Positions 1-57,192 of a stretch of 57,192 nucleotides of DNA are shown here, one piece after another. The stretch spans positions 1-57,192 of the forward strand of contig NZ_QEII01000232.1 in the NCBI RefSeq assembly GCF_003347515.1, given 5' to 3'. The notes below the pieces were generated by a model. It was not told the origin of the DNA and made no database searches. It worked only from the letters and a program-made list of their open reading frames with translations. The translations under genes were made by a program, and so were the position numbers. Each line of letters starts with the position of its first letter. Position 1 is the stretch's first letter. This DNA comes from Rhodoferax ferrireducens (lineage in GTDB: Bacteria > Pseudomonadota > Gammaproteobacteria > Burkholderiales > Burkholderiaceae_C).

Positions 1-122
1 CCAAACTTAGCTGCCAGCACGGTGGTGATGGCCGCCGTCAAGGTGGTCTTGCCGTGATCGACGTGGCCAATGGTGCCGACGTTAACGTGCGGCTTGGTAC
101 GTGCGAATTTTTCTTTTCCCAT
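1..122 (-). CDS. tuf: Elongation factor Tu, N-terminal part only (cut by window edge)
   Basis: EF-Tu is the GTPase that carries aminoacyl-tRNA to the ribosomal A site. Only the first 40 codons are present, because the gene runs off the left edge of the window. The reading begins [20 protein letters not shown] and contains the G1/P-loop GHVDHGKTT, which distinguishes EF-Tu from EF-G. The start is the ATG at 120-122. It lies 110 bp downstream of fusA on the same strand, which is the normal last position of the str operon in proteobacteria. Confidence 0.95.
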
Positions 123-232
123 TATCAATTCTCCAAAGAGCTAATTCCCGTGTACAGGTTTAATGTTTGCACGATGTTGCTGATTCGCCCCGCACGGGAA
201 CAGGGCGGCACACCGTCGCAGACAGCTTGAAA

Positions 233-2335
233 TTACTTCGCCCGGGCAGCCATGATGGCTTCAGACACATTACGCGGCGCTTCCGAGTAATGCTTGAATT
301 CCATCGTGTAGGTGGCACGCCCTTGCGACATGGAGCGCAAAGTCGTCGAATATCCGAACATCTCGGACAACGGCACTTCGGCTTTGATCGCCTTGCCGCC
401 GCCAACCATGTCTTCCATACCCTGCACCATGCCGCGACGTGACGCCAAATCGCCCATCACATTGCCGGCGTAGTCTTCCGGTGTTTCAACTTCCACGGCC
501 ATCATGGGCTCCAGGATCACGGGGCCGGCCTTGCGGCAGCCTTCCTTGAATCCGAAAATGGCGGCCATCTTAAATGCCATTTCGTTCGAGTCAACGTCGT
601 GGTAGGAACCGAAGTGCAAAGTCACCTTGACGTCGACAACCGGGTAACCCGCCAGTACGCCTTGCGTAACTGCTTCGTGGATACCTTTTTCAACCGCCGG
701 GATGTATTCGCGGGGCACCGTGCCACCCTTGATCGCATCGACGAACTCAATGCCCTTGCCAGGTTCATTGGGCTCGATCTTCAACACCACGTGACCGTAC
801 TGGCCCTTGCCGCCGGACTGGCGCACAAACTTGCCTTCAGCGTCTTCCACCGTCTTGCGAATGGTTTCGCGGTAGGACACTTGCGGCTTGCCGACGTTGG
901 CTTCCACGCCAAACTCACGCTTCATGCGGTCAACAATAATTTCCAAGTGCAACTCGCCCATACCAGCGATCAGGGTCTGGCCCGACTCTTCGTCGGTCTT
1001 GACGCGGAAAGATGGATCTTCCTGCGCCAAACGCTGCAAAGCAATACCCATTTTTTCCTGATCAACCTTGGTCTTGGGTTCCACGGCCTGGGTAATCACC
1101 GGCTCCGGGAACACCATGCGCTCCAACATCACGATGGCCGATGGATCGCACAGGGTTTCACCCGTGGTCACATCTTTCAAACCAATACAGGCAGCGATGT
1201 CACCGGCGACGATTTCACTAACTTCTTCGCGGTTGTTGGCGTGCATTTGCACGATACGACCGATGCGTTCTTTCTTGCCGCGAATCGGGTTATAGACGGT
1301 ATCGCCTTTTTGCAGCACGCCGGAATAGACGCGCACAAAGGTCAACTGACCCACAAACGGGTCCGTCATCAGTTTGAATGCCAGGGCCGAGAACTTCTCT
1401 TTATCGTCTGCTTTACGCACCACTGGATTTTCATCTTCGTCCATACCCTTGACCGGAGGAATATCCACCGGCGACGGCATGAATTCAATCACGGCATCCA
1501 GCATGCGCTGCACGCCTTTGTTCTTGAACGCAGAGCCGCAAAACATAGGCTGGATCTCGCTGGCGATCGTGCGCGTGCGAATACCAAACTTGATCTCGTC
1601 TTCAGTCAAGTCACCTTCTTCAAGGTACTTGTTCATCAACTCTTCGGACGCTTCGGCAGCGGCCTCGACCATTTTTTCACGCCATTCCTTGGCGCTTTCC
1701 ACTAGGTCAGCAGGAATCTCGCGGTACTCAAACTTCATGCCTTGTGAAGCCTCATCCCAAATGATGGCCCGCATTTTGATCAGGTCAACCACGCCAGTGA
1801 AGCTTTCTTCTGCGCCGATTGGAATCACCATAGGAACAGGGCTGGCCTTCAAGCGCAACTTCATCTGATCCACAACCTTGAAGAAGTTGGCACCCGTACG
1901 GTCCATCTTGTTCACAAAGGCCAACCGAGGCACTTTGTACTTGTTAGCCTGACGCCAAACGGTTTCCGACTGGGGCTGCACGCCACCCACAGCACAGTAC
2001 ACCATGCAAGCACCATCCAGCACGCGCATCGAGCGCTCGACTTCAATCGTGAAGTCCACGTGTCCCGGGGTATCAATGATGTTGATACGGTGCTCAGGCA
2101 GGGACTTATCCATCCCCGTCCAGAAACAGGTAGTGGCAGCGGAGGTAATCGTGATGCCACGCTCTTGCTCCTGCTCCATCCAGTCCATGGTGGCCGCACC
2201 GTCGTGCACTTCACCAATCTTGTGGCTCACGCCAGTATAAAAAAGCACGCGCTCGGTCGTGGTGGTTTTACCAGCGTCAATGTGAGCCGAAATGCCAATA
2301 TTGCGATAGCGCTCAATGGGGGTATGGCGAGCCAT
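233..2335 (-). CDS. fusA: Elongation factor G
   Basis: Translation elongation factor G, the GTPase that drives translocation of tRNA and mRNA on the ribosome; cytosolic. The 700-residue protein is full length for the family. The N-terminal G domain shows [19 protein letters not shown] (G1, about residues 17-35), the switch II motif [10 protein letters not shown] and NKMD (G4). Domains II to V follow, with the domain IV signature [12 protein letters not shown] near residue 510. It sits between rpsG and tuf in the str operon and is co-transcribed with them. The ATG at 2333-2335 gives the canonical [20 protein letters not shown] start. Nothing unusual was seen. Confidence 0.98.
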
Positions 2336-2483
2336 GATGGATCCTTGGTTGATCTATATCTTCAATTCGCTACCCGCACAACGCGGGGTAGCGAGCGGCT
2401 TTCAATTCAGGTGCAGCCCGAAGGCCGCGCAACAAGCGCGGCGAAGGGCCGAGACGACGAATGAAAGCCGCGTTGTAGCCGTC

Positions 2484-2957
2484 TTAGAAACGGAAGTGGG
2501 AGAAAGCCTTGTTGGCTTCTGCCATGCGGTGAACTTCGTCACGCTTTTTCATGGCACCGCCACGACCTTCGGTGGCTTCCATCAACTCGTTAGCCAAGCG
2601 CAATGCCATGGATTTTTCACCACGCTTGCGCGCAGCTTCTTTAATCCAACGCATGGACAGAGCCAAACGGCGGACCGGGCGCACCTCAACAGGCACCTGG
2701 TAGTTAGCACCACCGACTCGGCGAGACTTCACTTCAACCATAGGCTTGACATTGTTGATCGCCATGGTGAAGGCTTCAACCGGGTCTTTGCCGGGGTTCT
2801 TCTTTTCGATCTGCTCAAGTGCACCGTAAATGATGCGCTCGGCAACCGCTTTTTTGCCGCCTTCCATGATCACGTTCATGAATTTAGACAGCTCGACATT
2901 GCCGAACTTAGGATCCGGCAGGATTTCACGTTTAGGGACTTCGCGACGACGTGGCAT
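2484..2957 (-). CDS. rpsG: 30S ribosomal protein S7
   Basis: S7 is a primary 16S rRNA-binding protein that nucleates assembly of the head of the small subunit and lines the E site. The protein has 157 residues, typical for beta- and gamma-proteobacteria. It starts [20 protein letters not shown] and has the family signature [16 protein letters not shown]. It lies between rpsL and fusA. In Escherichia coli S7 represses its own operon from the rpsL-rpsG gap. The 153-bp gap here (2958-3110) could hold a similar site, but I did not demonstrate a structure. Confidence 0.98.
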
Positions 2958-3110
2958 TTTTTCACCTCTTAATTGCTTCAGTTGGCATCAAAATTTGACA
3001 CCGCAAAAACCATTCTGGTTTTCACTTACTCGACCCAACAACGGGTCACTACGTTGATTCACCGCGCCACGCGGGAAACAACACCTGTTTTTTTCGACCA
3101 AGCGAAAAGC

Positions 3111-3488
3111 TTATTTGGCCTTTGGCTTCTTCGCACCGTACTTGGAGCGCGACTGCTTGCGATCTTTCACGCCTTGCAAATCGAGCGAACCACGCACAAT
3201 GTGGTAACGCACACCAGGCAGATCCTTGACACGACCGCCGCGAACCAGCACGACACTGTGTTCCTGCAGGTTGTGGCCTTCGCCGCCGATGTAGGAAATA
3301 ACTTCAAACCCATTGGTCAGGCGCACTTTGGCGACTTTACGCAGAGCCGAGTTAGGTTTTTTGGGCGTTGTGGTGTACACACGGGTGCACACACCACGAC
3401 GCTGTGGAGAGTTTTGCATCGCGGGGCTTTTTGACTTGATCGTTTCGACCTCGCGCCCCTGACGTACTAATTGATTGATGGTTGGCAC
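3111..3488 (-). CDS. rpsL: 30S ribosomal protein S12
   Basis: S12 sits at the decoding centre and monitors codon-anticodon pairing; it is the classic streptomycin-resistance target. The 125-residue protein begins [14 protein letters not shown]. It carries [20 protein letters not shown], where the lysine equivalent to K43 is wild type (streptomycin-sensitive form), and [13 protein letters not shown], where the aspartate is the usual RimO methylthiolation site. It is the first gene of the rpsL-rpsG-fusA-tuf operon. A strong ribosome-binding site (AGGAGGC) stands just upstream of the start, and a sigma-70 promoter is visible about 95 bp upstream. Confidence 0.98.
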
Positions 3489-3580
3489 TTATGCCTCCTA
3501 ATGATGAAACGTCCCTAAACGTTTGGTAACTAAAAAACTTCGAAAACGTGAAACCCTTCGGAAATTCCGAAAAGCCCTCG

Positions 3581-3609
3581 ACTATAGCAGGACAAGGGTT
3601 TGCCCGCAA
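3581..3609 (-). promoter_or_regulatory. Sigma-70 promoter of the str operon
   Basis: On the minus strand, TTGCGG (3604-3609) and TATAGT (3581-3586) are separated by exactly 17 bp. Transcription would start near 3574, giving an rpsL leader of about 85 nt. The -35 hexamer abuts the stop codon of the upstream gene (ends 3610), so the two genes can be transcribed independently. This is a motif match only. Confidence 0.6.
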
Positions 3610-4794
3610 TCATTTAATCCACAGCCGAACCGCATCCCAGGCTCGGCCCAGCACACCGGCCTGCTCAACCGCTTCCAGCGCAAGCAAAGGCACATCCGCC
3701 AGGGTCTGCTCTCCGCTGGTGACTTTCAGCGTTGCCAATTGCTGCCCTTTGGTAAAGGGAGCCACCAGTGGATCGGGACGAACCACTTGCGTCTTGAGCT
3801 TAGCTGCGCTGCCCGTAGGGACGGCTATGACGATGGCCTGCGGGCGACCCAGCTTGACCGTCGACTCCTTGCCTTTCCAGACCGCAGGGGACACGACGGC
3901 CTGGTTGGCATCAAACAGCTTGACCGCCTCATAGGCGGTGTAGCCCCAGTTCAGCAGCTTCTGGGACTCATTCGCACGAGAATTCTCGCTGGCGGCACCC
4001 AACACAATGGACAGGAGACGACGGCTTCCCGTCGCGCCTGGCGAACCAGCCACAGCACCCTGTGTACCCAGGCTCGCGAAGTCACGCTTGGCCGTGGCGA
4101 TAAGGCAATAGCCGGCGGCATCGGTATGCCCGGTTTTTAAACCGTCCACCGACGGATCGCGAAACAAAAGCAGGTTCCGGTTGCTGCCGTTGGCCGCCGG
4201 AGTGCCCTGATAACGGTAGTTTTTTATGGCGTAGTAGGCGACGTAGTCCGGAAAATCGTGCATCAGGCGGGTGGACAAAATGCTGAGATCACGTGCGGTG
4301 GTGGTGTGGCCGGGCTCGGTCAGGCCCTCCGGGTTTTTGTAGCTGGTGGACTTCATCCCCAGGGCCTTGGCCTGCTCGTTCATGAGCTGCACAAAACGCT
4401 CCGCTGTGCCGCCCACGCCTTCCGCCAGTGCCATGGTGGCGTCATTGCCGCTTTGCACAATCATGCCTTTGATCAAATCCTCCACCGGCACCATCATTTT
4501 GGGGTCGATGAACATGCGCGAACCCGGCATCTTCCAGGCGCGCAAACTGACGGGCAGCGTCTGCTTGATATCCAGTTTCTTGCTGCGCAAGGCATCAAAA
4601 ACCAGATAGGCCGACATCAGCTTGGTCAGTGACGCAGGCTCCACCGCAACATCAATGTCTTTTTCCGCCAGCATCTGGTTGGCCGTGACATCAAACAGAA
4701 GGTAAGAGCGTGCCGCAATCTCAGGCGCTTGTGGCGTTTGTGCGGCGGCCGAGAAACACACGGCGGCGGCAAGCGTGGCAAGAAGTTTTTTCAT
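3610..4794 (-). CDS. dacC: D-alanyl-D-alanine carboxypeptidase (penicillin-binding protein 5/6 type)
   Basis: Periplasmic low-molecular-weight penicillin-binding protein that trims the terminal D-alanine from peptidoglycan pentapeptides. The 394-residue precursor starts with a signal peptide, MKKLLATLAAAVCFSAAAQT, with likely cleavage after the AxA near residue 19. All three active-site motifs are present: SLTK (the SxxK nucleophile motif), SGN in VQSGNDATMAL, and KTG in VDGLKTGHTDAAGYC. The C-terminal segment ending GRAWDAVRLWIK looks like the amphipathic membrane anchor of this family. It is the last gene before the str operon. Naming it dacC rather than dacA is a guess based on family habit. 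Confidence 0.92.
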   Translation of the reverse strand: MKKLLATLAAAVCFSAAAQTPQAPEIAARSYLLFDVTANQMLAEKDIDVAVEPASLTKLMSAYLVFDALRSKKLDIKQTLPVSLRAWKMPGSRMFIDPKMMVPVEDLIKGMIVQSGNDATMALAEGVGGTAERFVQLMNEQAKALGMKSTSYKNPEGLTEPGHTTTARDLSILSTRLMHDFPDYVAYYAIKNYRYQGTPAANGSNRNLLLFRDPSVDGLKTGHTDAAGYCLIATAKRDFASLGTQGAVAGSPGATGSRRLLSIVLGAASENSRANESQKLLNWGYTAYEAVKLFDANQAVVSPAVWKGKESTVKLGRPQAIVIAVPTGSAAKLKTQVVRPDPLVAPFTKGQQLATLKVTSGEQTLADVPLLALEAVEQAGVLGRAWDAVRLWIK

Positions 4795-4846
4795 AAGGAT
4801 GTAGTGTTTCCGTCGATCTGGCGACCGAACTGGAAATGATTAGACT

Positions 4847-4895
4847 GCTATAAAAATAATAGCTTTATGCGCTTATTTCTCGGGGACTAGAGGCC
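4847..4895 (+). repeat. 49-bp interspersed repeat, copy A
   Basis: One of four ungapped copies of the same 49-bp element in this window (others at 8050, 18999 and 48387). The layout is a small inverted repeat GCTAT...ATAGC, nine bases ending TGCGC, 14 variable bases, and CTAGAGGCC. This copy lies between the ferredoxin gene and the D-Ala-D-Ala carboxypeptidase gene, both on the minus strand. Confidence 0.75.
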
Positions 4896-4903
4896 AAAAA
4901 AGC

Positions 4904-5287
4904 TTAACGCCCAATGCTTGCGGGAATGAGCAGGCGCTCGACCACTTTCCCATTTTTCAGGTGCGACTCCACAATTTCGTCAATATCCTCGTTGTCCACG
5001 AAGGTGTACCAGACCGCCTCCGGGTAAACCACCGCCACCGGGCCGGCGGCACAGCGGTCCAGACAGCCGGCCTTGTTGACGCGAACCTTGCCCGGGCCGG
5101 ACAAGCCTGCGTCCTTGACCTGGGTTTTGCACCGATCAAAACCCTCTTGTGCCCGATGGAGGGCACAGCATTCCTCGCCATTCCTCCGCTCATTGAGGCA
5201 AAAGAAGATATGCCGCTCGTAATAGGAAGTCCCAGTCCGGTCGTCAGGACCGGCGTCCGCTTGGTCGTCGCATTGTGTTTCAGTCAT
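4904..5287 (-). CDS. Thioredoxin-like [2Fe-2S] ferredoxin
   Basis: Small cytosolic iron-sulfur protein of the thioredoxin-like ferredoxin family (COG3411 type), 127 residues. The cysteines in FFCLNERRNGEECC, RCKTQ and AGCLDRC supply the cluster ligands in the family's C-x(n)-C...C-x3-C pattern. The C-terminal half (VVYPEAVWYTFVDNEDIDEI) is the usual thioredoxin-fold end. I chose the ATG at 5285-5287 (MTETQCDDQ) because the frame upstream of it only reads through the neighbouring VanZ gene in another phase. It follows that gene by 11 bp and probably shares its transcript. The electron partner is unknown. Confidence 0.88.
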   Translation of the reverse strand: MTETQCDDQADAGPDDRTGTSYYERHIFFCLNERRNGEECCALHRAQEGFDRCKTQVKDAGLSGPGKVRVNKAGCLDRCAAGPVAVVYPEAVWYTFVDNEDIDEIVESHLKNGKVVERLLIPASIGR

Positions 5288-5298
5288 GGGGGGAGATT

Positions 5299-6405
5299 CT
5301 AGTTTTTTGGCTCCTGGCCCCAGGCCCGCGTGAACACATAGACCACCGCGGCATAGGGCCACAGCCAACCGAGCCATTGCGCGAGACCGTGAAAACGGAT
5401 AAAACGACCCTGTTCCCAGGTGGCCAATGTTTGCTCGAAATAAGGGCTGGCGGGCACCTGATTGAGCAGGCTGAGGTAAATCCCCAGCGCCAGCAACACC
5501 AAGCCAGCACTCACACGCGATGGCACCCAGAGCAGCGAAGCCGCCAGCACCAGCGCCGTCACCAATCCGGCTTTCACCGGCAGGCCAAACCATGCCCAGG
5601 CATGCTCCGGCCCGTAACTCAGGGCCGCTGACAGGGCCGTCGACCCGATGCCGAGGGCAAACAGCAGCAACAGGAACTGGATTCGCCGCCCGACCGAGCG
5701 GATGATGCAAAAGCCAATCAGACAGGGGATCAGCACGCCCAGCATGACACACACCAGCTCGACGCCGGGCACCAAAGGCTGCAGTTCAATGTCCCGCACC
5801 GGCAACCAGTCCAGAAATGGCGTGTCCTGCAGAGCATCGGCCACTGCCGCCTCCAGCCGCTCCATCACCTGTCCAAGCCCGAACGGCACTGTCGCCGGAA
5901 ACAGCAAGGCCATCGGCCACAGGGCCAGCAACACAAGCCCCCCGCGCGCCTCTGCCACAAACCAGCGCGCCCTGAAACGGCTCCAGTGGTCGATAACGCC
6001 GAGTTTTTCCAGCGCCCAAGCCAGTAAGGCCCCTATCCATGCCCCTAGCACATTGAGCCCCAAGTCCACATTGGACGGCACACGGGCGGGTAAATAGTTT
6101 TGCAGCGACTCCATCGTCAGTGACAGCACGCCGGCCACCAGGGTTGCCAGGCCGACGGCGAAACGCGCTCGACCGGTACGCAAGGCACTGAGCGCCAGCA
6201 AAAACCCGACTGGCACATAACCCAGCGCATTGGACGCCACATCAAAGCCGGTCCAGTATTTGGGCAAAGGGCTGCTCAAAAAGGCCCACGGCACGATGCC
6301 CTGATAGCGCCACTCGGCAAACGGATACAGACTGGCGTAAACAATGAGCCCTATGTAGACCAGGGCCAGGGGCCACGCCGACGTCTTGTGCATCTGCGCC
6401 GTCAC
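5299..6405 (-). CDS. VanZ-like integral membrane protein
   Basis: Membrane protein of 368 residues with a VanZ-like N-terminal domain. Diagnostic features are the first hydrophobic helix ending VYASLYPFAEW, then DVASNALGYVPVGFLLALS and ESLQNYLPARVPSNVDLGLN, which match the conserved family pattern. About nine hydrophobic segments are visible. The C-terminal half is a second membrane region without a recognised domain. The track-length start is a GTG at 6403-6405; an ATG four codons further in (6391-6393) is an alternative. It starts 1 bp after the HemJ-like gene ends, so the two are probably translationally coupled. Function is unknown; VanZ itself gives low-level teicoplanin resistance in enterococci, which should not be assumed here. 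Confidence 0.85.
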   Translation of the reverse strand: MTAQMHKTSAWPLALVYIGLIVYASLYPFAEWRYQGIVPWAFLSSPLPKYWTGFDVASNALGYVPVGFLLALSALRTGRARFAVGLATLVAGVLSLTMESLQNYLPARVPSNVDLGLNVLGAWIGALLAWALEKLGVIDHWSRFRARWFVAEARGGLVLLALWPMALLFPATVPFGLGQVMERLEAAVADALQDTPFLDWLPVRDIELQPLVPGVELVCVMLGVLIPCLIGFCIIRSVGRRIQFLLLLFALGIGSTALSAALSYGPEHAWAWFGLPVKAGLVTALVLAASLLWVPSRVSAGLVLLALGIYLSLLNQVPASPYFEQTLATWEQGRFIRFHGLAQWLGWLWPYAAVVYVFTRAWGQEPKN

Positions 6406-6406
6406 G

Positions 6407-6835
6407 TCAGAACGGCTTGACGACCACCAAGATCACCGCCACCAACAGCAGCAGCACTGGCACCTCGTTGAACCAGCGGTACCAGATATGGCTTCGCTGA
6501 CCGTCCCCGCGCATAAACTTTTTCAGCATCACGCTGCAGGCGTGGTGGTAACCCAGGGCCAGGACTACCACCAACAACTTGGCATGCAGCCAGCCATTGC
6601 CCGGGCCACGCCCAATACCGTAGCCCAGCCACAACCAGAGTCCCAAGCCGACGGCGGGCACCGCCAACATCGTGGAAAAGCGCAGAAGTTTGCGAGCCAT
6701 CAGCAGCAAGCGTTCACGCTCGGCGACCGACTCCGGCGGCACCATGGCCAAATTGACAAAGATACGCGGCAGGTAAAACAAACCGGCAAACCAACTGGCA
6801 ACAAAAACAATGTGAAGCGACTTGATCCAGAGCAT
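6407..6835 (-). CDS. hemJ: HemJ-like protoporphyrinogen IX oxidase (CopD/UPF0093 family)
   Basis: Probable inner-membrane protein of 142 residues that oxidises protoporphyrinogen IX to protoporphyrin IX in haem synthesis. Four transmembrane segments are visible. The first carries the family signature LWIKSLHIVFVASWFAGLFY with the conserved histidine, followed by PRIFV. A second conserved region is NGWLHAKLLVVVLALGYHH. I chose the ATG at 6833-6835 (MLWIKSLH). A longer frame reaches 6901, but that would run through the terminator and body of the predicted small RNA, and homologues start at MLWIK. It is divergent from hemB, which supports a haem role. Family members are often only annotated as CopD domain proteins. 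Confidence 0.8.
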   Translation of the reverse strand: MLWIKSLHIVFVASWFAGLFYLPRIFVNLAMVPPESVAERERLLLMARKLLRFSTMLAVPAVGLGLWLWLGYGIGRGPGNGWLHAKLLVVVLALGYHHACSVMLKKFMRGDGQRSHIWYRWFNEVPVLLLLVAVILVVVKPF

Positions 6836-6850
6836 GAGGCAGTTTAGGGC

Positions 6851-6879
6851 AAAAAAAAACCCCAGCACGTGGGCTGGGG
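6851..6879 (-). terminator. Rho-independent terminator of the predicted small RNA
   Basis: Minus-strand stem CCCCAGC / GCTGGGG (6873-6879 with 6860-6866) with a 6-nt loop, followed immediately by nine T residues (6851-6859). It lies upstream of the hemJ-like start, so it ends transcripts coming from the right, not the hemJ-VanZ operon. Confidence 0.85.
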
Positions 6880-6950
6880 TGGTAAGCCTATTTGCTGTCA
6901 CACATCAAGGCCCCGCTCAGGGAGGAAAAGCGGGAGGCAGCGAACTGCCC
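6851..6950 (-). ncRNA. Predicted about 100-nt small RNA with anti-Shine-Dalgarno loop
   Basis: On the minus strand a promoter-like pair is followed by three hairpins and a T tract. Hairpin 1 (6936-6949) is GGCAG-TTCG-CTGCC. Hairpin 2 (6912-6934) has a CCCGCT/AGCGGG stem and an 11-nt loop containing CCTCCC, complementary to a ribosome-binding site. Hairpin 3 (6851-6879) is a Rho-independent terminator. No ribosome-binding site and start codon for a protein are seen in it. From memory this resembles the Rfam family called Betaproteobacteria toxic small RNA; I could not check the covariance model. Start and end are estimated. Confidence 0.6.
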
Positions 6951-6956
6951 ACGCGT

Positions 6957-6979
6957 AATTTAGCAAACTTGACCCGTCC

Positions 6980-6985
<6 letters not shown>
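6957..6985 (-). promoter_or_regulatory. Sigma-70 promoter for the predicted small RNA
   Basis: Minus strand TTGTAA (6980-6985) and TAAATT (6957-6962) with a 17-bp spacer, placing the start near 6950, just before the first hairpin. The -35 hexamer is inside one arm of a 9-bp inverted repeat (6980-6988 and 7012-7020). Confidence 0.5.
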
Positions 6986-8098
<1,113 letters not shown>

Positions 8099-8132
8099 AA
8101 TTTCTTATATAAATCGGTACAAAAGAAACCCC

Positions 8133-9254
8133 ATGCGGATATTCACCGTCAACGGCAGCAGCGTCGCCGAGTCCGATGCGCAAACCCCGCTGGACAAGCT
8201 GCGGCTGCCGGAAGCCGGCTACCTGTGGATCGCCTGCGGGCGCCGCGAGTTCGAGGTCATGCAGGCGCAGATTCAGGCCGCCTTGCAGTCGCTGTGTGGC
8301 ATGCAGCTGGTTGATCTGCACATATCCGACCTGCTGAGCAACCAGTTGCCCTCGCATTACGACTACACCTCACAGTACGACATTCTGGTGTTCCGCCGCC
8401 TGGCGGCCGGCAGCACCGAGACCGATTTGGCACAGCCCGGCCTGCCGCTGCACCGTTTGCCGGCGCGCGGCGGCCCGCCCATTCTGCGACGCATCGACAC
8501 CAGCCCGGTCGGGTTTGCCGTGTTCGATCACATCCTGCTGACCGTGCATCCCACCGATTGCGGGGTGCGAGACGCCTACGCGGCCAAGCTGCTGAGTGCC
8601 GCGTCCGCAGCATCGCACGCGGCCGGGGCTCGGCTGCCCGGCAGCCCGGCGGACCTGATGATGCGCATCGTCAACCACATGGTGGACGGCTATCTGGAAC
8701 TGCGGCGCGAACTCACGCACCAGCTTGACCACTGGCAGACGGAACTGTTGAAGCCGAGGACGCGCTTCAACAATTGGGGCGCCCTGCTGGATGCCCGGCT
8801 GACCTTGCACCATCTGGACGAGATCTGCGAAGACCAGCGCTCCGCCGTGCAGGACTGGGTCGAGGCGATCAAAACCTGGCCCGATGCCGAGACGCCCACC
8901 GGTCAGCGTGAACACGAGTTACTGCATGTGCGCAGCCGCGATGTGCTGGAGCATATTGAGCGTGTCGTGCATCACGTGCGGCGGCTGGAACAAAGTGCCG
9001 AGACTGCGGTTCAGATGCACTTCAACGCGCAAAGCCACCGCACCAACGAGATCATGCGCACGCTGACGGTGCTCACCGCCATCTTTTTGCCCTTGAACCT
9101 GATCGCCGGCATCTTCGGCATGAACTTCGACTTCATTCCCCTGTTGCACCAGTCCAATGGCTTCTGGTTTGCCATGGTCTTGATGCTGCTGACAGCGGTC
9201 GGGCTGGTGGTGTTTTTCTGGCGTAAGCGCTATCTGGAGCACTCGGGGCGCTGA
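8133..9254 (+). CDS. corA: CorA-family magnesium/divalent metal transporter
   Basis: Pentameric inner-membrane channel for Mg2+ and related ions. The 373-residue protein has a long cytosolic N-terminal domain (about 1-305), then two C-terminal transmembrane helices. The first ends in the selectivity motif GMN, here IFGMNFDFIP. The second runs through FAMVLMLLTAVGLVVFFW. The C-terminal tail is short and basic, as usual. It starts 67 bp after hemB, beyond the repeat. It converges with the acxR-like gene, with only 14 bp between the stop codons. ZntB-type zinc transport is the main alternative. Confidence 0.9.
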   Translation: MRIFTVNGSSVAESDAQTPLDKLRLPEAGYLWIACGRREFEVMQAQIQAALQSLCGMQLVDLHISDLLSNQLPSHYDYTSQYDILVFRRLAAGSTETDLAQPGLPLHRLPARGGPPILRRIDTSPVGFAVFDHILLTVHPTDCGVRDAYAAKLLSAASAASHAAGARLPGSPADLMMRIVNHMVDGYLELRRELTHQLDHWQTELLKPRTRFNNWGALLDARLTLHHLDEICEDQRSAVQDWVEAIKTWPDAETPTGQREHELLHVRSRDVLEHIERVVHHVRRLEQSAETAVQMHFNAQSHRTNEIMRTLTVLTAIFLPLNLIAGIFGMNFDFIPLLHQSNGFWFAMVLMLLTAVGLVVFFWRKRYLEHSGR

Positions 9255-9268
9255 CCTGCCAGGCAAGC

Positions 9269-11290
9269 CTAGCGTCCGGGGCCCCGGACGTTGTTGACGA
9301 CCTGATCCAGGCCGTGTTTTTTGAGCTTGGTATACAGGGTGCTCTTCGCAATGCCAAGGTGCTTGGCCACCAGGGTCAGGTTTCCTTGGCACGCTTCGAT
9401 GGTCTCGCGGATAACTTCCCGCCCTGACTCTTCCAGACTTCCCCTGGATGCGAACGATCGTTCAGCCCCCGTCACACCACCGGCAACGCCCGGTGCGGCA
9501 ATTTCAGGGGGCAGGTCATTCAAACCCAATGACGGTCCATCATTCAGCAGAAACATGCTCTCGACGACATTGCGCAACTCACGCACATTGCCCGGCCACG
9601 CATAATTTTCCAGGGCGGTTATGAGCTCGGGCTCGATCTGCTTGACGGGAACGCCGTACGGCTCGGCAAACTTCCCGAGGAAGTGTTCCGCCAACGTCCG
9701 AATATCCTCTGGCCGCTCCCTGAGCGGTGGAATAGGAATGCTCGTTACCGAAACCCGGTAAAAAAGGTCCATGCGGAACTGCCCTGCAGCCACCGCGTCC
9801 CGCAAATTCCTATTGGTCGCGGCGATCAGTTTGATGCTGATTTTTCGGGGCGTGGTTTCACCGATTCGGTAAATTTCCCCTTCCTCCAGCACACGCAAGA
9901 AGTGCGGCTGCAACTCCAACGGCATTTCACCGAGCTCGTCGAGAAACAGCGTGCCGCCATTGGCGGCCTCGACCTTGCCCACCATGCCACCCCGGCGCGC
10001 CCCGGTGAAGGCGCCCTCGCAATAACCAAAGAGTTCGCTGGCCAGCAGGTCCTTGGACAGACCACCGCAGTTGACGGCCACAAAAGGATGATCCGCCGTG
10101 GGCCCGGCGTGATGGATCCCCTGTGCAAAGTTTTCCTTGCCAACCCCGGTCTCGCCCAACAGCAGCACCGGCACATTGGTTTTTGCCAGCAGCCTGGCCT
10201 TTTGCACGGCTTGCGTCAAAACCGGGCTGCGACCCACAATGCCCGCGAAACCCCGTGTGTCCTCGGCCATTGCCGCATTCGTGGCTTTTTCTTTCTTGGA
10301 AAAATGGAATGCCACGCCTGACTGCGGCAAGCCGGGTATGGTCAACAGACTGCCGATCCGCTCCCCCGCCTCCATGATGGGTTCGACCCAATCGGTGCGC
10401 AACCATTCGGGCGCATCCACGCGCGTCGAGCCCGCGAACACCCCCATCCGCAGGGCCGGGATCTGGGTCGTGTTTTTGAGATCGAAATTGATGCCGCGCG
10501 CGCTCAGCGCCGTGGCGGCCCGCTCGTTGACCTTGATCGGATAACCGCGACGATCGCAAATAATGATGCCGTCGGTCGGGCTGGCCATTTTTGCCATGCC
10601 ACGCTCCAGCAATTGGTAGCGGAAGTCCATCTCCAGTTTCGCCAACTGGCTCTCAATCCGGCTGGCCGTCGTGACCGCCAGGGCCAGACTGTGAGGACCG
10701 AAGGTCTTGCCCAAACCGGACACATCGACGGCCCCCAAAATCTTGCCGTCATAGGGATCGCGGATGACGGCCGCCGAACACGTCCACTGCTTGATGCCGG
10801 CACAAAAATGCTCGGCCGCATGAATCTGCACCGGCAGGCCGACGGACAAGGCGGTTCCGATCGCATTGGTGCCGCAAATCTGCTCGCTCCAACTGCTACC
10901 CACAATGAGGTGAATATCTTCAGCCGCGCCCAGGGCGCGAGGGTCCCCTTCGACGCTCAGAATCATGCCGCCCGGATCGGTCAGGATCATGATTGTTTCG
11001 GTTTCGGCCAGAAAATCCCGGGCCATCGCCATCACCGGTTTGCCGGCGGTGAGCAACTCCCGATGCTGGTGCTGCAAGGACGTGAGCGCCGCCTCATCGA
11101 CGGGGGACGGCGCCTGCTGCCGGGTGGGGTCCACCTGCACGTCCAGGCAGCGCCGCCAGGAGTCATCGATCAGGCAGCGCAAGGCGTTGGGCGCCGGCGC
11201 CTGCCCACTGAGAAACCGCTCCCAGGTGGCCATGATCGTGCGGTTGTTTTCGGGATTGGACAGGCGTCGGTTTAGCTCGTTGGCAATCAT
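9269..11290 (-). CDS. acxR: Sigma-54-dependent activator, AcoR/AcxR type (acetone operon regulator)
   Basis: Cytosolic enhancer-binding protein of 673 residues expected to switch on the divergent acxABC operon. The N-terminal region (about 1-330) resembles the AcoR GAF/PAS sensor. The AAA+ domain has Walker A GETGVGKE, the sigma-54 contact loop GAFTGA, and Walker B GGTLFLDELGEMP. The C-terminus is a Fis-type helix-turn-helix (LVAKHLGIAKSTLYTKLKKH). I chose the ATG at 11288-11290 because AGGAGA lies six bases before it; a longer frame to 11332 has no such site. A perfect 18-bp palindrome (9273-9290) is embedded in the final codons. Acetone or a derivative as effector is inferred from position. 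Confidence 0.88.
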   Translation of the reverse strand: MIANELNRRLSNPENNRTIMATWERFLSGQAPAPNALRCLIDDSWRRCLDVQVDPTRQQAPSPVDEAALTSLQHQHRELLTAGKPVMAMARDFLAETETIMILTDPGGMILSVEGDPRALGAAEDIHLIVGSSWSEQICGTNAIGTALSVGLPVQIHAAEHFCAGIKQWTCSAAVIRDPYDGKILGAVDVSGLGKTFGPHSLALAVTTASRIESQLAKLEMDFRYQLLERGMAKMASPTDGIIICDRRGYPIKVNERAATALSARGINFDLKNTTQIPALRMGVFAGSTRVDAPEWLRTDWVEPIMEAGERIGSLLTIPGLPQSGVAFHFSKKEKATNAAMAEDTRGFAGIVGRSPVLTQAVQKARLLAKTNVPVLLLGETGVGKENFAQGIHHAGPTADHPFVAVNCGGLSKDLLASELFGYCEGAFTGARRGGMVGKVEAANGGTLFLDELGEMPLELQPHFLRVLEEGEIYRIGETTPRKISIKLIAATNRNLRDAVAAGQFRMDLFYRVSVTSIPIPPLRERPEDIRTLAEHFLGKFAEPYGVPVKQIEPELITALENYAWPGNVRELRNVVESMFLLNDGPSLGLNDLPPEIAAPGVAGGVTGAERSFASRGSLEESGREVIRETIEACQGNLTLVAKHLGIAKSTLYTKLKKHGLDQVVNNVRGPGR

Positions 11291-11502
11291 GTTGTCTCCT
11301 GCTGGCGATAGGCCGTATTCCAGCGCTGCCACGCTGCTGCCATCTGCCCCTGATCGCGTACGGTGGCTTCTTAAAAAAAGGTTTTACTTGGCAATATAGC
11401 CGCGCCCGTCAGCCCGGGATACGCTCCAAAACCCTTGCTTGCGCGCGCACGATACAGGTGCTAACAGATGTCGCCTTCAGTTACGGAATGCGTCCCGGCC
11501 TT

Positions 11503-11546
11503 GGTCGCCGAACGACGTTCGATTTCCGAACGTTTTCAAGGCGACC
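11503..11546. promoter_or_regulatory. Candidate upstream activator sites for the sigma-54 regulator
   Basis: Nested inverted repeats: an outer pair GGTCGCC (11503-11509) and GGCGACC (11540-11546), and between them CGAAC-GAC-GTTCG and GTTCG-ATTTC-CGAAC. The element is centred about 145 bp upstream of the -12 box, a normal distance for an enhancer-binding protein. The rest of the 455-bp gap between acxR and acxA (11291-11745) shows no gene. Confidence 0.5.
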
Positions 11547-11654
11547 GTCCGAAAAACAAACGCCCGAGCCGGCCATCGGCCACGTTTAAATCCAGCTGTT
11601 TCTTTACCTCTTTTCATTGGGGAAAACGATTTTTCCGGGCTCACTTTCAGGCAC

Positions 11655-11670
11655 TGGCATGCCCGTTGCA
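11655..11670 (+). promoter_or_regulatory. Sigma-54 (-24/-12) promoter of acxABC
   Basis: TGGCATG (11655-11661), four bases, then TTGCA (11666-11670). The invariant GG and GC doublets are exactly 10 bp apart, matching TGGCAYR-N4-TTGCW. Transcription would start near 11681, giving a leader of about 65 nt before acxA. The adjacent sigma-54 activator gene makes this assignment strong. Confidence 0.85.
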
Positions 11671-11745
11671 ATAAGGGCTAGGCGATCAACTTTTATTTGA
11701 TGGCTGGATCAGCAAATCATTAACCCATTGAGGAGACAGACACTT

Positions 11746-13893
11746 ATGCAAGCTCTACATTCACCCGTGCAGGTGATGGGCATCGATGCCGGCGGCACGA
11801 TGACCGACACCTTCTTTGTGCGAGAGGACGGCTCCTTTGTCGTCGGCAAAGCACAGAGTAATCCTGGGGATGAATCCCAGGCCATTTACGAGTCGTCGAT
11901 CGACGCGCTCGCCGAATGGAAGCTCAAGGTTGACGATGTTTTTCCGGAACTCTTGACCTGCGTCTATTCGGGTACCGCCATGCTGAACCGCGTGGTGCAA
12001 CGTAAAGGCCTGGACGTCGGCCTGATGTGCAACCGGGGCTTCGAAGACATCCATTCGATGGGTCGCGCGGCGCAAAGCTACCTCGGTTATGCGCTGGAAG
12101 AACGCATCCATTTGAACTGTCACCGTTACGATGACCCGCTGGTGCCCCTGTCGCGCACACGCGGCGTCACCGAGCGCACCGACGTCCAGGGCCAGGTTGT
12201 GATTCCGCTGCGCGAAGAGGAAGTGCGCGTCGCCACCCGCGAGCTGGTGGCGCGCGGCTCCAAGGCGATCGTGATCAGTCTGCTGCAGTCGCACAAGAAC
12301 GAAAAGAGTGAGTTACGGGCCCGTGATATCTGCCGCGAGGAATTGATCAAAATTGGCGCGAACATCCCGGTCTTCGCCACCGTCGACTACTACCCGTCGC
12401 GCAAGGAAAGTCACCGCACCAACACGACGATTCTGGAAGCCTACGCCGCGGAGCCTTCACGCGAAACCTTGAAAAAAGTCAGCGACCGTTTCAAGAAACA
12501 CGGCGCCAAGTTCGACTTGCGCGTGATGGCCACCCATGGCGGCACCATCGGCTGGAAAGCCAAGGAGCTGGCGCGCACCATCGTCTCCGGCCCCATCGGC
12601 GGCGTGATCGGCTCCAAATTCCTGGGCGAAAAACTCGGTTACGAAAACATCGCCTGCAGCGATATTGGCGGCACCAGTTTCGACATGGCGATCATCACCA
12701 AGGGCAACTTCGCCATCCAGTCCGATCCGGACATGGCGCGCCTGTTGCTGTCCCTGCCGCTGGTGGCCATGGATTCGGTGGGCGCGGGTGCCGGCAGCTT
12801 CATCCGCATCGACCCCTACAGCAAAGCCATCAAACTCGGGCCCGACAGCGCCGGTTATCGCGTCGGCATGTGTTGGGCCGACAGTGGTCTCGACACGGTG
12901 TCCGTTTCCGATTGTCACGTCGTATTGGGTTACCTGAACCCGGACAACTTCCTGGGCGGCGCCATCAAGCTCGACGTCAACCGGGCGCGCAAATACCTGA
13001 AGGAACAAATTGCCGATCCACTCGGCTTGACGGTCGAAGATGCGGCGGCCGGCGTGATCGAGCTGCTCGATTTGAACCTGCGTGAATACATGCGTTCCGT
13101 CATCAGCGCCAAGGGCTACAACCCGGCCGACTTTGTCTGCTTCTCGTATGGCGGCGCAGGTCCGGTCCACACCTACGGCTACACCGAAGGACTCGGTTTC
13201 AAGGACGTGGTGGTGCCCGCCTGGGCGGCCGGTTTTTCGGCCTTCGGTTGCGCCTGCGCCGAATACGAATACCGCTACGACAAGAGTGTCGATATCGGTG
13301 TCGGCCCGAAAGCCACCGATGCAGAAAAAGTGCAGGCCTGCCAAACCCTGACCGAAGCCTGGGCCGAGCTGAGCGAAAAAGTCATCGAGGAATTCATCAT
13401 CAACGGCTTCAAGCCGGAAGATGTCTTGCTGCGCCCGGGCTATCGCATGCAGTTCATGGGCCAGCTGAACGACCTCGAAATCAACTCCCCCATCACGCAG
13501 GCCTCCACCTTGGCGGACTGGGACAAGATGGTCCACGCCTTTGACCAGACCTACGCCCGCGTCTATGCCAGCTCTGCCAGTTCACCCGAACTGGGTTTTG
13601 GTGTGACCGGCGCCATCATGCGCGGCAGTGTGATTTCCTCCAAACCGGAACTGCCTGAGGAAGAAGACGCAGGTCCGATTCCGCCCAAAGCCGCGCATAT
13701 CGGCAGCCGTCCGTTCTACCGCCACAAAAAATGGCAGGACGCGCAAATCTGGTCGATGGAAGCGCTCAAGGCGGGCAACCGCGTGGTCGGGCCCGCCATT
13801 GTCGAGTCACCGTCCACCACCTTCATCGTGCCCTTGGGGTTCGAAACCTATTGCGACAAACACCGTTTGTTCCATCTTAAAGAAGTGAAATAA
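11746..13893 (+). CDS. acxA: Acetone carboxylase beta subunit (hydantoinase A/oxoprolinase family)
   Basis: Acetone carboxylase makes acetoacetate from acetone and bicarbonate, using ATP hydrolysed to AMP and two phosphates; it is a cytosolic (alpha-beta-gamma)2 enzyme. This 715-residue subunit belongs to the HyuA/oxoprolinase family and has the actin-like phosphate-binding loop MGIDAGGTMTDTFFV near the N-terminus and SDIGGTSFDMA near residue 310. Length matches the Xanthobacter beta subunit. The ATG at 11746 follows AGGAG; an in-frame TTG at 11728 would place that site inside the gene. It is the first gene of acxA-acxB-acxC, transcribed from the sigma-54 promoter. Acetophenone carboxylase is less likely because a matching gamma subunit is present. 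Confidence 0.9.
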   Translation: MQALHSPVQVMGIDAGGTMTDTFFVREDGSFVVGKAQSNPGDESQAIYESSIDALAEWKLKVDDVFPELLTCVYSGTAMLNRVVQRKGLDVGLMCNRGFEDIHSMGRAAQSYLGYALEERIHLNCHRYDDPLVPLSRTRGVTERTDVQGQVVIPLREEEVRVATRELVARGSKAIVISLLQSHKNEKSELRARDICREELIKIGANIPVFATVDYYPSRKESHRTNTTILEAYAAEPSRETLKKVSDRFKKHGAKFDLRVMATHGGTIGWKAKELARTIVSGPIGGVIGSKFLGEKLGYENIACSDIGGTSFDMAIITKGNFAIQSDPDMARLLLSLPLVAMDSVGAGAGSFIRIDPYSKAIKLGPDSAGYRVGMCWADSGLDTVSVSDCHVVLGYLNPDNFLGGAIKLDVNRARKYLKEQIADPLGLTVEDAAAGVIELLDLNLREYMRSVISAKGYNPADFVCFSYGGAGPVHTYGYTEGLGFKDVVVPAWAAGFSAFGCACAEYEYRYDKSVDIGVGPKATDAEKVQACQTLTEAWAELSEKVIEEFIINGFKPEDVLLRPGYRMQFMGQLNDLEINSPITQASTLADWDKMVHAFDQTYARVYASSASSPELGFGVTGAIMRGSVISSKPELPEEEDAGPIPPKAAHIGSRPFYRHKKWQDAQIWSMEALKAGNRVVGPAIVESPSTTFIVPLGFETYCDKHRLFHLKEVK

Positions 13894-13904
13894 GGAGATC
13901 CATC

Positions 13905-16229
13905 ATGAATATGCTTTCAAGAAAAGAAATTGGTTTGCCTGATTTGCTGGGCAACGGCAAGACCCTCAAAGAGCATCGCGACGAGGTGCTGGAACGGACC
14001 AAAAGCACGGGCTTCTACAACGGCCTGGAAAAGCTGGAGTTCAAGGAATCCGACCCGATCACCTACGAAAAGCTGTTCTCCAGAATTCGCGGCGGCCTGG
14101 TGCATGCCCGCGAGACCGCGAAGAAGATTGCAGCCTCGCCCATCGTGGAGCAAGAAGGCGAGTTGTGCTTCACGCTGTACAACGCGGCCGGTGACTGCAT
14201 CCTGACCTCGACCGGCATCATCATCCACGTTGGCACCATGGGCGCTGCGATCAAATACATGATCGAAAACGCCTGGGAGATGAACCCCGGCATCAACCCG
14301 GGCGACATGTTCACCAACAACGACTGCTCCATCGGCAATGTCCATCCCTGCGATATCGCCACCATCGTTCCTATCTTCTGGGACGGCAAGCTGATCGGCT
14401 GGGTCGGCGGCGTCACGCACGTCATTGACCTGGGTGCCATGACACCCGGTTCGATGTCAACCGGGCAGGTCTCGCGCTTCGGCGACGGCTTGCAGGTGAC
14501 CTGTCGCAAGACCGGCATCAACGACACCCCACTGCGCGACTGGTTGCACGAGAGCCAGCGCAATGTGCGCACCACCAAGTACTGGATTCTGGACGAGCGC
14601 ACGCGCATTGCCGGCTGCCACATGATCCGCAAGCTGGTGGAAGAAGTGCTGGAAGCCGAAGGCATTGAGAACTACACCAAGTTTGCCCACGAGATCATCG
14701 AAGAAGGTCGGCGCGGCCTGCAGGCACGGCTGAAAGCCATGACGGTTCCGGGCGTCTATCGCCGGGTCGCTTTTGTCGACATTCCGTATGACCATCCCGA
14801 CATGAGCCTGGCGTCCGAGTTCGGCAAGATGAACAGCATCATGCATGCGCCGTGTGAAATGACGATCCGCCCGGATGCCACCTGGCGGCTCAATTTTGAG
14901 GGCGCCAGCCGCTGGGGCTGGCACAGCTTCAACGCCAATCAGGTGGCCTTCACCAGCGGTATCTGGGTCATGCTGACGCAGACGCTGGTGCCCACGGCGC
15001 GCATCAACGACGGTGCCTACTACGCCACCGAATTCAAGTTGCCCAAAGGCACCTGGATGAATCCGGATGACCGGCGCACCGCGCATGCTTACGCTTGGCA
15101 CTTCCTGGTCTCCGGCTGGAGCGGCATCTGGCGCGGCATGAGCCAGTCCTACTTTGCGCGCGGCTACCTGGAGGAAGTCAATGCCGGCAATGCCAACACC
15201 TCCAACTGGCTGCAGGGCGGTGGTATCAACCAGGATGGCGAAGCCCATGCGGTCAACAGCTTTGAGCCCGCCGCCTGCGGCACCGGCGCCTGCGCCATCA
15301 AGGATGGCCTCAACCACGCGGCGGCGGTGTGGAATCCCGAAGGCGACATGGGTGACATCGAGATCTGGGAAATGGCGGAGCCGCTCCTGTACATGGGGCG
15401 CAACGTCAAGACCAATTCGGGCGGTTACGGCAAGTTCCGCGGCGGCTGTGGCTTTGAGACCCTGCGCATGGTCTGGAAGGCACAGGACTGGAGCATGTAT
15501 TTCATGGGCAATGGCTACATGAACAGTGACTGGGGTCTGATGGGCGGTTACCCGTCGGCGACCGGCTACCGTTTTGAAGCGCACAAGACCGATCTCGAAG
15601 CCCGTATCAAGGAAGGCTTGTCGCTGCCTCTCGGCGCCGACCGCAATCCGGAAGATACCGAGTACGAACGTCACATCAGCGCGACGTCCAAGGTCAAGCG
15701 GGATCAGCAGTGCACCACGACGGAAGCGATCTTTGAAAACCACGATCTGTATTTGAACTACATGCGCGGTGGTCCCGGCTTTGGCGATCCGCTGGACCGT
15801 GATTGCGCCTCGGTTGAAAACGATCTCAACAACCGCTTCGTCTTGCCCGAGTACGCGGAGAAGGTCTACGGCGTCGTGCTGTCGCAGGACAAGGATGAGG
15901 TCTGGAAGGTCAACGAGGCCAAGACGGCGGCACGCCGCAAGGCCGTGCGCAAGGAGCGCATTTCCCGCGCCGTGCCGACACGCGAATGGATGAAGGAAGA
16001 GCGCGCCCGGATTTTGACCAAACACGCCACGGTGCAGGTGCGTCACATGTTTGCCACCAGCTTTGACCTCAGCGCCAAGTTCAAGAACGAGTTCAAGGCA
16101 TTCTGGGAACTGCCCGCTGATTGGGAGCTGCCCGAGTCCGAGTTGGGCGTTCCTTCCTTCGGTTCCAAGTACCGGATGGACCTGTCGAAGTTGCCCGATG
16201 TCCGCACCGTGACCTTGGTCGAAGAGTGA
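13905..16229 (+). CDS. acxB: Acetone carboxylase alpha subunit (hydantoinase B family)
   Basis: Large catalytic subunit of acetone carboxylase, 774 residues, of the HyuB family; the family's alpha subunit carries the metal centre used in carboxylation. Family features visible are FTLYNAAGDCILTSTGIIIH, FTNNDCSIGNVHPCDIATI and the glycine-rich TNSGGYGKFRGGCGFETLR. Length is close to the 776 residues of the Xanthobacter subunit. It begins 11 bp after acxA with the ribosome-binding site AAGGAGAT, and ends 50 bp before acxC. A long open frame exists on the opposite strand of this gene and is a shadow of its high-GC codon use. Confidence 0.92.
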   Translation: MNMLSRKEIGLPDLLGNGKTLKEHRDEVLERTKSTGFYNGLEKLEFKESDPITYEKLFSRIRGGLVHARETAKKIAASPIVEQEGELCFTLYNAAGDCILTSTGIIIHVGTMGAAIKYMIENAWEMNPGINPGDMFTNNDCSIGNVHPCDIATIVPIFWDGKLIGWVGGVTHVIDLGAMTPGSMSTGQVSRFGDGLQVTCRKTGINDTPLRDWLHESQRNVRTTKYWILDERTRIAGCHMIRKLVEEVLEAEGIENYTKFAHEIIEEGRRGLQARLKAMTVPGVYRRVAFVDIPYDHPDMSLASEFGKMNSIMHAPCEMTIRPDATWRLNFEGASRWGWHSFNANQVAFTSGIWVMLTQTLVPTARINDGAYYATEFKLPKGTWMNPDDRRTAHAYAWHFLVSGWSGIWRGMSQSYFARGYLEEVNAGNANTSNWLQGGGINQDGEAHAVNSFEPAACGTGACAIKDGLNHAAAVWNPEGDMGDIEIWEMAEPLLYMGRNVKTNSGGYGKFRGGCGFETLRMVWKAQDWSMYFMGNGYMNSDWGLMGGYPSATGYRFEAHKTDLEARIKEGLSLPLGADRNPEDTEYERHISATSKVKRDQQCTTTEAIFENHDLYLNYMRGGPGFGDPLDRDCASVENDLNNRFVLPEYAEKVYGVVLSQDKDEVWKVNEAKTAARRKAVRKERISRAVPTREWMKEERARILTKHATVQVRHMFATSFDLSAKFKNEFKAFWELPADWELPESELGVPSFGSKYRMDLSKLPDVRTVTLVEE

Positions 16230-16279
16230 TTTGAAGTCGGGGCCTGGCCCCGGCTAACCTAACTTATTGGAGATACAAA

Positions 16280-16786
16280 ATGTCAGTCTATACACAAGAG
16301 CAAGTGAACTACCTGGTGGAAGGCAAGCTGGACTGGGAAACCACCATGCGCATGCTGTCCATGCCGAAAGACGATGACCGTTTCCGCATGTATTTGAATA
16401 CGCTGCAGTCCAAGGTGACGTGGGATGACAAGATCATTCTGCCGATCAGCCTGCACCTGTACGTCGCGCAAAACAAGACCAGCAAGCAATGGGTGACCAA
16501 ATGCAGTTGCGGCCACGAGTTTGGCGACTACCGCAAGAACTGGAAGCTGGAAGCGCTGGTGTATGTGCGTGATACACCGGAAGCGATGCACGAGGTCTAT
16601 CCCAAGCTGATGGCGCCGGACACCAACTGGCAGGTGTACCGCGAGTACTACTGCCCGGAATGCGGCACCATGCATGACGTCGAGGCGCCCACGCCCTGGT
16701 ACCCGGTGATTCATGAATTTGAGCCGGACATCGAAGCGTTCTACACGGATTGGGTGCACCTGCCGCTGCCGGAAAAAGCCAACTAA
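16280..16786 (+). CDS. acxC: Acetone carboxylase gamma subunit
   Basis: Small subunit of acetone carboxylase, 168 residues. The sequence contains MPWDDKIILP-like VTWDDKIILPIS, then two cysteine pairs, CSCGHEFGDYRKNWKLEA and YYCPECGTMHDVEAPTPWYP, which probably bind zinc. The arrangement WYPVIHEFEPDIEAFYTDW at the C-terminus is typical of the acetone carboxylase gamma family and is what separates this locus from ordinary hydantoinase or oxoprolinase genes. The ribosome-binding site is GGAG eight bases before the ATG. It is the third gene of the operon, 76-87 bp before the ligase. Confidence 0.93.
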   Translation: MSVYTQEQVNYLVEGKLDWETTMRMLSMPKDDDRFRMYLNTLQSKVTWDDKIILPISLHLYVAQNKTSKQWVTKCSCGHEFGDYRKNWKLEALVYVRDTPEAMHEVYPKLMAPDTNWQVYREYYCPECGTMHDVEAPTPWYPVIHEFEPDIEAFYTDWVHLPLPEKAN

Positions 16787-16873
16787 CTAAATCACCTCGG
16801 GAGCCCGGTTTTCCATCGGGCTCCTGATGATGAAGGTGATTCAATCAACCCCAGCGCGGGTGTGAAAGCCAGT

Positions 16874-18412
16874 ATGAATATTGCAGCCTTGCTCGAAAAA
16901 TCAGCGATTCAACACGGTGACCGGCCCGCGCTCACCGTGCACGATCAGGTCCACGCCAGCTACCGCGAGTTTGCGCAGTCCGTCAGGGCCATGGCCTTCA
17001 GCTTGCGCCATCGCCTGGACTTGAAGACGGGCGACCGAGTCGCCATCGCGATGAGCAACCGGCCCGAGTTTTTTGAAACCTTGTTTGCCATCTGGCATGC
17101 CGGATTGATCGGCGTGCCTCTCAACGCCAAACTGCACAGCAAGGAGTTTGAATACATTCTTTCCGACGCCCAGGCCCGCCTGTGTTTCGCCAGCCCGGAT
17201 CTGATGGCGTCCCTCGCCCATCTGCCGGCTCAGATGACTGAGCTGGAGCGGGTGATCGCCACCGACAGCGCGGACTACCGTGCGCTGATGATGGATGACG
17301 AGCTCGCTATGACCGATGTGTCGCCGACCGACCCGGCCTGGTTGTTTTACACCAGTGGCACGACCGGCCGCCCGAAAGGGGCGACGCTGACCCACCGCAA
17401 TCTGCTGGCCATGACGCTGAGTTATTTTTCCGACATCGACCCGATTGATGCCGACGACAGCATCATCCACGCGGCGCCGATGTCGCACGGCTCCGGGCTT
17501 TATGGCTTGCCGCATATCGCAAAAGGGGCTAACAACGTGGTGCCCGCCAATGCCCATTTCGACCCGGCTGAAATCTGGCAGCTGGTGACGCTGCACCGCG
17601 GCGTCACGATGTTTGCCGCGCCGACCATGGTCAAGCGCCTGACCGAAAACGCGCCAGCCACCATCCCGGCGCATCTCAAGACGATCATTTATGGCGGCGC
17701 CCCGATGTACCGCGCCGACCTGGAGCGAGCGCTGGAGGTGATCGGGCCGCGTCTGGTGCAGATTTATGGCCAGGGCGAAAGCCCGATGACGATCACCGCG
17801 CTGTCCAGAAAAGACCACGCCGACCGACACCATCCGCGCTACCAGGATCGGCTCGGATCGGTCGGGTTGCCGCGCACCGACGTGGAGGTACGCATTGTGG
17901 ACAGTGACGGCGTACCGCTGGCGCCAGGCGAGATGGGGGAAATCACGGTACGTGGCGACGTGGTGATGGCCGGCTACTGGAACAAGCCGCAGGCCACGGA
18001 CGCCGCCTTGCGGGACGGCTGGCTGCACACGGGCGATATGGGATGCTTTGATGCCGACGGTTTTGTCACCCTGATGGACCGCTCCAAGGATCTGATCATC
18101 AGCGGTGGCAGCAATATCTATCCGCGTGAGATCGAAGAAATCCTGCTGCGCCATCCTGCTGTGATCCAGGTTTCCGTGGTCGGAACGCCCGATCCGGAAT
18201 GGGGCGAGGAAGTCGTGGCCCTGGTCGTGCTGGCGCCGGGCGCCTCCACTTGCGCCGAGGCGCTGGATGCTCTGTGTCTGGCAAATATTGCGCGCTTCAA
18301 ACGGCCCAAGCGCTACCACTTTGTCGACGCCCTGCCCACGAACAACTATGGCAAGGTGCTCAAGACCGAGCTGCGCGAACTGCTCAGCCAGCTGGACACC
18401 ACAGCCCACTAA
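16874..18412 (+). CDS. AMP-forming acyl-CoA synthetase, probably acting downstream of acetone carboxylase
   Basis: ANL-superfamily ligase of 512 residues that activates a carboxylate with ATP and CoA. The phosphate loop YTSGTTGRPKGATLTHRNL, the motif YGQGESPMT, the hinge GDMGCFDADGFVTLMDRSKD and the catalytic lysine region NNYGKVLKTELRE are all intact. Position directly after acxC suggests it activates acetoacetate to acetoacetyl-CoA or a related short acid, but it is shorter than classic acetoacetyl-CoA synthetases (about 650 residues), so the substrate is inferred. The start is uncertain: a GTG at 16862 is in frame, and neither site has a clear ribosome-binding site. A terminator follows. 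Confidence 0.85.
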   Translation: MNIAALLEKSAIQHGDRPALTVHDQVHASYREFAQSVRAMAFSLRHRLDLKTGDRVAIAMSNRPEFFETLFAIWHAGLIGVPLNAKLHSKEFEYILSDAQARLCFASPDLMASLAHLPAQMTELERVIATDSADYRALMMDDELAMTDVSPTDPAWLFYTSGTTGRPKGATLTHRNLLAMTLSYFSDIDPIDADDSIIHAAPMSHGSGLYGLPHIAKGANNVVPANAHFDPAEIWQLVTLHRGVTMFAAPTMVKRLTENAPATIPAHLKTIIYGGAPMYRADLERALEVIGPRLVQIYGQGESPMTITALSRKDHADRHHPRYQDRLGSVGLPRTDVEVRIVDSDGVPLAPGEMGEITVRGDVVMAGYWNKPQATDAALRDGWLHTGDMGCFDADGFVTLMDRSKDLIISGGSNIYPREIEEILLRHPAVIQVSVVGTPDPEWGEEVVALVVLAPGASTCAEALDALCLANIARFKRPKRYHFVDALPTNNYGKVLKTELRELLSQLDTTAH

Positions 18413-18433
18413 ACCCATGTTTCAAATATTTCC

Positions 18434-18459
18434 ACGGGACGATTTCCCGTTCATTTTTT
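18434..18459 (+). terminator. Rho-independent terminator of the acx operon
   Basis: Stem ACGGGA (18434-18439) / TCCCGT (18445-18450) with a 5-nt loop, then TCATTTTTT. It lies 21 bp after the ligase stop codon and 20 bp before secB, so it closes the acx operon and suggests that secB is at least partly separate. Confidence 0.75.
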
Positions 18460-18479
18460 AACCCTAACGAAAGCATTTC

Positions 18480-18941
18480 ATGTCTGACGAAAACCTGCAA
18501 CCCACATTCCAAATTCAACGCGTGTACCTGAAGGGCTTGTCGCTGGAGCAACCCAACTCCCCTGCCATCTTTCTGGAACCCGCCTCCCCCACCATCGAGG
18601 TGGCCGTGTCGACGGTGGCCGAGAAGCAGGACGAGCACATTTTCGAGAGCACCGTGACCATCACTGTCACCGCGAAGATCAAGGACAAGGTGGCCTTTCT
18701 GGTGGAGGCCAAGCAGGCCGGTATTTTTGAGGTGCGCAATATCCCGCCAGAGCAGCTGGATGCCCTGCTTGGCATCGGCTGCCCCAACATCGTCTATCCC
18801 TACTTGCGCGCCAATATGGCGGACATCATTACCCGCGCCGGCTTCCCGCCGGTGCATTTGTCGGAAATCAATTTTGAAGTGTTTTACCGGCAGCAACAAA
18901 AATCAACGGCGGCCCAGCCGCAAGAGACCATGTTTGCCTAA
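18480..18941 (+). CDS. secB: SecB protein-export chaperone (probably a second copy)
   Basis: SecB is a tetrameric cytosolic chaperone that keeps preproteins unfolded and hands them to SecA. The 153-residue protein has the full family pattern: [19 protein letters not shown] near the N-terminus, [30 protein letters not shown] and [16 protein letters not shown]. It lies just after the acx terminator and is far from the gpsA/grxC neighbourhood where I expect the main burkholderial secB, so I infer a paralogue. The tail after FYRQQQ is short and ends QETMFA. No promoter of its own is obvious in the 67 bp upstream. Confidence 0.9.
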
Positions 18942-18998
18942 AGGGGCGACTGCGCTCGCCAGGTCGTCTCCGCCGTCGAGCTGGCGACGTTGCCAATT

Positions 18999-19047
18999 AC
19001 TATAAAAACAATAGCTTCTTACGCAGGAAGTACAAGGGCTAGAGGCC
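18999..19047 (+). repeat. 49-bp interspersed repeat, copy C
   Basis: Ungapped match to copies A, B and D, with ATAGCTTCTTACGC in the centre and CAAGGGCTAGAGGCC at the end. It lies between the convergent secB and dienelactone hydrolase genes. Confidence 0.75.
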
Positions 19048-19081
19048 GAAAACCTATATAAAACTGCGGCGTCACAGGTTC

Positions 19082-19774
19082 TTACGCCAAATGCTGGGTC
19101 AAGAAGGCCAGCGTGCGTTCACGCGCCAGCGCGGCGGCGGTGGCGTCATAGGCGCTGCGATGGTCGCAGTTGAAGCCATGGCTCGCCGGGTACAGGTGCA
19201 CCTGCACGTCAGGGTGCGCGTGTTTGAAAGCCTCCACGCCCGCCAGCGGGATCGAGGGGTCCTGACTGGCGAAATGCGCCAGCACCGGGCAGCGTGGCGT
19301 GCGCGCCACTTCGACGGCGCCGGTCATGCCGCCACCGTAATAAGGCACGGCCGCACTCACCCCTGACAGCGTGCAGGCGGCGCGCCAGACCAGCAAGCCG
19401 CCCCAGCAATAGCCGACCAGGCCGACCTTGGCCGCCCCATTTGCTTGGGCGGCGTAATCGATGGCAGTTTGTATGTCCGGCAGCACGCCGGGTGGGGGCA
19501 AGCCTTCCACGGCGGCTTTCAAAGCCACGCCTGCCGCCACATCGTCCGGGGTGTAACCGAGTTCAACGCCCGGTTTGACACGGTGAAAAGTGGCCGGGGC
19601 CACCGCCAGATAGCCGTCTGCGGCAAAGCCTTCCACCACCGCGCGGATATGCGCATTGACCCCAAAAATTTCCTGCAGTACAACCACCGCCCCTTTGGCC
19701 GGCCCGGCCGGGCGCGCCTCGTAAGCCGGAAAAATGAAGCCATCGGCCGCCGTCAATTCAATGTAATTCGCCAT
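19082..19774 (-). CDS. Dienelactone hydrolase family protein
   Basis: Cytosolic alpha/beta hydrolase of 230 residues with a cysteine nucleophile. The catalytic triad is visible: Cys123 in GYCWGG, Asp172 in FASQDPSIP and His199 in PASHGFNC; the supporting glutamate Glu35 is in VVLQEIFGVN. These positions match the classic ClcD-type enzyme that opens dienelactone to maleylacetate in chloroaromatic breakdown, but many family members have unrelated roles and no aromatic genes are nearby. The start has an AAGAGG ribosome-binding site. It is divergent from an SDR gene and converges on secB. Confidence 0.88.
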   Translation of the reverse strand: MANYIELTAADGFIFPAYEARPAGPAKGAVVVLQEIFGVNAHIRAVVEGFAADGYLAVAPATFHRVKPGVELGYTPDDVAAGVALKAAVEGLPPPGVLPDIQTAIDYAAQANGAAKVGLVGYCWGGLLVWRAACTLSGVSAAVPYYGGGMTGAVEVARTPRCPVLAHFASQDPSIPLAGVEAFKHAHPDVQVHLYPASHGFNCDHRSAYDATAAALARERTLAFLTQHLA

Positions 19775-19933
19775 GTGTTTGCCTCTTGAAGTTATGTTGA
19801 CTCTGGAATTCCCATCATATGAGCCCTGCGCAATATGGTTGATCCGGGGGGCCGATTGTGCTTATCGCGGCTACCATGAACCCCGCTCAAGCGTCTGTTT
19901 TTGCACCGATTTTTTGACCTTGCAGGAAGCACC

Positions 19934-20680
19934 ATGAACCCAACTCTTCTGATCACCGGCGGCTCGCGCGGCATTGGCGCGGCCACCGCCCTGCTGGCCG
20001 CGCAACGCGGTTATGCCGTGGCCGTCAACTACACCGCCAACTCCCTGGCGGCGGACGAGGTGGTGCGGCAGATTCGCGCCAGTGGCGGCAAGGCCATCGC
20101 GGTGCAGGCCGACGTCGGCGTGGAAGCGCAGGTGATGGCAATGTTCGGCACCATCGACGCCAAGCTGGGGCCGCTGACCGCCCTGGTCAACAACGCCGGC
20201 GTGGTCGACGTGGCGGCCCGTGTCGATGAAATGAGCGTGGCGCGGCTCAGGCGCATGTTCGACATCAACGTGCTGGGCAGCTTTTTGTGCGCGCGTGAGG
20301 CTGTCAAGCGCATGAGCACGCGCCATGGCGGCGCGGGTGGTGCGATTGTCAATGTGTCCAGCGTGGCCGCGCGCCTGGGTGGCGCCGGCCAGTATGTCGA
20401 CTACGCCGCCAGCAAGGGGGCTATCGACACCTTCACCGTGGGACTGGCCAAGGAAGTCGCGCTGGAGGGCATTCGCGTCAATGCCGTGCGGCCCGGCATT
20501 ATTGAGACCGACATCCACGCCTCCGGTGGTCAGCCGGACCGGGCCCGCCAGATGGCACCGCTGGTGCCGATGCAGCGCGCCGGCAGTGCGCTGGAGGTGG
20601 CACAGGCGATCATCTGGCTACTCTCAAACGAGTCCAGCTACAGCACCGGGGCGCTGCTGGATGTGGCGGGCGGCCGCTAG
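19934..20680 (+). CDS. Short-chain dehydrogenase/reductase (YgfF-like)
   Basis: NAD(P)-dependent oxidoreductase of 248 residues with a Rossmann fold. The cofactor motif is TGGSRGIG (residues 8-15), followed by NNAG, the catalytic serine in VNVSSVAA, and YxxxK in YVDYAASKGAID. The C-terminus SSYSTGALLDVAGGR is typical of the classical SDR family and closest to YgfF/glucose-dehydrogenase-like members. I chose the ATG at 19934 because GGAAG lies before it and homologues start just before the TGGSRGIG strand. The substrate is unknown. It converges with the following hydrolase gene. Confidence 0.85.
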   Translation: MNPTLLITGGSRGIGAATALLAAQRGYAVAVNYTANSLAADEVVRQIRASGGKAIAVQADVGVEAQVMAMFGTIDAKLGPLTALVNNAGVVDVAARVDEMSVARLRRMFDINVLGSFLCAREAVKRMSTRHGGAGGAIVNVSSVAARLGGAGQYVDYAASKGAIDTFTVGLAKEVALEGIRVNAVRPGIIETDIHASGGQPDRARQMAPLVPMQRAGSALEVAQAIIWLLSNESSYSTGALLDVAGGR

Positions 20681-20708
20681 CGCACGCGGCGGCCAGCTTG
20701 GCGCTTGC

Positions 20709-21602
20709 TCACCCCTGGTCATCGAGAAATGCCGCCACCTCCCGCAGCACCTGCGCGTCCTGGAGAATGCGCCGGTGCCCGAGCCCCTCAGTCGCCAGCA
20801 GCCGCGCACCGGCGATGGCCTGGCTGTAGGCCACGCCATCGGCAAAGCGGTTGATGCTGTCTTGCCGGTCGTGCACCACCAGCGTGGGCTGGTGAATGCG
20901 CGGGCCCACGGCGGCGGGTTCGAACTGCGGCATCAAAATGCCTTCGCGCGCTTCCATGCGCCGCTGCATGGCCGCGCGCGTGACTTCACTGAGGCCAAAT
21001 ACATGGGCAAAAAGCCGGGTGTACTCCAGCGGCGAAGCCGGTGGCGCCAGCAGCACCAGCCGGCGGGTGGCCAGGCCCCGGCTGACCGCATAGGCGCCGG
21101 CATTGGCCGCCAGCGAGTGCGCCACCACCGCGCGCAGCGTGTGGCCTTGCTGCAGCAGCCGCGCGCTCACGTACTCCAGCGCGCGGGCAAACTGCGGCAG
21201 ATTGCTGGTCGCGCCCTGGCTGCGGCCGTGCGCGGGCATTTCAACCATGACCGGCTGCAGGCCACGCGCGCTCAGCGCGTCGGCCAGCGCCAGCATCTGG
21301 CCGGCGTGCCCGCCCCAGCCATGCGCCAGCAACACCACCGGTCTTTGCGCGGCGAGCGGGCGCGAGTACAGCGTCAGGCTGGTGTTTTCAAACGGCCAGG
21401 CTTCCATCTGCCAGTCGGGGCTCCAGCTTCTGCGGCGGTGCAGCCACTTGGGCGGCAGCGGTGTGCCAAACAGCCGGTAGGCTGCGCGCACGGCCAGCGC
21501 TGGCCAGACGTGCTGCGAGGCACCCAACCCCCAGCGGAAGACCCGCGTGATGGGGCTGGCGTTGTAATAGGCCGAGGTGGCCTGCAGGGATGTGCGTGTC
21601 AT
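20709..21602 (-). CDS. Alpha/beta hydrolase
   Basis: Alpha/beta-hydrolase fold protein of 297 residues. The oxyanion region VVLLAHGWGGHAGQM, the nucleophile elbow (AHSLAANAG, an A-H-S-x-A variant of GxSxG), an aspartate in VVHDRQDSINRF and a histidine in EGLGHRRIL make up the triad. The substitution of the first elbow glycine by alanine is a mild oddity. I chose the ATG at 21600-21602 (MTRTSLQA), since the longer start at 21647 overlaps a small upstream reading frame. It lies downstream of the tetR gene and its operator and is probably under that regulator. Esterase or lipase activity is the likely chemistry. Confidence 0.8.
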   Translation of the reverse strand: MTRTSLQATSAYYNASPITRVFRWGLGASQHVWPALAVRAAYRLFGTPLPPKWLHRRRSWSPDWQMEAWPFENTSLTLYSRPLAAQRPVVLLAHGWGGHAGQMLALADALSARGLQPVMVEMPAHGRSQGATSNLPQFARALEYVSARLLQQGHTLRAVVAHSLAANAGAYAVSRGLATRRLVLLAPPASPLEYTRLFAHVFGLSEVTRAAMQRRMEAREGILMPQFEPAAVGPRIHQPTLVVHDRQDSINRFADGVAYSQAIAGARLLATEGLGHRRILQDAQVLREVAAFLDDQG

Positions 21603-21624
21603 GGCGTCTTTCGTTTTCCACGTG

Positions 21625-21738
21625 TCAGTACCAAATCCAGTCTTCATTGCTGCGCGGCAAACCGCGCAGCGAATCCAGACCCGCCATCACGACGCGAACG
21701 CCGACCAGCAACCCCAAAGCGATCATCAGAATCAACAT
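21625..21738 (-). CDS. Putative 37-residue single-pass membrane peptide
   Basis: A short open frame starting MLILMIALGLLVGVRVVMAG and ending WIWY. The first 19 residues form one hydrophobic helix, followed by a basic and then acidic tail (DSLRGLPRSNEDW). It has an AAGGGAAA ribosome-binding site and lies between the TetR operator and the hydrolase gene, 22 bp before the hydrolase start, so it would be the first gene of the regulated transcript. It is too small to identify by reading alone. The alternative is non-coding leader sequence. Confidence 0.5.
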   Translation of the reverse strand: MLILMIALGLLVGVRVVMAGLDSLRGLPRSNEDWIWY

Positions 21739-21750
21739 GATTTCCCTTTC

Positions 21751-21768
21751 TTCGCACGATCGTGCGAA
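21751..21768. promoter_or_regulatory. TetR-family operator, site 1 (perfect 18-bp palindrome)
   Basis: TTCGCACGATCGTGCGAA, a perfect palindrome, lies 13 bp before the 37-residue frame and downstream of tetR. A close copy with two differences precedes tetR itself. The pair strongly suggests that the neighbouring TetR protein controls both its own gene and the hydrolase transcript. Confidence 0.75.
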
Positions 21769-21822
21769 ATTAGAACAAACAAGCACACAAAAAATCTCTC
21801 CCTGCTCCCCTCACGTAGCGAC

Positions 21823-22425
21823 TCAAGCCTGGTAGCTTTTGATCAGGCGCTGCCAGGACGCCTGCGCACGTTCTGCCGCGCTTCGGTCGCGCAGAAAACG
21901 GGCATCGTGCAACAGCCCGATCGACAGATTGCTGATTTCGCCCACGAGCTGATCGGCATCGGTGTCCGCCTGCAGATGGCCGAGCTCGACCGCCTGCAGC
22001 ACGGTGCGCCGCAGCGCGGCACGCCAGCGCGTCACTTCCTGCAGCAGGGTGTCGCGCAGCTCGCCTTCGCGGTCGTCCAGTTCAAACGCGCCCGCCGTGT
22101 AGATACAGCCCGACTTGGCTTCGACATCGCGCATGCGCACGATCCAGCGCTGCACAATCGTGTCCAGCCGCGGCAAGCCCTTGGGCTGCTGCATGGCGGG
22201 CACAAACACATCGGCCAGGAAGCGCCGGCCAAACTCTTCAATGACCGCTTTTTGCAAGGCCTCACGCGAGCCGATGCGCGAGAACACGCCGCTCTTGGAC
22301 AGGCCAATGCGGTCCGCCACCGCCCGCAGCGTGATCGCCTCCAGGCCTTCTGCCGACGCGAGATCAATCCCCGCGCCGATGATGGCGGTACGGGTCATCT
22401 CGCTTTTCTGGGTCTTGGCATCCAT
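21823..22425 (-). CDS. TetR family transcriptional regulator
   Basis: DNA-binding repressor of 200 residues. The N-terminal helix-turn-helix (about residues 28-52) reads ITLRAVADRIGLSKSGVFSR, followed by the typical connecting helix with GSREALQKAVIEEF. The C-terminal ligand domain (TetR_C family with GCIYTAGAFELDDREG) is common in proteobacterial regulators of lipid or aromatic metabolism. It lies 72 bp after an SDR gene and is flanked by two matching palindromes at 21751-21768 and 22435-22452, indicating autorepression. The ligand is unknown. Confidence 0.9.
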   Translation of the reverse strand: MDAKTQKSEMTRTAIIGAGIDLASAEGLEAITLRAVADRIGLSKSGVFSRIGSREALQKAVIEEFGRRFLADVFVPAMQQPKGLPRLDTIVQRWIVRMRDVEAKSGCIYTAGAFELDDREGELRDTLLQEVTRWRAALRRTVLQAVELGHLQADTDADQLVGEISNLSIGLLHDARFLRDRSAAERAQASWQRLIKSYQA

Positions 22426-22434
22426 GCGGCAATA

Positions 22435-22452
22435 TTAGCACGATTGTGCGAA
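22435..22452. promoter_or_regulatory. TetR-family operator, site 2 (tetR promoter)
   Basis: TTAGCACGATTGTGCGAA matches site 1 at 16 of 18 positions and lies 10 bp upstream of the tetR start codon. Confidence 0.7.
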
Positions 22453-22497
22453 ATTACAAATACGGCGTGATTTCTGGCGACACGGACGCAGTCACGC

Positions 22498-23292
22498 TCA
22501 GGCAATCGTTTCGACCACACCCCCATCGACCCGCAGGGCCGCGCCAGTGGTGGCCGAGGCCTGTGGCGAGGCGGCGTAGACGACCATATTGGCCACCTCT
22601 TCCACCGTCGCCGCGCGCTGAATGAGGGAGCTGGGGCGGTGCTTCATCACAAAGGCCGCCGCCGTGTCTTCCATGGACAGGCCCGAGGCCTGCTGCTCGT
22701 CCTTCAGCATGGCTTCGAGGCCATCCGACAAGGTCGGGCCGGGCAGGATGGCGTTGACGGTGACACCGGTGCCGGCAACACGCTTGGCCAGGCCGCGTGA
22801 AATCGATAGCACGGCGGTCTTGGTGAAACCGTAGTGGATCATGTCGGCCGGAATGTTCAGCGCCGACTCCGAGGACAGAAACAGGACACGACCCCACTGA
22901 CGCTGCACCATGCCGGGCAGATAAGCGCGTGACAGCCGCACCCCCGACATGACATTGACTTCGAAAAAGCGCGTCCATTCGGCGTCCGGAATCTCGAAGA
23001 AGTCCTGCGGCCCGTAAACGCCGACGTTATTGACCAGGATGTCGGCCGAGGGCTCAGCCGCCAGCAAGGCCGCGCAGCCCGCGGCCGAGCCGACGTCGGC
23101 GGCTACGCCGCGGAGCTTCGCGTCGGCTACCTCCAAACGCAGCTTGGCCAGCGCAGCGTCGACGGCGGCCTCTGCGCGGCCATTCAGCACCACCGCGGCG
23201 CCGGCCTGCGCCAGGCCTTTGGCGATGGCGTAACCAATGCCGGCGGTGGAGCCGGTGACGATGGCGGTCTTGCCGGAGAGATCGATTTTCAT
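22498..23292 (-). CDS. Short-chain dehydrogenase/reductase
   Basis: NAD(P)-dependent SDR of 264 residues. The cofactor motif TGSTAGIG (14-21), then VNNVGVYG (a variant NNxG), the catalytic serine in LFLSSESALN and YxxxK in HYGFTKTAVL are all visible. Two positions differ from the commonest form (NNVG and YGFTK) but remain functional in the family. The C-terminus STTGAALRVDGG is typical. It follows the GDSL esterase gene by 39 bp and precedes tetR, so MFS-esterase-SDR probably form an operon. The substrate is unknown. Confidence 0.86.
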   Translation of the reverse strand: MKIDLSGKTAIVTGSTAGIGYAIAKGLAQAGAAVVLNGRAEAAVDAALAKLRLEVADAKLRGVAADVGSAAGCAALLAAEPSADILVNNVGVYGPQDFFEIPDAEWTRFFEVNVMSGVRLSRAYLPGMVQRQWGRVLFLSSESALNIPADMIHYGFTKTAVLSISRGLAKRVAGTGVTVNAILPGPTLSDGLEAMLKDEQQASGLSMEDTAAAFVMKHRPSSLIQRAATVEEVANMVVYAASPQASATTGAALRVDGGVVETIA

Positions 23293-23331
23293 GAGGAAGG
23301 TCCTTTTTTGATGACGATGAGAGGTGCGCGT

Positions 23332-24618
23332 TCAGCGCGCGAAAAGTGCGTCCAGATCGACGGCGTCGGCCATCGCCTGGTTGCCGCGATCCCCGGGATG
23401 CAGGTGGTCGCCCGAGTCGAATTCAGGCTTCAGCCGGGCCGGATGCGCCGGGTCTCTGGCCAGCGCGTCGAAGTCGATCACTGTATCGAATTCACCGCTG
23501 CGGCGTATCCAGGCGTTGATTTGCTGGCGCAGCCGGTCCTTGTCGGCATGGTAATAATTGTCCAGCGGCGTGCCGGCCAAGGCGCCCTCGAACGGCGTCA
23601 GCGTGGCGCCGACGACCTGCACGCCACGGCTATGCGCACGCGCGATCAGCTGGCGATAACCGGCAATCAGCGCGTCGGCCGACGGCCGGATGCCTTGTGG
23701 GTCGAACGCCGTGCCGGGCCAGCTGATGTCGTTGATGCCCAGGAGGACCACGACGCTCTTGACCCGAGGCTGACTCAACACGTCCCGGTCAAAGCGCGCC
23801 AATGCATTGACTCCCATACGGTCGCCGAGCAGGCGGGCACCCGAGATGCCGGCGTTGAGCACCGCCACGTTTTTAGGCGCCAGGCGGGCCGCCAGGAAGT
23901 CGGGCCAGCGCGTATTGGCGTCGACGGTTGCACCGTTGCCGTCGGTGGTCGAGTCGCCGAGCACCACCACGGTCTTGGCAGGGGTTGGGGTTTCAACCTG
24001 GATGCCGCTCAGGAAGATGCGGGCGCCGGTGCTGTTGTCGGTCTGGAGGCGCGGGGCCGCAACCTGATTGCCCGGCACCAGGTAAGCGGTCTGGCGACCA
24101 TCCCAATGGAAGGTGCTGGCCTGTGTCTGGTCCGGCAGGAAAAGGCTGACCGCCACGCTGGCCAGGGGCGTGACCGCCAGATCGACCGGATCGCTGACCA
24201 GCGGCGCGCCCGGCGGCACGATGGCCGAAGTTTTGCCGCCGAAGGTGATCGGCCGATCCGTGCCGGGCTTGGTGGCCGACCCTGTGCCGGCCAGCGCGAC
24301 ATGCGCCGCGCCGATGCGCAGCGGCTGCTTGCCGTACTCGTTGGAGAAGACGATGCGGATGCGCTGGCCGCCCAGGCTGATGCGGGCGACTTGGCGCAGG
24401 GTCTGGTTCTGCAGCGTGGCCGGGATGTTGGTGGGGAAGGCGAAGTCCGGCCCCCAGGTCGGTTGCGGGCTGGCGGCCCAGGAACCGATCCAGGCGCTGG
24501 CCTCGGCCGCGTTCACACCTGCCGGCACGGCCAGCGAGGCCGCCAGCGCGACGGCCATGAAGCGATGGCGCCAGGCCAGGCGGTGATCAACGGAGCGGGT
24601 AACAGGCTTGCTTGTCAT
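23332..24618 (-). CDS. Secreted SGNH/GDSL-family esterase or lipase
   Basis: Exported hydrolase of 428 residues. The N-terminus has an arginine-rich start and a hydrophobic signal segment FMAVALAASLAVPAGVNAAEA. The four SGNH blocks are visible: VVVLGDSTTDGNG (nucleophile serine), a glycine in GISGARLLG, VLLGINDIS (asparagine), and GDHLHPGDRGN (aspartate and histidine). About 200 residues precede the catalytic domain and contain a beta-rich region (IRIVFSNEYGKQPLRIGAAH), as in secreted carbohydrate or polymer esterases. The ATG at 24616-24618 is chosen for its signal peptide; the frame is open further upstream but overlaps the MFS gene. It sits between MFS and SDR genes. Confidence 0.85.
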   Translation of the reverse strand: MTSKPVTRSVDHRLAWRHRFMAVALAASLAVPAGVNAAEASAWIGSWAASPQPTWGPDFAFPTNIPATLQNQTLRQVARISLGGQRIRIVFSNEYGKQPLRIGAAHVALAGTGSATKPGTDRPITFGGKTSAIVPPGAPLVSDPVDLAVTPLASVAVSLFLPDQTQASTFHWDGRQTAYLVPGNQVAAPRLQTDNSTGARIFLSGIQVETPTPAKTVVVLGDSTTDGNGATVDANTRWPDFLAARLAPKNVAVLNAGISGARLLGDRMGVNALARFDRDVLSQPRVKSVVVLLGINDISWPGTAFDPQGIRPSADALIAGYRQLIARAHSRGVQVVGATLTPFEGALAGTPLDNYYHADKDRLRQQINAWIRRSGEFDTVIDFDALARDPAHPARLKPEFDSGDHLHPGDRGNQAMADAVDLDALFAR

Positions 24619-24637
24619 AAGGATTCCTTTTCTTTGG

Positions 24638-25828
24638 TTAATTGGTTTCAGCGAGCACTTGGCCCTGACCAGGATGGCGCGGCCCCGGTTCCAGCCGGAG
24701 GGCCAGCAAGGCCACAGCGAAAGCCCCAAGCGGCAGCAGCGCCGCCACCCAGGTGATGGCGCCGAGACCGGGGCCATACGCGATGACGATGCCGCCCAGC
24801 CAGGCGCCAAGGGCATTGCCCAGGTTGAAAGCGGCAATGTTGAAACTCGAGGCCAGGCTCTGGCCCGCGCCCTGCGCCTTGTCCAGCACCCACATCTGCA
24901 GCGGTGCCACGGTGGCGAAGGCGGCGGCGCCCAGCAGGCCGACAAAGATGACGGCCAACACCCGGCTGTGCAGCGCCAACGTCATCAGCCCGAGCACAGC
25001 CGCCAGCACGATCAGGCTGCCGAGCACGGTCGGCACCAGATGGCGATCGGCCAGCCGGCCGCCCAGCAGATTGCCCCCGACCAGACCCCCTCCAAACACC
25101 AGCAGGATCGGCGACACCGCCGCCGCCTCAAAGCCAACCCGCTGCGTCAACAAGGGGGCGATATAGGTGAAGACCGCGAAGACACCGGCATAACCCAGCA
25201 CGGTCGTCAGCAGGCCGAGCAGCACCGGGCGGCGCGCCATGGCGGCCAGATCGGCACGCCAGTCAGCGGCTTGCGGTGCCGTCGGGTCGCGCGGTACAAA
25301 GTAGCCGATGACGACGAGCGCGACCAGGCCGATGCCGGCCACCGCCCAGAAGGTGGTGCGCCAGCCAAACGCCTGGCCCAGCCAAGTGCCAAAGGGCACG
25401 CCCAGGATGTTGGCCACCGTCAGGCCGGTGAACATCAGGGCAATGGCGGAGGCACGCTTGTGCGGCGCCACCAGGCCGGTGGCGACTACGGAGCCGACGC
25501 CGAAGAAGGTGCCGTGGGCCAACGCGGTCAGCACCCGGGCCGCCATCAGGAGACCATAGCCAGGCGCCAGGGCGCAGGCGGCGTTGCCCAGTGTGAAGAT
25601 CACCATCAGGCCCAGCAGCACCGACTTGCGCGACCAGCGCCCGGTCATCGCCGTCAGCAGCGGAGCCCCGACGACGACCCCCAGCGCGTAGCCGGAGATC
25701 AGCCAGCCGGCCGCCTGGATCGAGACGCCAAACTCGGCGCCCACCTCCAGCAGCAAGCCCATGATGACAAACTCGGTGACCCCGATGCCGAAGGCACCGG
25801 CGGTGAGAGCGTAAAGCGCAATTGGCAT
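24638..25828 (-). CDS. MFS transporter (AraJ/YdhP-like exporter)
   Basis: Twelve-helix major facilitator of 396 residues in the inner membrane. The first helix reads MPIALYALTAGAFGIGVTEF, a hallmark of the sugar-efflux/drug-exporter group that includes AraJ. The loop 2-3 signature GRWSRKSVLLGL and the motif GTFFGVGSVVATGLV follow. The ATG at 25826-25828 follows AGGAG. It is divergent from a LysR gene with repeated TGTGAATTCA words between them, so it is the likely LysR target. The substrate is unknown; efflux of small sugars or drugs is usual for the family. Confidence 0.87.
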   Translation of the reverse strand: MPIALYALTAGAFGIGVTEFVIMGLLLEVGAEFGVSIQAAGWLISGYALGVVVGAPLLTAMTGRWSRKSVLLGLMVIFTLGNAACALAPGYGLLMAARVLTALAHGTFFGVGSVVATGLVAPHKRASAIALMFTGLTVANILGVPFGTWLGQAFGWRTTFWAVAGIGLVALVVIGYFVPRDPTAPQAADWRADLAAMARRPVLLGLLTTVLGYAGVFAVFTYIAPLLTQRVGFEAAAVSPILLVFGGGLVGGNLLGGRLADRHLVPTVLGSLIVLAAVLGLMTLALHSRVLAVIFVGLLGAAAFATVAPLQMWVLDKAQGAGQSLASSFNIAAFNLGNALGAWLGGIVIAYGPGLGAITWVAALLPLGAFAVALLALRLEPGPRHPGQGQVLAETN

Positions 25829-25840
25829 GTGTCCATCTCC

Positions 25841-25929
25841 TGTGAATTCAAATACGATTGGTAAATTGATTGTGAATTCAAAACAATTAATGCGATAGAC
25901 TGGCCAGTGGCACAACACTTGTGAGTTCA
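25841..25929. promoter_or_regulatory. Three copies of a TGTGAATTCA-like word between MFS and lysR
   Basis: TGTGAATTCA occurs at 25841-25850 and 25871-25880 (30 bp apart, about three helical turns), and TGTGAGTTCA at 25920-25929. They fill the 108-bp gap between the divergent MFS and LysR genes. LysR-family tetramers usually bind several such sites. Confidence 0.55.
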
Positions 25930-25936
25930 CTTCAAT

Positions 25937-26839
25937 ATGGCGCGTCTGGAAGTCAATCGATCGGGCGAAATGGAGGTCTTTGTCCGCGTGGTCGAGCTCG
26001 GCGGCTTCTCCGCCGCCGCGCGCGCCTTCGGCATGACGCCGTCGGCAGTCAGCAAGCTGGTCGGCCGGCTCGAGAGCCGGCTGGCGGTACGGCTGCTCAA
26101 TCGTTCGACCCGGCAGGTTCAGCTCACCCCCGAGGGCTGTGTGTTTTACGAGCGCAGCGTCAAGGTGCTGGCCGACCTGGAAGAAGCGGAGCGCGGCGCC
26201 GCCACCAACGATGCGCCGCGGGGCCGTCTGAGCGTGAACGCCAACGTGGCGTTTGGCGAACACATCCTGCTGCCGCTGGTGCCCGAGTTCCTGGCCCGGC
26301 ATCCCGACATCACGCTCGACATCGTGCTGACCGACGAGGTGATCGACCTGCTCGGATTGCGCACGGACGTGGCGGTGCGCGCCGGCCCGCTGAAGAGTTC
26401 GACGCTGCTGGCACGCAAGCTGGGCGAAACACGCATGCTCATCGTGGCGGCGCCCGCCTACCTGGCGCGCCACGGCGTGCCCAGCCAGGCCTCCGACTTG
26501 GCCTTGCACAACCGGCTGGGCTTCAACTATGCGCGGGCCATGGAGGGCTGGCCGCTGCTTGAGAACGGCCACACCCTTTACGTGGCGACCAACGGCAATG
26601 CCCAGGTCAGCGATGGCGAAGCCCTGCGGCGCCTGGTGCTGGCCGGGCTCGGGCTGGCGCGGCTGGCGGCGTTTCAGGTCAAAGACGACCTGGCGGCCGG
26701 ACGCCTCAAGACCGTGCTGGAAGACTGCAATCCGGGCGATGCCGAGAAAGTCCATGCGGTCTTCCTCGGACAAGGCGGCTACCTGCCGTCGCGCGTGCGC
26801 GCCCTGCTCGACTTTCTGGTGGAGAAAGTCCGTCTTTGA
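25937..26839 (+). CDS. LysR family transcriptional regulator
   Basis: LysR-type regulator of 300 residues. The N-terminal winged helix (about 12-70) reads VFVRVVELGGFSAAARAFGM then PSAVSKLVGRLESRLAVRLL, the classic family pattern. The effector-binding domain begins near residue 95 (GRLSVNANVAFGEHILLPLV) and is complete. It is divergent from the MFS-esterase-SDR operon and separated by three operator-like words, so it probably controls that operon and itself. It is unlike the LysR near 39.6 kb, which is of the GbpR type. The ligand is unknown. Confidence 0.92.
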   Translation: MARLEVNRSGEMEVFVRVVELGGFSAAARAFGMTPSAVSKLVGRLESRLAVRLLNRSTRQVQLTPEGCVFYERSVKVLADLEEAERGAATNDAPRGRLSVNANVAFGEHILLPLVPEFLARHPDITLDIVLTDEVIDLLGLRTDVAVRAGPLKSSTLLARKLGETRMLIVAAPAYLARHGVPSQASDLALHNRLGFNYARAMEGWPLLENGHTLYVATNGNAQVSDGEALRRLVLAGLGLARLAAFQVKDDLAAGRLKTVLEDCNPGDAEKVHAVFLGQGGYLPSRVRALLDFLVEKVRL

Positions 26840-26922
26840 ACACACGGCGAATGCCGGACAATTGCGCTCCCGCTGTGGCAGCCTCTTAACTGCTGCCTGA
26901 CGAACTTACCGAGAAAATTTCC

Positions 26923-27543
26923 ATGGATTTCAAACCCCTCGTCACCTTGCTGGCCATCGTCAACCCGCTGGCCATCGTGCCGTTTTTTATTCACTACACG
27001 CAGGATTTCAGCAGCGCCCAGCGCCGGCGCACGATCTGGATTTCCTCGTTCAGCGCCTTTGTCGTGATCGCCACCTGCGCCGTGATGGGTTTGCACATCC
27101 TGGAGTTTTTCGGCATCTCGCTGGCCAGTTTTCAGGTCGGCGGCGGCATGCTGCTGCTGACCTCGGCGCTGGCCATGCTCAACGCCCAGCCGGCGGAGGC
27201 CAAATCCAACGAGGAAGAATTGCATGAGGCATCGGCCCGCGCCAGCATTGCAGTCGTGCCGCTCACCATTCCCCTGCTGACCGGCCCGGCCACCATGTCG
27301 ACGGTGGTGATTTATGCCGAAAAGGCCAATACCGTCTGGCAGCTGGGCACCCTGGTCGCCTACGGCGTGGTCATCGCCCTGGTCACCGCCCTGTGTTTTT
27401 CCCTGGCCCAGCCGATCGCGCGTGGCCTGGGTAAAACCGGCATCAACGTCATGACCCGGCTGATGGGACTGATTCTGGCGGCGCTGGCGGTCGAGGTGAT
27501 GTCGGATGGGTTGATCAAACTGTTCCCGATTCTGGGGAAGTAA
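26923..27543 (+). CDS. MarC family integral membrane protein
   Basis: Inner-membrane protein of 206 residues with six hydrophobic segments. Family features are the first helix LVTLLAIVNPLAIVPFFIHYT, GLHILEFFGISLASFQVGGG, and VVPLTIPLLTGPATMSTVVIY. These match MarC/YchE/YhgN proteins. Despite the name, MarC is not involved in multiple antibiotic resistance and its function is unknown. The ATG follows GAGAAAATTTCC with an ordinary spacing, and it converges with the thioesterase gene. Confidence 0.9.
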   Translation: MDFKPLVTLLAIVNPLAIVPFFIHYTQDFSSAQRRRTIWISSFSAFVVIATCAVMGLHILEFFGISLASFQVGGGMLLLTSALAMLNAQPAEAKSNEEELHEASARASIAVVPLTIPLLTGPATMSTVVIYAEKANTVWQLGTLVAYGVVIALVTALCFSLAQPIARGLGKTGINVMTRLMGLILAALAVEVMSDGLIKLFPILGK

Positions 27544-27576
27544 ACGTCCGCCTGGCGGCCACCAGACGCATGACTG

Positions 27577-28059
27577 CTAGGGCCGGGTACGGTTCTCCGC
27601 AAAGCGCTGCTCCATCTCACGTCGCATCTGCTTGCGGACTTCGGCAGCGGCGTGACGCCGATGCTCATCGACGGTGTCCGGCTGCAAAGGCAGCACCGGC
27701 ACGGGTTTTCTGTCCTCGTCCACCGCCACCATCGTGAAGAAGCAGCTGTTGACGTGACGCACCACGCGGGAGCGTATGTCCTCGGCAATCACCTTGATGC
27801 CGATCTCCATCGACGACGTGCCGGTGTGGTTCACCGACGCGAGAAAGGTCACCAGCTCGCCCACATGAATGGGCTGCCGGAACATGACCTGGTCAACGGT
27901 CAACGTCACCACGTAGCGCCCCGCATAGCGGCTCGCGCAGGCATAGGCGACTTGGTCGAGCAGCTTGAGGATGGTGCCGCCGTGCACATTGCCTGAAAAA
28001 TTAGCCGTGTCGGGGGTCATCAAGACCGTCATCGAAAGTTGGTGCGCTGGCAGATTCAT
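27577..28059 (-). CDS. Hot-dog acyl-CoA thioesterase (YciA type)
   Basis: Cytosolic thioesterase of 160 residues that hydrolyses acyl-CoA. The hot-dog signature is NFSGNVHGGTILKLLDQVAY, with the catalytic aspartate in the central helix, followed by VTLTVDQVMFRQPIHVGELV. A C-terminal extension after residue 125 is charged (RRHAAAEVRKQMRREMEQRF). I chose the ATG at 28057-28059; a TTG one codon earlier is possible. It lies 66 bp before the end of the acid-sugar operon on the same strand, but its role does not fit that pathway and it probably has its own promoter. Confidence 0.88.
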   Translation of the reverse strand: MNLPAHQLSMTVLMTPDTANFSGNVHGGTILKLLDQVAYACASRYAGRYVVTLTVDQVMFRQPIHVGELVTFLASVNHTGTSSMEIGIKVIAEDIRSRVVRHVNSCFFTMVAVDEDRKPVPVLPLQPDTVDEHRRHAAAEVRKQMRREMEQRFAENRTRP

Positions 28060-28125
28060 CAAAAAGACCTCATGAAAAGAGAAGAACCGCTTGCAGTCTC
28101 GGTTCTCGGTCAGGACAAAATTTCT

Positions 28126-29562
28126 TCAGGCCAGGGTGTATGCCGTTTTGACCATCGTGTAAAACTCGGCCGCGTACCGACCCTGCTCGCGCGGGCCGTA
28201 ACTCGAACCCTTGCGGCCGCCAAATGGCACATGGTAGTCAACACCGGCGGTGGGCAAGTTCACCATCACCATGCCGGCCTGCGCATGGCGTTTGAAATGC
28301 GTGGCGTATTTTAGCGAGGTGGTGGCAATGCCGGCGGACAAGCCAAAGGGTGTGTCGTTTGCCACCGCCAGGGCTTGCTCGTAGTCCTTCACGCGAATCA
28401 CACTGGCCACCGGACCAAATATCTCTTCCCGGTTGATGCGCATCGCGGGCGTGCTGTCCACGAACAGCGCAGGCGCCATGAAATAGCCGTCCGTGGCGCG
28501 GCTGAGCCGCTCGCCGCCGATGAGCAGGCTGGCGCCTTCGGCCTGGCCTATCTCCACGTAGGAGAGGTCTTGCTCCAGCTGCGCCTGCGACACCACCGGG
28601 CCGATGTCGATGCCGGCCTGGCAAGCGTCGCCGACCTGAATGGCGGCCATGCGGCGCTGCATGGCGGCGATGAACTCGGGGTAGATACGATCCGTCACGA
28701 TCAGGCGGCTCGACGCGGTGCAGCGTTGGCCGGTGGCGTAGAAACAGCTTTGCACGCTCAGCTCCACCGCCTGCGCCAGGTCCGCGTCGTCCAGGATGAC
28801 TTGCGGATTCTTGCCGCCCATCTCAAGCTGCACCTTCTTGAGGTTTTGTGCGCAGGTCTGGGCAATGCGGCGGCCCACGCCGACCGAGCCGGTGAAGCTG
28901 ATGGCATCGACACCGGGATGGTTGACCAGCGCCTCGCCAGTCACCCGGCCCGGCCCCATCACCAGATTGAACACGCCGGCCGGAATGCCGGAGCGGCTGA
29001 TGATCTCGGCCAGGGCCCAGGCGCTGCCGGGCACCAGATCGGCCGGTTTCAGCACCACGCAGTTGCCAAAGGCCAGCGCCGGTGCAATCTTCCAGGCCGG
29101 AATCGCGATCGGGAAGTTCCAGGGCGTGATCAAGCCGACCACGCCGACCGGTTCACGGGTAATTTCCACCCCGATATTCGGGCGCACCGAGGGCAGGGTT
29201 TCACCCGCCAGCCGCAGGCACTCGCCGGCGAAGAACTTGAAAATCTGGCCGGCGCGGGTGACTTCGCCCATGCCTTCGGGTTGGGTCTTGCCTTCCTCGC
29301 GCGCCAGCAAGGTGCCGAGTTCTTCCTTGCGGGCCAGGATCTCGCTGCCGATTTTGTCCAGGGCATCGGACCGGGCCTGGATGCTGCCGTTACGCCAGGC
29401 GGGGAACGCCGCCTGCGCGGCCTGCACGGCGAGGTCGAGCTGAGCGGCATCGGCCTGGGTGTAGTGGCCAACGATGTCGGCCAGGTTGCTCGGGTTGTGG
29501 TTGGGGCTTTGGCTGTTGCCGGCGATCCATTCGCCGTTGATGAGGTTGTTGAAAGTGTTCAT
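28126..29562 (-). CDS. 2-oxoglutarate (2,5-dioxovalerate) semialdehyde dehydrogenase
   Basis: NAD(P)-dependent aldehyde dehydrogenase of 478 residues, predicted to oxidise 2-oxoglutarate semialdehyde to 2-oxoglutarate, the last step of non-phosphorylating pentonate breakdown. Catalytic Cys281 (GQRCTASS) and Glu247 (LEMGGKNPQ) are in place, as are TPWNFP and FTGSVGVG for cofactor binding. The fingerprint GVEITREPVGVVGLITPWNF is typical of the AraE/KGSADH group. Substrate is inferred from the AraD-like enzyme upstream in the same operon. Its ATG overlaps the stop of the COG3618 gene by four bases (ATGA), showing translational coupling. It is the last gene of the operon. Confidence 0.82.
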   Translation of the reverse strand: MNTFNNLINGEWIAGNSQSPNHNPSNLADIVGHYTQADAAQLDLAVQAAQAAFPAWRNGSIQARSDALDKIGSEILARKEELGTLLAREEGKTQPEGMGEVTRAGQIFKFFAGECLRLAGETLPSVRPNIGVEITREPVGVVGLITPWNFPIAIPAWKIAPALAFGNCVVLKPADLVPGSAWALAEIISRSGIPAGVFNLVMGPGRVTGEALVNHPGVDAISFTGSVGVGRRIAQTCAQNLKKVQLEMGGKNPQVILDDADLAQAVELSVQSCFYATGQRCTASSRLIVTDRIYPEFIAAMQRRMAAIQVGDACQAGIDIGPVVSQAQLEQDLSYVEIGQAEGASLLIGGERLSRATDGYFMAPALFVDSTPAMRINREEIFGPVASVIRVKDYEQALAVANDTPFGLSAGIATTSLKYATHFKRHAQAGMVMVNLPTAGVDYHVPFGGRKGSSYGPREQGRYAAEFYTMVKTAYTLA

Positions 29563-30497
29563 GAATTCAAAGGTTTGATTGAAGTGTCGGGAATGTCAAT
29601 GCGGTAGAAGCGCAGGGCGTTGTCGCACATCACCGCGCGCTGTTGCGCCGGGCTCAAGCCATCGAGCATGCGCAGCAGGCTGTCGACCAGTTCCGGGTAG
29701 CCGATGCGCAAGCCCGCGACGGGGAAGTTGCTGGCGAATAGGCAGCGCTGCCAGCCGAAGATGGCCAACGTGTCGCGCACGATGCGGGCGTTGGCCTGCC
29801 CGTCCCAAGGCTGGTCGCGTAGGCCGAATTCGGACAGTTTCACGTGCACATTGGGCTGGCGTGCCAGCACCGCCATGGCGTCGCGCCAGCGCTTCAGGCC
29901 GTCCTCGCTGCGGTCCCAGGCAAAACCGTGGTGGTTGAGAACAATCGGCAACTTGGGAAACTGCGCCGCCACCTCCGCCGCTTCGGCCAGATGCCAATAG
30001 GGCACACGCAGATCCCAGCTCAAGCCCAGTTTGGGCAAGAGGGACAGGCCGCGCAGCCAGGTCTCATCCTGCATCGTGCCGCGCTGGCCGCGCACCGACT
30101 CGGTCGGCGACGCCGCCGTCACCGGCTTGCTGCGAATGCCCCGTACCAGCGGGTAGCGCAGGTGCTCCAGCAAGCGCTCGCCGGTTTCGGGGCGGTCCAG
30201 CCAGGCATGCGCCACCACCGCGTTGGGGATGCCGTGCCGCGCCTGCATCTGGTGCAGCCAGGCGGTCTCGGCCACTTGCTCGCTGCGGTCGCGCTCGGCC
30301 TCCACATGCACCGTGGCCACGACGCGGCAGCCGTGGCTGGCCGCGCGGTAATCCGAGGGCAGGAAGTTGCGGCACAAGGGCTGGTAGTCGCCCAGGAAGA
30401 ACGCCTGCGGGTCGTAGTCCTCCTGCAGCCAGGGGTAGTGACCTTTCGACAAATCCCACAAGTGGTGGTGGGCATCGACGATCGGCATCGCATCCAT
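29559..30497 (-). CDS. COG3618 amidohydrolase, sugar-lactonase-like
   Basis: TIM-barrel metal hydrolase of 312 residues in the family of L-fucono- and L-rhamnono-lactonases and LigI. The N-terminal motif VDAHHHLWDLSKGHYPWL is the family fingerprint, with the two metal-type histidines. Later conserved blocks are VVATVHVEAE, LVRGIRSK, PIVLNHHGF and CLFASNFPVAG, where the final position (N rather than D) should be compared with homologues. In this operon it would open an acid-sugar lactone before dehydration. The start at 30495-30497 overlaps the beta-propeller stop. A short in-frame alternative begins at MPIVDAHHH. Confidence 0.8.
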   Translation of the reverse strand: MDAMPIVDAHHHLWDLSKGHYPWLQEDYDPQAFFLGDYQPLCRNFLPSDYRAASHGCRVVATVHVEAERDRSEQVAETAWLHQMQARHGIPNAVVAHAWLDRPETGERLLEHLRYPLVRGIRSKPVTAASPTESVRGQRGTMQDETWLRGLSLLPKLGLSWDLRVPYWHLAEAAEVAAQFPKLPIVLNHHGFAWDRSEDGLKRWRDAMAVLARQPNVHVKLSEFGLRDQPWDGQANARIVRDTLAIFGWQRCLFASNFPVAGLRIGYPELVDSLLRMLDGLSPAQQRAVMCDNALRFYRIDIPDTSIKPLNS

Positions 30498-31444
30498 CAA
30501 TGCTGCCAGACGTAGGACGAGTCGGGTTCGCGCAAGGTCTTGATGGTCTGCTCGAACTCGAAGCTATCGAGGTTGAGGCGGCGCACGGTCTCGTCCTGGA
30601 ACGAGATGTAGACCGCGCGGTCCACCGGGTGAAAGGACAGCGCCAGCGGATTGCTCGGCAGCGCGAAGTAACGCTGCTCCTCCAGGTCGGTACCAAAAAT
30701 GGAGATCGACTGCTCGCCGGAATTGGTGGTCAACAGCAAGTCCTGCCCCTGCGCGCCGCGAAAGCGGTAGACCCGGTTCGGGTCTCGCCGGGTCTTGCCG
30801 CGCGCCACCACCCGCATGGTCGCGGTGTCCACCGCCACGATGGTGTCGTCGCCACGATTGGCCACGTACAGCAGCGACTCGTCGGCGGACAAGACATTGC
30901 CCTCGGGCACCGGCCCCGGCATCATCGCCACCGGCGTGAAGGTCGGGTCGTTAGGCTTGATCTTGGTGACGGTGTTGGACAGCAGGTTGAGCGCATACGC
31001 AGTCTGCGCGTCCCGGGTCAACGCGAACAAATGGGTCTTGTAGCCACCCGAGGCCACGGCCAGGTCCGGCACATGGCGGTTCACCGGGTCCGAGAAACGC
31101 AGCAAGGTGTTGTGCGCCTCGGACATGACGAACAGGCGGCCCTCGGCGTCCACCGTCAGCCCATGCGGGCGGTAAAACGGCCAGAGGTTGAGCGTGGCCA
31201 CATGCTCGCGACGGTCCAGGTCGATCACGAACACCGAGTGGCCGCCGACATCGCCCAGGTGGCTGGCGGTCTCGATGCCGTAATGTCCCACATAGGCCCG
31301 ACGCCGCACCGGATCGACCGTGAACTCATGCGGAAAATTGGGCAGCACGATGTGCTTTTCCGTCTGGCCGCTGGCCAGATCGTAAAAGCTGAAGGTGTGG
31401 GCGCATTTTTGCACCAGGAGTAATGTTTCTTTGGGTGTGCTCAT
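30497..31444 (-). CDS. YVTN-type beta-propeller protein
   Basis: A 315-residue repeat protein with six or seven beta-propeller blades; blade signatures include SVFVIDLDRREHVATL, YALNLLSNTVTKI, LLYVANRGDDTIVAVD and SISIFGTDLEEQRYF. No signal peptide is visible, so it would be cytosolic, unlike many YVTN proteins. It sits directly next to the COG3618 hydrolase with overlapping codons, which suggests a joint job on a sugar lactone. Cytosolic beta-propellers such as SMP-30 and 6-phosphogluconolactonase are lactonases, but the catalytic residues of those families are not recognisable to me here. Function is therefore open. Confidence 0.7.
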   Translation of the reverse strand: MSTPKETLLLVQKCAHTFSFYDLASGQTEKHIVLPNFPHEFTVDPVRRRAYVGHYGIETASHLGDVGGHSVFVIDLDRREHVATLNLWPFYRPHGLTVDAEGRLFVMSEAHNTLLRFSDPVNRHVPDLAVASGGYKTHLFALTRDAQTAYALNLLSNTVTKIKPNDPTFTPVAMMPGPVPEGNVLSADESLLYVANRGDDTIVAVDTATMRVVARGKTRRDPNRVYRFRGAQGQDLLLTTNSGEQSISIFGTDLEEQRYFALPSNPLALSFHPVDRAVYISFQDETVRRLNLDSFEFEQTIKTLREPDSSYVWQH

Positions 31445-31447
31445 TTT

Positions 31448-32467
31448 TTATCGGGTAACAGTGGCTGTGGTGGGGTTGACTGGTTTGGTCGGGCCTGAGA
31501 GGCGGTTGGAGAAATAGCGTGAGCTTTGGGTGATGGCCAGCACGCGGAAGGGCCGTGATTCGATATTTTCAAACACCTCCATGCGCTTGCTGCGCAGATC
31601 GGCAATCATGCTTGCTTCGGTCTTGGCGTTCATGCTGCGCTGGAAGTCCCGGCCAGCGACTGCTGCGTCCAGCAGGGCTTTCTGGTGGGCGGGCGATAGC
31701 GCGTTAAATCGTTTGGCGTTGATGGCCACCATCAGGGCGGTGTAGGCGTGCCGGGTGATGGTCACGTATTTCTGTACCTCGTACAGTTTTTCGCTGTAGG
31801 TAATCGACAGCGGGTGGTCCTGTGCATCCAGTTTGTCAGCCTTGATGGCCTCATACAACTCGCCTAGCGGCATGCTGATGGTGTGTGCGCCCAGTGCCCT
31901 GAAATATTCGGCCTGTGTGGCGTTGCCCACACGCAGGCGCAGGCCCTTGAAGTCTGCCGGGGTTTTGACGAAACCCTTATTGCTGGTGATGATGCGAAAA
32001 CCTACCTCCCAGAACGACAGGCCCCGGATGCCGGCCGCCAAAGTCTCATTGAGCAGCGGTCTGCCGAAATAGGGGGAGTCGAGCTCATGCCAGGCCTCCT
32101 TCGGTGTTTGGAAAGAGTAGGGCAAGTCAATTTCGGCCAGCCGGGGCGCCAGTGACACAAAGTTACCGCTGCCGGCCATGGTCATGTCCAGCGTGCCGGC
32201 CTTGACGTCGGCAATCGACTTGGCGTCATTGCCCAGCTCGCTGTTGGGAAAAACGTCGATGCGCAATGTGCCCTGGCTCAGTTCGCTTGCGGTTTCGGCC
32301 ATTCTCAGAGCCGCCAGGTGCTGGCTGGAGGTGGTCGAGCCGACATGTGACAGGCGCAGCACCACGGTTGAGGCGACGGCTGCCGGTTTGCTGGTCGTCT
32401 GGGCATGGCTGACAACAAGGCTTGTGACCAGGGTTATGCCCATGATGAGTTCGTAAAGATGTTTCAT
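31448..32467 (-). CDS. TRAP transporter periplasmic binding protein DctP (second copy)
   Basis: Solute receptor of 339 residues for a TRAP transporter. The N-terminus MKHLYELIMGITLVTSLVVS is a signal peptide ending near SHAQ. Family features are LRLSHVGSTTSSQHLAALRM, DVFPNSELGND, KGLRLRVGNATQAEYF with the conserved arginine, and MPLGELYEAIKADKLDAQDHP. The 'ADKLDAQDHP' site replaces the more usual 'G.vDAqE'. It differs markedly from the DctP at 34367-35350 in the same operon, so the two probably bind different ligands. The tail past SRYFSN is longer and less conserved. The ATG at 32465-32467 follows GAGG. Confidence 0.87.
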   Translation of the reverse strand: MKHLYELIMGITLVTSLVVSHAQTTSKPAAVASTVVLRLSHVGSTTSSQHLAALRMAETASELSQGTLRIDVFPNSELGNDAKSIADVKAGTLDMTMAGSGNFVSLAPRLAEIDLPYSFQTPKEAWHELDSPYFGRPLLNETLAAGIRGLSFWEVGFRIITSNKGFVKTPADFKGLRLRVGNATQAEYFRALGAHTISMPLGELYEAIKADKLDAQDHPLSITYSEKLYEVQKYVTITRHAYTALMVAINAKRFNALSPAHQKALLDAAVAGRDFQRSMNAKTEASMIADLRSKRMEVFENIESRPFRVLAITQSSRYFSNRLSGPTKPVNPTTATVTR

Positions 32468-32549
32468 CTGTGACCTCGTTGCTTGTTTTGCTGTGCTTGC
32501 CTTCTGGCCGACCTGATGCGGTGTACAAGGCCGGGCGAAGCCGCCGGAT

Positions 32550-33827
32550 TTACCGGAACCAGCCCGCGGGCACCATGACCAGCTGCGGGAATAGCACAAA
32601 CAGGAACAACAGGATGGTTTGCGCTAGCAAAAACGGCCAGACCCCCCTTATCACACTGTCCAGGCTGGTCTTGGCCACGCCGGCGGCGACATTGAGCACG
32701 GTGCCTACCGGCGGTGTCAGCAAGCCGATGGCGTTGTTCATAATGAACATCACGCCAAAGTAAACCGGGTCGATGCCCGCCTGCTTGACGATGGGCATCA
32801 TGATGGGCGTGAGGATCAGCACCGTGGGCATCAGGTCCAAAGCAGTGCCGACGACGATGACCACGAGCATCATCACGAACATCAGCAAGATCTTGTTGTC
32901 CATGAACGGTTGCAACAGGTCGGCCACTTGCGCCGGAATGCTGGCAATCGTGATGAGGTAGGCCGACACCATGGCGGTCGCCACCAAAAACATGATGGTG
33001 CTGGAGGTCTTGGCGGCGGCCAGCATCAGCGCGGGCAAATCCGGCAGACGCAGGCCGCGGTAGATGAACAGGCCGACCACCAGCGAATACATCACCGAAA
33101 CCACGGCTGCTTCGGTCGGCGTGAACACGCCGAACTTCATGCCGCCGATGATCACGATCGGCAGAATCAGCGCCCAGACGCCGTCCAGCAGCGCCTTCAG
33201 CAAGCGCTCAAGCTCGAACTTTTGCGTGATGACGGGGGCTTCTTTTTTGGCGATCATCCACCAGGTCAGTCCCAGCGCCATGCCCATCATCAGCCCGGGG
33301 AATATGCCCGCCAAAAACAGCTTGGTGACCGAGACTTGCGCCGCGACGCCAAACACCACGAAGGCAATCGAAGGCGGAATAATGGGCGCGATGATGCCGC
33401 CGGCGGCGATCAGCCCGGCCGAGCGGGCCACGTTGTAGCCGGCCTTGCGCATCATCGGCATCATCATGGCCGCGACCGCCGCCGTGTCGGCCACCGCAGA
33501 GCCGGAAATGCTGGCGATGATCAATGCGGTAATGATGGCCGCATAGCCCAGGCCACCGCGAACATGGCCGACCATGGCTTCAGCCACCCGCACGATGCGG
33601 CCCGACAGACCGCCCGCATTCATCAGCTCGCCCGCCAGCATGAAAAACGGCACCGCCATCAGCGGGTAGTTGTTGACGCCTTCGAGTAGGTTCTGCGCAA
33701 GAATCTGCGTGTCGAAGCTGTCCATGTGCACCATCAGGGCCACGCCGCAGGATAACAAGGCAAAGGCAATCGGCATGCCCAGTGCCATGAACCCCAGCAG
33801 GGAGAGCATAAAAATAGTAATCGTCAT
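32550..33827 (-). CDS. TRAP transporter large permease DctM
   Basis: Large integral membrane subunit of the TRAP transporter, 425 residues with about 12 hydrophobic helices, which carries the Na+-coupled transport path. Family features are FALLSCGVALMVHMDSFD near the N-terminus, the conserved AGELMNAGGLSGRIVR, GSAVADTAAVAAMMMP, and GLLTPPVGTVLNVAAGVAK. The ATG at 33825-33827 gives MTITIFMLSLLGFMALGMP, and 13 bp separate it from dctQ. With the dctQ and dctP genes it forms a complete uptake system for an organic or sugar acid. Confidence 0.93.
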   Translation of the reverse strand: MTITIFMLSLLGFMALGMPIAFALLSCGVALMVHMDSFDTQILAQNLLEGVNNYPLMAVPFFMLAGELMNAGGLSGRIVRVAEAMVGHVRGGLGYAAIITALIIASISGSAVADTAAVAAMMMPMMRKAGYNVARSAGLIAAGGIIAPIIPPSIAFVVFGVAAQVSVTKLFLAGIFPGLMMGMALGLTWWMIAKKEAPVITQKFELERLLKALLDGVWALILPIVIIGGMKFGVFTPTEAAVVSVMYSLVVGLFIYRGLRLPDLPALMLAAAKTSSTIMFLVATAMVSAYLITIASIPAQVADLLQPFMDNKILLMFVMMLVVIVVGTALDLMPTVLILTPIMMPIVKQAGIDPVYFGVMFIMNNAIGLLTPPVGTVLNVAAGVAKTSLDSVIRGVWPFLLAQTILLFLFVLFPQLVMVPAGWFR

Positions 33828-33840
33828 GATGGCTCTTTGT

Positions 33841-34344
33841 TTAATCGACTTCGCTGCCGGCGTTCGGCACCAACTCTTCGCGCGGCATGCGCCCCGTGAG
33901 CTGGCGCCACAGCGAGTAGGCCAACACACCGGCCATGCCCACGCTGCTGATCAACAGGCACGAGTAGACCAGCCCCAGCGGAAGTCCCGCCACCGGCGAG
34001 CGGTCGTCCATGCCCAGCACCACCTGCTTCCACGTGCCATGCGCCAGCAAGCCGCAGCACAGCATGGCGATCAGGTCGGCCAGGAAGCGGCACAGGCGCT
34101 GCCCCTTTTCGCCCAGCCGGGCGACTACGCTCGACATCCCCAGGTGGGCGTTGTCCTTCATCACCAGCAGCGCCCCGATCAGGGTCAGCCACATGAAGAC
34201 GAAGCGGGACACTTCCTCGGAAAAGGTAATGCCGGAGTTGAAGAGATAGCGCAGGACCACGTTGCCGAAGACCAGCACGATCATCACGCCCAGGAGCGCG
34301 ATGAGCAGCCAGTCGACAGCACGTGAAACAGGATTGGATTTCAT
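33841..34344 (-). CDS. TRAP transporter small permease DctQ
   Basis: Small membrane subunit of the TRAP transporter, 167 residues with four transmembrane segments; the family pattern NVVLRYLFNSGITFSEEVSRF is clear. It stabilises and couples DctM. The order dctP-dctQ-dctM on the minus strand is canonical. The start at 34342-34344 gives MKSNPVSRAVDWLL. It lies 22 bp after the first dctP. Confidence 0.92.
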   Translation of the reverse strand: MKSNPVSRAVDWLLIALLGVMIVLVFGNVVLRYLFNSGITFSEEVSRFVFMWLTLIGALLVMKDNAHLGMSSVVARLGEKGQRLCRFLADLIAMLCCGLLAHGTWKQVVLGMDDRSPVAGLPLGLVYSCLLISSVGMAGVLAYSLWRQLTGRMPREELVPNAGSEVD

Positions 34345-34366
34345 GTGCTTGGACCGCGCGAACTTC

Positions 34367-35350
34367 TTACTTGATGGCGTCCACAGCCGTCAGCAGCTCA
34401 GGCCCGTTCTTGGCGATGAAGGATTTGCGCAAGTCATCATTCACCAGGGTCTTGAAAGGCGCCGGGTCAAAGGTTTCGATGACCTGCATGCCGTTCTTCT
34501 TGAGTTCGGCAATGATGTGCGCTTCATTTTTCTGGTTCAGGTTGCGCTGCAGCAGCTTGCCGTCGGATGCCGCGGACAGGAGCACCTTTTGCAGCTCGGG
34601 CGAGAGCGCGTCGAACTTCTGCTTGTTGAACACCACCGGCATCGCCGTGAAGGCATGGCGCGTCATGGTGAGGTGTTTTTGCACCTCGTAGAACTTGGAG
34701 GCGTAGGTGATGTCAATCGGGTGCTCCTGCGCATCCACCGCGCCGGCTTCAAGCGCCTGGTACAACTCGCCCAAGGGCATCGGAACCGGATTCGTGCCCA
34801 GCAGTTTCCAGGCTTGAACGTGGGTCGGATTCGGCGTGGTGCGGATCTTCAGGCCCTTCACATCCGCCGGTGTGCGCACGGCGCGGTTCTTGGTGGTGAT
34901 GGAGCGAAAGCCGACTTCCCAGAAGGCCAGTTGTTTCAGGCCGCCGGTCTCCAGCCCTTTCATCAGCGACTGGCCGATATCGCCGTCCACGGTTTTGTAG
35001 GCATGGGGCTGGTCGCGGAACAGGAAGGGGATGTCCAGCACGTCCAGGCGCGGCACCAGGCCGGCAAAGTTGCCGCTGCCGGCCATCATCATTTCGATGG
35101 TGCCGCCGCGCACCGCGCCAATCACGGTGGAATCATTGCCGAGCTGACTGCCGGGAAAAACCTGCACTTCGAGTTTGCCGCCGCTGCGCTCCTTGACCAG
35201 CTTGGCGAATTCGAGCGCGGCCTGGTGCTGCGATGTCGCTTCCGGCCCGGCATGGGCGAAGCGGATTTTGGTGACCTGCGCGTTAGCGCTCAAGCCGGCA
35301 ACGAGCAAGGCGGTGGACAGTGCGAGTTTGAGGAAGTTGCGGTGTTTCAT
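34367..35350 (-). CDS. TRAP transporter periplasmic binding protein DctP (first copy)
   Basis: Solute receptor of 327 residues. It has a signal peptide (FLKLALSTALLVAGLSANAQ) and the family blocks IRFAHAGPEATSQHQAALEF, QVFPGSQLGNDSTVIGAV, KGLKIRTTPNPTHVQAWKLL with the conserved arginine that holds the ligand carboxylate, and LEAGAVDAQEHPI. It has an AGGAGAC ribosome-binding site. It sits directly upstream of dctQ and dctM, so it is the main receptor of the system. The carboxylate ligand is inferred from the downstream acid-sugar enzymes. Confidence 0.92.
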   Translation of the reverse strand: MKHRNFLKLALSTALLVAGLSANAQVTKIRFAHAGPEATSQHQAALEFAKLVKERSGGKLEVQVFPGSQLGNDSTVIGAVRGGTIEMMMAGSGNFAGLVPRLDVLDIPFLFRDQPHAYKTVDGDIGQSLMKGLETGGLKQLAFWEVGFRSITTKNRAVRTPADVKGLKIRTTPNPTHVQAWKLLGTNPVPMPLGELYQALEAGAVDAQEHPIDITYASKFYEVQKHLTMTRHAFTAMPVVFNKQKFDALSPELQKVLLSAASDGKLLQRNLNQKNEAHIIAELKKNGMQVIETFDPAPFKTLVNDDLRKSFIAKNGPELLTAVDAIK

Positions 35351-35397
35351 GGTTTTGTCTCCTAGGAATAAAAATTATTTAAGTTGCAATGAACGAA

Positions 35398-36321
35398 CTA
35401 CTTGTTCCAACGCAGCACCAGCGGGTCGAGTCGCCGGGCTGTCTCGATCAAGCCTTTTCGCACCTCGGGGTGCAGGGTTGGAAAGGGGTGACGCGGCGCT
35501 TCGCAGGCGATGACGCCACCCTCTTTCATCAGGGCTTTGGCCGTCAGGATGCCACCCTGGCGGTTCTCGTAATTGATGAGCGGCAGCCATTGGGTGTAGG
35601 CCGCAATCGCGTCCTCACGGCGTCCGGCCAGGTAGGCGTCGACGATGGTGCGAATGCCATCGGGGTAGGCGCCACCGGTCATGGCGCCGGTGGCGCCGGC
35701 GTCCAGGTCGGGCAACAGGGTGATGGCTTCCTCGCCATCCCACGGGCCTTCGATCGCGTCGCCGCCCAAACGGATGAGCTCGCGCAGCTTGCTGGCGGCG
35801 CCGGCCGTTTCGATCTTGAAGTAGGCGACGTGCTCGATTTCTTTCGCCATGCGCGCCAGGAAGGCCGCCGACAGCACCGTGCCACTGGCGGGCGCGTCCT
35901 GCACCATGATGGGAATGTTCAAGCCATCCGACATCCGGGCATAGAACTCATAAATCAGCGGCTCGGGCACGCGGAAGGTGGCGCCGTGGTAGGGCGGCAT
36001 CACCATCACCATGGCGGCGCCCATGTCCTGCGCCCGGCGACTGCGCTCGGCGCAGACTTGCGTGCCAAAGTGCGTGGTGGTGACGATCACCGGCACGCGA
36101 CCCTTGACATGTTCCAGGATGGCTCGGGTCAGCACCTCGCGTTCATCATCGGCCAGCAAAAACTGCTCGGAAAAGTTCGCCAGGATGCACAGACCGGTGG
36201 AGCCGGCATCGATCATGAAATCGACGCAGCGCAACTGGCTCGGCAAGTCCAGCGCACCCGCCTCCGTGAAGGTGGTGGGAACGACCGGGAAGACGCCGCG
36301 GTAGGGACGTAATGCAGCCAT
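35398..36321 (-). CDS. 2-keto-3-deoxy-L-pentonate (L-arabonate) dehydratase, AraD-like (DHDPS family)
   Basis: Class I aldolase-fold enzyme of 307 residues, predicted to dehydrate and decarboxyl-free convert 2-keto-3-deoxy-L-arabonate to 2-oxoglutarate semialdehyde (EC 4.2.1.43). The sequence follows the Azospirillum AraD pattern closely in RGVFPVVPTTF, CVDFMIDAGSTGLCILANFS, PIMVQDAPASG and GDAIEGPWDGEEAITLLPD. The Schiff-base lysine is Lys169 in VAYFKIETAG. I chose the ATG at 36319-36321 because homologues start at this point; the frame continues upstream into the neighbouring gene. Five bases separate it from the dehydratase gene, and the product matches the dehydrogenase at the operon end. 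Confidence 0.86.
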   Translation of the reverse strand: MAALRPYRGVFPVVPTTFTEAGALDLPSQLRCVDFMIDAGSTGLCILANFSEQFLLADDEREVLTRAILEHVKGRVPVIVTTTHFGTQVCAERSRRAQDMGAAMVMVMPPYHGATFRVPEPLIYEFYARMSDGLNIPIMVQDAPASGTVLSAAFLARMAKEIEHVAYFKIETAGAASKLRELIRLGGDAIEGPWDGEEAITLLPDLDAGATGAMTGGAYPDGIRTIVDAYLAGRREDAIAAYTQWLPLINYENRQGGILTAKALMKEGGVIACEAPRHPFPTLHPEVRKGLIETARRLDPLVLRWNK

Positions 36322-36326
36322 GGTCT

Positions 36327-37499
36327 TCACTCGATGATGTTGAACTGGTCGAGGAACTCGGTCTTGAGCGTCAGGCCCAGACCCGGCTTGTTGTCCTCGA
36401 GCTGCACAAAGCCGTTCTCGGCCACGGGCTCGCCATCGAAGATGTAATAGAACAGCTCGTTGCCGACTTCCACGTCGTGCATCGGGAAGTACTCGCTCAT
36501 GGGCGAGGCCAGCGTGCTCATGGTCAGGTGGTAGTTGTGCATCTGGCCGGCGTGCGGAATCACCGGCACGCTGTAGGCCTCGCACAGCGCATTGATCTTG
36601 TGCGCGGCCGTGATGCCGCCGACGCGGTTGGTGTCGTACTGCACCACGCTCACGGCTTTTTTGTCCAGCAACTGTTTAAAGCCATAGAGGCTGAATTCAT
36701 GCTCGCCGCCCGAGATCGGGATGCTGGTGAGCTGGTTCAGTTCGGCGTAGCCGTCGATGTCGTCGGCAATCACCGGCTCTTCGAGCCAGCGCGGCTCGAA
36801 CTTCTCCAGCTTGGGCAGCATGCGCTTGGCGTACTCCAGGTTCCAGCCCATGTAGCACTCCAGCATCAGGTCGTTGTCGTAACCAATGACTTCGCGAATG
36901 GCTTCGACCGCTTTCAGGTTTTCAGCCACGCCTTTTTGCAGGTGCGCCGGGCCGTAGCCGAAGCGGGTCTTGAACGCGGTGAAGCCCTGGTCGAGAAACT
37001 TCTGGGCCTCGAGCTGCATTTCCTTGATGTCGGTGCGGTAGAGCTTGGAGTAGTAGCAGGGAATTTTTTCCTTGGTGCGCCCGCCCAGCAGCTTGAACAC
37101 CGGCTTGTTGACCGACTTGCCCAGGATGTCCCAGATCGCCAGGTCAATCGCCGAGATCGCGGCCATGGTCACACCCTTGCGGCCCCAGGCGTGCGTGGCG
37201 CGGTACATGCGCTGCCACAGGTATTCGTAGTCCCACGGGTCCTGGCCCAGCACCAGCGGCGTGAGGTACTGGTCGATGATGGCTTTGGCGATGGCCGGTG
37301 CCAGCGCCACATTGCCCAGGCCGATGATGCCGTCATCGGTTTCGATCTCCACCACCGTCCAGGAGTGGAAGCGGAAGGTGCTCATGGATTCGGTTTTGGA
37401 GTACACCAAGTCCATGGCGTTGGAGCAGAAGTTGCCTTGGGGTGGAACGGTCTTGCCTTTCCACTCGAACACGCGGGCGCGTACGGATTTGATTTTCAT
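36327..37499 (-). CDS. Enolase-superfamily acid-sugar dehydratase (RhmD/L-lyxonate dehydratase type)
   Basis: Mandelate-racemase-family enzyme of 390 residues that removes water from an acid sugar to give a 2-keto-3-deoxy acid. The three Mg2+ ligands are visible as Glu214 (LECYMGW), Glu240 (RWLEEPV) and Glu266 (GGEHEF); His316 (IPHAGQ) with Asp289 (QYDTNRVGG) can serve as the general base. The GGEHEF and IPHAG features and [15 protein letters not shown] match the rhamnonate-dehydratase-like subgroup. Since the next enzyme takes a keto-deoxy-L-pentonate, L-lyxonate or L-arabonate is a better substrate guess than rhamnonate. The exact sugar cannot be read from the sequence. Confidence 0.83.
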
Positions 37500-37514
37500 A
37501 TTGAAGTTCAGGAG

Positions 37515-38543
37515 TTAGGAGTTGGAGGTTTGCAAACGCGCCGCACCCATGCGGCACGCAATTCGGAAGGCGTTGAGAGTGGCGTTCACATCGGCCACAC
37601 CCTGGCCGGCAATGTCAAACGCCGTGCCATGCGCGGGCGTGGTGATGGGCACCGGCAAGCCACCCTGCACCGTGACACCCTTGCTGAAACCAAGCAGCTT
37701 GATGGCGATCTGGCCCTGGTCGTGGTACATGGTGACGATGGCCTGGTACTGGCCGTCAACAGCCTTCAGGAAAATCGTGTCAGCAGGAAACGGACCATCA
37801 ACCGGGATGCCACTGGCGCGCAGCTCGCGCACCGCCGGCTCGATGATGTCGATTTCTTCTCGTCCGCAGACGCCGCCGTCGCCGCCGTGCGGATTGAAGG
37901 CCGCCACCGCGACTTTGGGCTGCGCCGTGCCGCTGGCCTGCAGGGACAGGTAGATCAGCCGGGTCGCCTCCACGATGCGTTGCTGGCTCAGAACGGCGGC
38001 CGCGTCCTTGAGCGGAATGTGCGAGGACACGCGCGAGGTCCACAAGTCGCCCAGCGTGTTGAACTCGCAAAAGTAACCGGTGACGCCCAGGTACTCGGCA
38101 AAGTGGTGCAACTCGTCTTCGTGCTGGAGGCCACCCAGCTTCATCGCCTGCTTGTTCAGCGGCGCAAAGCAGATGGCATCGACCTCGCCGCGCTTGGCAC
38201 CATCCATGCACAGATTGAGCACCTGCAACACCGACGCGCCACACGCGGCCAGCGCCTGGCTGCGCTGCACCTGTTCCGGGCGAATCGTGTCCACCGCCAG
38301 AAAAGCCGGCAGCGTCTGGTCAGGGCGCGCACGCACCTCGGCCAGGCTGGCCACGGCTTGCGTGGCCACCGTGAGCCCGGCCGTTTTTTGGCCCTCTTGC
38401 CAGAGCCAGGGGTCGCCCACCAGCACGATGTTGGCGCCGGTCGTGATGTGGGGCTGGCTCAAGAGTTTGGCGATCAGCTCCGGGCCGATGCCTGCGGCAT
38501 CGCCCAGGGTCAGCGCCACGACGGGCATGTTTTGGGTACTCAT
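37515..38543 (-). CDS. PdxA-family dehydrogenase (PdxA2-like)
   Basis: NAD-dependent oxidative decarboxylase of the 4-hydroxythreonine-4-phosphate dehydrogenase family, 342 residues. Conserved blocks are LTLGDAAGIGPELIAKLL (GDPAGIGPE in PdxA), CFAPLNKQAMKLGG, HEDELHHFAEYLGVTG and VTMYHDQGQIAIKLLGF, with the metal-binding His and Asp residues. PdxA2 proteins act on sugar-acid phosphates such as D-threonate or D-erythronate 4-phosphate, normally with a partner kinase of the DUF1537 family. No such kinase is in this window. Here it lies between a Bug protein and an acid-sugar dehydratase, so its substrate is uncertain. Confidence 0.82.
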   Translation of the reverse strand: MSTQNMPVVALTLGDAAGIGPELIAKLLSQPHITTGANIVLVGDPWLWQEGQKTAGLTVATQAVASLAEVRARPDQTLPAFLAVDTIRPEQVQRSQALAACGASVLQVLNLCMDGAKRGEVDAICFAPLNKQAMKLGGLQHEDELHHFAEYLGVTGYFCEFNTLGDLWTSRVSSHIPLKDAAAVLSQQRIVEATRLIYLSLQASGTAQPKVAVAAFNPHGGDGGVCGREEIDIIEPAVRELRASGIPVDGPFPADTIFLKAVDGQYQAIVTMYHDQGQIAIKLLGFSKGVTVQGGLPVPITTPAHGTAFDIAGQGVADVNATLNAFRIACRMGAARLQTSNS

Positions 38544-38550
38544 GGTTTGT

Positions 38551-39513
38551 TCATTCCAGTTTGATGTTTTTCTTGGCGATCAGGTCGCCGTAGCGCTTGT
38601 TTTCATCGGTGTGAAACTGCGCGAATTGGGCCTGCGTCATGGGCGTCAGATCGGCCCCGATGGCGCCCAGACGGGCTTGGGTTTCGGGCATGGCCAGCAC
38701 TTTGCTGACCTCGGCGTGCACGCGTTCCTGCACGGCCTTCGGCGTGGACACGGGCATGTAAATGCCATACCAGGCACTCATCTCCACACCCTTCAGGCCG
38801 GCCTCGGCCATGGTGGGCACATTGGGCAGCTGCGGATTGCGCTTCGCGCTGGCCACCGCCAGTGGCTTCATGCGCCCGTTCTTGATGTGACCAATCACCG
38901 AGGGCATGGTGTCAAAACTCAGTTGCACCTCGCCACTGATCAAATCCACCAGCGCGGGTCCACTGCCGCGGTAAGGGATGTGCGTGATGAAAACACCGGC
39001 CTGGTCCTTGAACAACTCGGCGGCAATGTGCTGGGTGCTGCCAGCGCCGCTGGTGGCGTAGTTCAATTTGCCGGGACGGCTCTTGGCCAGCTTGATCAGG
39101 GACTGCACGGAATCCACCGGCAGCGCGTTGTTGACCACCAGCACATTGGGCACGGCGCCGACAAACACCACGGGCACCAGGTCCTTGTTATTGTCATAGC
39201 CGAGTTTGAGCAGGTGCGGTGCAATCGCATGGGCGGTGGACACGCCCATCACCATGGTATGACCGTCGGTGGACTTGGCGGTCAGGTCGGCGGCCAGTGT
39301 GTTGGATGCGCCAGGGCGGTTTTCCGCCAGCACGGGCTGCTTCAGCAACGGGCCGAGCCGATCGGCCACGGCGCGGGCCATGGCGTCGGTGCCACCGCCG
39401 GGGGACGAGCCGACCAAAATCCGCACGGGTTTGGTGGGCCATTCCTGCGCACTTGCCATGCCGGAAGCCAAGGCGGACCAGCCCAGGACAATTGCGATTG
39501 CCAGAGTTTTCAT
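38551..39513 (-). CDS. Bug/TctC-type periplasmic solute-binding protein
   Basis: Tripartite tricarboxylate receptor (Bug family), 320 residues with a signal peptide MKTLAIAIVLGWSALASGM ending at SAQ. The family motifs are EWPTKPVRILVGSSPGGGTD, ENRPGASNTLAADLTAKS and KLNYATSGAGSTQHIAAELF. No TctA or TctB permease genes are in the window, so this receptor is an orphan, as is common in Burkholderiales. The ATG at 39511-39513 has GGAGACAA before it; an in-frame start at 39585 is unnecessary. It is the first gene of the operon and faces the LysR gene. Confidence 0.88.
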   Translation of the reverse strand: MKTLAIAIVLGWSALASGMASAQEWPTKPVRILVGSSPGGGTDAMARAVADRLGPLLKQPVLAENRPGASNTLAADLTAKSTDGHTMVMGVSTAHAIAPHLLKLGYDNNKDLVPVVFVGAVPNVLVVNNALPVDSVQSLIKLAKSRPGKLNYATSGAGSTQHIAAELFKDQAGVFITHIPYRGSGPALVDLISGEVQLSFDTMPSVIGHIKNGRMKPLAVASAKRNPQLPNVPTMAEAGLKGVEMSAWYGIYMPVSTPKAVQERVHAEVSKVLAMPETQARLGAIGADLTPMTQAQFAQFHTDENKRYGDLIAKKNIKLE

Positions 39514-39608
39514 CGTTGTCTCCGTTGTACCCACGCCGAGAGAGGGTGGGCTTATGGGCTGGATACTAGGTGTCAAATAGATCAACGTAAATTGAATGTT
39601 TACTAAGT

Positions 39609-39631
39609 ATTGATATCATTTGGTTATCAAT
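39609..39631. promoter_or_regulatory. LysR operator candidate of the acid-sugar operon
   Basis: ATTGATA (39609-39615) and TATCAAT (39625-39631) are perfect inverted repeats separated by 9 bp, in the gap between the divergent Bug and lysR genes and overlapping the lysR start codon. This shape suits a LysR-type site and autorepression. Confidence 0.55.
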
Positions 39632-40562
39632 GAACCCGAACGATCCCATCCCTCAACTGCTGAATCGCCTGCGCATGCGGCAGGTTTCGCTGCTCCTGGC
39701 CATCGAACAACACGGCACCTTGCGCGGCGCCTCGGAGGCGCTGGGCCTGACCCAGCCCGGTGCCACCAAAATGCTGCACGAACTGGAAGACACCATAGGA
39801 CACCCGTTGTTTGACCGAGTCGGTCGCGGTCTGCAGATCACCACATCCGGGCAATGCGTGCTCAGCTACTTCCGGGGCATGCGCGGCACCATGGAGGCCC
39901 TCAGCCGGGAACTGCAGGAACTCAAACTGGGCAGCGCCGGCAAGTTGTTCATCGGCAGCATCATGGCGGCCTCCCCTTCCCACCTGACCCATGCGCTGAT
40001 TGAAATCAAGAAGCTGTTTCCGCTGCTGTCCATCGAGATCGTTGTGGGCACCAGCGACCACCTGGTGAAGTTGCTGCAGGAAGGCGCGCTTGACCTGGTG
40101 ATCGGGCGCACGATTGGCCTGCCGGCCCGGGACTACGACTTTCGGCCGATCGCCGACGAAGCGCTGGCGGTGATCGTGTCGCAGACGCATCCGTTGACGG
40201 GCACCAGGTCGGTACCGTTCCAGGCCATGCTGCGATTCCCCTGGATATTGCAGCCCTCGGGCAGCCCGATGCGGGACGTGATGGAGAAGGAGTTCGGCAT
40301 GCACAACGCCCCCATCCCCAAAGGCCTGATCGAGACAGCCTCGATCCTGACAACGACCAACCTGATTGCGCAGTCCGAGATGATTGCGGTGATTCCGGAC
40401 TCCGTGGCCTCGCGCTACCAGCGCCACAAACTGCTCACCATCCTGCCGTACACCATCCAGAATTCCCTCGCCGCCTACGGCAGCATCGTGCGCCGGGACC
40501 GGCCCCAGAGTCTGGCGACGGCCCGGTTTCTGGCCCTGTTGCATGGCAGTGACGCCGGCTGA
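39630..40562 (+). CDS. LysR family regulator of the acid-sugar operon (GbpR-like)
   Basis: LysR-type regulator of 310 residues. The N-terminal region MRQVSLLLAIEQHGTLRGAS then EALGLTQPGATKMLHELEDT is typical of the GbpR/GalR-like group that senses sugars or sugar acids. The C-terminal effector domain has FIGSIMAASPSHLTHALIEI and IEIVVGTSDHLVKLL. It is divergent from the 11-gene operon, with 116 bp between the start codons and an inverted repeat at the lysR start. It is likely an activator of that operon in response to the acid sugar or its keto-deoxy product. Confidence 0.9.
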   Translation: MNPNDPIPQLLNRLRMRQVSLLLAIEQHGTLRGASEALGLTQPGATKMLHELEDTIGHPLFDRVGRGLQITTSGQCVLSYFRGMRGTMEALSRELQELKLGSAGKLFIGSIMAASPSHLTHALIEIKKLFPLLSIEIVVGTSDHLVKLLQEGALDLVIGRTIGLPARDYDFRPIADEALAVIVSQTHPLTGTRSVPFQAMLRFPWILQPSGSPMRDVMEKEFGMHNAPIPKGLIETASILTTTNLIAQSEMIAVIPDSVASRYQRHKLLTILPYTIQNSLAAYGSIVRRDRPQSLATARFLALLHGSDAG

Positions 40563-40721
40563 CTCACGCCTCTCAATCCTGCTGATGACGCGGAGCTCGT
40601 CGATGAACAACGGCCTGCGTTTTCATTGAGGATTCGCAACGAAATCGGTGGCCCGAAAGCTATAGTGAAGTCGTACGTTGTGAGGATTGCGAAAGCGAAC
40701 CGGAGGCGTACGGAGCTGGGG

Positions 40722-40858
40722 GGTTCAAGTAATTGAGCCAAGTTTTGGTGCTCGGCACCATGACGGATGAGAGCGTCCCCAGACGTGTCAACCTGACGAA
40801 CTGACCCGGGGTTCTCACCACAACCGCCAGCCCCTGAAAAGGCTGGCGGGTCTGTTTC
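40722..40858 (+). ncRNA. Structured intergenic sequence, possible ncRNA or leader
   Basis: The 312-bp gap 40563-40874 has no convincing gene. It holds at least three hairpins on the plus strand: GGTTCAA-GTAA-TTGAGCC (40722-40739, a GNRA-type tetraloop with one G-U pair), TGGTGC-TCG-GCACCA (40746-40760), and CCGCCAGCC/GGCTGGCGG with an 8-nt loop (40824-40849), followed by GTCTGTTT. A possible -10, TATAGT, is at 40661-40666 without a good -35. This could be a leader of the following gene or a small RNA. Confidence 0.35.
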
Positions 40859-40874
40859 AAGGCCACGCTTTCAT

Positions 40875-41912
40875 ATGCCCGACATTGAGGCCAAGCTCAG
40901 GTTCTTGCAAGCATCCGAAAGCTACGGCGGCTCCCATCAAGATCTGGAATGCATTGAGACCCACATGTCGTGGGTTTTTCTGGTGGGCCAGCAAGTTTTC
41001 AAACTCAAAAAAGCGGTTTGCTTTCCTTTCCTCGACTTCACCACCCTGCAGGCGCGGGAATTCTATTGCCGGGAAGAAGTGCGGCTAAATGGGCGCATGG
41101 CGCCGGGCGTGTATCTCGGCGTGGTGGCGCTGCAGTGGTGCGACGACGCCTTCTCGCTGGTGCCCGACGCGCAACTACCCGCCCCTGGCGAGACCGTCGA
41201 CTGGCTGGTCTTGATGCGGCGACTGCCGCCCGATCGGATGCTTGACCGATTGATGGCGAGCCAGCAACTGGTGCCGCCGGATATTGAAGCCCTGGTTAAT
41301 GTGCTGGGCGCATTTTTTCGCTCCGCACCGATCGCATCCGTCAGCGCGGACGACTACCTGGCCCGCTTCCAGTATGAGCAGGCATCAACCCGTGAGGTCT
41401 TGCTGCGCCCGCAATTTCAGCTTCGGGATGCAACGCTGGCCATTGAACGCCTTGGCGAAGCCATCAACCAGGGCGCCGATTTGTTACGCGAACGCGCGGC
41501 CGGCCAGCATGTGCGGGATGGGCACGGCGATCTGCGTCCGGAACATGTCTGCCTGCTACGGCCGCCCGTGGTGATTGACTGCCTGGAATTCAACGCCCAA
41601 TTGCGCCAGGTCGACCCGCTTGATGAAATCGCCTATCTGAGCCTGGAATGTGCCATGGCGGGCGCACCATGGATTGGCCCGCAACTCATGTCCGGCATCT
41701 CCCACGCACTGAACGACCGCCCTCACCCCGCCTTGCTACACTTTTATACCGCGCACCGTGCCTTGGTGCGCGCCCGGCTGGCGATGGCGCATTTGCTGGA
41801 CCCACAACCGCGTTTGCCTGAAAAGTGGACGCCGTTGACACAGAGGTACATCGCGCGTGCCCTGGCGGCCAGCGAGGCCTTTAGCGCAGCCATGTCGCAT
41901 GACTCGCCTTGA
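40875..41912 (+). CDS. COG2187-type protein with aminoglycoside-phosphotransferase-like kinase fold
   Basis: Cytosolic protein of 345 residues related to the COG2187 family (aminoglycoside phosphotransferase fold). The N-terminal lobe has THMSWVFLVGQQVFKLKKAV with a kinase-type lysine, and the catalytic region reads HVRDGHGDLRPEHVCLL with VIDCLEFNAQLRQVDPLDEI (HGD and DxxxF-like metal-binding loop). Many relatives carry a fused ATPase domain after this; this one ends without it. It overlaps the convergent PRPP-synthetase-like gene by 32 bp at the 3' ends. The phosphoacceptor is unknown. Confidence 0.8.
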   Translation: MPDIEAKLRFLQASESYGGSHQDLECIETHMSWVFLVGQQVFKLKKAVCFPFLDFTTLQAREFYCREEVRLNGRMAPGVYLGVVALQWCDDAFSLVPDAQLPAPGETVDWLVLMRRLPPDRMLDRLMASQQLVPPDIEALVNVLGAFFRSAPIASVSADDYLARFQYEQASTREVLLRPQFQLRDATLAIERLGEAINQGADLLRERAAGQHVRDGHGDLRPEHVCLLRPPVVIDCLEFNAQLRQVDPLDEIAYLSLECAMAGAPWIGPQLMSGISHALNDRPHPALLHFYTAHRALVRARLAMAHLLDPQPRLPEKWTPLTQRYIARALAASEAFSAAMSHDSP

Positions 41913-42840
41913 TGGCCAGTGCAAACAGCCAGGCCGCCGATGCACAAACGAGCTTGCCACGCACCGCACCGGTCGGAGGCAGCCGGAATGCCGGCACGCT
42001 GTCCGTCACGATGATTTTCGAAATGCTGTCATCCGCCAGTGCATCCGCCGCCGAACCGATGAAGAGGCCATGCGCGGCACAGGCCACCACCTCGGTCGCC
42101 CCCGCCAGGCGTAGCGCGACCGCAGCACGCCGCAGGGTGTCGCCGCTGGCGATGAGGTCGTCAATCAACAACACCGTCATGCCAGACACATCGCCGGCCA
42201 CCAGCTTGTCACTGCTGACCACGCCCGCACTGCGGCGCTTGTCGACCATGGCAAAGCCGACCGGGCGCTGAAGTGTCTTCTCCAGCGATTCACGCCAGAG
42301 TTGGGCACGTTTCACGCCCCCGGGGTCAGGCGAGGCCACCGCCAGCGCGTCCTGGCCAACCAGGTCGGCGACCAGCCGGTCGAAGGCGTGGTGCGCTTCA
42401 AGGTGCATGGTCGGGCAACGAAAGGCGTTCTGGAACGCCGCCACGTTGTGGGCCTCCAACACGATCAGCTGCGAGGTGCCGACGGCCTCGAACAACTGGG
42501 CCACACAACGCAGCGTGACCGGATCGAATGGTTTGGTCTGCCGGTCTTTGCGGGCGTAGGCGAGATAGGGCACCACCGCCGTGGTGCGCGCCGCGCCGTG
42601 CTCGCGCAAGGTGGCAATGAACATCCAGAGCTGCATCAGCTTGTCATGCGGGCTGTTCTGCGGATCGCCGTACAGGCTGTGAATGACGTAAGCATCACTG
42701 CCGCGCGGGTCCATCAGTGGCCTGAGCTTGTGCTCACCATCCTCAAAGCCGCGATTCTCATGCGGCGCCAGCGACACCCCCAGATTGGCGGCCAGTCCGC
42801 GCGCAAACGTGGCATCGGCGTCCAGCGAAAAAAGCATCAT
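41881..42840 (-). CDS. Ribose-phosphate pyrophosphokinase-like protein (divergent)
   Basis: PRPP-synthetase-family protein of 319 residues, beyond the housekeeping copy expected elsewhere. The C-terminal PRPP loop VLLIDDLIASGDTL and the DKRR motif (VDKRRSAG) are retained. The usual ATP-region sequence DLHADQIQGFF is replaced by EAHNVAAFQNAF, so the active site is altered. Other blocks are FEDGEHKLRPL and PYLAYARKDRQTKPFDP. Two adjacent ATGs (MM) follow AAGGG. It is 12 bp after the DHH gene on the same strand and likely co-transcribed. It may make a different pyrophosphorylated sugar or only regulate. Confidence 0.82.
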   Translation of the reverse strand: MMLFSLDADATFARGLAANLGVSLAPHENRGFEDGEHKLRPLMDPRGSDAYVIHSLYGDPQNSPHDKLMQLWMFIATLREHGAARTTAVVPYLAYARKDRQTKPFDPVTLRCVAQLFEAVGTSQLIVLEAHNVAAFQNAFRCPTMHLEAHHAFDRLVADLVGQDALAVASPDPGGVKRAQLWRESLEKTLQRPVGFAMVDKRRSAGVVSSDKLVAGDVSGMTVLLIDDLIASGDTLRRAAVALRLAGATEVVACAAHGLFIGSAADALADDSISKIIVTDSVPAFRLPPTGAVRGKLVCASAAWLFALAIKASHATWLR

Positions 42841-42852
42841 CCCTTGACCCTT

Positions 42853-43833
42853 TCATGAATGGCCTACAGCCGCCGGCAAGTTTCCCCACGGAGTGCCTGA
42901 AAACTCCTCCACGAAGCGCTCCAGCTGTTGCGCCGGCAAATGATCGATGCCCGCCGCCCCGCCCCGTCCATCGCCCCCATAACGGCGACAAAACTCCGCC
43001 GCGCCCACCGGCGCATTCACGGGCGCGCGCACGCTGACGAGGTAGTCACCCAAGGCCGTGGCTGTCAGCAAGGCATGGGCAAACTGGGGATGCGCCGCGG
43101 CGAGAACGTTGATAAAGCTGCCGGACACGCGCCGGCTCCATGGCGCATCCGGCAGAACGTAGACGCGCACCTGCGCGTTCTGCAAAGACGGGCGCAAGGT
43201 TTGCGCCCGTCGCAGATCGCTTTGGCGCCGGTCGTCAAGCTCCTGTCCAATGAATTCGTGTTCCAGAAACATCAGAGGATCCGGATAGCGAACGAGAAGT
43301 TCATACAGCTGCGCCGGTGCGATATGTACATCCTCCTCGCTGTCGCCATAGGCGTTGTAGTTGATCGACTCGCCCAAGATTTGCAGGCGCCTGCGGTCGT
43401 CAAAAGACAAACCCAATGCCACGGCCAGGCCCTCGGCCACGCCGGTCAGGTTGTCGCCATAAGCGCCGACCACGGCCCACGCCCGAAACCGCCCGCCTAG
43501 GTAGTGATCCACCAGCAGACTGGTGCAGGTGTTGCTGGCCACGTCAATATGCGTCTCCAGCAGCGGATGCAGCGGGATGTCGTCCACCTGGTGATGATCG
43601 AAGTAGCGCACCGACACACCGTCCTCCAGCAAGCGCAGCAGCGCTGGCCGGTTGCGCCGCAGGGACAGATCGCACACCAGCACATGGTCGCCGCGCCCGG
43701 CCTGGACCCGCTCCAGTAGCTCAATGTCGCGTTTCAGTCCGGTGATCAACTGGGCCGCCTGCGGCTCGTGCAAGCGCCACTGCACGACGGAACACAGGCC
43801 GTCGGCATCGCCATTGCATACATCGATGTGCAT
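42853..43833 (-). CDS. DHH family phosphoesterase
   Basis: Metal-dependent phosphoesterase-like protein of 326 residues. Motifs I-IV of the DHH domain are visible as CNGDADGLCSVVQW, VCDLSLRRNRP, YFDHHQVDDIPL (DHH) and VVGAYGDNLTG. The C-terminal domain ends with SFINVLAAAHPQFAHALLT and a glycine-rich GGDGRGGAAGIDHLP that resembles DHHA1. These families include RecJ nuclease and nanoRNases, but this short form without other domains matches neither well. The ribosome-binding site is GGGGAG. It lies between the FAD oxidoreductase and the PRPP-synthetase-like gene. Confidence 0.85.
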   Translation of the reverse strand: MHIDVCNGDADGLCSVVQWRLHEPQAAQLITGLKRDIELLERVQAGRGDHVLVCDLSLRRNRPALLRLLEDGVSVRYFDHHQVDDIPLHPLLETHIDVASNTCTSLLVDHYLGGRFRAWAVVGAYGDNLTGVAEGLAVALGLSFDDRRRLQILGESINYNAYGDSEEDVHIAPAQLYELLVRYPDPLMFLEHEFIGQELDDRRQSDLRRAQTLRPSLQNAQVRVYVLPDAPWSRRVSGSFINVLAAAHPQFAHALLTATALGDYLVSVRAPVNAPVGAAEFCRRYGGDGRGGAAGIDHLPAQQLERFVEEFSGTPWGNLPAAVGHS

Positions 43834-43853
43834 TTTTTATCTCCCCATTCAAC

Positions 43854-45209
43854 TCATGCGCGCAGCACGCATTTTTCATAAAGTCCGAGCATGCGCCCGG
43901 CCGGGTCGTACCGGGCCTTGAGCGCCTGATAGTGCGCCAGCCCGTAGGCTTGGGCAAACTCATCCGGTGCGAAGTAGCTGTCCGAGTAGAGGGACTTGAT
44001 GCCGCCCAGTCGCATCACCTCGCGCTCCACCAGCCGGTTGAAGTGACCCGGCTCGTACGACTGTGTGGTTTCGACTACATCCCAGAAGCCAAAGTTCACA
44101 TAAAGCGTGTCAGGCGTCAACGGATACAGCGTGAACTCCGCCGCCGGCGCCGGCCCGCGTACCGGGCAAATCCAGACCGGCAGGATGCCGATTTCTCGCA
44201 GCAAAAAGGCAAGGAAATCTGAGGCGCTGGCGATCGGAATATCGACATCCTGAATCACGGATTCGGTAAAATGCCCGCGCCAGCGCGCCAGGCGGCGCGT
44301 CACGCCCCAGCGCGCGTTCCAGCGCATAACCCGGGTATAAAAGCGTGAATTGAGCCGGCTCCGGCCGAGCAGACGCCGCACCAGCGGCTGCTGCGCATGC
44401 AGGTTCTTCGAGCACCAGAACCAGTCCGTGTCCCAGCGCCAGATGTAGTCCTGCACCGTCAGGTAATCAACGCCCCTGTCCAGCAAGGAACGGTAGTAGA
44501 TGTGCTCGAAACTGTAGTCGCTGAGCCAGGGCGCGGCATCGACAAAGCAGGCACGGTTGATGACCTGCTGTTGCGCGCCGAACACCACGCCATCGACAAA
44601 GTCGGCATCACCCTGGCACTGCCCCGCGAGCGCGCTGAAAAATGCGCCTGGCGCGTCAAACGGCAGATGCGCCACCTTGACATAGGGCTTGACCGGCAAG
44701 GTGCGCAGGCGCAGGCGCAGCGCATAACCGAGGGTGCCGTAGGAATTGGAAAAGCCGAAGAACAGGTCGCGGTATTCATTGTCTGGCGTGCAGTGCACGA
44801 CTTGACCGTCGGGCAGCAACACGTCAAGCGCCAGCAATGTGTCGTGAACCAAACCCTGCCGGTGCGAGGTCGCTTCAATGCCGACGCCGGCGGCCGCGCC
44901 CCCCACGGTAATGGTCTTGAGCTGCGGCACCACCGCCGGCATGACGCCGTGCGGCAGGGTGTGCGCCACCAGTTCCTCGTACGTCGTCAGGCCTTCCACA
45001 TCGACCCAGCCGCTGCTCGTGTCGATGTCGAGCACATGGCAAAAAGAACTCAGGTCCAATCGGCGCTTGGGCGCCTCGCGGCGGTCGCGAAACAGGTTGG
45101 AACAGCGCTTGCCCAGACCCAGCGGCGCCGCGCTGCCCGCACCACTGGACTGCATCGCGGCGGCCAGTTCGGCCCGGCGACTGGCATGGGCCATTTCATG
45201 ATGCGTCAT
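43854..45209 (-). CDS. FAD-binding oxidoreductase, 10-methyl fatty acid type (TmsA/BfaA-like)
   Basis: FAD-linked oxidoreductase of 451 residues (FAD_binding_4/DHCR24-like). The FAD site is the stretch GVMPAVVPQLKTITVGGAAA followed by GVGIEATSHRQGLVHD. The C-terminal half has the large substrate domain with YNFGFWD-like VNFGFWDVVETTQSYEPG. In actinobacteria such enzymes reduce the 10-methylene fatty acid made by a cyclopropane-synthase-like methyltransferase to 10-methylstearate. Exactly such a methyltransferase is immediately upstream and overlaps by 14 bp. The 19M-desaturase of furan-fatty-acid synthesis is the alternative. The chemical role is inferred from the pair. Confidence 0.82.
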   Translation of the reverse strand: MTHHEMAHASRRAELAAAMQSSGAGSAAPLGLGKRCSNLFRDRREAPKRRLDLSSFCHVLDIDTSSGWVDVEGLTTYEELVAHTLPHGVMPAVVPQLKTITVGGAAAGVGIEATSHRQGLVHDTLLALDVLLPDGQVVHCTPDNEYRDLFFGFSNSYGTLGYALRLRLRTLPVKPYVKVAHLPFDAPGAFFSALAGQCQGDADFVDGVVFGAQQQVINRACFVDAAPWLSDYSFEHIYYRSLLDRGVDYLTVQDYIWRWDTDWFWCSKNLHAQQPLVRRLLGRSRLNSRFYTRVMRWNARWGVTRRLARWRGHFTESVIQDVDIPIASASDFLAFLLREIGILPVWICPVRGPAPAAEFTLYPLTPDTLYVNFGFWDVVETTQSYEPGHFNRLVEREVMRLGGIKSLYSDSYFAPDEFAQAYGLAHYQALKARYDPAGRMLGLYEKCVLRA

Positions 45210-46413
45210 ACAGATACGCCCGGCTCATCGGGTAGCTGGTCGGGGTGACATGGCCCTTGCTGAAGACGATCTGGAACAAATGGGTGTAGCCCACCGGCGA
45301 ACGGAACATCTCGGCGCAACCCATCAAGTAGGTCCGCCAGACCCGGTAAAAGCGTTCATCAAAGCGCTGCGGGTCGAGGGCCTGGATGACACCCCATTGC
45401 GTCTCAAATCGCCGGGCCCACTCGTCCAGCGTCAAGGCGTAGTGTCGGCGCAGGTTCTCGATGTCAAGCACCTCCAGGCCGCTGCGCTCCATCTCAACAA
45501 TCACCTCGGACAAGGCCGGAATCCAGCCACCGGGGAATATGTGCTTGCGGATGAAGAGGTCTGTCTCGCGCGGTCCGATATGGCCGATGAAATGCAGCAG
45601 GCCCAGTCCGCCGGGCTTCAGGAGGTTGGCGTGCGCCTGCACCACGGCGCCCAGCTGATCGCGCCCAGCGTGTTCGAGCACGCCGATGGAGACCACCTTG
45701 TCGTACTGGCCATCGACCGCGCGGAAGTCGGCCTCGCGCACCGAGAGCTGTTCGCCCAGGTCGCGGCGCGTGATCTCGCTGCGCAACCAGTCCACCTGCT
45801 CGGTTGCGGTGTTGAGACCGGTCCCGGTGGCACCGAGCGTTTCCCAGGCGCGGAACAGAAAGCCGCCAAAGCCGCAACCGATGTCGACGAAGTTCTCGCC
45901 GCGCGCCAGCCGGATCTTGCGGCAGACATGGTCGATCTTGTGCGCCTGCGCCTGTTCCAGCGTTTGCGTGCCTTCAGGCCAGTAAGCGCAGGTGTACATC
46001 ATCAGCGGATCATCGAGCCAAAGGCGATAGAACTCGGCGCCCAGGCCATAGTGAATGCGGGCATTGGCCTTCGCCTGCGCCCTGCTCTGGTTGGAATGGC
46101 GCAGTTCGTGGAGACTGTTCTCGACATTGAGCAAGGCCTTGCCCTGCGTATCCAGGCCACTGAGCATGCCAGCCGCCAGTGCCGCCCCGTAATCGCCCTC
46201 GACGTCAACGCTCTGGTCGAAATACGATTCGAGCAGCCCCAGGTGCCCACGCGTGAAGGCCTGCAGCAGCGCGGCGTCGGTGTGGAACAGCACGGTGAAC
46301 ACCGGCTCGCCCAGGCCGGCACGGTAGCAGCCACCATCGGGCAGCTCAATCGCAAATGGCACGCCGGTGCGGGTATGCAAGGAGTCAACAATGTTCTGCA
46401 GGAGAAAAAGCAT
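45196..46413 (-). CDS. Cyclopropane-fatty-acid-synthase-like methyltransferase (TmsB/UfaM-like)
   Basis: SAM-dependent methyltransferase of 405 residues acting on the double bond of a phospholipid acyl chain. The SAM site is VDIGCGFGGFLFRAWETL, and VSIGVLEHAG and MMYTCAYWPEG (cysteine of the CFA active site) match the cyclopropane-synthase family. The start at 46411-46413 follows a strong GGAGG site; the frame stays open to a GTG at 46494, which would add an unconserved segment. It overlaps the FAD oxidoreductase by 14 bp. Together they resemble the tmsB-tmsA pair for 10-methyl branched acids. A plain cyclopropane synthase would not need the partner. Confidence 0.86.
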   Translation of the reverse strand: MLFLLQNIVDSLHTRTGVPFAIELPDGGCYRAGLGEPVFTVLFHTDAALLQAFTRGHLGLLESYFDQSVDVEGDYGAALAAGMLSGLDTQGKALLNVENSLHELRHSNQSRAQAKANARIHYGLGAEFYRLWLDDPLMMYTCAYWPEGTQTLEQAQAHKIDHVCRKIRLARGENFVDIGCGFGGFLFRAWETLGATGTGLNTATEQVDWLRSEITRRDLGEQLSVREADFRAVDGQYDKVVSIGVLEHAGRDQLGAVVQAHANLLKPGGLGLLHFIGHIGPRETDLFIRKHIFPGGWIPALSEVIVEMERSGLEVLDIENLRRHYALTLDEWARRFETQWGVIQALDPQRFDERFYRVWRTYLMGCAEMFRSPVGYTHLFQIVFSKGHVTPTSYPMSRAYLYDAS

Positions 46414-46490
46414 GCGGAGTCCTCCACTTGGGTGCCCATGCCCGGATGCCAACAGAAGGTGAATATGCGGGCTAACTTCGCCCGCATGCG

Positions 46491-46574
46491 TCACCCGCCT
46501 TCCGACAGTCTTTCCCGGGCACGACTGATTTCGCGACCCAGGGTCTTACCGGTTTCCTTCAATGCGTTCAGCAT
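46491..46574 (-). CDS. Possible 27-residue upstream peptide
   Basis: A short frame MLNALKETGKTLGREISRAR ending ERLSEGG, amphipathic and basic, with GGGAGAAAT before its ATG. Its TGA overlaps a GTG that would be the upstream start of the methyltransferase frame (GTGA), so it may couple translation or be a leader peptide. From memory the sequence resembles the first residues of some burkholderial Hsp20-like proteins, so it could also be the remnant of one. Evidence is weak. Confidence 0.35.
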   Translation of the reverse strand: MLNALKETGKTLGREISRARERLSEGG

Positions 46575-46669
46575 GGTCAAATTTCTCCCGAAATATTGAC
46601 AGTCGAACCCACTCTAATGACACCGGATAACGGGCGGCTTGATATTTCACAAGCAACACCGAACGGTGT

Positions 46670-48256
46670 CTACACTTGAGTCGCCGGACGGGATTTGGCC
46701 TCAAAGTCCCGCAGATCGCGTCCCCGCGTTTCGACGCAGTACCAGCCCACCAGCCCCAGGGCCAGCAGCACCGGCACCATCACCATCCAGGCGCCGGCCA
46801 GCAGCGAAGGGGCCAGCGCCAGCAAGCCGAGCAACTGGGCAATCAGGCCGCCGCCCTTGGTGCAGGCTGCCACCCAACCGGTGGCGCGCCCGCGTATCTT
46901 TAACGGATAACTCTCAGCCGCGTAGGGCAAGAGCATGGCGATGATGCCGTTGATGCCGACAATCAGCAGCGCAATACTCCACACCGGGCTCACGCTGGTG
47001 CCTGCGGACAGCTCCAGATGGATCACGCCAACGAGACCCAGGGCGCTGACCACAATCGCGCCCATCAAGGCCCCCTTGCTACTCCAGCGGCTGTACAAAA
47101 AAGCGGCGACGAACACGGTGGGCAGCGCAATCAAGGCGGACGAGGCCAGCAGTTTGCTGGACAACTCCATCGAATAGCCCTTGGCCACCAGATGAGCAGG
47201 CATCCACAGCAGCAGGCCGAAGTTGATCAGCCCCCAGGCCAGCGCCGTGATGCTCAAGGCCCAGGTGGTGCCCGCTATGCGCGGACTGGCCGTTAACACG
47301 GTGACAGGCCGCTCGGGCGGTTCCGGCTCATGATCCACCACGTCCTTGGCCACACAGCCAAACCGGCGCAACATCTCGTTGGCTTCGCGCAGGTGGCCCT
47401 GTGCCACGAGAAACTTGGGGGACTCCGGAATCAGTCGGTTCAGGAAAATCAGGATCAGACCGGTCGGCAGGTTCAGAAACCAAAGAACTCGCCAACTGAA
47501 TATTGGCTCCAGCCAGGCTGAAAACCCGCTGGCCGCCAGATAGCCACCCACCGACCCCAGACCGCCCACCAGCACCAGCACCCAACCGCGCTGACGCGAC
47601 GGCATGGTCTCCGCCAGCAAGGCATAGGTCACGGGGAGCATCCCGCCGGCAGCGGCGCCCATCAGGAAACACATGCCCACGTTCCACCAGAACGAGGGCA
47701 TGGCACCACAAATAGAGGTGCCAACAAACATCACGGCCGACAGCAAGATGGACGCGCGCCGGCCATACAAATCAGCCAGCAGCCCCCAGACCACCGAGCC
47801 AATCACCGTGCCGCACAGCGCTGCAAAAGGCAACCAGGCCACCATGACCGTGGACACGTTGTACTCGGCCTTCATGCCAGGCACGACAAAGCCCAGGCTG
47901 GCGGGCTTCATCACGTCAATGATGAGGGCGATGGTCAACACCAGCATCAACAGCCAGTGCGCGCCGCCCAGGGGCGCATCCTCGGGCGCTAGCACGATCA
48001 CATGGTGATGCTGTCCATCGGACTCCACCGGCTTGCGCGGGCGCAGACCATACATCGCGACCAAGATGCCCACCACGATCAGCACCATGCCCCACCACAT
48101 GCCATCGTCCATGGGCATGTCGGCCAAGCGAAAGCCCATGTTCCGCCCCATCCAGAACATGGGCAGGTGCAACAACACGCCCGCCGTCACCGCAACACAG
48201 CCCACTGAAAAAGCCCAGGGGTGTTGGCGGTCGGCGAGAACAGGAACTGTGGTCAT
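46670..48256 (-). CDS. MFS transporter with an extra N-terminal membrane segment
   Basis: Major facilitator of 528 residues, longer than usual because about 125 residues with two transmembrane helices precede the normal domain. The core begins near WLLMLVLTIALIIDVMKPAS and has the sugar-porter/aromatic-acid pattern LLADLYGRRASILLSA, YLAASGFSAWLEPIFSWRVL and RLIPESPKFLVAQG. The C-terminus lies after YCVETRGRDLRDFEAK. I chose the ATG at 48254-48256 (MTTVPVLADRQHPW); an in-frame start further up at 48400 would run through a repeat. Substrate may be an aromatic or organic acid. It is probably independent of the methyltransferase cluster. Confidence 0.82.
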   Translation of the reverse strand: MTTVPVLADRQHPWAFSVGCVAVTAGVLLHLPMFWMGRNMGFRLADMPMDDGMWWGMVLIVVGILVAMYGLRPRKPVESDGQHHHVIVLAPEDAPLGGAHWLLMLVLTIALIIDVMKPASLGFVVPGMKAEYNVSTVMVAWLPFAALCGTVIGSVVWGLLADLYGRRASILLSAVMFVGTSICGAMPSFWWNVGMCFLMGAAAGGMLPVTYALLAETMPSRQRGWVLVLVGGLGSVGGYLAASGFSAWLEPIFSWRVLWFLNLPTGLILIFLNRLIPESPKFLVAQGHLREANEMLRRFGCVAKDVVDHEPEPPERPVTVLTASPRIAGTTWALSITALAWGLINFGLLLWMPAHLVAKGYSMELSSKLLASSALIALPTVFVAAFLYSRWSSKGALMGAIVVSALGLVGVIHLELSAGTSVSPVWSIALLIVGINGIIAMLLPYAAESYPLKIRGRATGWVAACTKGGGLIAQLLGLLALAPSLLAGAWMVMVPVLLALGLVGWYCVETRGRDLRDFEAKSRPATQV

Positions 48257-48386
48257 AAGTGCGGCAACCGCTGGGTTGTGAAGCGCTGAATGGTAGCGCC
48301 TATTGCTTATCCAGCTTGGGGTCGCTGCCCTCATTGCGCAGGCCAAGGCCGGTTCGCAGTAGCGGAGCCGGCGGGCGCTCGTTAAC

Positions 48387-48435
48387 GCTATCAAATACAT
48401 AGCTTATTGCGCACATTCCACGCTGGCTAGAGGCC
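48387..48435 (+). repeat. 49-bp interspersed repeat, copy D
   Basis: Ungapped match to the other copies with a perfect GCTAT/ATAGC hairpin, TTGCGC centre and GGCTAGAGGCC end. It lies in the 211-bp gap between the MFS gene (minus) and the Bug gene (minus). Confidence 0.75.
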
Positions 48436-48467
48436 AATATGGCATTTGAAATACCCAGCGCCATCGA

Positions 48468-49514
48468 TCACTCCATCGTAATCTTGTTGGCCTTCACGAT
48501 GTCGCGGTACAGCGTGGCCTGGGGACCGACGAAGGCGCGCAGTTCACGCCCGTTCAGCGGGGCGACCGTGATGCCGGCTTCCGCCAGTTTCGTGCGCACC
48601 TCGGGCTGCGCGATGGCGCCGAGCAGGGCCTTCTCGTAAGCGGCGACGGTCGCGGCCGGCGTTCCCGATTTCACGAACAAACCTTGCCAGAGCGGCAGTG
48701 ACATGCCGTTGAATCCGTCCTCCTCGCCAATGCGCTTGACGTTCGGCAACTGCGGTACGCGAGCGGTGTCGGACACCGACAGGGCCTTGATCTTGCCTTC
48801 CTTGAGAAAGGGCATGGCCGTTGACAGGACCAGCACCGCGCTGTCGACCTGACCGCCGACGAGGTCGTTGGCAATCTGGGCGCCGCCACGGTAGGGCACA
48901 TGCAGCATCTCGACCTTCGCCTGTTTGTTGATGAGCGACCCGTAGATGTGCTGCATCGTCGCAATGCCCGGGGTTGCGTAGTTGAAACTTTCCTTGCCGC
49001 TCTTGCGCAGTGCGCTGACGAGATCTGACAGCGTTGCATAAGGCGAGCTCGCGGGAACGGCGAGGATCATCGGCACCGTGGTCATGCGTCCGACCGGCTC
49101 AAGGTCTTTCTCCCAATCCAGCTTGACCCTGGCGTTGACCATGGGCACGACGACGGTGTCGGTGCCGCCCATGTAGATGATGTTGCCGTCCGCCGGCGCA
49201 TTGAGCACCTTCTGCACGGCGATCATGCCGCTGCCGCCCGCGACGTTCTCGATGATGACCGTGCGCCCCAGGCGCTTGCCCAATTCGGCACCGACGACGC
49301 GGGCGACGAAGTCGGCACTGCCACCGGCGGAATAGCCCACCACCAGCGAGATTGGCTTGTCCGATTGCGCATGGCCCATCCCGGGCAGTAGCGCGCCGGC
49401 GCTCAGCACGGCCAGCAGTTTCAGCAGTCTGCGCTTCATTGATGACTGCGCGTGTTTCGAGAAGGCCGCCGTCAGGGAGCTTGCTGCGGCAGGCGGGAAG
49501 GGGAATGTCTTCAA
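48468..49514 (-). CDS. Bug/TctC-type periplasmic solute-binding protein
   Basis: Tripartite tricarboxylate receptor of the Bug family. Motifs are KPISLVVGYSAGGSADFVAR, ENVAGGSGMIAVQKVLNAPA and NYATPGIATMQHIYGSL. The start is ambiguous: a TTG at 49512-49514 has GGAGAC six bases before it and gives 348 residues with a long hydrophilic leader, while an ATG at 49437-49439 gives 323 residues with a normal signal peptide (MKRRLLKLLAVLSAGALLPG) but no clear ribosome-binding site. No permease genes are nearby. It is divergent from the lyase gene and shares the GntR operator region, so it may feed the lyase substrate. Confidence 0.85.
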   Translation of the reverse strand: MKTFPFPPAAASSLTAAFSKHAQSSMKRRLLKLLAVLSAGALLPGMGHAQSDKPISLVVGYSAGGSADFVARVVGAELGKRLGRTVIIENVAGGSGMIAVQKVLNAPADGNIIYMGGTDTVVVPMVNARVKLDWEKDLEPVGRMTTVPMILAVPASSPYATLSDLVSALRKSGKESFNYATPGIATMQHIYGSLINKQAKVEMLHVPYRGGAQIANDLVGGQVDSAVLVLSTAMPFLKEGKIKALSVSDTARVPQLPNVKRIGEEDGFNGMSLPLWQGLFVKSGTPAATVAAYEKALLGAIAQPEVRTKLAEAGITVAPLNGRELRAFVGPQATLYRDIVKANKITME

Positions 49515-49564
49515 GGTCGTCTCCAGGTTAGGTTAAGCGTCAACGTTGTGGCGTTGGCGTACGC

Positions 49565-49578
49565 ATTGTATGAATACA
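49565..49578. promoter_or_regulatory. GntR operator candidate between Bug and lyase genes
   Basis: ATTGTATGAATACA contains TGTAT-GA-ATACA, an inverted repeat. Its first 12 bases recur exactly, in reverse complement, in the promoter of the nearby gntR gene (52276-52287). It lies 51 bp upstream of the Bug start and 167 bp upstream of the lyase. Confidence 0.65.
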
Positions 49579-49744
49579 TTACACATTATTCAAGTAAATG
49601 TATTTTCAGCATACACCTCTGACGAACTCACCAATGAAACAAGGAAGAAAATACCCGCAAAATATTGAACATCATTGCGATAACAAATACAATATGTACG
49701 ATACGCACATCTCACGACACCCAACCCCTGACTGGAGTCACCCC

Positions 49745-51097
49745 ATGAAGATCGGCATGTTCGAATCGTTTATCACCGGCCACTGGTTCAGCAGCGACGC
49801 CAAGCGCATCTGGAGCGATGTCGCCACCCTGCAGGCCTGGCTCGCCGTCGAAGCAGCGCTGGCCCGGGCCCAAGCCGAACTGGGCATCATCCCGGCCGAC
49901 GCGGCCAAAATCATCGCGCAAAATGCTGATGCCAGGCAGTTCGATCTGGAGCGCCTGTCGCGCGACATCGCCTTCGCGCAGCACCCGCTGGTTCCCGTGC
50001 TGCACCAGTTCGAAGAACTCTGCGGCGAGCCTGCGGCCGGCTTCATCCACTGGGGGGCCACGACCCAGAACATCTTCGACACCGCCAGTTCCTTGCAGAT
50101 GTTGGAGACGCACCAACTGTTGGTCGGCCACCTGGACAGGGCCATCGCCGCCTTCGGCCAACTGGCGCTGGCGCACCAGGCCACCGTGATGCCGGGCCGC
50201 ACGCACGGCCAGCATGCCTTGCCCATGACCTTCGGCTTCAAGCTGGCCGGCTGGATCGACGAACTGGACCGGGATCGCGACCGGCTGCAGCAGCGCCTGG
50301 CCTCGTCGTTCGTCGCCTGCCTGGGCGGCGCCATCGGGACGTTCGCGGCGATGGGTGACGCGGGCCGCCGGGTCGAGGCCCGGATGGCCGAACAGCTCGG
50401 GCTGCAACCGGCCGGGCTGCCGATGCGCGCCTCGTACGACCGCGTCAGCGACTACATCTCGGCGCTGGGCCTGCTGGCCGGCACGGCGCAAAAGATCGCG
50501 CAAGATGTCGTGTTCATGCAGCGCACCGAGATCGGCGAGGTGGCAGAGGCCTTCCACATGGGCAAGGTCGGTAGTTCGACCATGGCGCAAAAGCGCAATC
50601 CATCCACCGCGCTGTTGTTGACTAGCCTGGCGCGCATGTTGCGTGCACGGCTGCCGCCAGCGCTCGAAGCCATGGTGCGCATGGACGAAGGTGATTCCTC
50701 CGCGACCAACGTGACCGATACGCTGCTGCCGGAAATCGCAATCATCGCGACCTCCATCGCCGAGACCTTGAGCACCTTGGCACAGGGCCTGGTCGTCTAC
50801 CCCGAGGCGATGCGCCGCAACCTCGATCTGTCAAACGGCCTGATCGCCTCAGAGGCCGTGATGATGCGCCTGACCAAGCTGATGGGGCGACACGAAGCAC
50901 ATCAACTGCTCTACGAGGCGGCCCAGCGCGCCCAATCCGACGGCGTGCCCTTTCTGGCCAGCATCAGCGAGCTTCCGCGGTTTGCCAAACACGAGCTGCC
51001 GCAGGATTTGGCGCAGGCGCTGGATGCGAGTGCCTACGTAGGCGAATCGGTGGCGATCACGGTCGAGACGGTCGCGCGCGTGACGGGCTGCTCATGA
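49745..51097 (+). CDS. Fumarase/aspartase superfamily lyase (PcaB or adenylosuccinate-lyase-like)
   Basis: Homotetrameric lyase-type enzyme of 450 residues. The superfamily signature GSSTMAQKRNPS is near residue 280, and FIHWGATTQNIFDTA and PGRTHGQHALPMTFGFKLA supply the other two active-site regions. The nearest characterised families are adenylosuccinate lyase and 3-carboxy-cis,cis-muconate cycloisomerase; which reaction it does here is not decided by sequence. The ATG at 49745 has TGGAG before it, and an in-frame start at 49598 is discounted because the sequence upstream is AT-rich non-coding. It is divergent from the Bug gene and overlaps gntR convergently by 6 bp. Confidence 0.85.
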   Translation: MKIGMFESFITGHWFSSDAKRIWSDVATLQAWLAVEAALARAQAELGIIPADAAKIIAQNADARQFDLERLSRDIAFAQHPLVPVLHQFEELCGEPAAGFIHWGATTQNIFDTASSLQMLETHQLLVGHLDRAIAAFGQLALAHQATVMPGRTHGQHALPMTFGFKLAGWIDELDRDRDRLQQRLASSFVACLGGAIGTFAAMGDAGRRVEARMAEQLGLQPAGLPMRASYDRVSDYISALGLLAGTAQKIAQDVVFMQRTEIGEVAEAFHMGKVGSSTMAQKRNPSTALLLTSLARMLRARLPPALEAMVRMDEGDSSATNVTDTLLPEIAIIATSIAETLSTLAQGLVVYPEAMRRNLDLSNGLIASEAVMMRLTKLMGRHEAHQLLYEAAQRAQSDGVPFLASISELPRFAKHELPQDLAQALDASAYVGESVAITVETVARVTGCS

Positions 51098-52282
51098 ACC
51101 TGCGGCAAGTGCCTCGCCGCTGGTTTTGACCAGCTTGCGAGAGGCCTGCGGCCCATCCGACTTCGGCGGCGCCGCTATCGATTCGCCGGTCCGCGTGGCG
51201 ACGGGAATCAACCGCACGCCGTAGGGCGTGGATGGCTCGGCCCAGCGTGCCGTGATCGCCTGGTACAGGCACTCGATTTGATCCGCCACGCTGCACCCGA
51301 TGGTGTCGAAGAAATCGGCGTGCTCGTTCGCGAGATCGGTACGCCCCAACAGCACCACGCTCAGCGCTGCGGGAATGGCCAACCCGATATCCGACAGCAG
51401 CCGGCGGACCTTGGCGCCATCCTCGATGCCCCACGCCACCAGCGCCGTGAACGGTGGCCGCCCCGATGCATCCAGGCTGGCCTTGATCATGTCCACCAGC
51501 CCGGTTTCGTAATTTTCATCCGGCAGATACGGCACGCTGATCGCCTGCAACTCGACACCTGTCAGGGTGCTTTGCAGGTAGTCGAAGCGCCGCCGCCCCA
51601 GCTGGCTGGCCAGGAACGGCTGCGACGTGGTGGCATAGGCAATGCGACGATGGCCTTGTTGCTGCAGGAGCGCGATCGCCGTGGCCAGGGGCTCGCCCCA
51701 TTCCATGCCGACGGCATCGACGTCCGTGCCGGCGAGCGCCGCACCGTCCACGGCCAGAACCTCGCATTTCTCCCGCAAGGCGGCGAGGACCTCGATGGTG
51801 ATGGTTTTGAAGGTCGATTGAATCACGCAGGCATCGAAGTTCGGCAAGCCTTTCAAGACCGTGCGCGCATGGTCGGGATCGGTGTAGGAGACCTCCAGCA
51901 CCCTATGTCCATCGGCGGTGAAGCGTCGCTGCAGGCCTTCCAACAACACGCGGCCGCGCACGATGCTGATCGAGCGACGCAGCAACAGCACGGAGCGCAC
52001 CGACGACGACCGGGCACCGACACTGATTGAGCCAGCACTGGTGGCGCCGGCGCTGACGATCGCCGGCCCTCCCTCCACCTGGAAATAGGTTCCGCGACCG
52101 ACCTGCGAGGCGATCAATCCCCGGGCTTTCAGGCTTTGGAAGGCCCGCTGGACCAACATTTGCGAGGCGCCGAAGCGACGCATCAAATCGCGAATCGGCG
52201 GCAGGCGATCGCCGGGGCGGGCGTCGCGGGCGAGTTGGTCAAGAAACTGTTCCAGATCGGAGCTTGTATTACGCATATTCAT
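51092..52282 (-). CDS. GntR-type regulator with a LacI-like sensor domain
   Basis: Repressor of 396 residues. The N-terminal GntR winged helix runs about residues 10-65 and contains PGDRLPPIRDLMRRFGASQM and RGLIASQVGRGTYFQVEGG. The rest (from about 110) is a periplasmic-binding-protein-like sensor as in AraR, with FDACVIQSTFKTITIE, HRRIAYATTSQPF and PFTALVAWGIEDG. The ATG at 52280-52282 is preferred; another is two codons later. Its promoter and the Bug-lyase gap share an exact 12-bp word, so it probably represses itself and that unit. The ligand is likely the lyase substrate. Confidence 0.88.
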   Translation of the reverse strand: MNMRNTSSDLEQFLDQLARDARPGDRLPPIRDLMRRFGASQMLVQRAFQSLKARGLIASQVGRGTYFQVEGGPAIVSAGATSAGSISVGARSSSVRSVLLLRRSISIVRGRVLLEGLQRRFTADGHRVLEVSYTDPDHARTVLKGLPNFDACVIQSTFKTITIEVLAALREKCEVLAVDGAALAGTDVDAVGMEWGEPLATAIALLQQQGHRRIAYATTSQPFLASQLGRRRFDYLQSTLTGVELQAISVPYLPDENYETGLVDMIKASLDASGRPPFTALVAWGIEDGAKVRRLLSDIGLAIPAALSVVLLGRTDLANEHADFFDTIGCSVADQIECLYQAITARWAEPSTPYGVRLIPVATRTGESIAAPPKSDGPQASRKLVKTSGEALAAGS

Positions 52283-52287
52283 ACAAT
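52276..52287. promoter_or_regulatory. GntR operator candidate at the gntR start
   Basis: TATTCATACAAT on the plus strand, i.e. ATTGTATGAATA on the minus strand, identical to the word at 49565-49576. It overlaps the gntR start codon, suggesting autorepression. Confidence 0.6.
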
Positions 52288-52362
52288 ACAACACATTTCA
52301 GCGATGTGGATCGCTACATGGCATCAGACACTCGCCATCACCCGCAGAACCTCATCCCGGCC

Positions 52363-53016
52363 TCATTTTTGCATCGCGTTCAGGGCTGCCGCGTGTTCGG
52401 CAGCCCATTCAGCATCCATCGCGGCGACTTTGGCAAAACTGGGCCGCGCGCTCACACGCTTCACATAGTCCGCGATAACCGGGGTTTCCGGCACGATCTT
52501 GAACATCGTTCCCCATTGAAGCCCCATGCCCCACAAAAGGTCCGCCGCAGAAAAAGTATGCCCAAGCAGATAGGGCGAGCCAGTTAGCTGATCGACGATA
52601 GTGCCAAGCATGGTGTCGAAATCGCCATAAGTCGACATTGACAGCGGTGCCGGCTCGCGCTTCATCGCCCGATCGACCAAAGCGGGTTCGTAGCAGGCTG
52701 CGTAATAGACCATCCAGCGCAGATAGGGGCCACGCAGGGGATCGCCAATCGCCGGCGCCAGGCCGGCTTTGGGAAACAGGTCGGCGAGATAAATAAAAAT
52801 CGCCACCTGTTCGGTGACGAGTTCTCCACGATGCTGGATGGCCGGCACCTTGCCGAGCGGATTGACCGCCAGATAGGCGCCCTGGCGCTGCTCGCCCGCC
52901 TTCATGTTGAGCAAGTGCAGTTCGAAGGGAGCGCCGAGCTCTTCAAGCAACATCAGCGTGCCTGACGAGCGGGATTGCGGCGCGTGAAACAAGGTGATGG
53001 TTTCGCTATTGATCAT
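52363..53016 (-). CDS. Glutathione S-transferase family protein
   Basis: Cytosolic GST of 217 residues. The N-terminal thioredoxin-fold domain (about 1-85) has LFHAPQSRSSGTLMLLEELG with the active-site serine, VNPLGKVPAIQ and TEQVAIFIYLADLFP, which holds the gamma-glutamyl site. The all-helical C-terminal domain has SPYLLGHTFSAADLLWGMG, the N-capping box region. It lies 12 bp after the GFA gene on the same strand, forming a glutathione-linked pair. The electrophile is unknown. Confidence 0.9.
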   Translation of the reverse strand: MINSETITLFHAPQSRSSGTLMLLEELGAPFELHLLNMKAGEQRQGAYLAVNPLGKVPAIQHRGELVTEQVAIFIYLADLFPKAGLAPAIGDPLRGPYLRWMVYYAACYEPALVDRAMKREPAPLSMSTYGDFDTMLGTIVDQLTGSPYLLGHTFSAADLLWGMGLQWGTMFKIVPETPVIADYVKRVSARPSFAKVAAMDAEWAAEHAAALNAMQK

Positions 53017-53028
53017 GGTGCTGACTCC

Positions 53029-53397
53029 TTACCAAAGGTTTTTTCCGTCGATGATTTTGACGGGGACTGCCGCGAGATCGAAATCGTCAAGCAAGCGCGC
53101 GTTGACCGAGATTATCGGATTATCGAAGTCAGCCACGCCGCTTGAGAAATCCGGGGTCTCGGTATAAGTGGCACATCCGCAAATGGCGCAGTGGTGGTGC
53201 TGGCAACTGTAAGAGCGCCATTGGTAGGTACTAACGCGGTCGCGCGCGGTCGTGAGTTTGAATTGGTTCGGTCGATAGTAGGCGTGAAGAGCCCCACGCT
53301 TCGAACAGAACGAGCAGGTGCAGTGGGTAACGCTGGCGGGCGCCTCACTGACCTCGAATTGTGTCGCCTTGCAATGGCAGCTTCCCTTGATGCTCAT
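53029..53397 (-). CDS. GFA family (glutathione-dependent formaldehyde-activating-like) protein
   Basis: Zinc protein of 122 residues of the GFA/CENP-V family. The cysteine patterns are GSCHCKATQFEV, HCTCSFCSKRGAL and CQHHHCAICGCATY, which bind two zinc ions. The name comes from a Paracoccus enzyme thought to form S-hydroxymethylglutathione, but most members have no proven function. It precedes a GST gene on the same transcript. An imperfect palindrome overlapping a consensus TTGACA lies about 65 bp upstream. Confidence 0.88.
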   Translation of the reverse strand: MSIKGSCHCKATQFEVSEAPASVTHCTCSFCSKRGALHAYYRPNQFKLTTARDRVSTYQWRSYSCQHHHCAICGCATYTETPDFSSGVADFDNPIISVNARLLDDFDLAAVPVKIIDGKNLW

Positions 53398-53460
53398 GGC
53401 TTTGTCCTCTCAATGGATGTGGTGTACGAGAAAATTTCAAGCTCAAGCCTAACAAGCCAT

Positions 53461-53481
53461 ACCTGTCAATTCATGTCAGGT
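53461..53481 (-). promoter_or_regulatory. Possible regulated promoter of the GFA-GST pair
   Basis: ACCTGTCAATTCATGTCAGGT is an imperfect palindrome (8-bp arms with one mismatch) that contains a perfect minus-strand TTGACA. No convincing -10 was found at 17 bp, so this may be an activator-dependent promoter. The remainder of the 282-bp gap 53398-53679 holds nothing else recognisable. Confidence 0.4.
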
Positions 53482-53679
53482 TTGTTTAAAATTTGCAAAT
53501 GCGCGCGAGTCGGCTTCCCTCCATCCTCACGATTCTTCAGGCACGCGGGCGGTCTTGCCACAACAGGCCGCCCAGCGTGCAGGCGTAGGCGGATTCCTAC
53601 AACCGCGTCAGCACAGTCCGATTGACGGAAGTCCCCGCGACGAGGACGATTGGAGTCTTCTCATTGCAAGGAGACCGAG

Positions 53680-54069
53680 ATGCAGAACCCAAGCTCGACC
53701 CTGGTCGACCTCGAAACGAAGTTTTGGCAGTCGATGGTGGACCAGGAGACCGACGTGACGCTGGACCTGCTCTGCGAGCCGGCGCTCATGGTCAGCGCGC
53801 ACGGCGCGATGAAATTCGACCATGCGGGCTACCGCAAAATGGCTGACCACGGCTCCATGGTCGTCAACTCGTTCGAACTCAACGACATGGAGATCATATT
53901 TCCAAACGACTCGACGGCGATCCTTTCCTACCGCGTCAGGCAGGGTGTCGCGCCGCGCGGCAAGGGCGCGACCACTGAACAGGAAATGAACGACACCTCG
54001 ACCTGGGTCAAGACCGAGCACGGCTGGCGCTGTGCCATGCACACGGAGACGCCGATCAATGCTCACTGA
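53680..54069 (+). CDS. Nuclear transport factor 2-like protein (DUF4440/SnoaL type)
   Basis: Small cone-fold protein of 129 residues. The pattern LVDLETKFWQSMVDQETDVT, then KFDHAGYRKMADHGS, the central beta strands and the C-terminal WVKTEHGWRCAMHTETPI is typical of DUF4440/ketosteroid-isomerase-like proteins. No catalytic residues can be assigned. The ATG at 53680 follows AAGGAG; an upstream in-frame start at 53650 lacks one. It precedes a VOC protein gene by 28 bp and is probably co-transcribed. Confidence 0.78.
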   Translation: MQNPSSTLVDLETKFWQSMVDQETDVTLDLLCEPALMVSAHGAMKFDHAGYRKMADHGSMVVNSFELNDMEIIFPNDSTAILSYRVRQGVAPRGKGATTEQEMNDTSTWVKTEHGWRCAMHTETPINAH

Positions 54070-54097
54070 GCATCTTCAACTTTTCAGGAGAAACGAA

Positions 54098-54577
54098 ATG
54101 GTCAGCAAGAACACGATCTGCCTCTGGTACGACGGCACCGCCCTCGATGCCGCAAAGTTCTATGCCGAGACATTCCCCGACAGCGCGGTGGGCGCCATCC
54201 ACCGCGCGCCGGGCGACTATCCCGACGGCAAGCAAGGCGATATCCTCACGGTCGAGTTCACCGTGGCCGGCATCCCCTGCATCGGGCTGAATGGCGGCCC
54301 ACACTTCAAGCACAGCGAGGCGTTCTCGTTTCAGATCGCGACCGACGACCAAGCCGAAACCGACCGCTTGTGGAACGCGATCATCAAAAATGGCGGACAG
54401 GAAAGCGAGTGCGGCTGGTGCAAGGACCGGTGGGGCCTGTCGTGGCAGATCACCCCCCGCGCCCTCACTGCGGCGGTGTTCGATGCCGATCCCGCGGTGG
54501 CCAAGCGCGCGTTCGAAGCGATGATGACGATGGGAAAGATCGACATCGCAGCGATAGAGGCGGCGCGGGCGAGCTGA
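54098..54577 (+). CDS. VOC-family protein (PhnB/3-demethylubiquinone-9 methyltransferase-like)
   Basis: Two-motif vicinal-oxygen-chelate protein of 159 residues. The sequence NTICLWYDGTALDAAKFYAE then TFPDSAVGAIHRAPGDYPDG, and later HSEAFSFQIATDDQAETDRL and CGWCKDRWGLSWQITPRAL, are the standard pattern of the PhnB-like family that is often mislabelled as a methyltransferase. Function is unknown. The ATG at 54098 follows AGGAG; earlier in-frame codons would overlap the NTF2-like gene. Confidence 0.85.
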   Translation: MVSKNTICLWYDGTALDAAKFYAETFPDSAVGAIHRAPGDYPDGKQGDILTVEFTVAGIPCIGLNGGPHFKHSEAFSFQIATDDQAETDRLWNAIIKNGGQESECGWCKDRWGLSWQITPRALTAAVFDADPAVAKRAFEAMMTMGKIDIAAIEAARAS

Positions 54578-54720
54578 CGCCTCAGGTTGAACCAAACGTT
54601 TCCCGCAGGGCTCGGGAATCTTGGTGGCTCCGACACTTGAGTCAATGTCGGGACTGGAGCGAGCATTTCGGGTAGCCCTATGTCGGCAGCCAGTCTGCTG
54701 GAGACTGGCGACCTTCTCCA

Positions 54721-54757
54721 AAGCTGACCGCCAAAGTTGAAAGCCAGCAATGAAGCG
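54721..54757 (+). repeat. Degenerate 37-bp repeat, copy 1
   Basis: AAGCTGACCGCCAAAGTTGA and the following 17 bases match 31 of 37 positions of 56963-56999. It lies in a 651-bp gap (54578-55228) whose only other content is the decayed transposase. Confidence 0.5.
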
Positions 54758-54816
54758 CGGCATATTTCGGTTGTGCAGCGATTGCTGACCGCCGCGACCG
54801 GCAGGGTCCTGGAAGG

Positions 54817-55145
54817 TCATTTGCAATTGCTGGGCGTGGACTTTTCGTCATCCACCACGACCTCAAATACCCCGTCAACTATGCACCCATGGACGTGCAC
54901 ATGCCCATTCAGGCTGACGCAGAATCGTTGGATGAAAACCACTGCGCCGATGGGCAGGGCTGCCTTACCCATCTGGGTCGCACCAGGGCCGTGTGCCTGC
55001 AGGCTTTGCGCAATGGCTCGTAGGAAGATGCGCAGCACCATGTTCAGCCCAGCCCCGTCGCGTTGCATAATGCGCCGGGTGCTTCAGAACGGACAGACCC
55101 CACGGCCCTTGCAGACGAAGGCGACAAAGTAGTCGTGACGCCAGG
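54817..55145 (-). pseudogene. IS91-family transposase remnant
   Basis: On the minus strand, FVAFVCKGRGVCPF (the zinc-finger end of an IS91-type protein) is followed in frame by a stop codon and then NMVLRIFLRAIAQSLQAHGP, IGAVVFIQRFCVSLNGHVH and HVHGCIVDGVFEVVVDDE, the conserved HUH-type transposase region. A large internal part is missing between the two segments, and no start or end is intact. It is a decayed mobile element, not an active one. The rest of the gap 54578-55228 has no gene. Confidence 0.65.
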
Positions 55146-55228
55146 GCGGCACCCGCCACCACGTACAGCGCAGCAAGCTGCGGTGACATAGCGTGGTGGT
55201 TGATGGCAGTAGCCAACCAGCTTTCAAA

Positions 55229-55828
55229 TTACCACACGCGGAAGACCTCGCCGGTGCCAGCACCATCCACACTGCGGGCATAGGCCAAGGCCACGCGGGC
55301 AGCGGGCACGGATTCAAACCCAATGAAATACGGGCCGTAGACCGGCAAGGATTCGGTCAGCACAGTCGGACTCACCACGTTGATGCGCTGGCCACGACCC
55401 AACTCGATGGCCGCACCCATAGCAAAGCCTTCCAGCGCGCGGTTCACCGCCGAAGCGTTGACGATCTGGCGTATGAATGCGTCAACGGCAATGCCACTGG
55501 TAAGGGTGAACGAGCCACCGTCGTTCAAGTACTTTTGGCCCTGCAAGACCAACTCCACCTGACCCATGAGCTTGCTGTTGAGGCCAAGGCGAAACTGCTC
55601 GCCCGTCATCTCGGTCAGCGGACCGAAATGAATGTCCCCCACGGCGGCCACCACCGCGTCCACAGGCCCCACTTTCTTAAACAAGGCCGCAATGCTCCCA
55701 GGCTGGGTGATGTCCACCGGATGAGTGGCGCTGCTGCGACTAGCCTGAATGACTTCGTGACGCGGCGACAACTCTTTGACGACGGCCTGACCAATGGTGC
55801 CGCTGGCACCGACTACGAGAACTTTCAT
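55229..55828 (-). CDS. Short-chain dehydrogenase/reductase
   Basis: Atypical SDR of 199 residues. The cofactor motif is VGASGTIG (residues 6-13), followed by VVAAVGDIHFG, which replaces NNAG, SFTLTSGIAVD, and the segment ASAVNRALEG instead of the classical YxxxK; such short forms are common and may bind NADPH without the standard catalytic tyrosine. I chose the ATG at 55826-55828 (MKVLVVGAS), preceded by AAGGAAAA. It is divergent from the LysR gene at 55948 and is its likely target. Confidence 0.82.
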   Translation of the reverse strand: MKVLVVGASGTIGQAVVKELSPRHEVIQASRSSATHPVDITQPGSIAALFKKVGPVDAVVAAVGDIHFGPLTEMTGEQFRLGLNSKLMGQVELVLQGQKYLNDGGSFTLTSGIAVDAFIRQIVNASAVNRALEGFAMGAAIELGRGQRINVVSPTVLTESLPVYGPYFIGFESVPAARVALAYARSVDGAGTGEVFRVW

Positions 55829-55870
55829 TTTGTTTTCCTTCAATTGATGTATGCCGAGAGGGCATGAAGG

Positions 55871-55887
55871 GATTGTTTATTGCAATC
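55871..55887. promoter_or_regulatory. LysR-type site between the SDR and lysR genes
   Basis: GATTG (55871-55875) and CAATC (55883-55887) are inverted repeats 7 bp apart, in the AT-rich 119-bp gap of a divergent SDR/lysR pair. This fits the ATTG-N-CAAT style of LysR sites. Confidence 0.4.
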
Positions 55888-55947
55888 TATAAGAGATAAA
55901 TAGGTATACATTTACTTCATATAGAACCAATAGTTTTTAATGGAGCG

Positions 55948-56859
55948 ATGCCCAGCGTGGACAGATTGCAAAGCATGGCGGTATTCGTGGCCACCGTGGA
56001 CCGCGGCAGCCTGAGCGCCGCCGCCGAGGTGTTCAACATCTCACCACCCATGGCGGGTAAGCACATACGGCAGTTAGAAGAGCGCCTGGGCGCACGCCTG
56101 CTTACCCGCACCACACGGCGCCAAAGCTTGACCGAAATGGGGCGCGTGTATCTGGAGCAGTGTCGCCAGATTCTGGAGCAGGTGCAGGCCGCCGAGTCGG
56201 GGGCTGCACAGTTGCGCAGCAACGCCAAGGGCCTGTTGCGCATCAACGCCCCTGTGTCTTTTGGCACGGTCATGCTGGCATCGGCTCTAACGCGCTTTTT
56301 GGAGCAACAGCCCGAGGTTCAGGTAGAACTGATTCTGAACGACCGGGTCGTCAACATCGTGGACGAAGGCTTTGATGTGGCGTTTCGCATCGGTGTGCTG
56401 ACGGACTCCGGCTTGGTGGCCCGTCGCCTCAAGGACTATGGCGTGATGATTTGTGCCGCGCCCAGTTATTTGCACCGCTACGGCACGCCGCAACATCCCG
56501 ATGAGTTGAGCGAACACCAATGCTTGGGTTTCACACACTGGTCCAAGAAGGGCGGCTGGGCTCTAGGCCGCAACGAGGCCCCGGCACGTGGCTGGCCGGT
56601 GAGTCGTTTCCAATCCAACAACAGCCTGGCCCTGCGCATGGCTGCGCTCGAAGGCTTTGGCATCGTGATGCAGCACTCCGTGATGCTGGCCGGTGACGTA
56701 GCAGAAGGGCGCCTGGTGGAACTACTGCCCAACTATTGCCCGCCACCGCGCCAGGTGCACCTGGTCTACCCGAGGGACAGGCAGCCCATGCCCAAGCTCA
56801 GCCGCTTCATTGAGTTTGTATTGGCCGAGTTTGGGCCCGCTCCGGCGGGCCATACTTGA
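55948..56859 (+). CDS. LysR family transcriptional regulator
   Basis: LysR-type regulator of 303 residues. The winged helix (about 5-65) reads MAVFVATVDRGSLSAAAEVF and PPMAGKHIRQLEERLGARLL. The effector domain starts near residue 92 (KGLLRINAPVSFGTVMLASA). It is divergent from the SDR gene and probably controls it, the classic arrangement for the family. The ligand is unknown. It closely resembles proteobacterial regulators of stress or redox genes. Confidence 0.9.
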   Translation: MPSVDRLQSMAVFVATVDRGSLSAAAEVFNISPPMAGKHIRQLEERLGARLLTRTTRRQSLTEMGRVYLEQCRQILEQVQAAESGAAQLRSNAKGLLRINAPVSFGTVMLASALTRFLEQQPEVQVELILNDRVVNIVDEGFDVAFRIGVLTDSGLVARRLKDYGVMICAAPSYLHRYGTPQHPDELSEHQCLGFTHWSKKGGWALGRNEAPARGWPVSRFQSNNSLALRMAALEGFGIVMQHSVMLAGDVAEGRLVELLPNYCPPPRQVHLVYPRDRQPMPKLSRFIEFVLAEFGPAPAGHT

Positions 56860-57192
56860 GCTGAAGTGTTGCAACCCGCGCACCAAAAGCCAGCTTTGGA
56901 GCGAGCAGCTTCTTTGCGCGAAAGTCAGCAACCAGTCTTCAAGCGACTTTCACAATCGCTGGAAGCTGACCGTCAAAATTGAAAGTCAGGTATGGAGCGA
57001 ATCCTGGACCCGGAACGCAGCGTAAAAAGTCGCTCACAACAGGCTGCTTTTCGGCAGCTCAGTTCGGCTCCATTCAACAGTCAGTCGTAACCGCTGACAA
57101 CAAGGTATAGCCGTCGTTCCAGACGATAGCGCTCTGGCAAGTTGGCCATTGCTGCCGTTGGCAGACCAACCCCGATTTATCGGTAAGGCATT
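56860..57192. other. Gene-free stretch at the right edge, with a repeat copy
   Basis: No convincing gene was found in these 333 bp. They contain the second degenerate repeat copy (56963-56999) and shorter related words near 56886 and 56919 (AAAGCCAGCTTTGGAGCG, AAAGTCAGCAACC). The region looks like decayed, repeat-derived sequence. A gene may continue beyond the window. Confidence 0.5.
56963..56999 (+). repeat. Degenerate 37-bp repeat, copy 2
   Basis: AAGCTGACCGTCAAAATTGA and the following 17 bases match 31 of 37 positions of 54721-54757. Both copies flank the IS91 remnant, SDR and LysR genes in the same orientation. Confidence 0.5.

What the first reader, a model, noticed from the sequence alone, without database searches (positions are those of the whole stretch)
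28126..39513. Eleven-gene acid-sugar operon with an unusual combination of parts
An enolase-superfamily dehydratase, an AraD-type keto-deoxy-pentonate dehydratase and a 2-oxoglutarate semialdehyde dehydrogenase form a complete route to 2-oxoglutarate, combined with a TRAP transporter, a Bug protein, a lactonase-like COG3618 protein, a cytosolic beta-propeller and a PdxA-like enzyme. The closest known scheme I recall is L-lyxonate or L-arabonate breakdown, but I do not know this exact set from any described pathway, and using an enolase-type dehydratase in place of the IlvD-type AraC is notable.
Basis: partly seen in the sequence, partly recalled or inferred. Interest (0 to 1): 0.7.

Follow-up and report, generated by a model that had tools for sequence, protein, structure and literature searches.

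The report
Operon for eating vitamin C remnants

Summary
In detail: eleven minus-strand genes (28126-39513) beside a divergent LysR gene. The set is probably not a new acid-sugar pathway. Family for family it matches the lower part of the bacterial L-ascorbate pathway of Stack et al. 2020 (paper not held; content recalled, only title and citations seen): beta-propeller (benzilic-acid rearrangement of 2,3-diketo-L-gulonate), COG3618 lactonase, PdxA-like decarboxylase, L-lyxonate dehydratase, keto-deoxy-acid dehydratase, semialdehyde dehydrogenase. Support: near the propeller, COG3618 lies in 56, PdxA in 53 and LyxD in 54 of 60 loci; all 11 propeller carriers among 120 family genomes carry LyxD; LyxD keeps K177/R179, D289, H316; PdxA keeps its metal histidines but not its phosphate-site residues. 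The importer is closest to E. coli YiaMNO (diketogulonate). What differs: the cytochrome b561 and gluconolactonase of the ascorbate route are not in the operon. In relatives these sit beside a second propeller clade (gluconolactonase adjacent in 12 of 15), whereas the window's clade sits with COG3618 (60 of 61). So this looks like a variant that starts from diketogulonate. No activity, transcript or ligand was tested.

The parts
38551..39513 (-). Bug/TctC-type periplasmic binding protein without TctAB partners in the operon
   Evidence: PF03401 E=3.7e-66; ligand unknown
37515..38543 (-). PdxA-like protein, predicted NAD-dependent decarboxylase of 2-carboxy-L-lyxonate
   Evidence: PF04166; metal His175/219/274 kept, E144-L145, T291, I300 at substrate/phosphate positions, each in at least 97% of 72 relatives
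36327..37499 (-). LyxD-like L-lyxonate dehydratase (predicted)
   Evidence: 3stp/3sqs/3ssz E 3.7e-185 to 2.1e-188, next group 1.9e-57; K177, R179, D289, H316 in at least 97% of 72 relatives
35398..36321 (-). AraD-type (DHDPS family) 2-keto-3-deoxy-L-lyxonate dehydratase (predicted)
   Evidence: PDB 7c0c and 3fkk, L-2-keto-3-deoxyarabonate dehydratase, E 1.2e-156 and 5.8e-155
34367..35350 (-). TRAP binding protein DctP 1, YiaO-like
   Evidence: 45% to E. coli YiaO over 324 columns; 306.6 bits to YiaO against 219.8 for the best solved structure
33841..34344 (-). TRAP small permease DctQ
   Evidence: PF04290; YiaM model 93.8 of 260 bits; 37% to YiaM
32550..33827 (-). TRAP large permease DctM, YiaN-like
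   Evidence: YiaN model 521.6 of 800 bits; 55% to YiaN
31448..32467 (-). second TRAP binding protein DctP 2
   Evidence: PF03480; 42% to DctP 1, 36% to YiaO
30497..31444 (-). seven-bladed beta-propeller, predicted benzilic-acid rearrangement enzyme for 2,3-diketo-L-gulonate
   Evidence: model pLDDT 94.3 with 28 strands; best fold match 1l0q TM 0.83; conserved polar set
29559..30497 (-). COG3618 amidohydrolase-superfamily protein, predicted 2-carboxy-L-lyxonolactonase
   Evidence: PF04909 E=6.8e-40; beside the propeller in 60 of 61 rows of the window's clade
28126..29562 (-). aldehyde dehydrogenase, predicted 2-oxoglutarate semialdehyde dehydrogenase
   Evidence: best NCBIfam model is alpha-ketoglutaric semialdehyde dehydrogenase, 517.7 bits, below its cut-off of 770
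39630..40562 (+). divergent LysR-type regulator, presumed regulator of the operon
   Evidence: PF03466 and PF00126; a divergent LysR relative in 43 of 60 loci
39514..39629 (.). 116-base divergent spacer, presumed promoter region
   Evidence: sequence; one promoter-like match on the plus strand, not above shuffles

Best explanation
The eleven genes likely form one operon predicted to import 2,3-diketo-L-gulonate, the ring-opened product of oxidised vitamin C, through a YiaMNO-like TRAP transporter and to convert it to 2-oxoglutarate by what appears to be the lower part of the L-ascorbate pathway of Stack et al. 2020. Predicted order (every activity inferred from homology): the propeller rearranges 2,3-diketo-L-gulonate to 2-carboxy-L-lyxonolactone; the COG3618 protein opens the lactone; the PdxA-like protein removes CO2 to give L-lyxonate; the enolase-type dehydratase LyxD gives 2-keto-3-deoxy-L-lyxonate; the AraD-type dehydratase gives 2-oxoglutarate semialdehyde; the aldehyde dehydrogenase gives 2-oxoglutarate. 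Shown here: gene order, family membership, conserved residues, conserved linkage, and which genes travel with which propeller clade. Inferred: substrates, importer ligand, reaction order, LysR control. The cytochrome b561 and gluconolactonase genes that in relatives sit beside a second propeller clade are not in this operon, so the variant likely starts from diketogulonate formed outside the cell.
For: Linkage to the propeller: COG3618 56, PdxA 53, LyxD 54, AraD-type 43 of 60 loci. All 11 propeller carriers (E at most 1e-30) in 120 family genomes have LyxD (E at most 1e-100), on the same contig; LyxD occurs in 15 of 120 (hypergeometric p about 1e-12, ignoring kinship). LyxD group and residues. 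PdxA metal site kept, phosphate-site residues replaced. Propeller fold and conserved polar residues. In relatives the same family is linked to b561-annotated and gluconolactonase genes, for example both modules side by side on a Paraburkholderia plasmid. TRAP nearest to YiaMNO, whose substrate is reported as 2,3-diketogulonate (passage in PMC4324149). Diketogulonate and 2-carboxy-lactones occur in the plant apoplast (passages in PMC5398285; PMC11066805).
Against: The key paper could not be read, so the enzyme assignments rest on recall of its abstract, and I could not check to which propeller clade its assayed enzyme belongs. Clusters with the second propeller clade in Variovorax and Sphingomonas have no COG3618 gene in the stretch, so the lactone step is not universal. 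Two Cupriavidus propellers nearest to the window's clade have a gluconolactonase nearby but no COG3618, PdxA or LyxD in the stretch. Four distant propellers without these neighbours keep many of the conserved residues. COG3618, PdxA, ALDH and the TRAP permeases stay below NCBIfam equivalog cut-offs. The genome does hold 7 PF01292 cytochromes and 5 gluconolactonase-family genes elsewhere, so use of ascorbate itself is not excluded. An earlier report for YiaMNO named L-xylulose as substrate.
Confidence: 0.68

Rival explanations
1. Same lower pathway, but the bacterium uses ascorbate or dehydroascorbate itself: oxidation and ring opening are done by genes elsewhere in the genome, and the TRAP system carries another member of the series.
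For: The genome has 7 PF01292 cytochromes and 5 gluconolactonase-family genes, one of them 47% identical to the gluconolactonase of the Variovorax cluster.
Against: No match in the genome to the b561 protein of the Variovorax cluster or to PF03188 (neither search had a positive control, though the same protein finds 56-64% relatives in five loci of the second clade). Gluconolactonases of the second clade's clusters are mostly 69-75% alike, the genome's nearest is 47%. In 0 of 61 rows is a gluconolactonase directly beside the window's propeller clade.
Confidence: 0.2
2. Same enzyme chemistry but a related substrate, for example the 2-carboxy-xylono epimers or another 2,3-diketo acid, with the window's propeller clade specialised away from the ascorbate one.
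For: Six loci carry both propeller clades, so the two may not be redundant; a few positions split them, such as N157/H, D199/S and T17/C.
Against: Of 34 polar positions kept in at least 95% of 87 rows of the catabolic clades, 21 are identical in all 87, which suggests the same chemistry; the importer resembles the diketogulonate one.
Confidence: 0.08
3. One reading: a plain L-lyxonate or L-arabonate pathway, with propeller, COG3618 and PdxA handling lactone forms of the same sugar acid.
For: LyxD, AraD-type dehydratase and ALDH suffice from L-lyxonate; one family genome has LyxD without the other enzymes nearby (L136).
Against: PdxA, COG3618 and propeller are linked to LyxD in most loci; PdxA is present without a propeller in L134 and L135, which fits a stepwise chain above L-lyxonate; b561-annotated and gluconolactonase genes join the same clusters.
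Confidence: 0.04

Closest known systems
L-ascorbate catabolic pathway of Ralstonia eutropha H16 (Stack et al. 2020, JACS 142:1657; abstract recalled, paper not held)
   Same: Propeller, amidohydrolase-superfamily lactonase, PdxA-family decarboxylase, L-lyxonate dehydratase and the route to 2-oxoglutarate
   Different: No cytochrome b561 or gluconolactonase in the operon; YiaMNO-like TRAP importer with two DctP proteins plus a Bug protein
L-lyxonate pathway of Pseudomonas aeruginosa PAO1 (Ghasempur et al. 2014; recalled, title seen in a reference list)
   Same: LyxD, keto-deoxy-acid dehydratase and semialdehyde dehydrogenase
   Different: Here three further enzymes stand above L-lyxonate in the same operon
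b561/gluconolactonase clusters with the second propeller clade (Variovorax SRS16 L095, Sphingomonas L094, Paraburkholderia graminis L098)
   Same: PdxA and LyxD, and a propeller of the same family
   Different: Second propeller clade; ABC, gluconate-symporter or MFS genes in place of TRAP; L094 and L095 have no COG3618 gene in the stretch, L098 has one with its window-clade propeller
E. coli yia operon (YiaMNO, YiaK)
   Same: TRAP importer family for 2,3-diketo-L-gulonate
   Different: E. coli has a diketogulonate reductase and a kinase route downstream; the window has none of these genes in the operon
L-arabonate pathway with an AraD-type dehydratase
   Same: AraD-type dehydratase and semialdehyde dehydrogenase
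   Different: Enolase-type LyxD instead of an IlvD-type dehydratase

Membership tests
L-ascorbate pathway of Stack 2020 (features recalled) | cytochrome b561 family protein that oxidises ascorbate | tested here: not met
   None among the scanned genes of the operon and its flanks; none found in the genome with PF03188 or the Variovorax b561 protein, but without a positive control
L-ascorbate pathway of Stack 2020 (features recalled) | gluconolactonase that opens dehydroascorbate | tested here: inconclusive
   Not in the operon; five SGL-family genes elsewhere, nearest 47% to the Variovorax one
L-ascorbate pathway of Stack 2020 (features recalled) | WD40-like propeller protein | tested here: met
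   Predicted propeller, 28 strands, nearest 1l0q; orthology to the assayed protein could not be checked
L-ascorbate pathway of Stack 2020 (features recalled) | amidohydrolase-superfamily lactonase | tested here: met
   PF04909, COG3618-like; activity not tested
L-ascorbate pathway of Stack 2020 (features recalled) | PdxA-family decarboxylase of an unphosphorylated acid | tested here: met
   Family by PF04166; residues at the phosphate site replaced; activity not tested
L-ascorbate pathway of Stack 2020 (features recalled) | enzymatic conversion of 2,3-diketo-L-gulonate to L-lyxonate | not testable with these tools
   needs enzyme assays
L-lyxonate dehydratase LyxD | KxR motif and His-Asp dyad (recalled R179 and H316) | tested here: met
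   K177, R179, D289, H316 in at least 97% of 72 relatives
L-lyxonate dehydratase LyxD | dehydration of L-lyxonate | not testable with these tools
   needs an assay
PdxA/kinase (threonate or 4-hydroxythreonine phosphate) pathways | phosphate-site residues of PdxA and a partner kinase | tested here: not met
   E. coli His-Thr, Asn and Arg are Glu-Leu, Thr and Ile here (roles recalled); no kinase family among the 20 scanned proteins
L-arabonate pathway with IlvD-type dehydratase | IlvD-type dehydratase gene in the cluster | tested here: not met
   none among the scanned genes
YiaMNO 2,3-diketo-L-gulonate transporter | NCBIfam equivalog cut-offs of YiaN and YiaM | tested here: not met
   521.6 of 800 and 93.8 of 260 bits; 55% and 37% identity
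YiaMNO 2,3-diketo-L-gulonate transporter | binding of 2,3-diketo-L-gulonate | not testable with these tools
   needs a binding assay; DctP 1 is 45% identical to YiaO
2-oxoglutarate semialdehyde dehydrogenase | NCBIfam equivalog cut-off | tested here: not met
   best model, 517.7 of 770 bits

The most novel reading that the evidence does not exclude
There are two entry modules into L-lyxonate degradation, built on two propeller clades. One (b561, gluconolactonase, second-clade propeller) oxidises vitamin C. The other, found here (TRAP or MFS importer, window-clade propeller, COG3618 lactonase), scavenges what vitamin C falls apart into outside the cell: 2,3-diketogulonate and its spontaneously formed 2-carboxy-lyxono- and xylonolactones, the extra binding proteins covering the different compounds. 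Nested loci (LyxD alone; PdxA with LyxD; plus propeller and lactonase; plus b561 and gluconolactonase) mirror how far up the decay chain each bacterium reaches.
Probability: 0.45. Interest if true: 0.55.

Novelty: new variant of a known kind. Interest (0 to 1): 0.4.

Why it matters
It replaces a puzzle by a testable substrate. The public records seen here call the key enzymes 'YncE family protein' or hypothetical, 'L-rhamnonate dehydratase' and '4-hydroxythreonine-4-phosphate dehydrogenase', so the route is hidden in annotation. If the split into entry modules is right, it tells which bacteria use vitamin C and which use only its decay products, such as those formed in plant cell walls, and it offers two propeller clades for comparing a rare benzilic-acid rearrangement.

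Tried and rejected
Rejected: a PdxA plus kinase (phosphorylated acid) pathway, because no kinase family appears among the 20 scanned proteins and phosphate-site residues are replaced. Rejected: chance assembly of genes. Led nowhere or gave little: PF01292 was not the b561 family of the relatives' clusters; solved structures do not settle the ligands of the two DctP proteins; a protein search with DctP 1 scored only the 8000 best candidates and showed 120 of 4377 matches, all unnamed or generically named; promoter and terminator scans found no more than shuffles; the phylum-wide scan found the propeller in 7 of 398 genomes. Paper searches: 'lyxonate dehydratase' none; PdxA with ascorbate and beta-propeller none; the others gave citing or chemical papers only. 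Stack 2020 and Ghasempur 2014 are not held, so what I say of them is recalled. Distances in the propeller model could not be measured because no coordinates are given out.

Rows dropped before counts: 97 propeller rows became 91 after removing repeats of a genome fetched twice; rows with internal stops or 250 residues or fewer were left out before that (so the interrupted Cupriavidus gene is not in the tree). In some searches and 76 loci cut by contig ends or by the fetched range count as misses; L009 counts as lacking PdxA and LyxD although a stretch that appears to be from the same contig holds both (L118). The 76 LyxD loci contain such repeats. Neighbour calls rest on tblastn with identity, coverage and distance limits that I chose.
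Full report
What is there. The window (contig G000:C232) holds eleven minus-strand genes between 28126 and 39513 and a divergent LysR gene at 39630-40562. Gaps are short and two junctions overlap. The nearest propeller relative among the fetched loci is that of Polaromonas jejuensis (94%), so the host is inferred to be a Polaromonas-like member of the Comamonadaceae. A thioesterase-family gene (27577-28062, same strand, 63 bases downstream) may or may not belong to the operon.

The last leg. The enolase-superfamily protein matches PDB 3stp, 3sqs and 3ssz over its full length (E 3.7e-185 to 2.1e-188), while the next group starts at 1.9e-57. I recall 3stp as the Labrenzia LyxD of Ghasempur 2014; the listing itself says putative galactonate dehydratase. 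K177, R179, D289 and H316 are kept in at least 97% of 72 relatives. The DHDPS-type protein matches L-2-keto-3-deoxyarabonate dehydratase (7c0c, 3fkk). The aldehyde dehydrogenase is nearest to alpha-ketoglutaric semialdehyde dehydrogenase models but under their cut-offs. Together these would take L-lyxonate to 2-oxoglutarate.

The puzzling parts. Propeller, COG3618 protein and PdxA-like protein correspond to the three unusual steps of the L-ascorbate pathway of Stack 2020 as I recall its abstract: a WD40-like protein that rearranges 2,3-diketo-L-gulonate to 2-carboxy-L-lyxonolactone, an amidohydrolase-superfamily lactonase, and a PdxA-family decarboxylase. The paper is not held. Held papers cite it: PMC11066805 (passages) says that microbial ascorbate catabolism has been associated with unusual chemistry and separately describes the non-enzymic change of diketogulonate into 2-carboxy-L-lyxonolactone and on to L-lyxonate; PMC10444878 (passages) tested ascorbate because an ascorbate pathway needing an enolase-family (COG4948) enzyme was nearly complete; PMC12932077 (passages) has it among its references numbered for the benzilic acid rearrangement.

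Conservation. The one genome-collection scan with the propeller gave 60 loci. On the propeller's strand and above the limits set, COG3618 is present in 56, PdxA in 53, LyxD in 54, the AraD-type gene in 43, TRAP DctM in 16, Bug in 12 and the ALDH in 9 of 60; several misses are short contigs. In 120 genomes drawn from the family, the propeller family (E at most 1e-30) occurs in 11 and LyxD (E at most 1e-100) in 15; all 11 carriers have LyxD on the same contig. The four LyxD genomes without a propeller match show PdxA, LyxD and the AraD-type gene (L134, L135), LyxD without the other enzymes nearby (L136), or a cluster that runs into a contig end within a gluconolactonase gene (L133).

Residues. 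Aligned to E. coli PdxA (1ps6), the protein keeps His175, His219 and His274, which I recall as the metal ligands, but has Glu144-Leu145, Thr291 and Ile300 where E. coli has His-Thr, Asn and Arg (their role in binding the phosphorylated substrate is recalled); each is kept in at least 97% of 72 relatives. That speaks against a phosphorylated substrate. The propeller model (pLDDT 94.3) has 28 strands, which fits seven blades of four; its best fold match is 1l0q (TM 0.83). H39, H94, H138 and E181 lie at the start of strands 38-44, 93-98, 137-142 and 180-185, that is every fourth strand, and are identical in all 87 rows of the catabolic clades; so are E40, E109, K136, R197 and D308. The four more distant rows, which lack these neighbours, keep H39, H94, H138 and E181 too, so these residues do not prove this particular reaction.

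Two propeller clades. A tree of 91 rows separates the window's clade (61 rows, support 99/93), a second clade (15 rows, 97/95), a Cupriavidus clade (7 rows), a Rhodobacterales pair, and a Cupriavidus pair (L122, L123) nearest to the window's clade; the order among the larger clades is not well resolved. In the window's clade COG3618 is within 1.6 kb in 60 of 61, a gluconolactonase is directly beside the propeller in 0 of 61 (within 9 kb in 7) and the b561 protein within 10.5 kb in 2. In the second clade a gluconolactonase is directly beside it in 12 of 15, the b561 protein within 10.5 kb in 8 of 15, and COG3618 within 1.6 kb in 1 of 15 (within 10.5 kb in 6, five of these being loci with both clades). 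The Cupriavidus clade has MFS and COG3618 in 7 of 7, with PdxA and LyxD elsewhere in the one genome checked (L090). The Cupriavidus pair has a gluconolactonase within 9 kb and no COG3618, PdxA or LyxD in the stretch. Paraburkholderia graminis plasmid pPHS1_P carries both modules back to back: b561-annotated gene, second-clade propeller, gluconolactonase and ABC transporter on one side; PdxA, LyxD, MFS, window-clade propeller and amidohydrolase on the other (its b561-annotated protein has no Pfam match, while those of L094 and L095 match PF03188). This ties the family to ascorbate-type enzymes independently of the recalled paper. It also shows a tension: second-clade clusters of Variovorax and Sphingomonas have no COG3618 gene in the stretch, so the lactone is opened by another enzyme there, or COG3618 serves only the other module. 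In Sphingomonas an 'AraD1 family protein' stands where the DHDPS-type gene would be.

Entry point. The operon has no b561 and no gluconolactonase gene. The genome shows no match to the Variovorax b561 protein or to PF03188 (no positive control in these searches, but the same protein finds 56-64% relatives in five other loci). Its nearest gluconolactonase is 47% identical to the Variovorax one, and it has one propeller of this family (two further hits are weak and partial). The TRAP proteins are close to E. coli YiaMNO: binding protein 45%, large permease 55%; 306.6 bits for YiaO against 219.8 for the best solved structure. PMC4324149 (passage) cites Thomas 2006 for diketogulonate as the YiaMNO substrate and an earlier study for L-xylulose. 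Diketogulonate and the 2-carboxy-lactones are reported from the plant apoplast (PMC5398285, passages). Hence the preferred reading: a diketogulonate-scavenging variant. Importers differ between relatives: TRAP DctM within reach in 17 and MFS within 3 kb in 36 of the 61 rows of the window's clade, an amino-acid-type ABC binding protein in P. jejuensis (L001; its permease and ATPase frames were judged by reading only), none recognised in the stretch of Polaromonas JS666 (L006).

Verdict. The variant and the module split are not described in what my eight answered paper searches showed, but the unread Stack paper may cover part of it.

Noticed in passing
L081 9477-11401 (same place as L058 8366-10290): In Cupriavidus necator A5-1 a propeller gene next to a gluconolactonase gene is interrupted; the two parts lie about 1.5 kb apart with a 442-residue open frame between them on the other strand, which may be an insertion element.
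   Followed up: partly
L001 3214-4797 and 5881-8914: In Polaromonas jejuensis a galactarate/altronate dehydratase family gene sits between LyxD and the AraD-type gene, and an amino-acid-type ABC transporter stands where the TRAP genes are in the window.
   Followed up: partly
L002, L009, L010, L120, L121: Relatives carry a second COG3618 paralogue (about 40% to the window's) and one or two further DctP genes, so up to three DctP proteins with one DctQM pair.
   Followed up: no
window 29559-30497, residue N258: The COG3618 protein and at least 97% of its 58 relatives have Asn where 4dlf has Asp in the SDWP-like motif; 6uvz also has Asn. This position is usually the catalytic Asp of the superfamily (recalled), so the lactonase chemistry may differ.
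   Followed up: partly
L094 16216-17199: In the Sphingomonas plasmid cluster an annotated AraD1 family protein follows LyxD, possibly a different protein for the keto-deoxy-acid step.
   Followed up: no
L097, L131, L132, L139: Distant propellers (one in Streptomyces, one beside carotenoid genes in Sphingomonas) keep H39, E40, H94, E109, H138 and E181 without the catabolic neighbours, so the family may have other roles.
   Followed up: partly
window 40875-43833: Beyond the LysR gene lie a phosphoribosyl-pyrophosphate-synthetase-like gene (41881-42840, minus) and two open frames without a Pfam match (40875-41912 plus, 42853-43833 minus).
   Followed up: no
window 48471 region, minus strand: A second Bug-type gene, 31% identical to the operon's Bug protein, lies about 9 kb away.
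   Followed up: no
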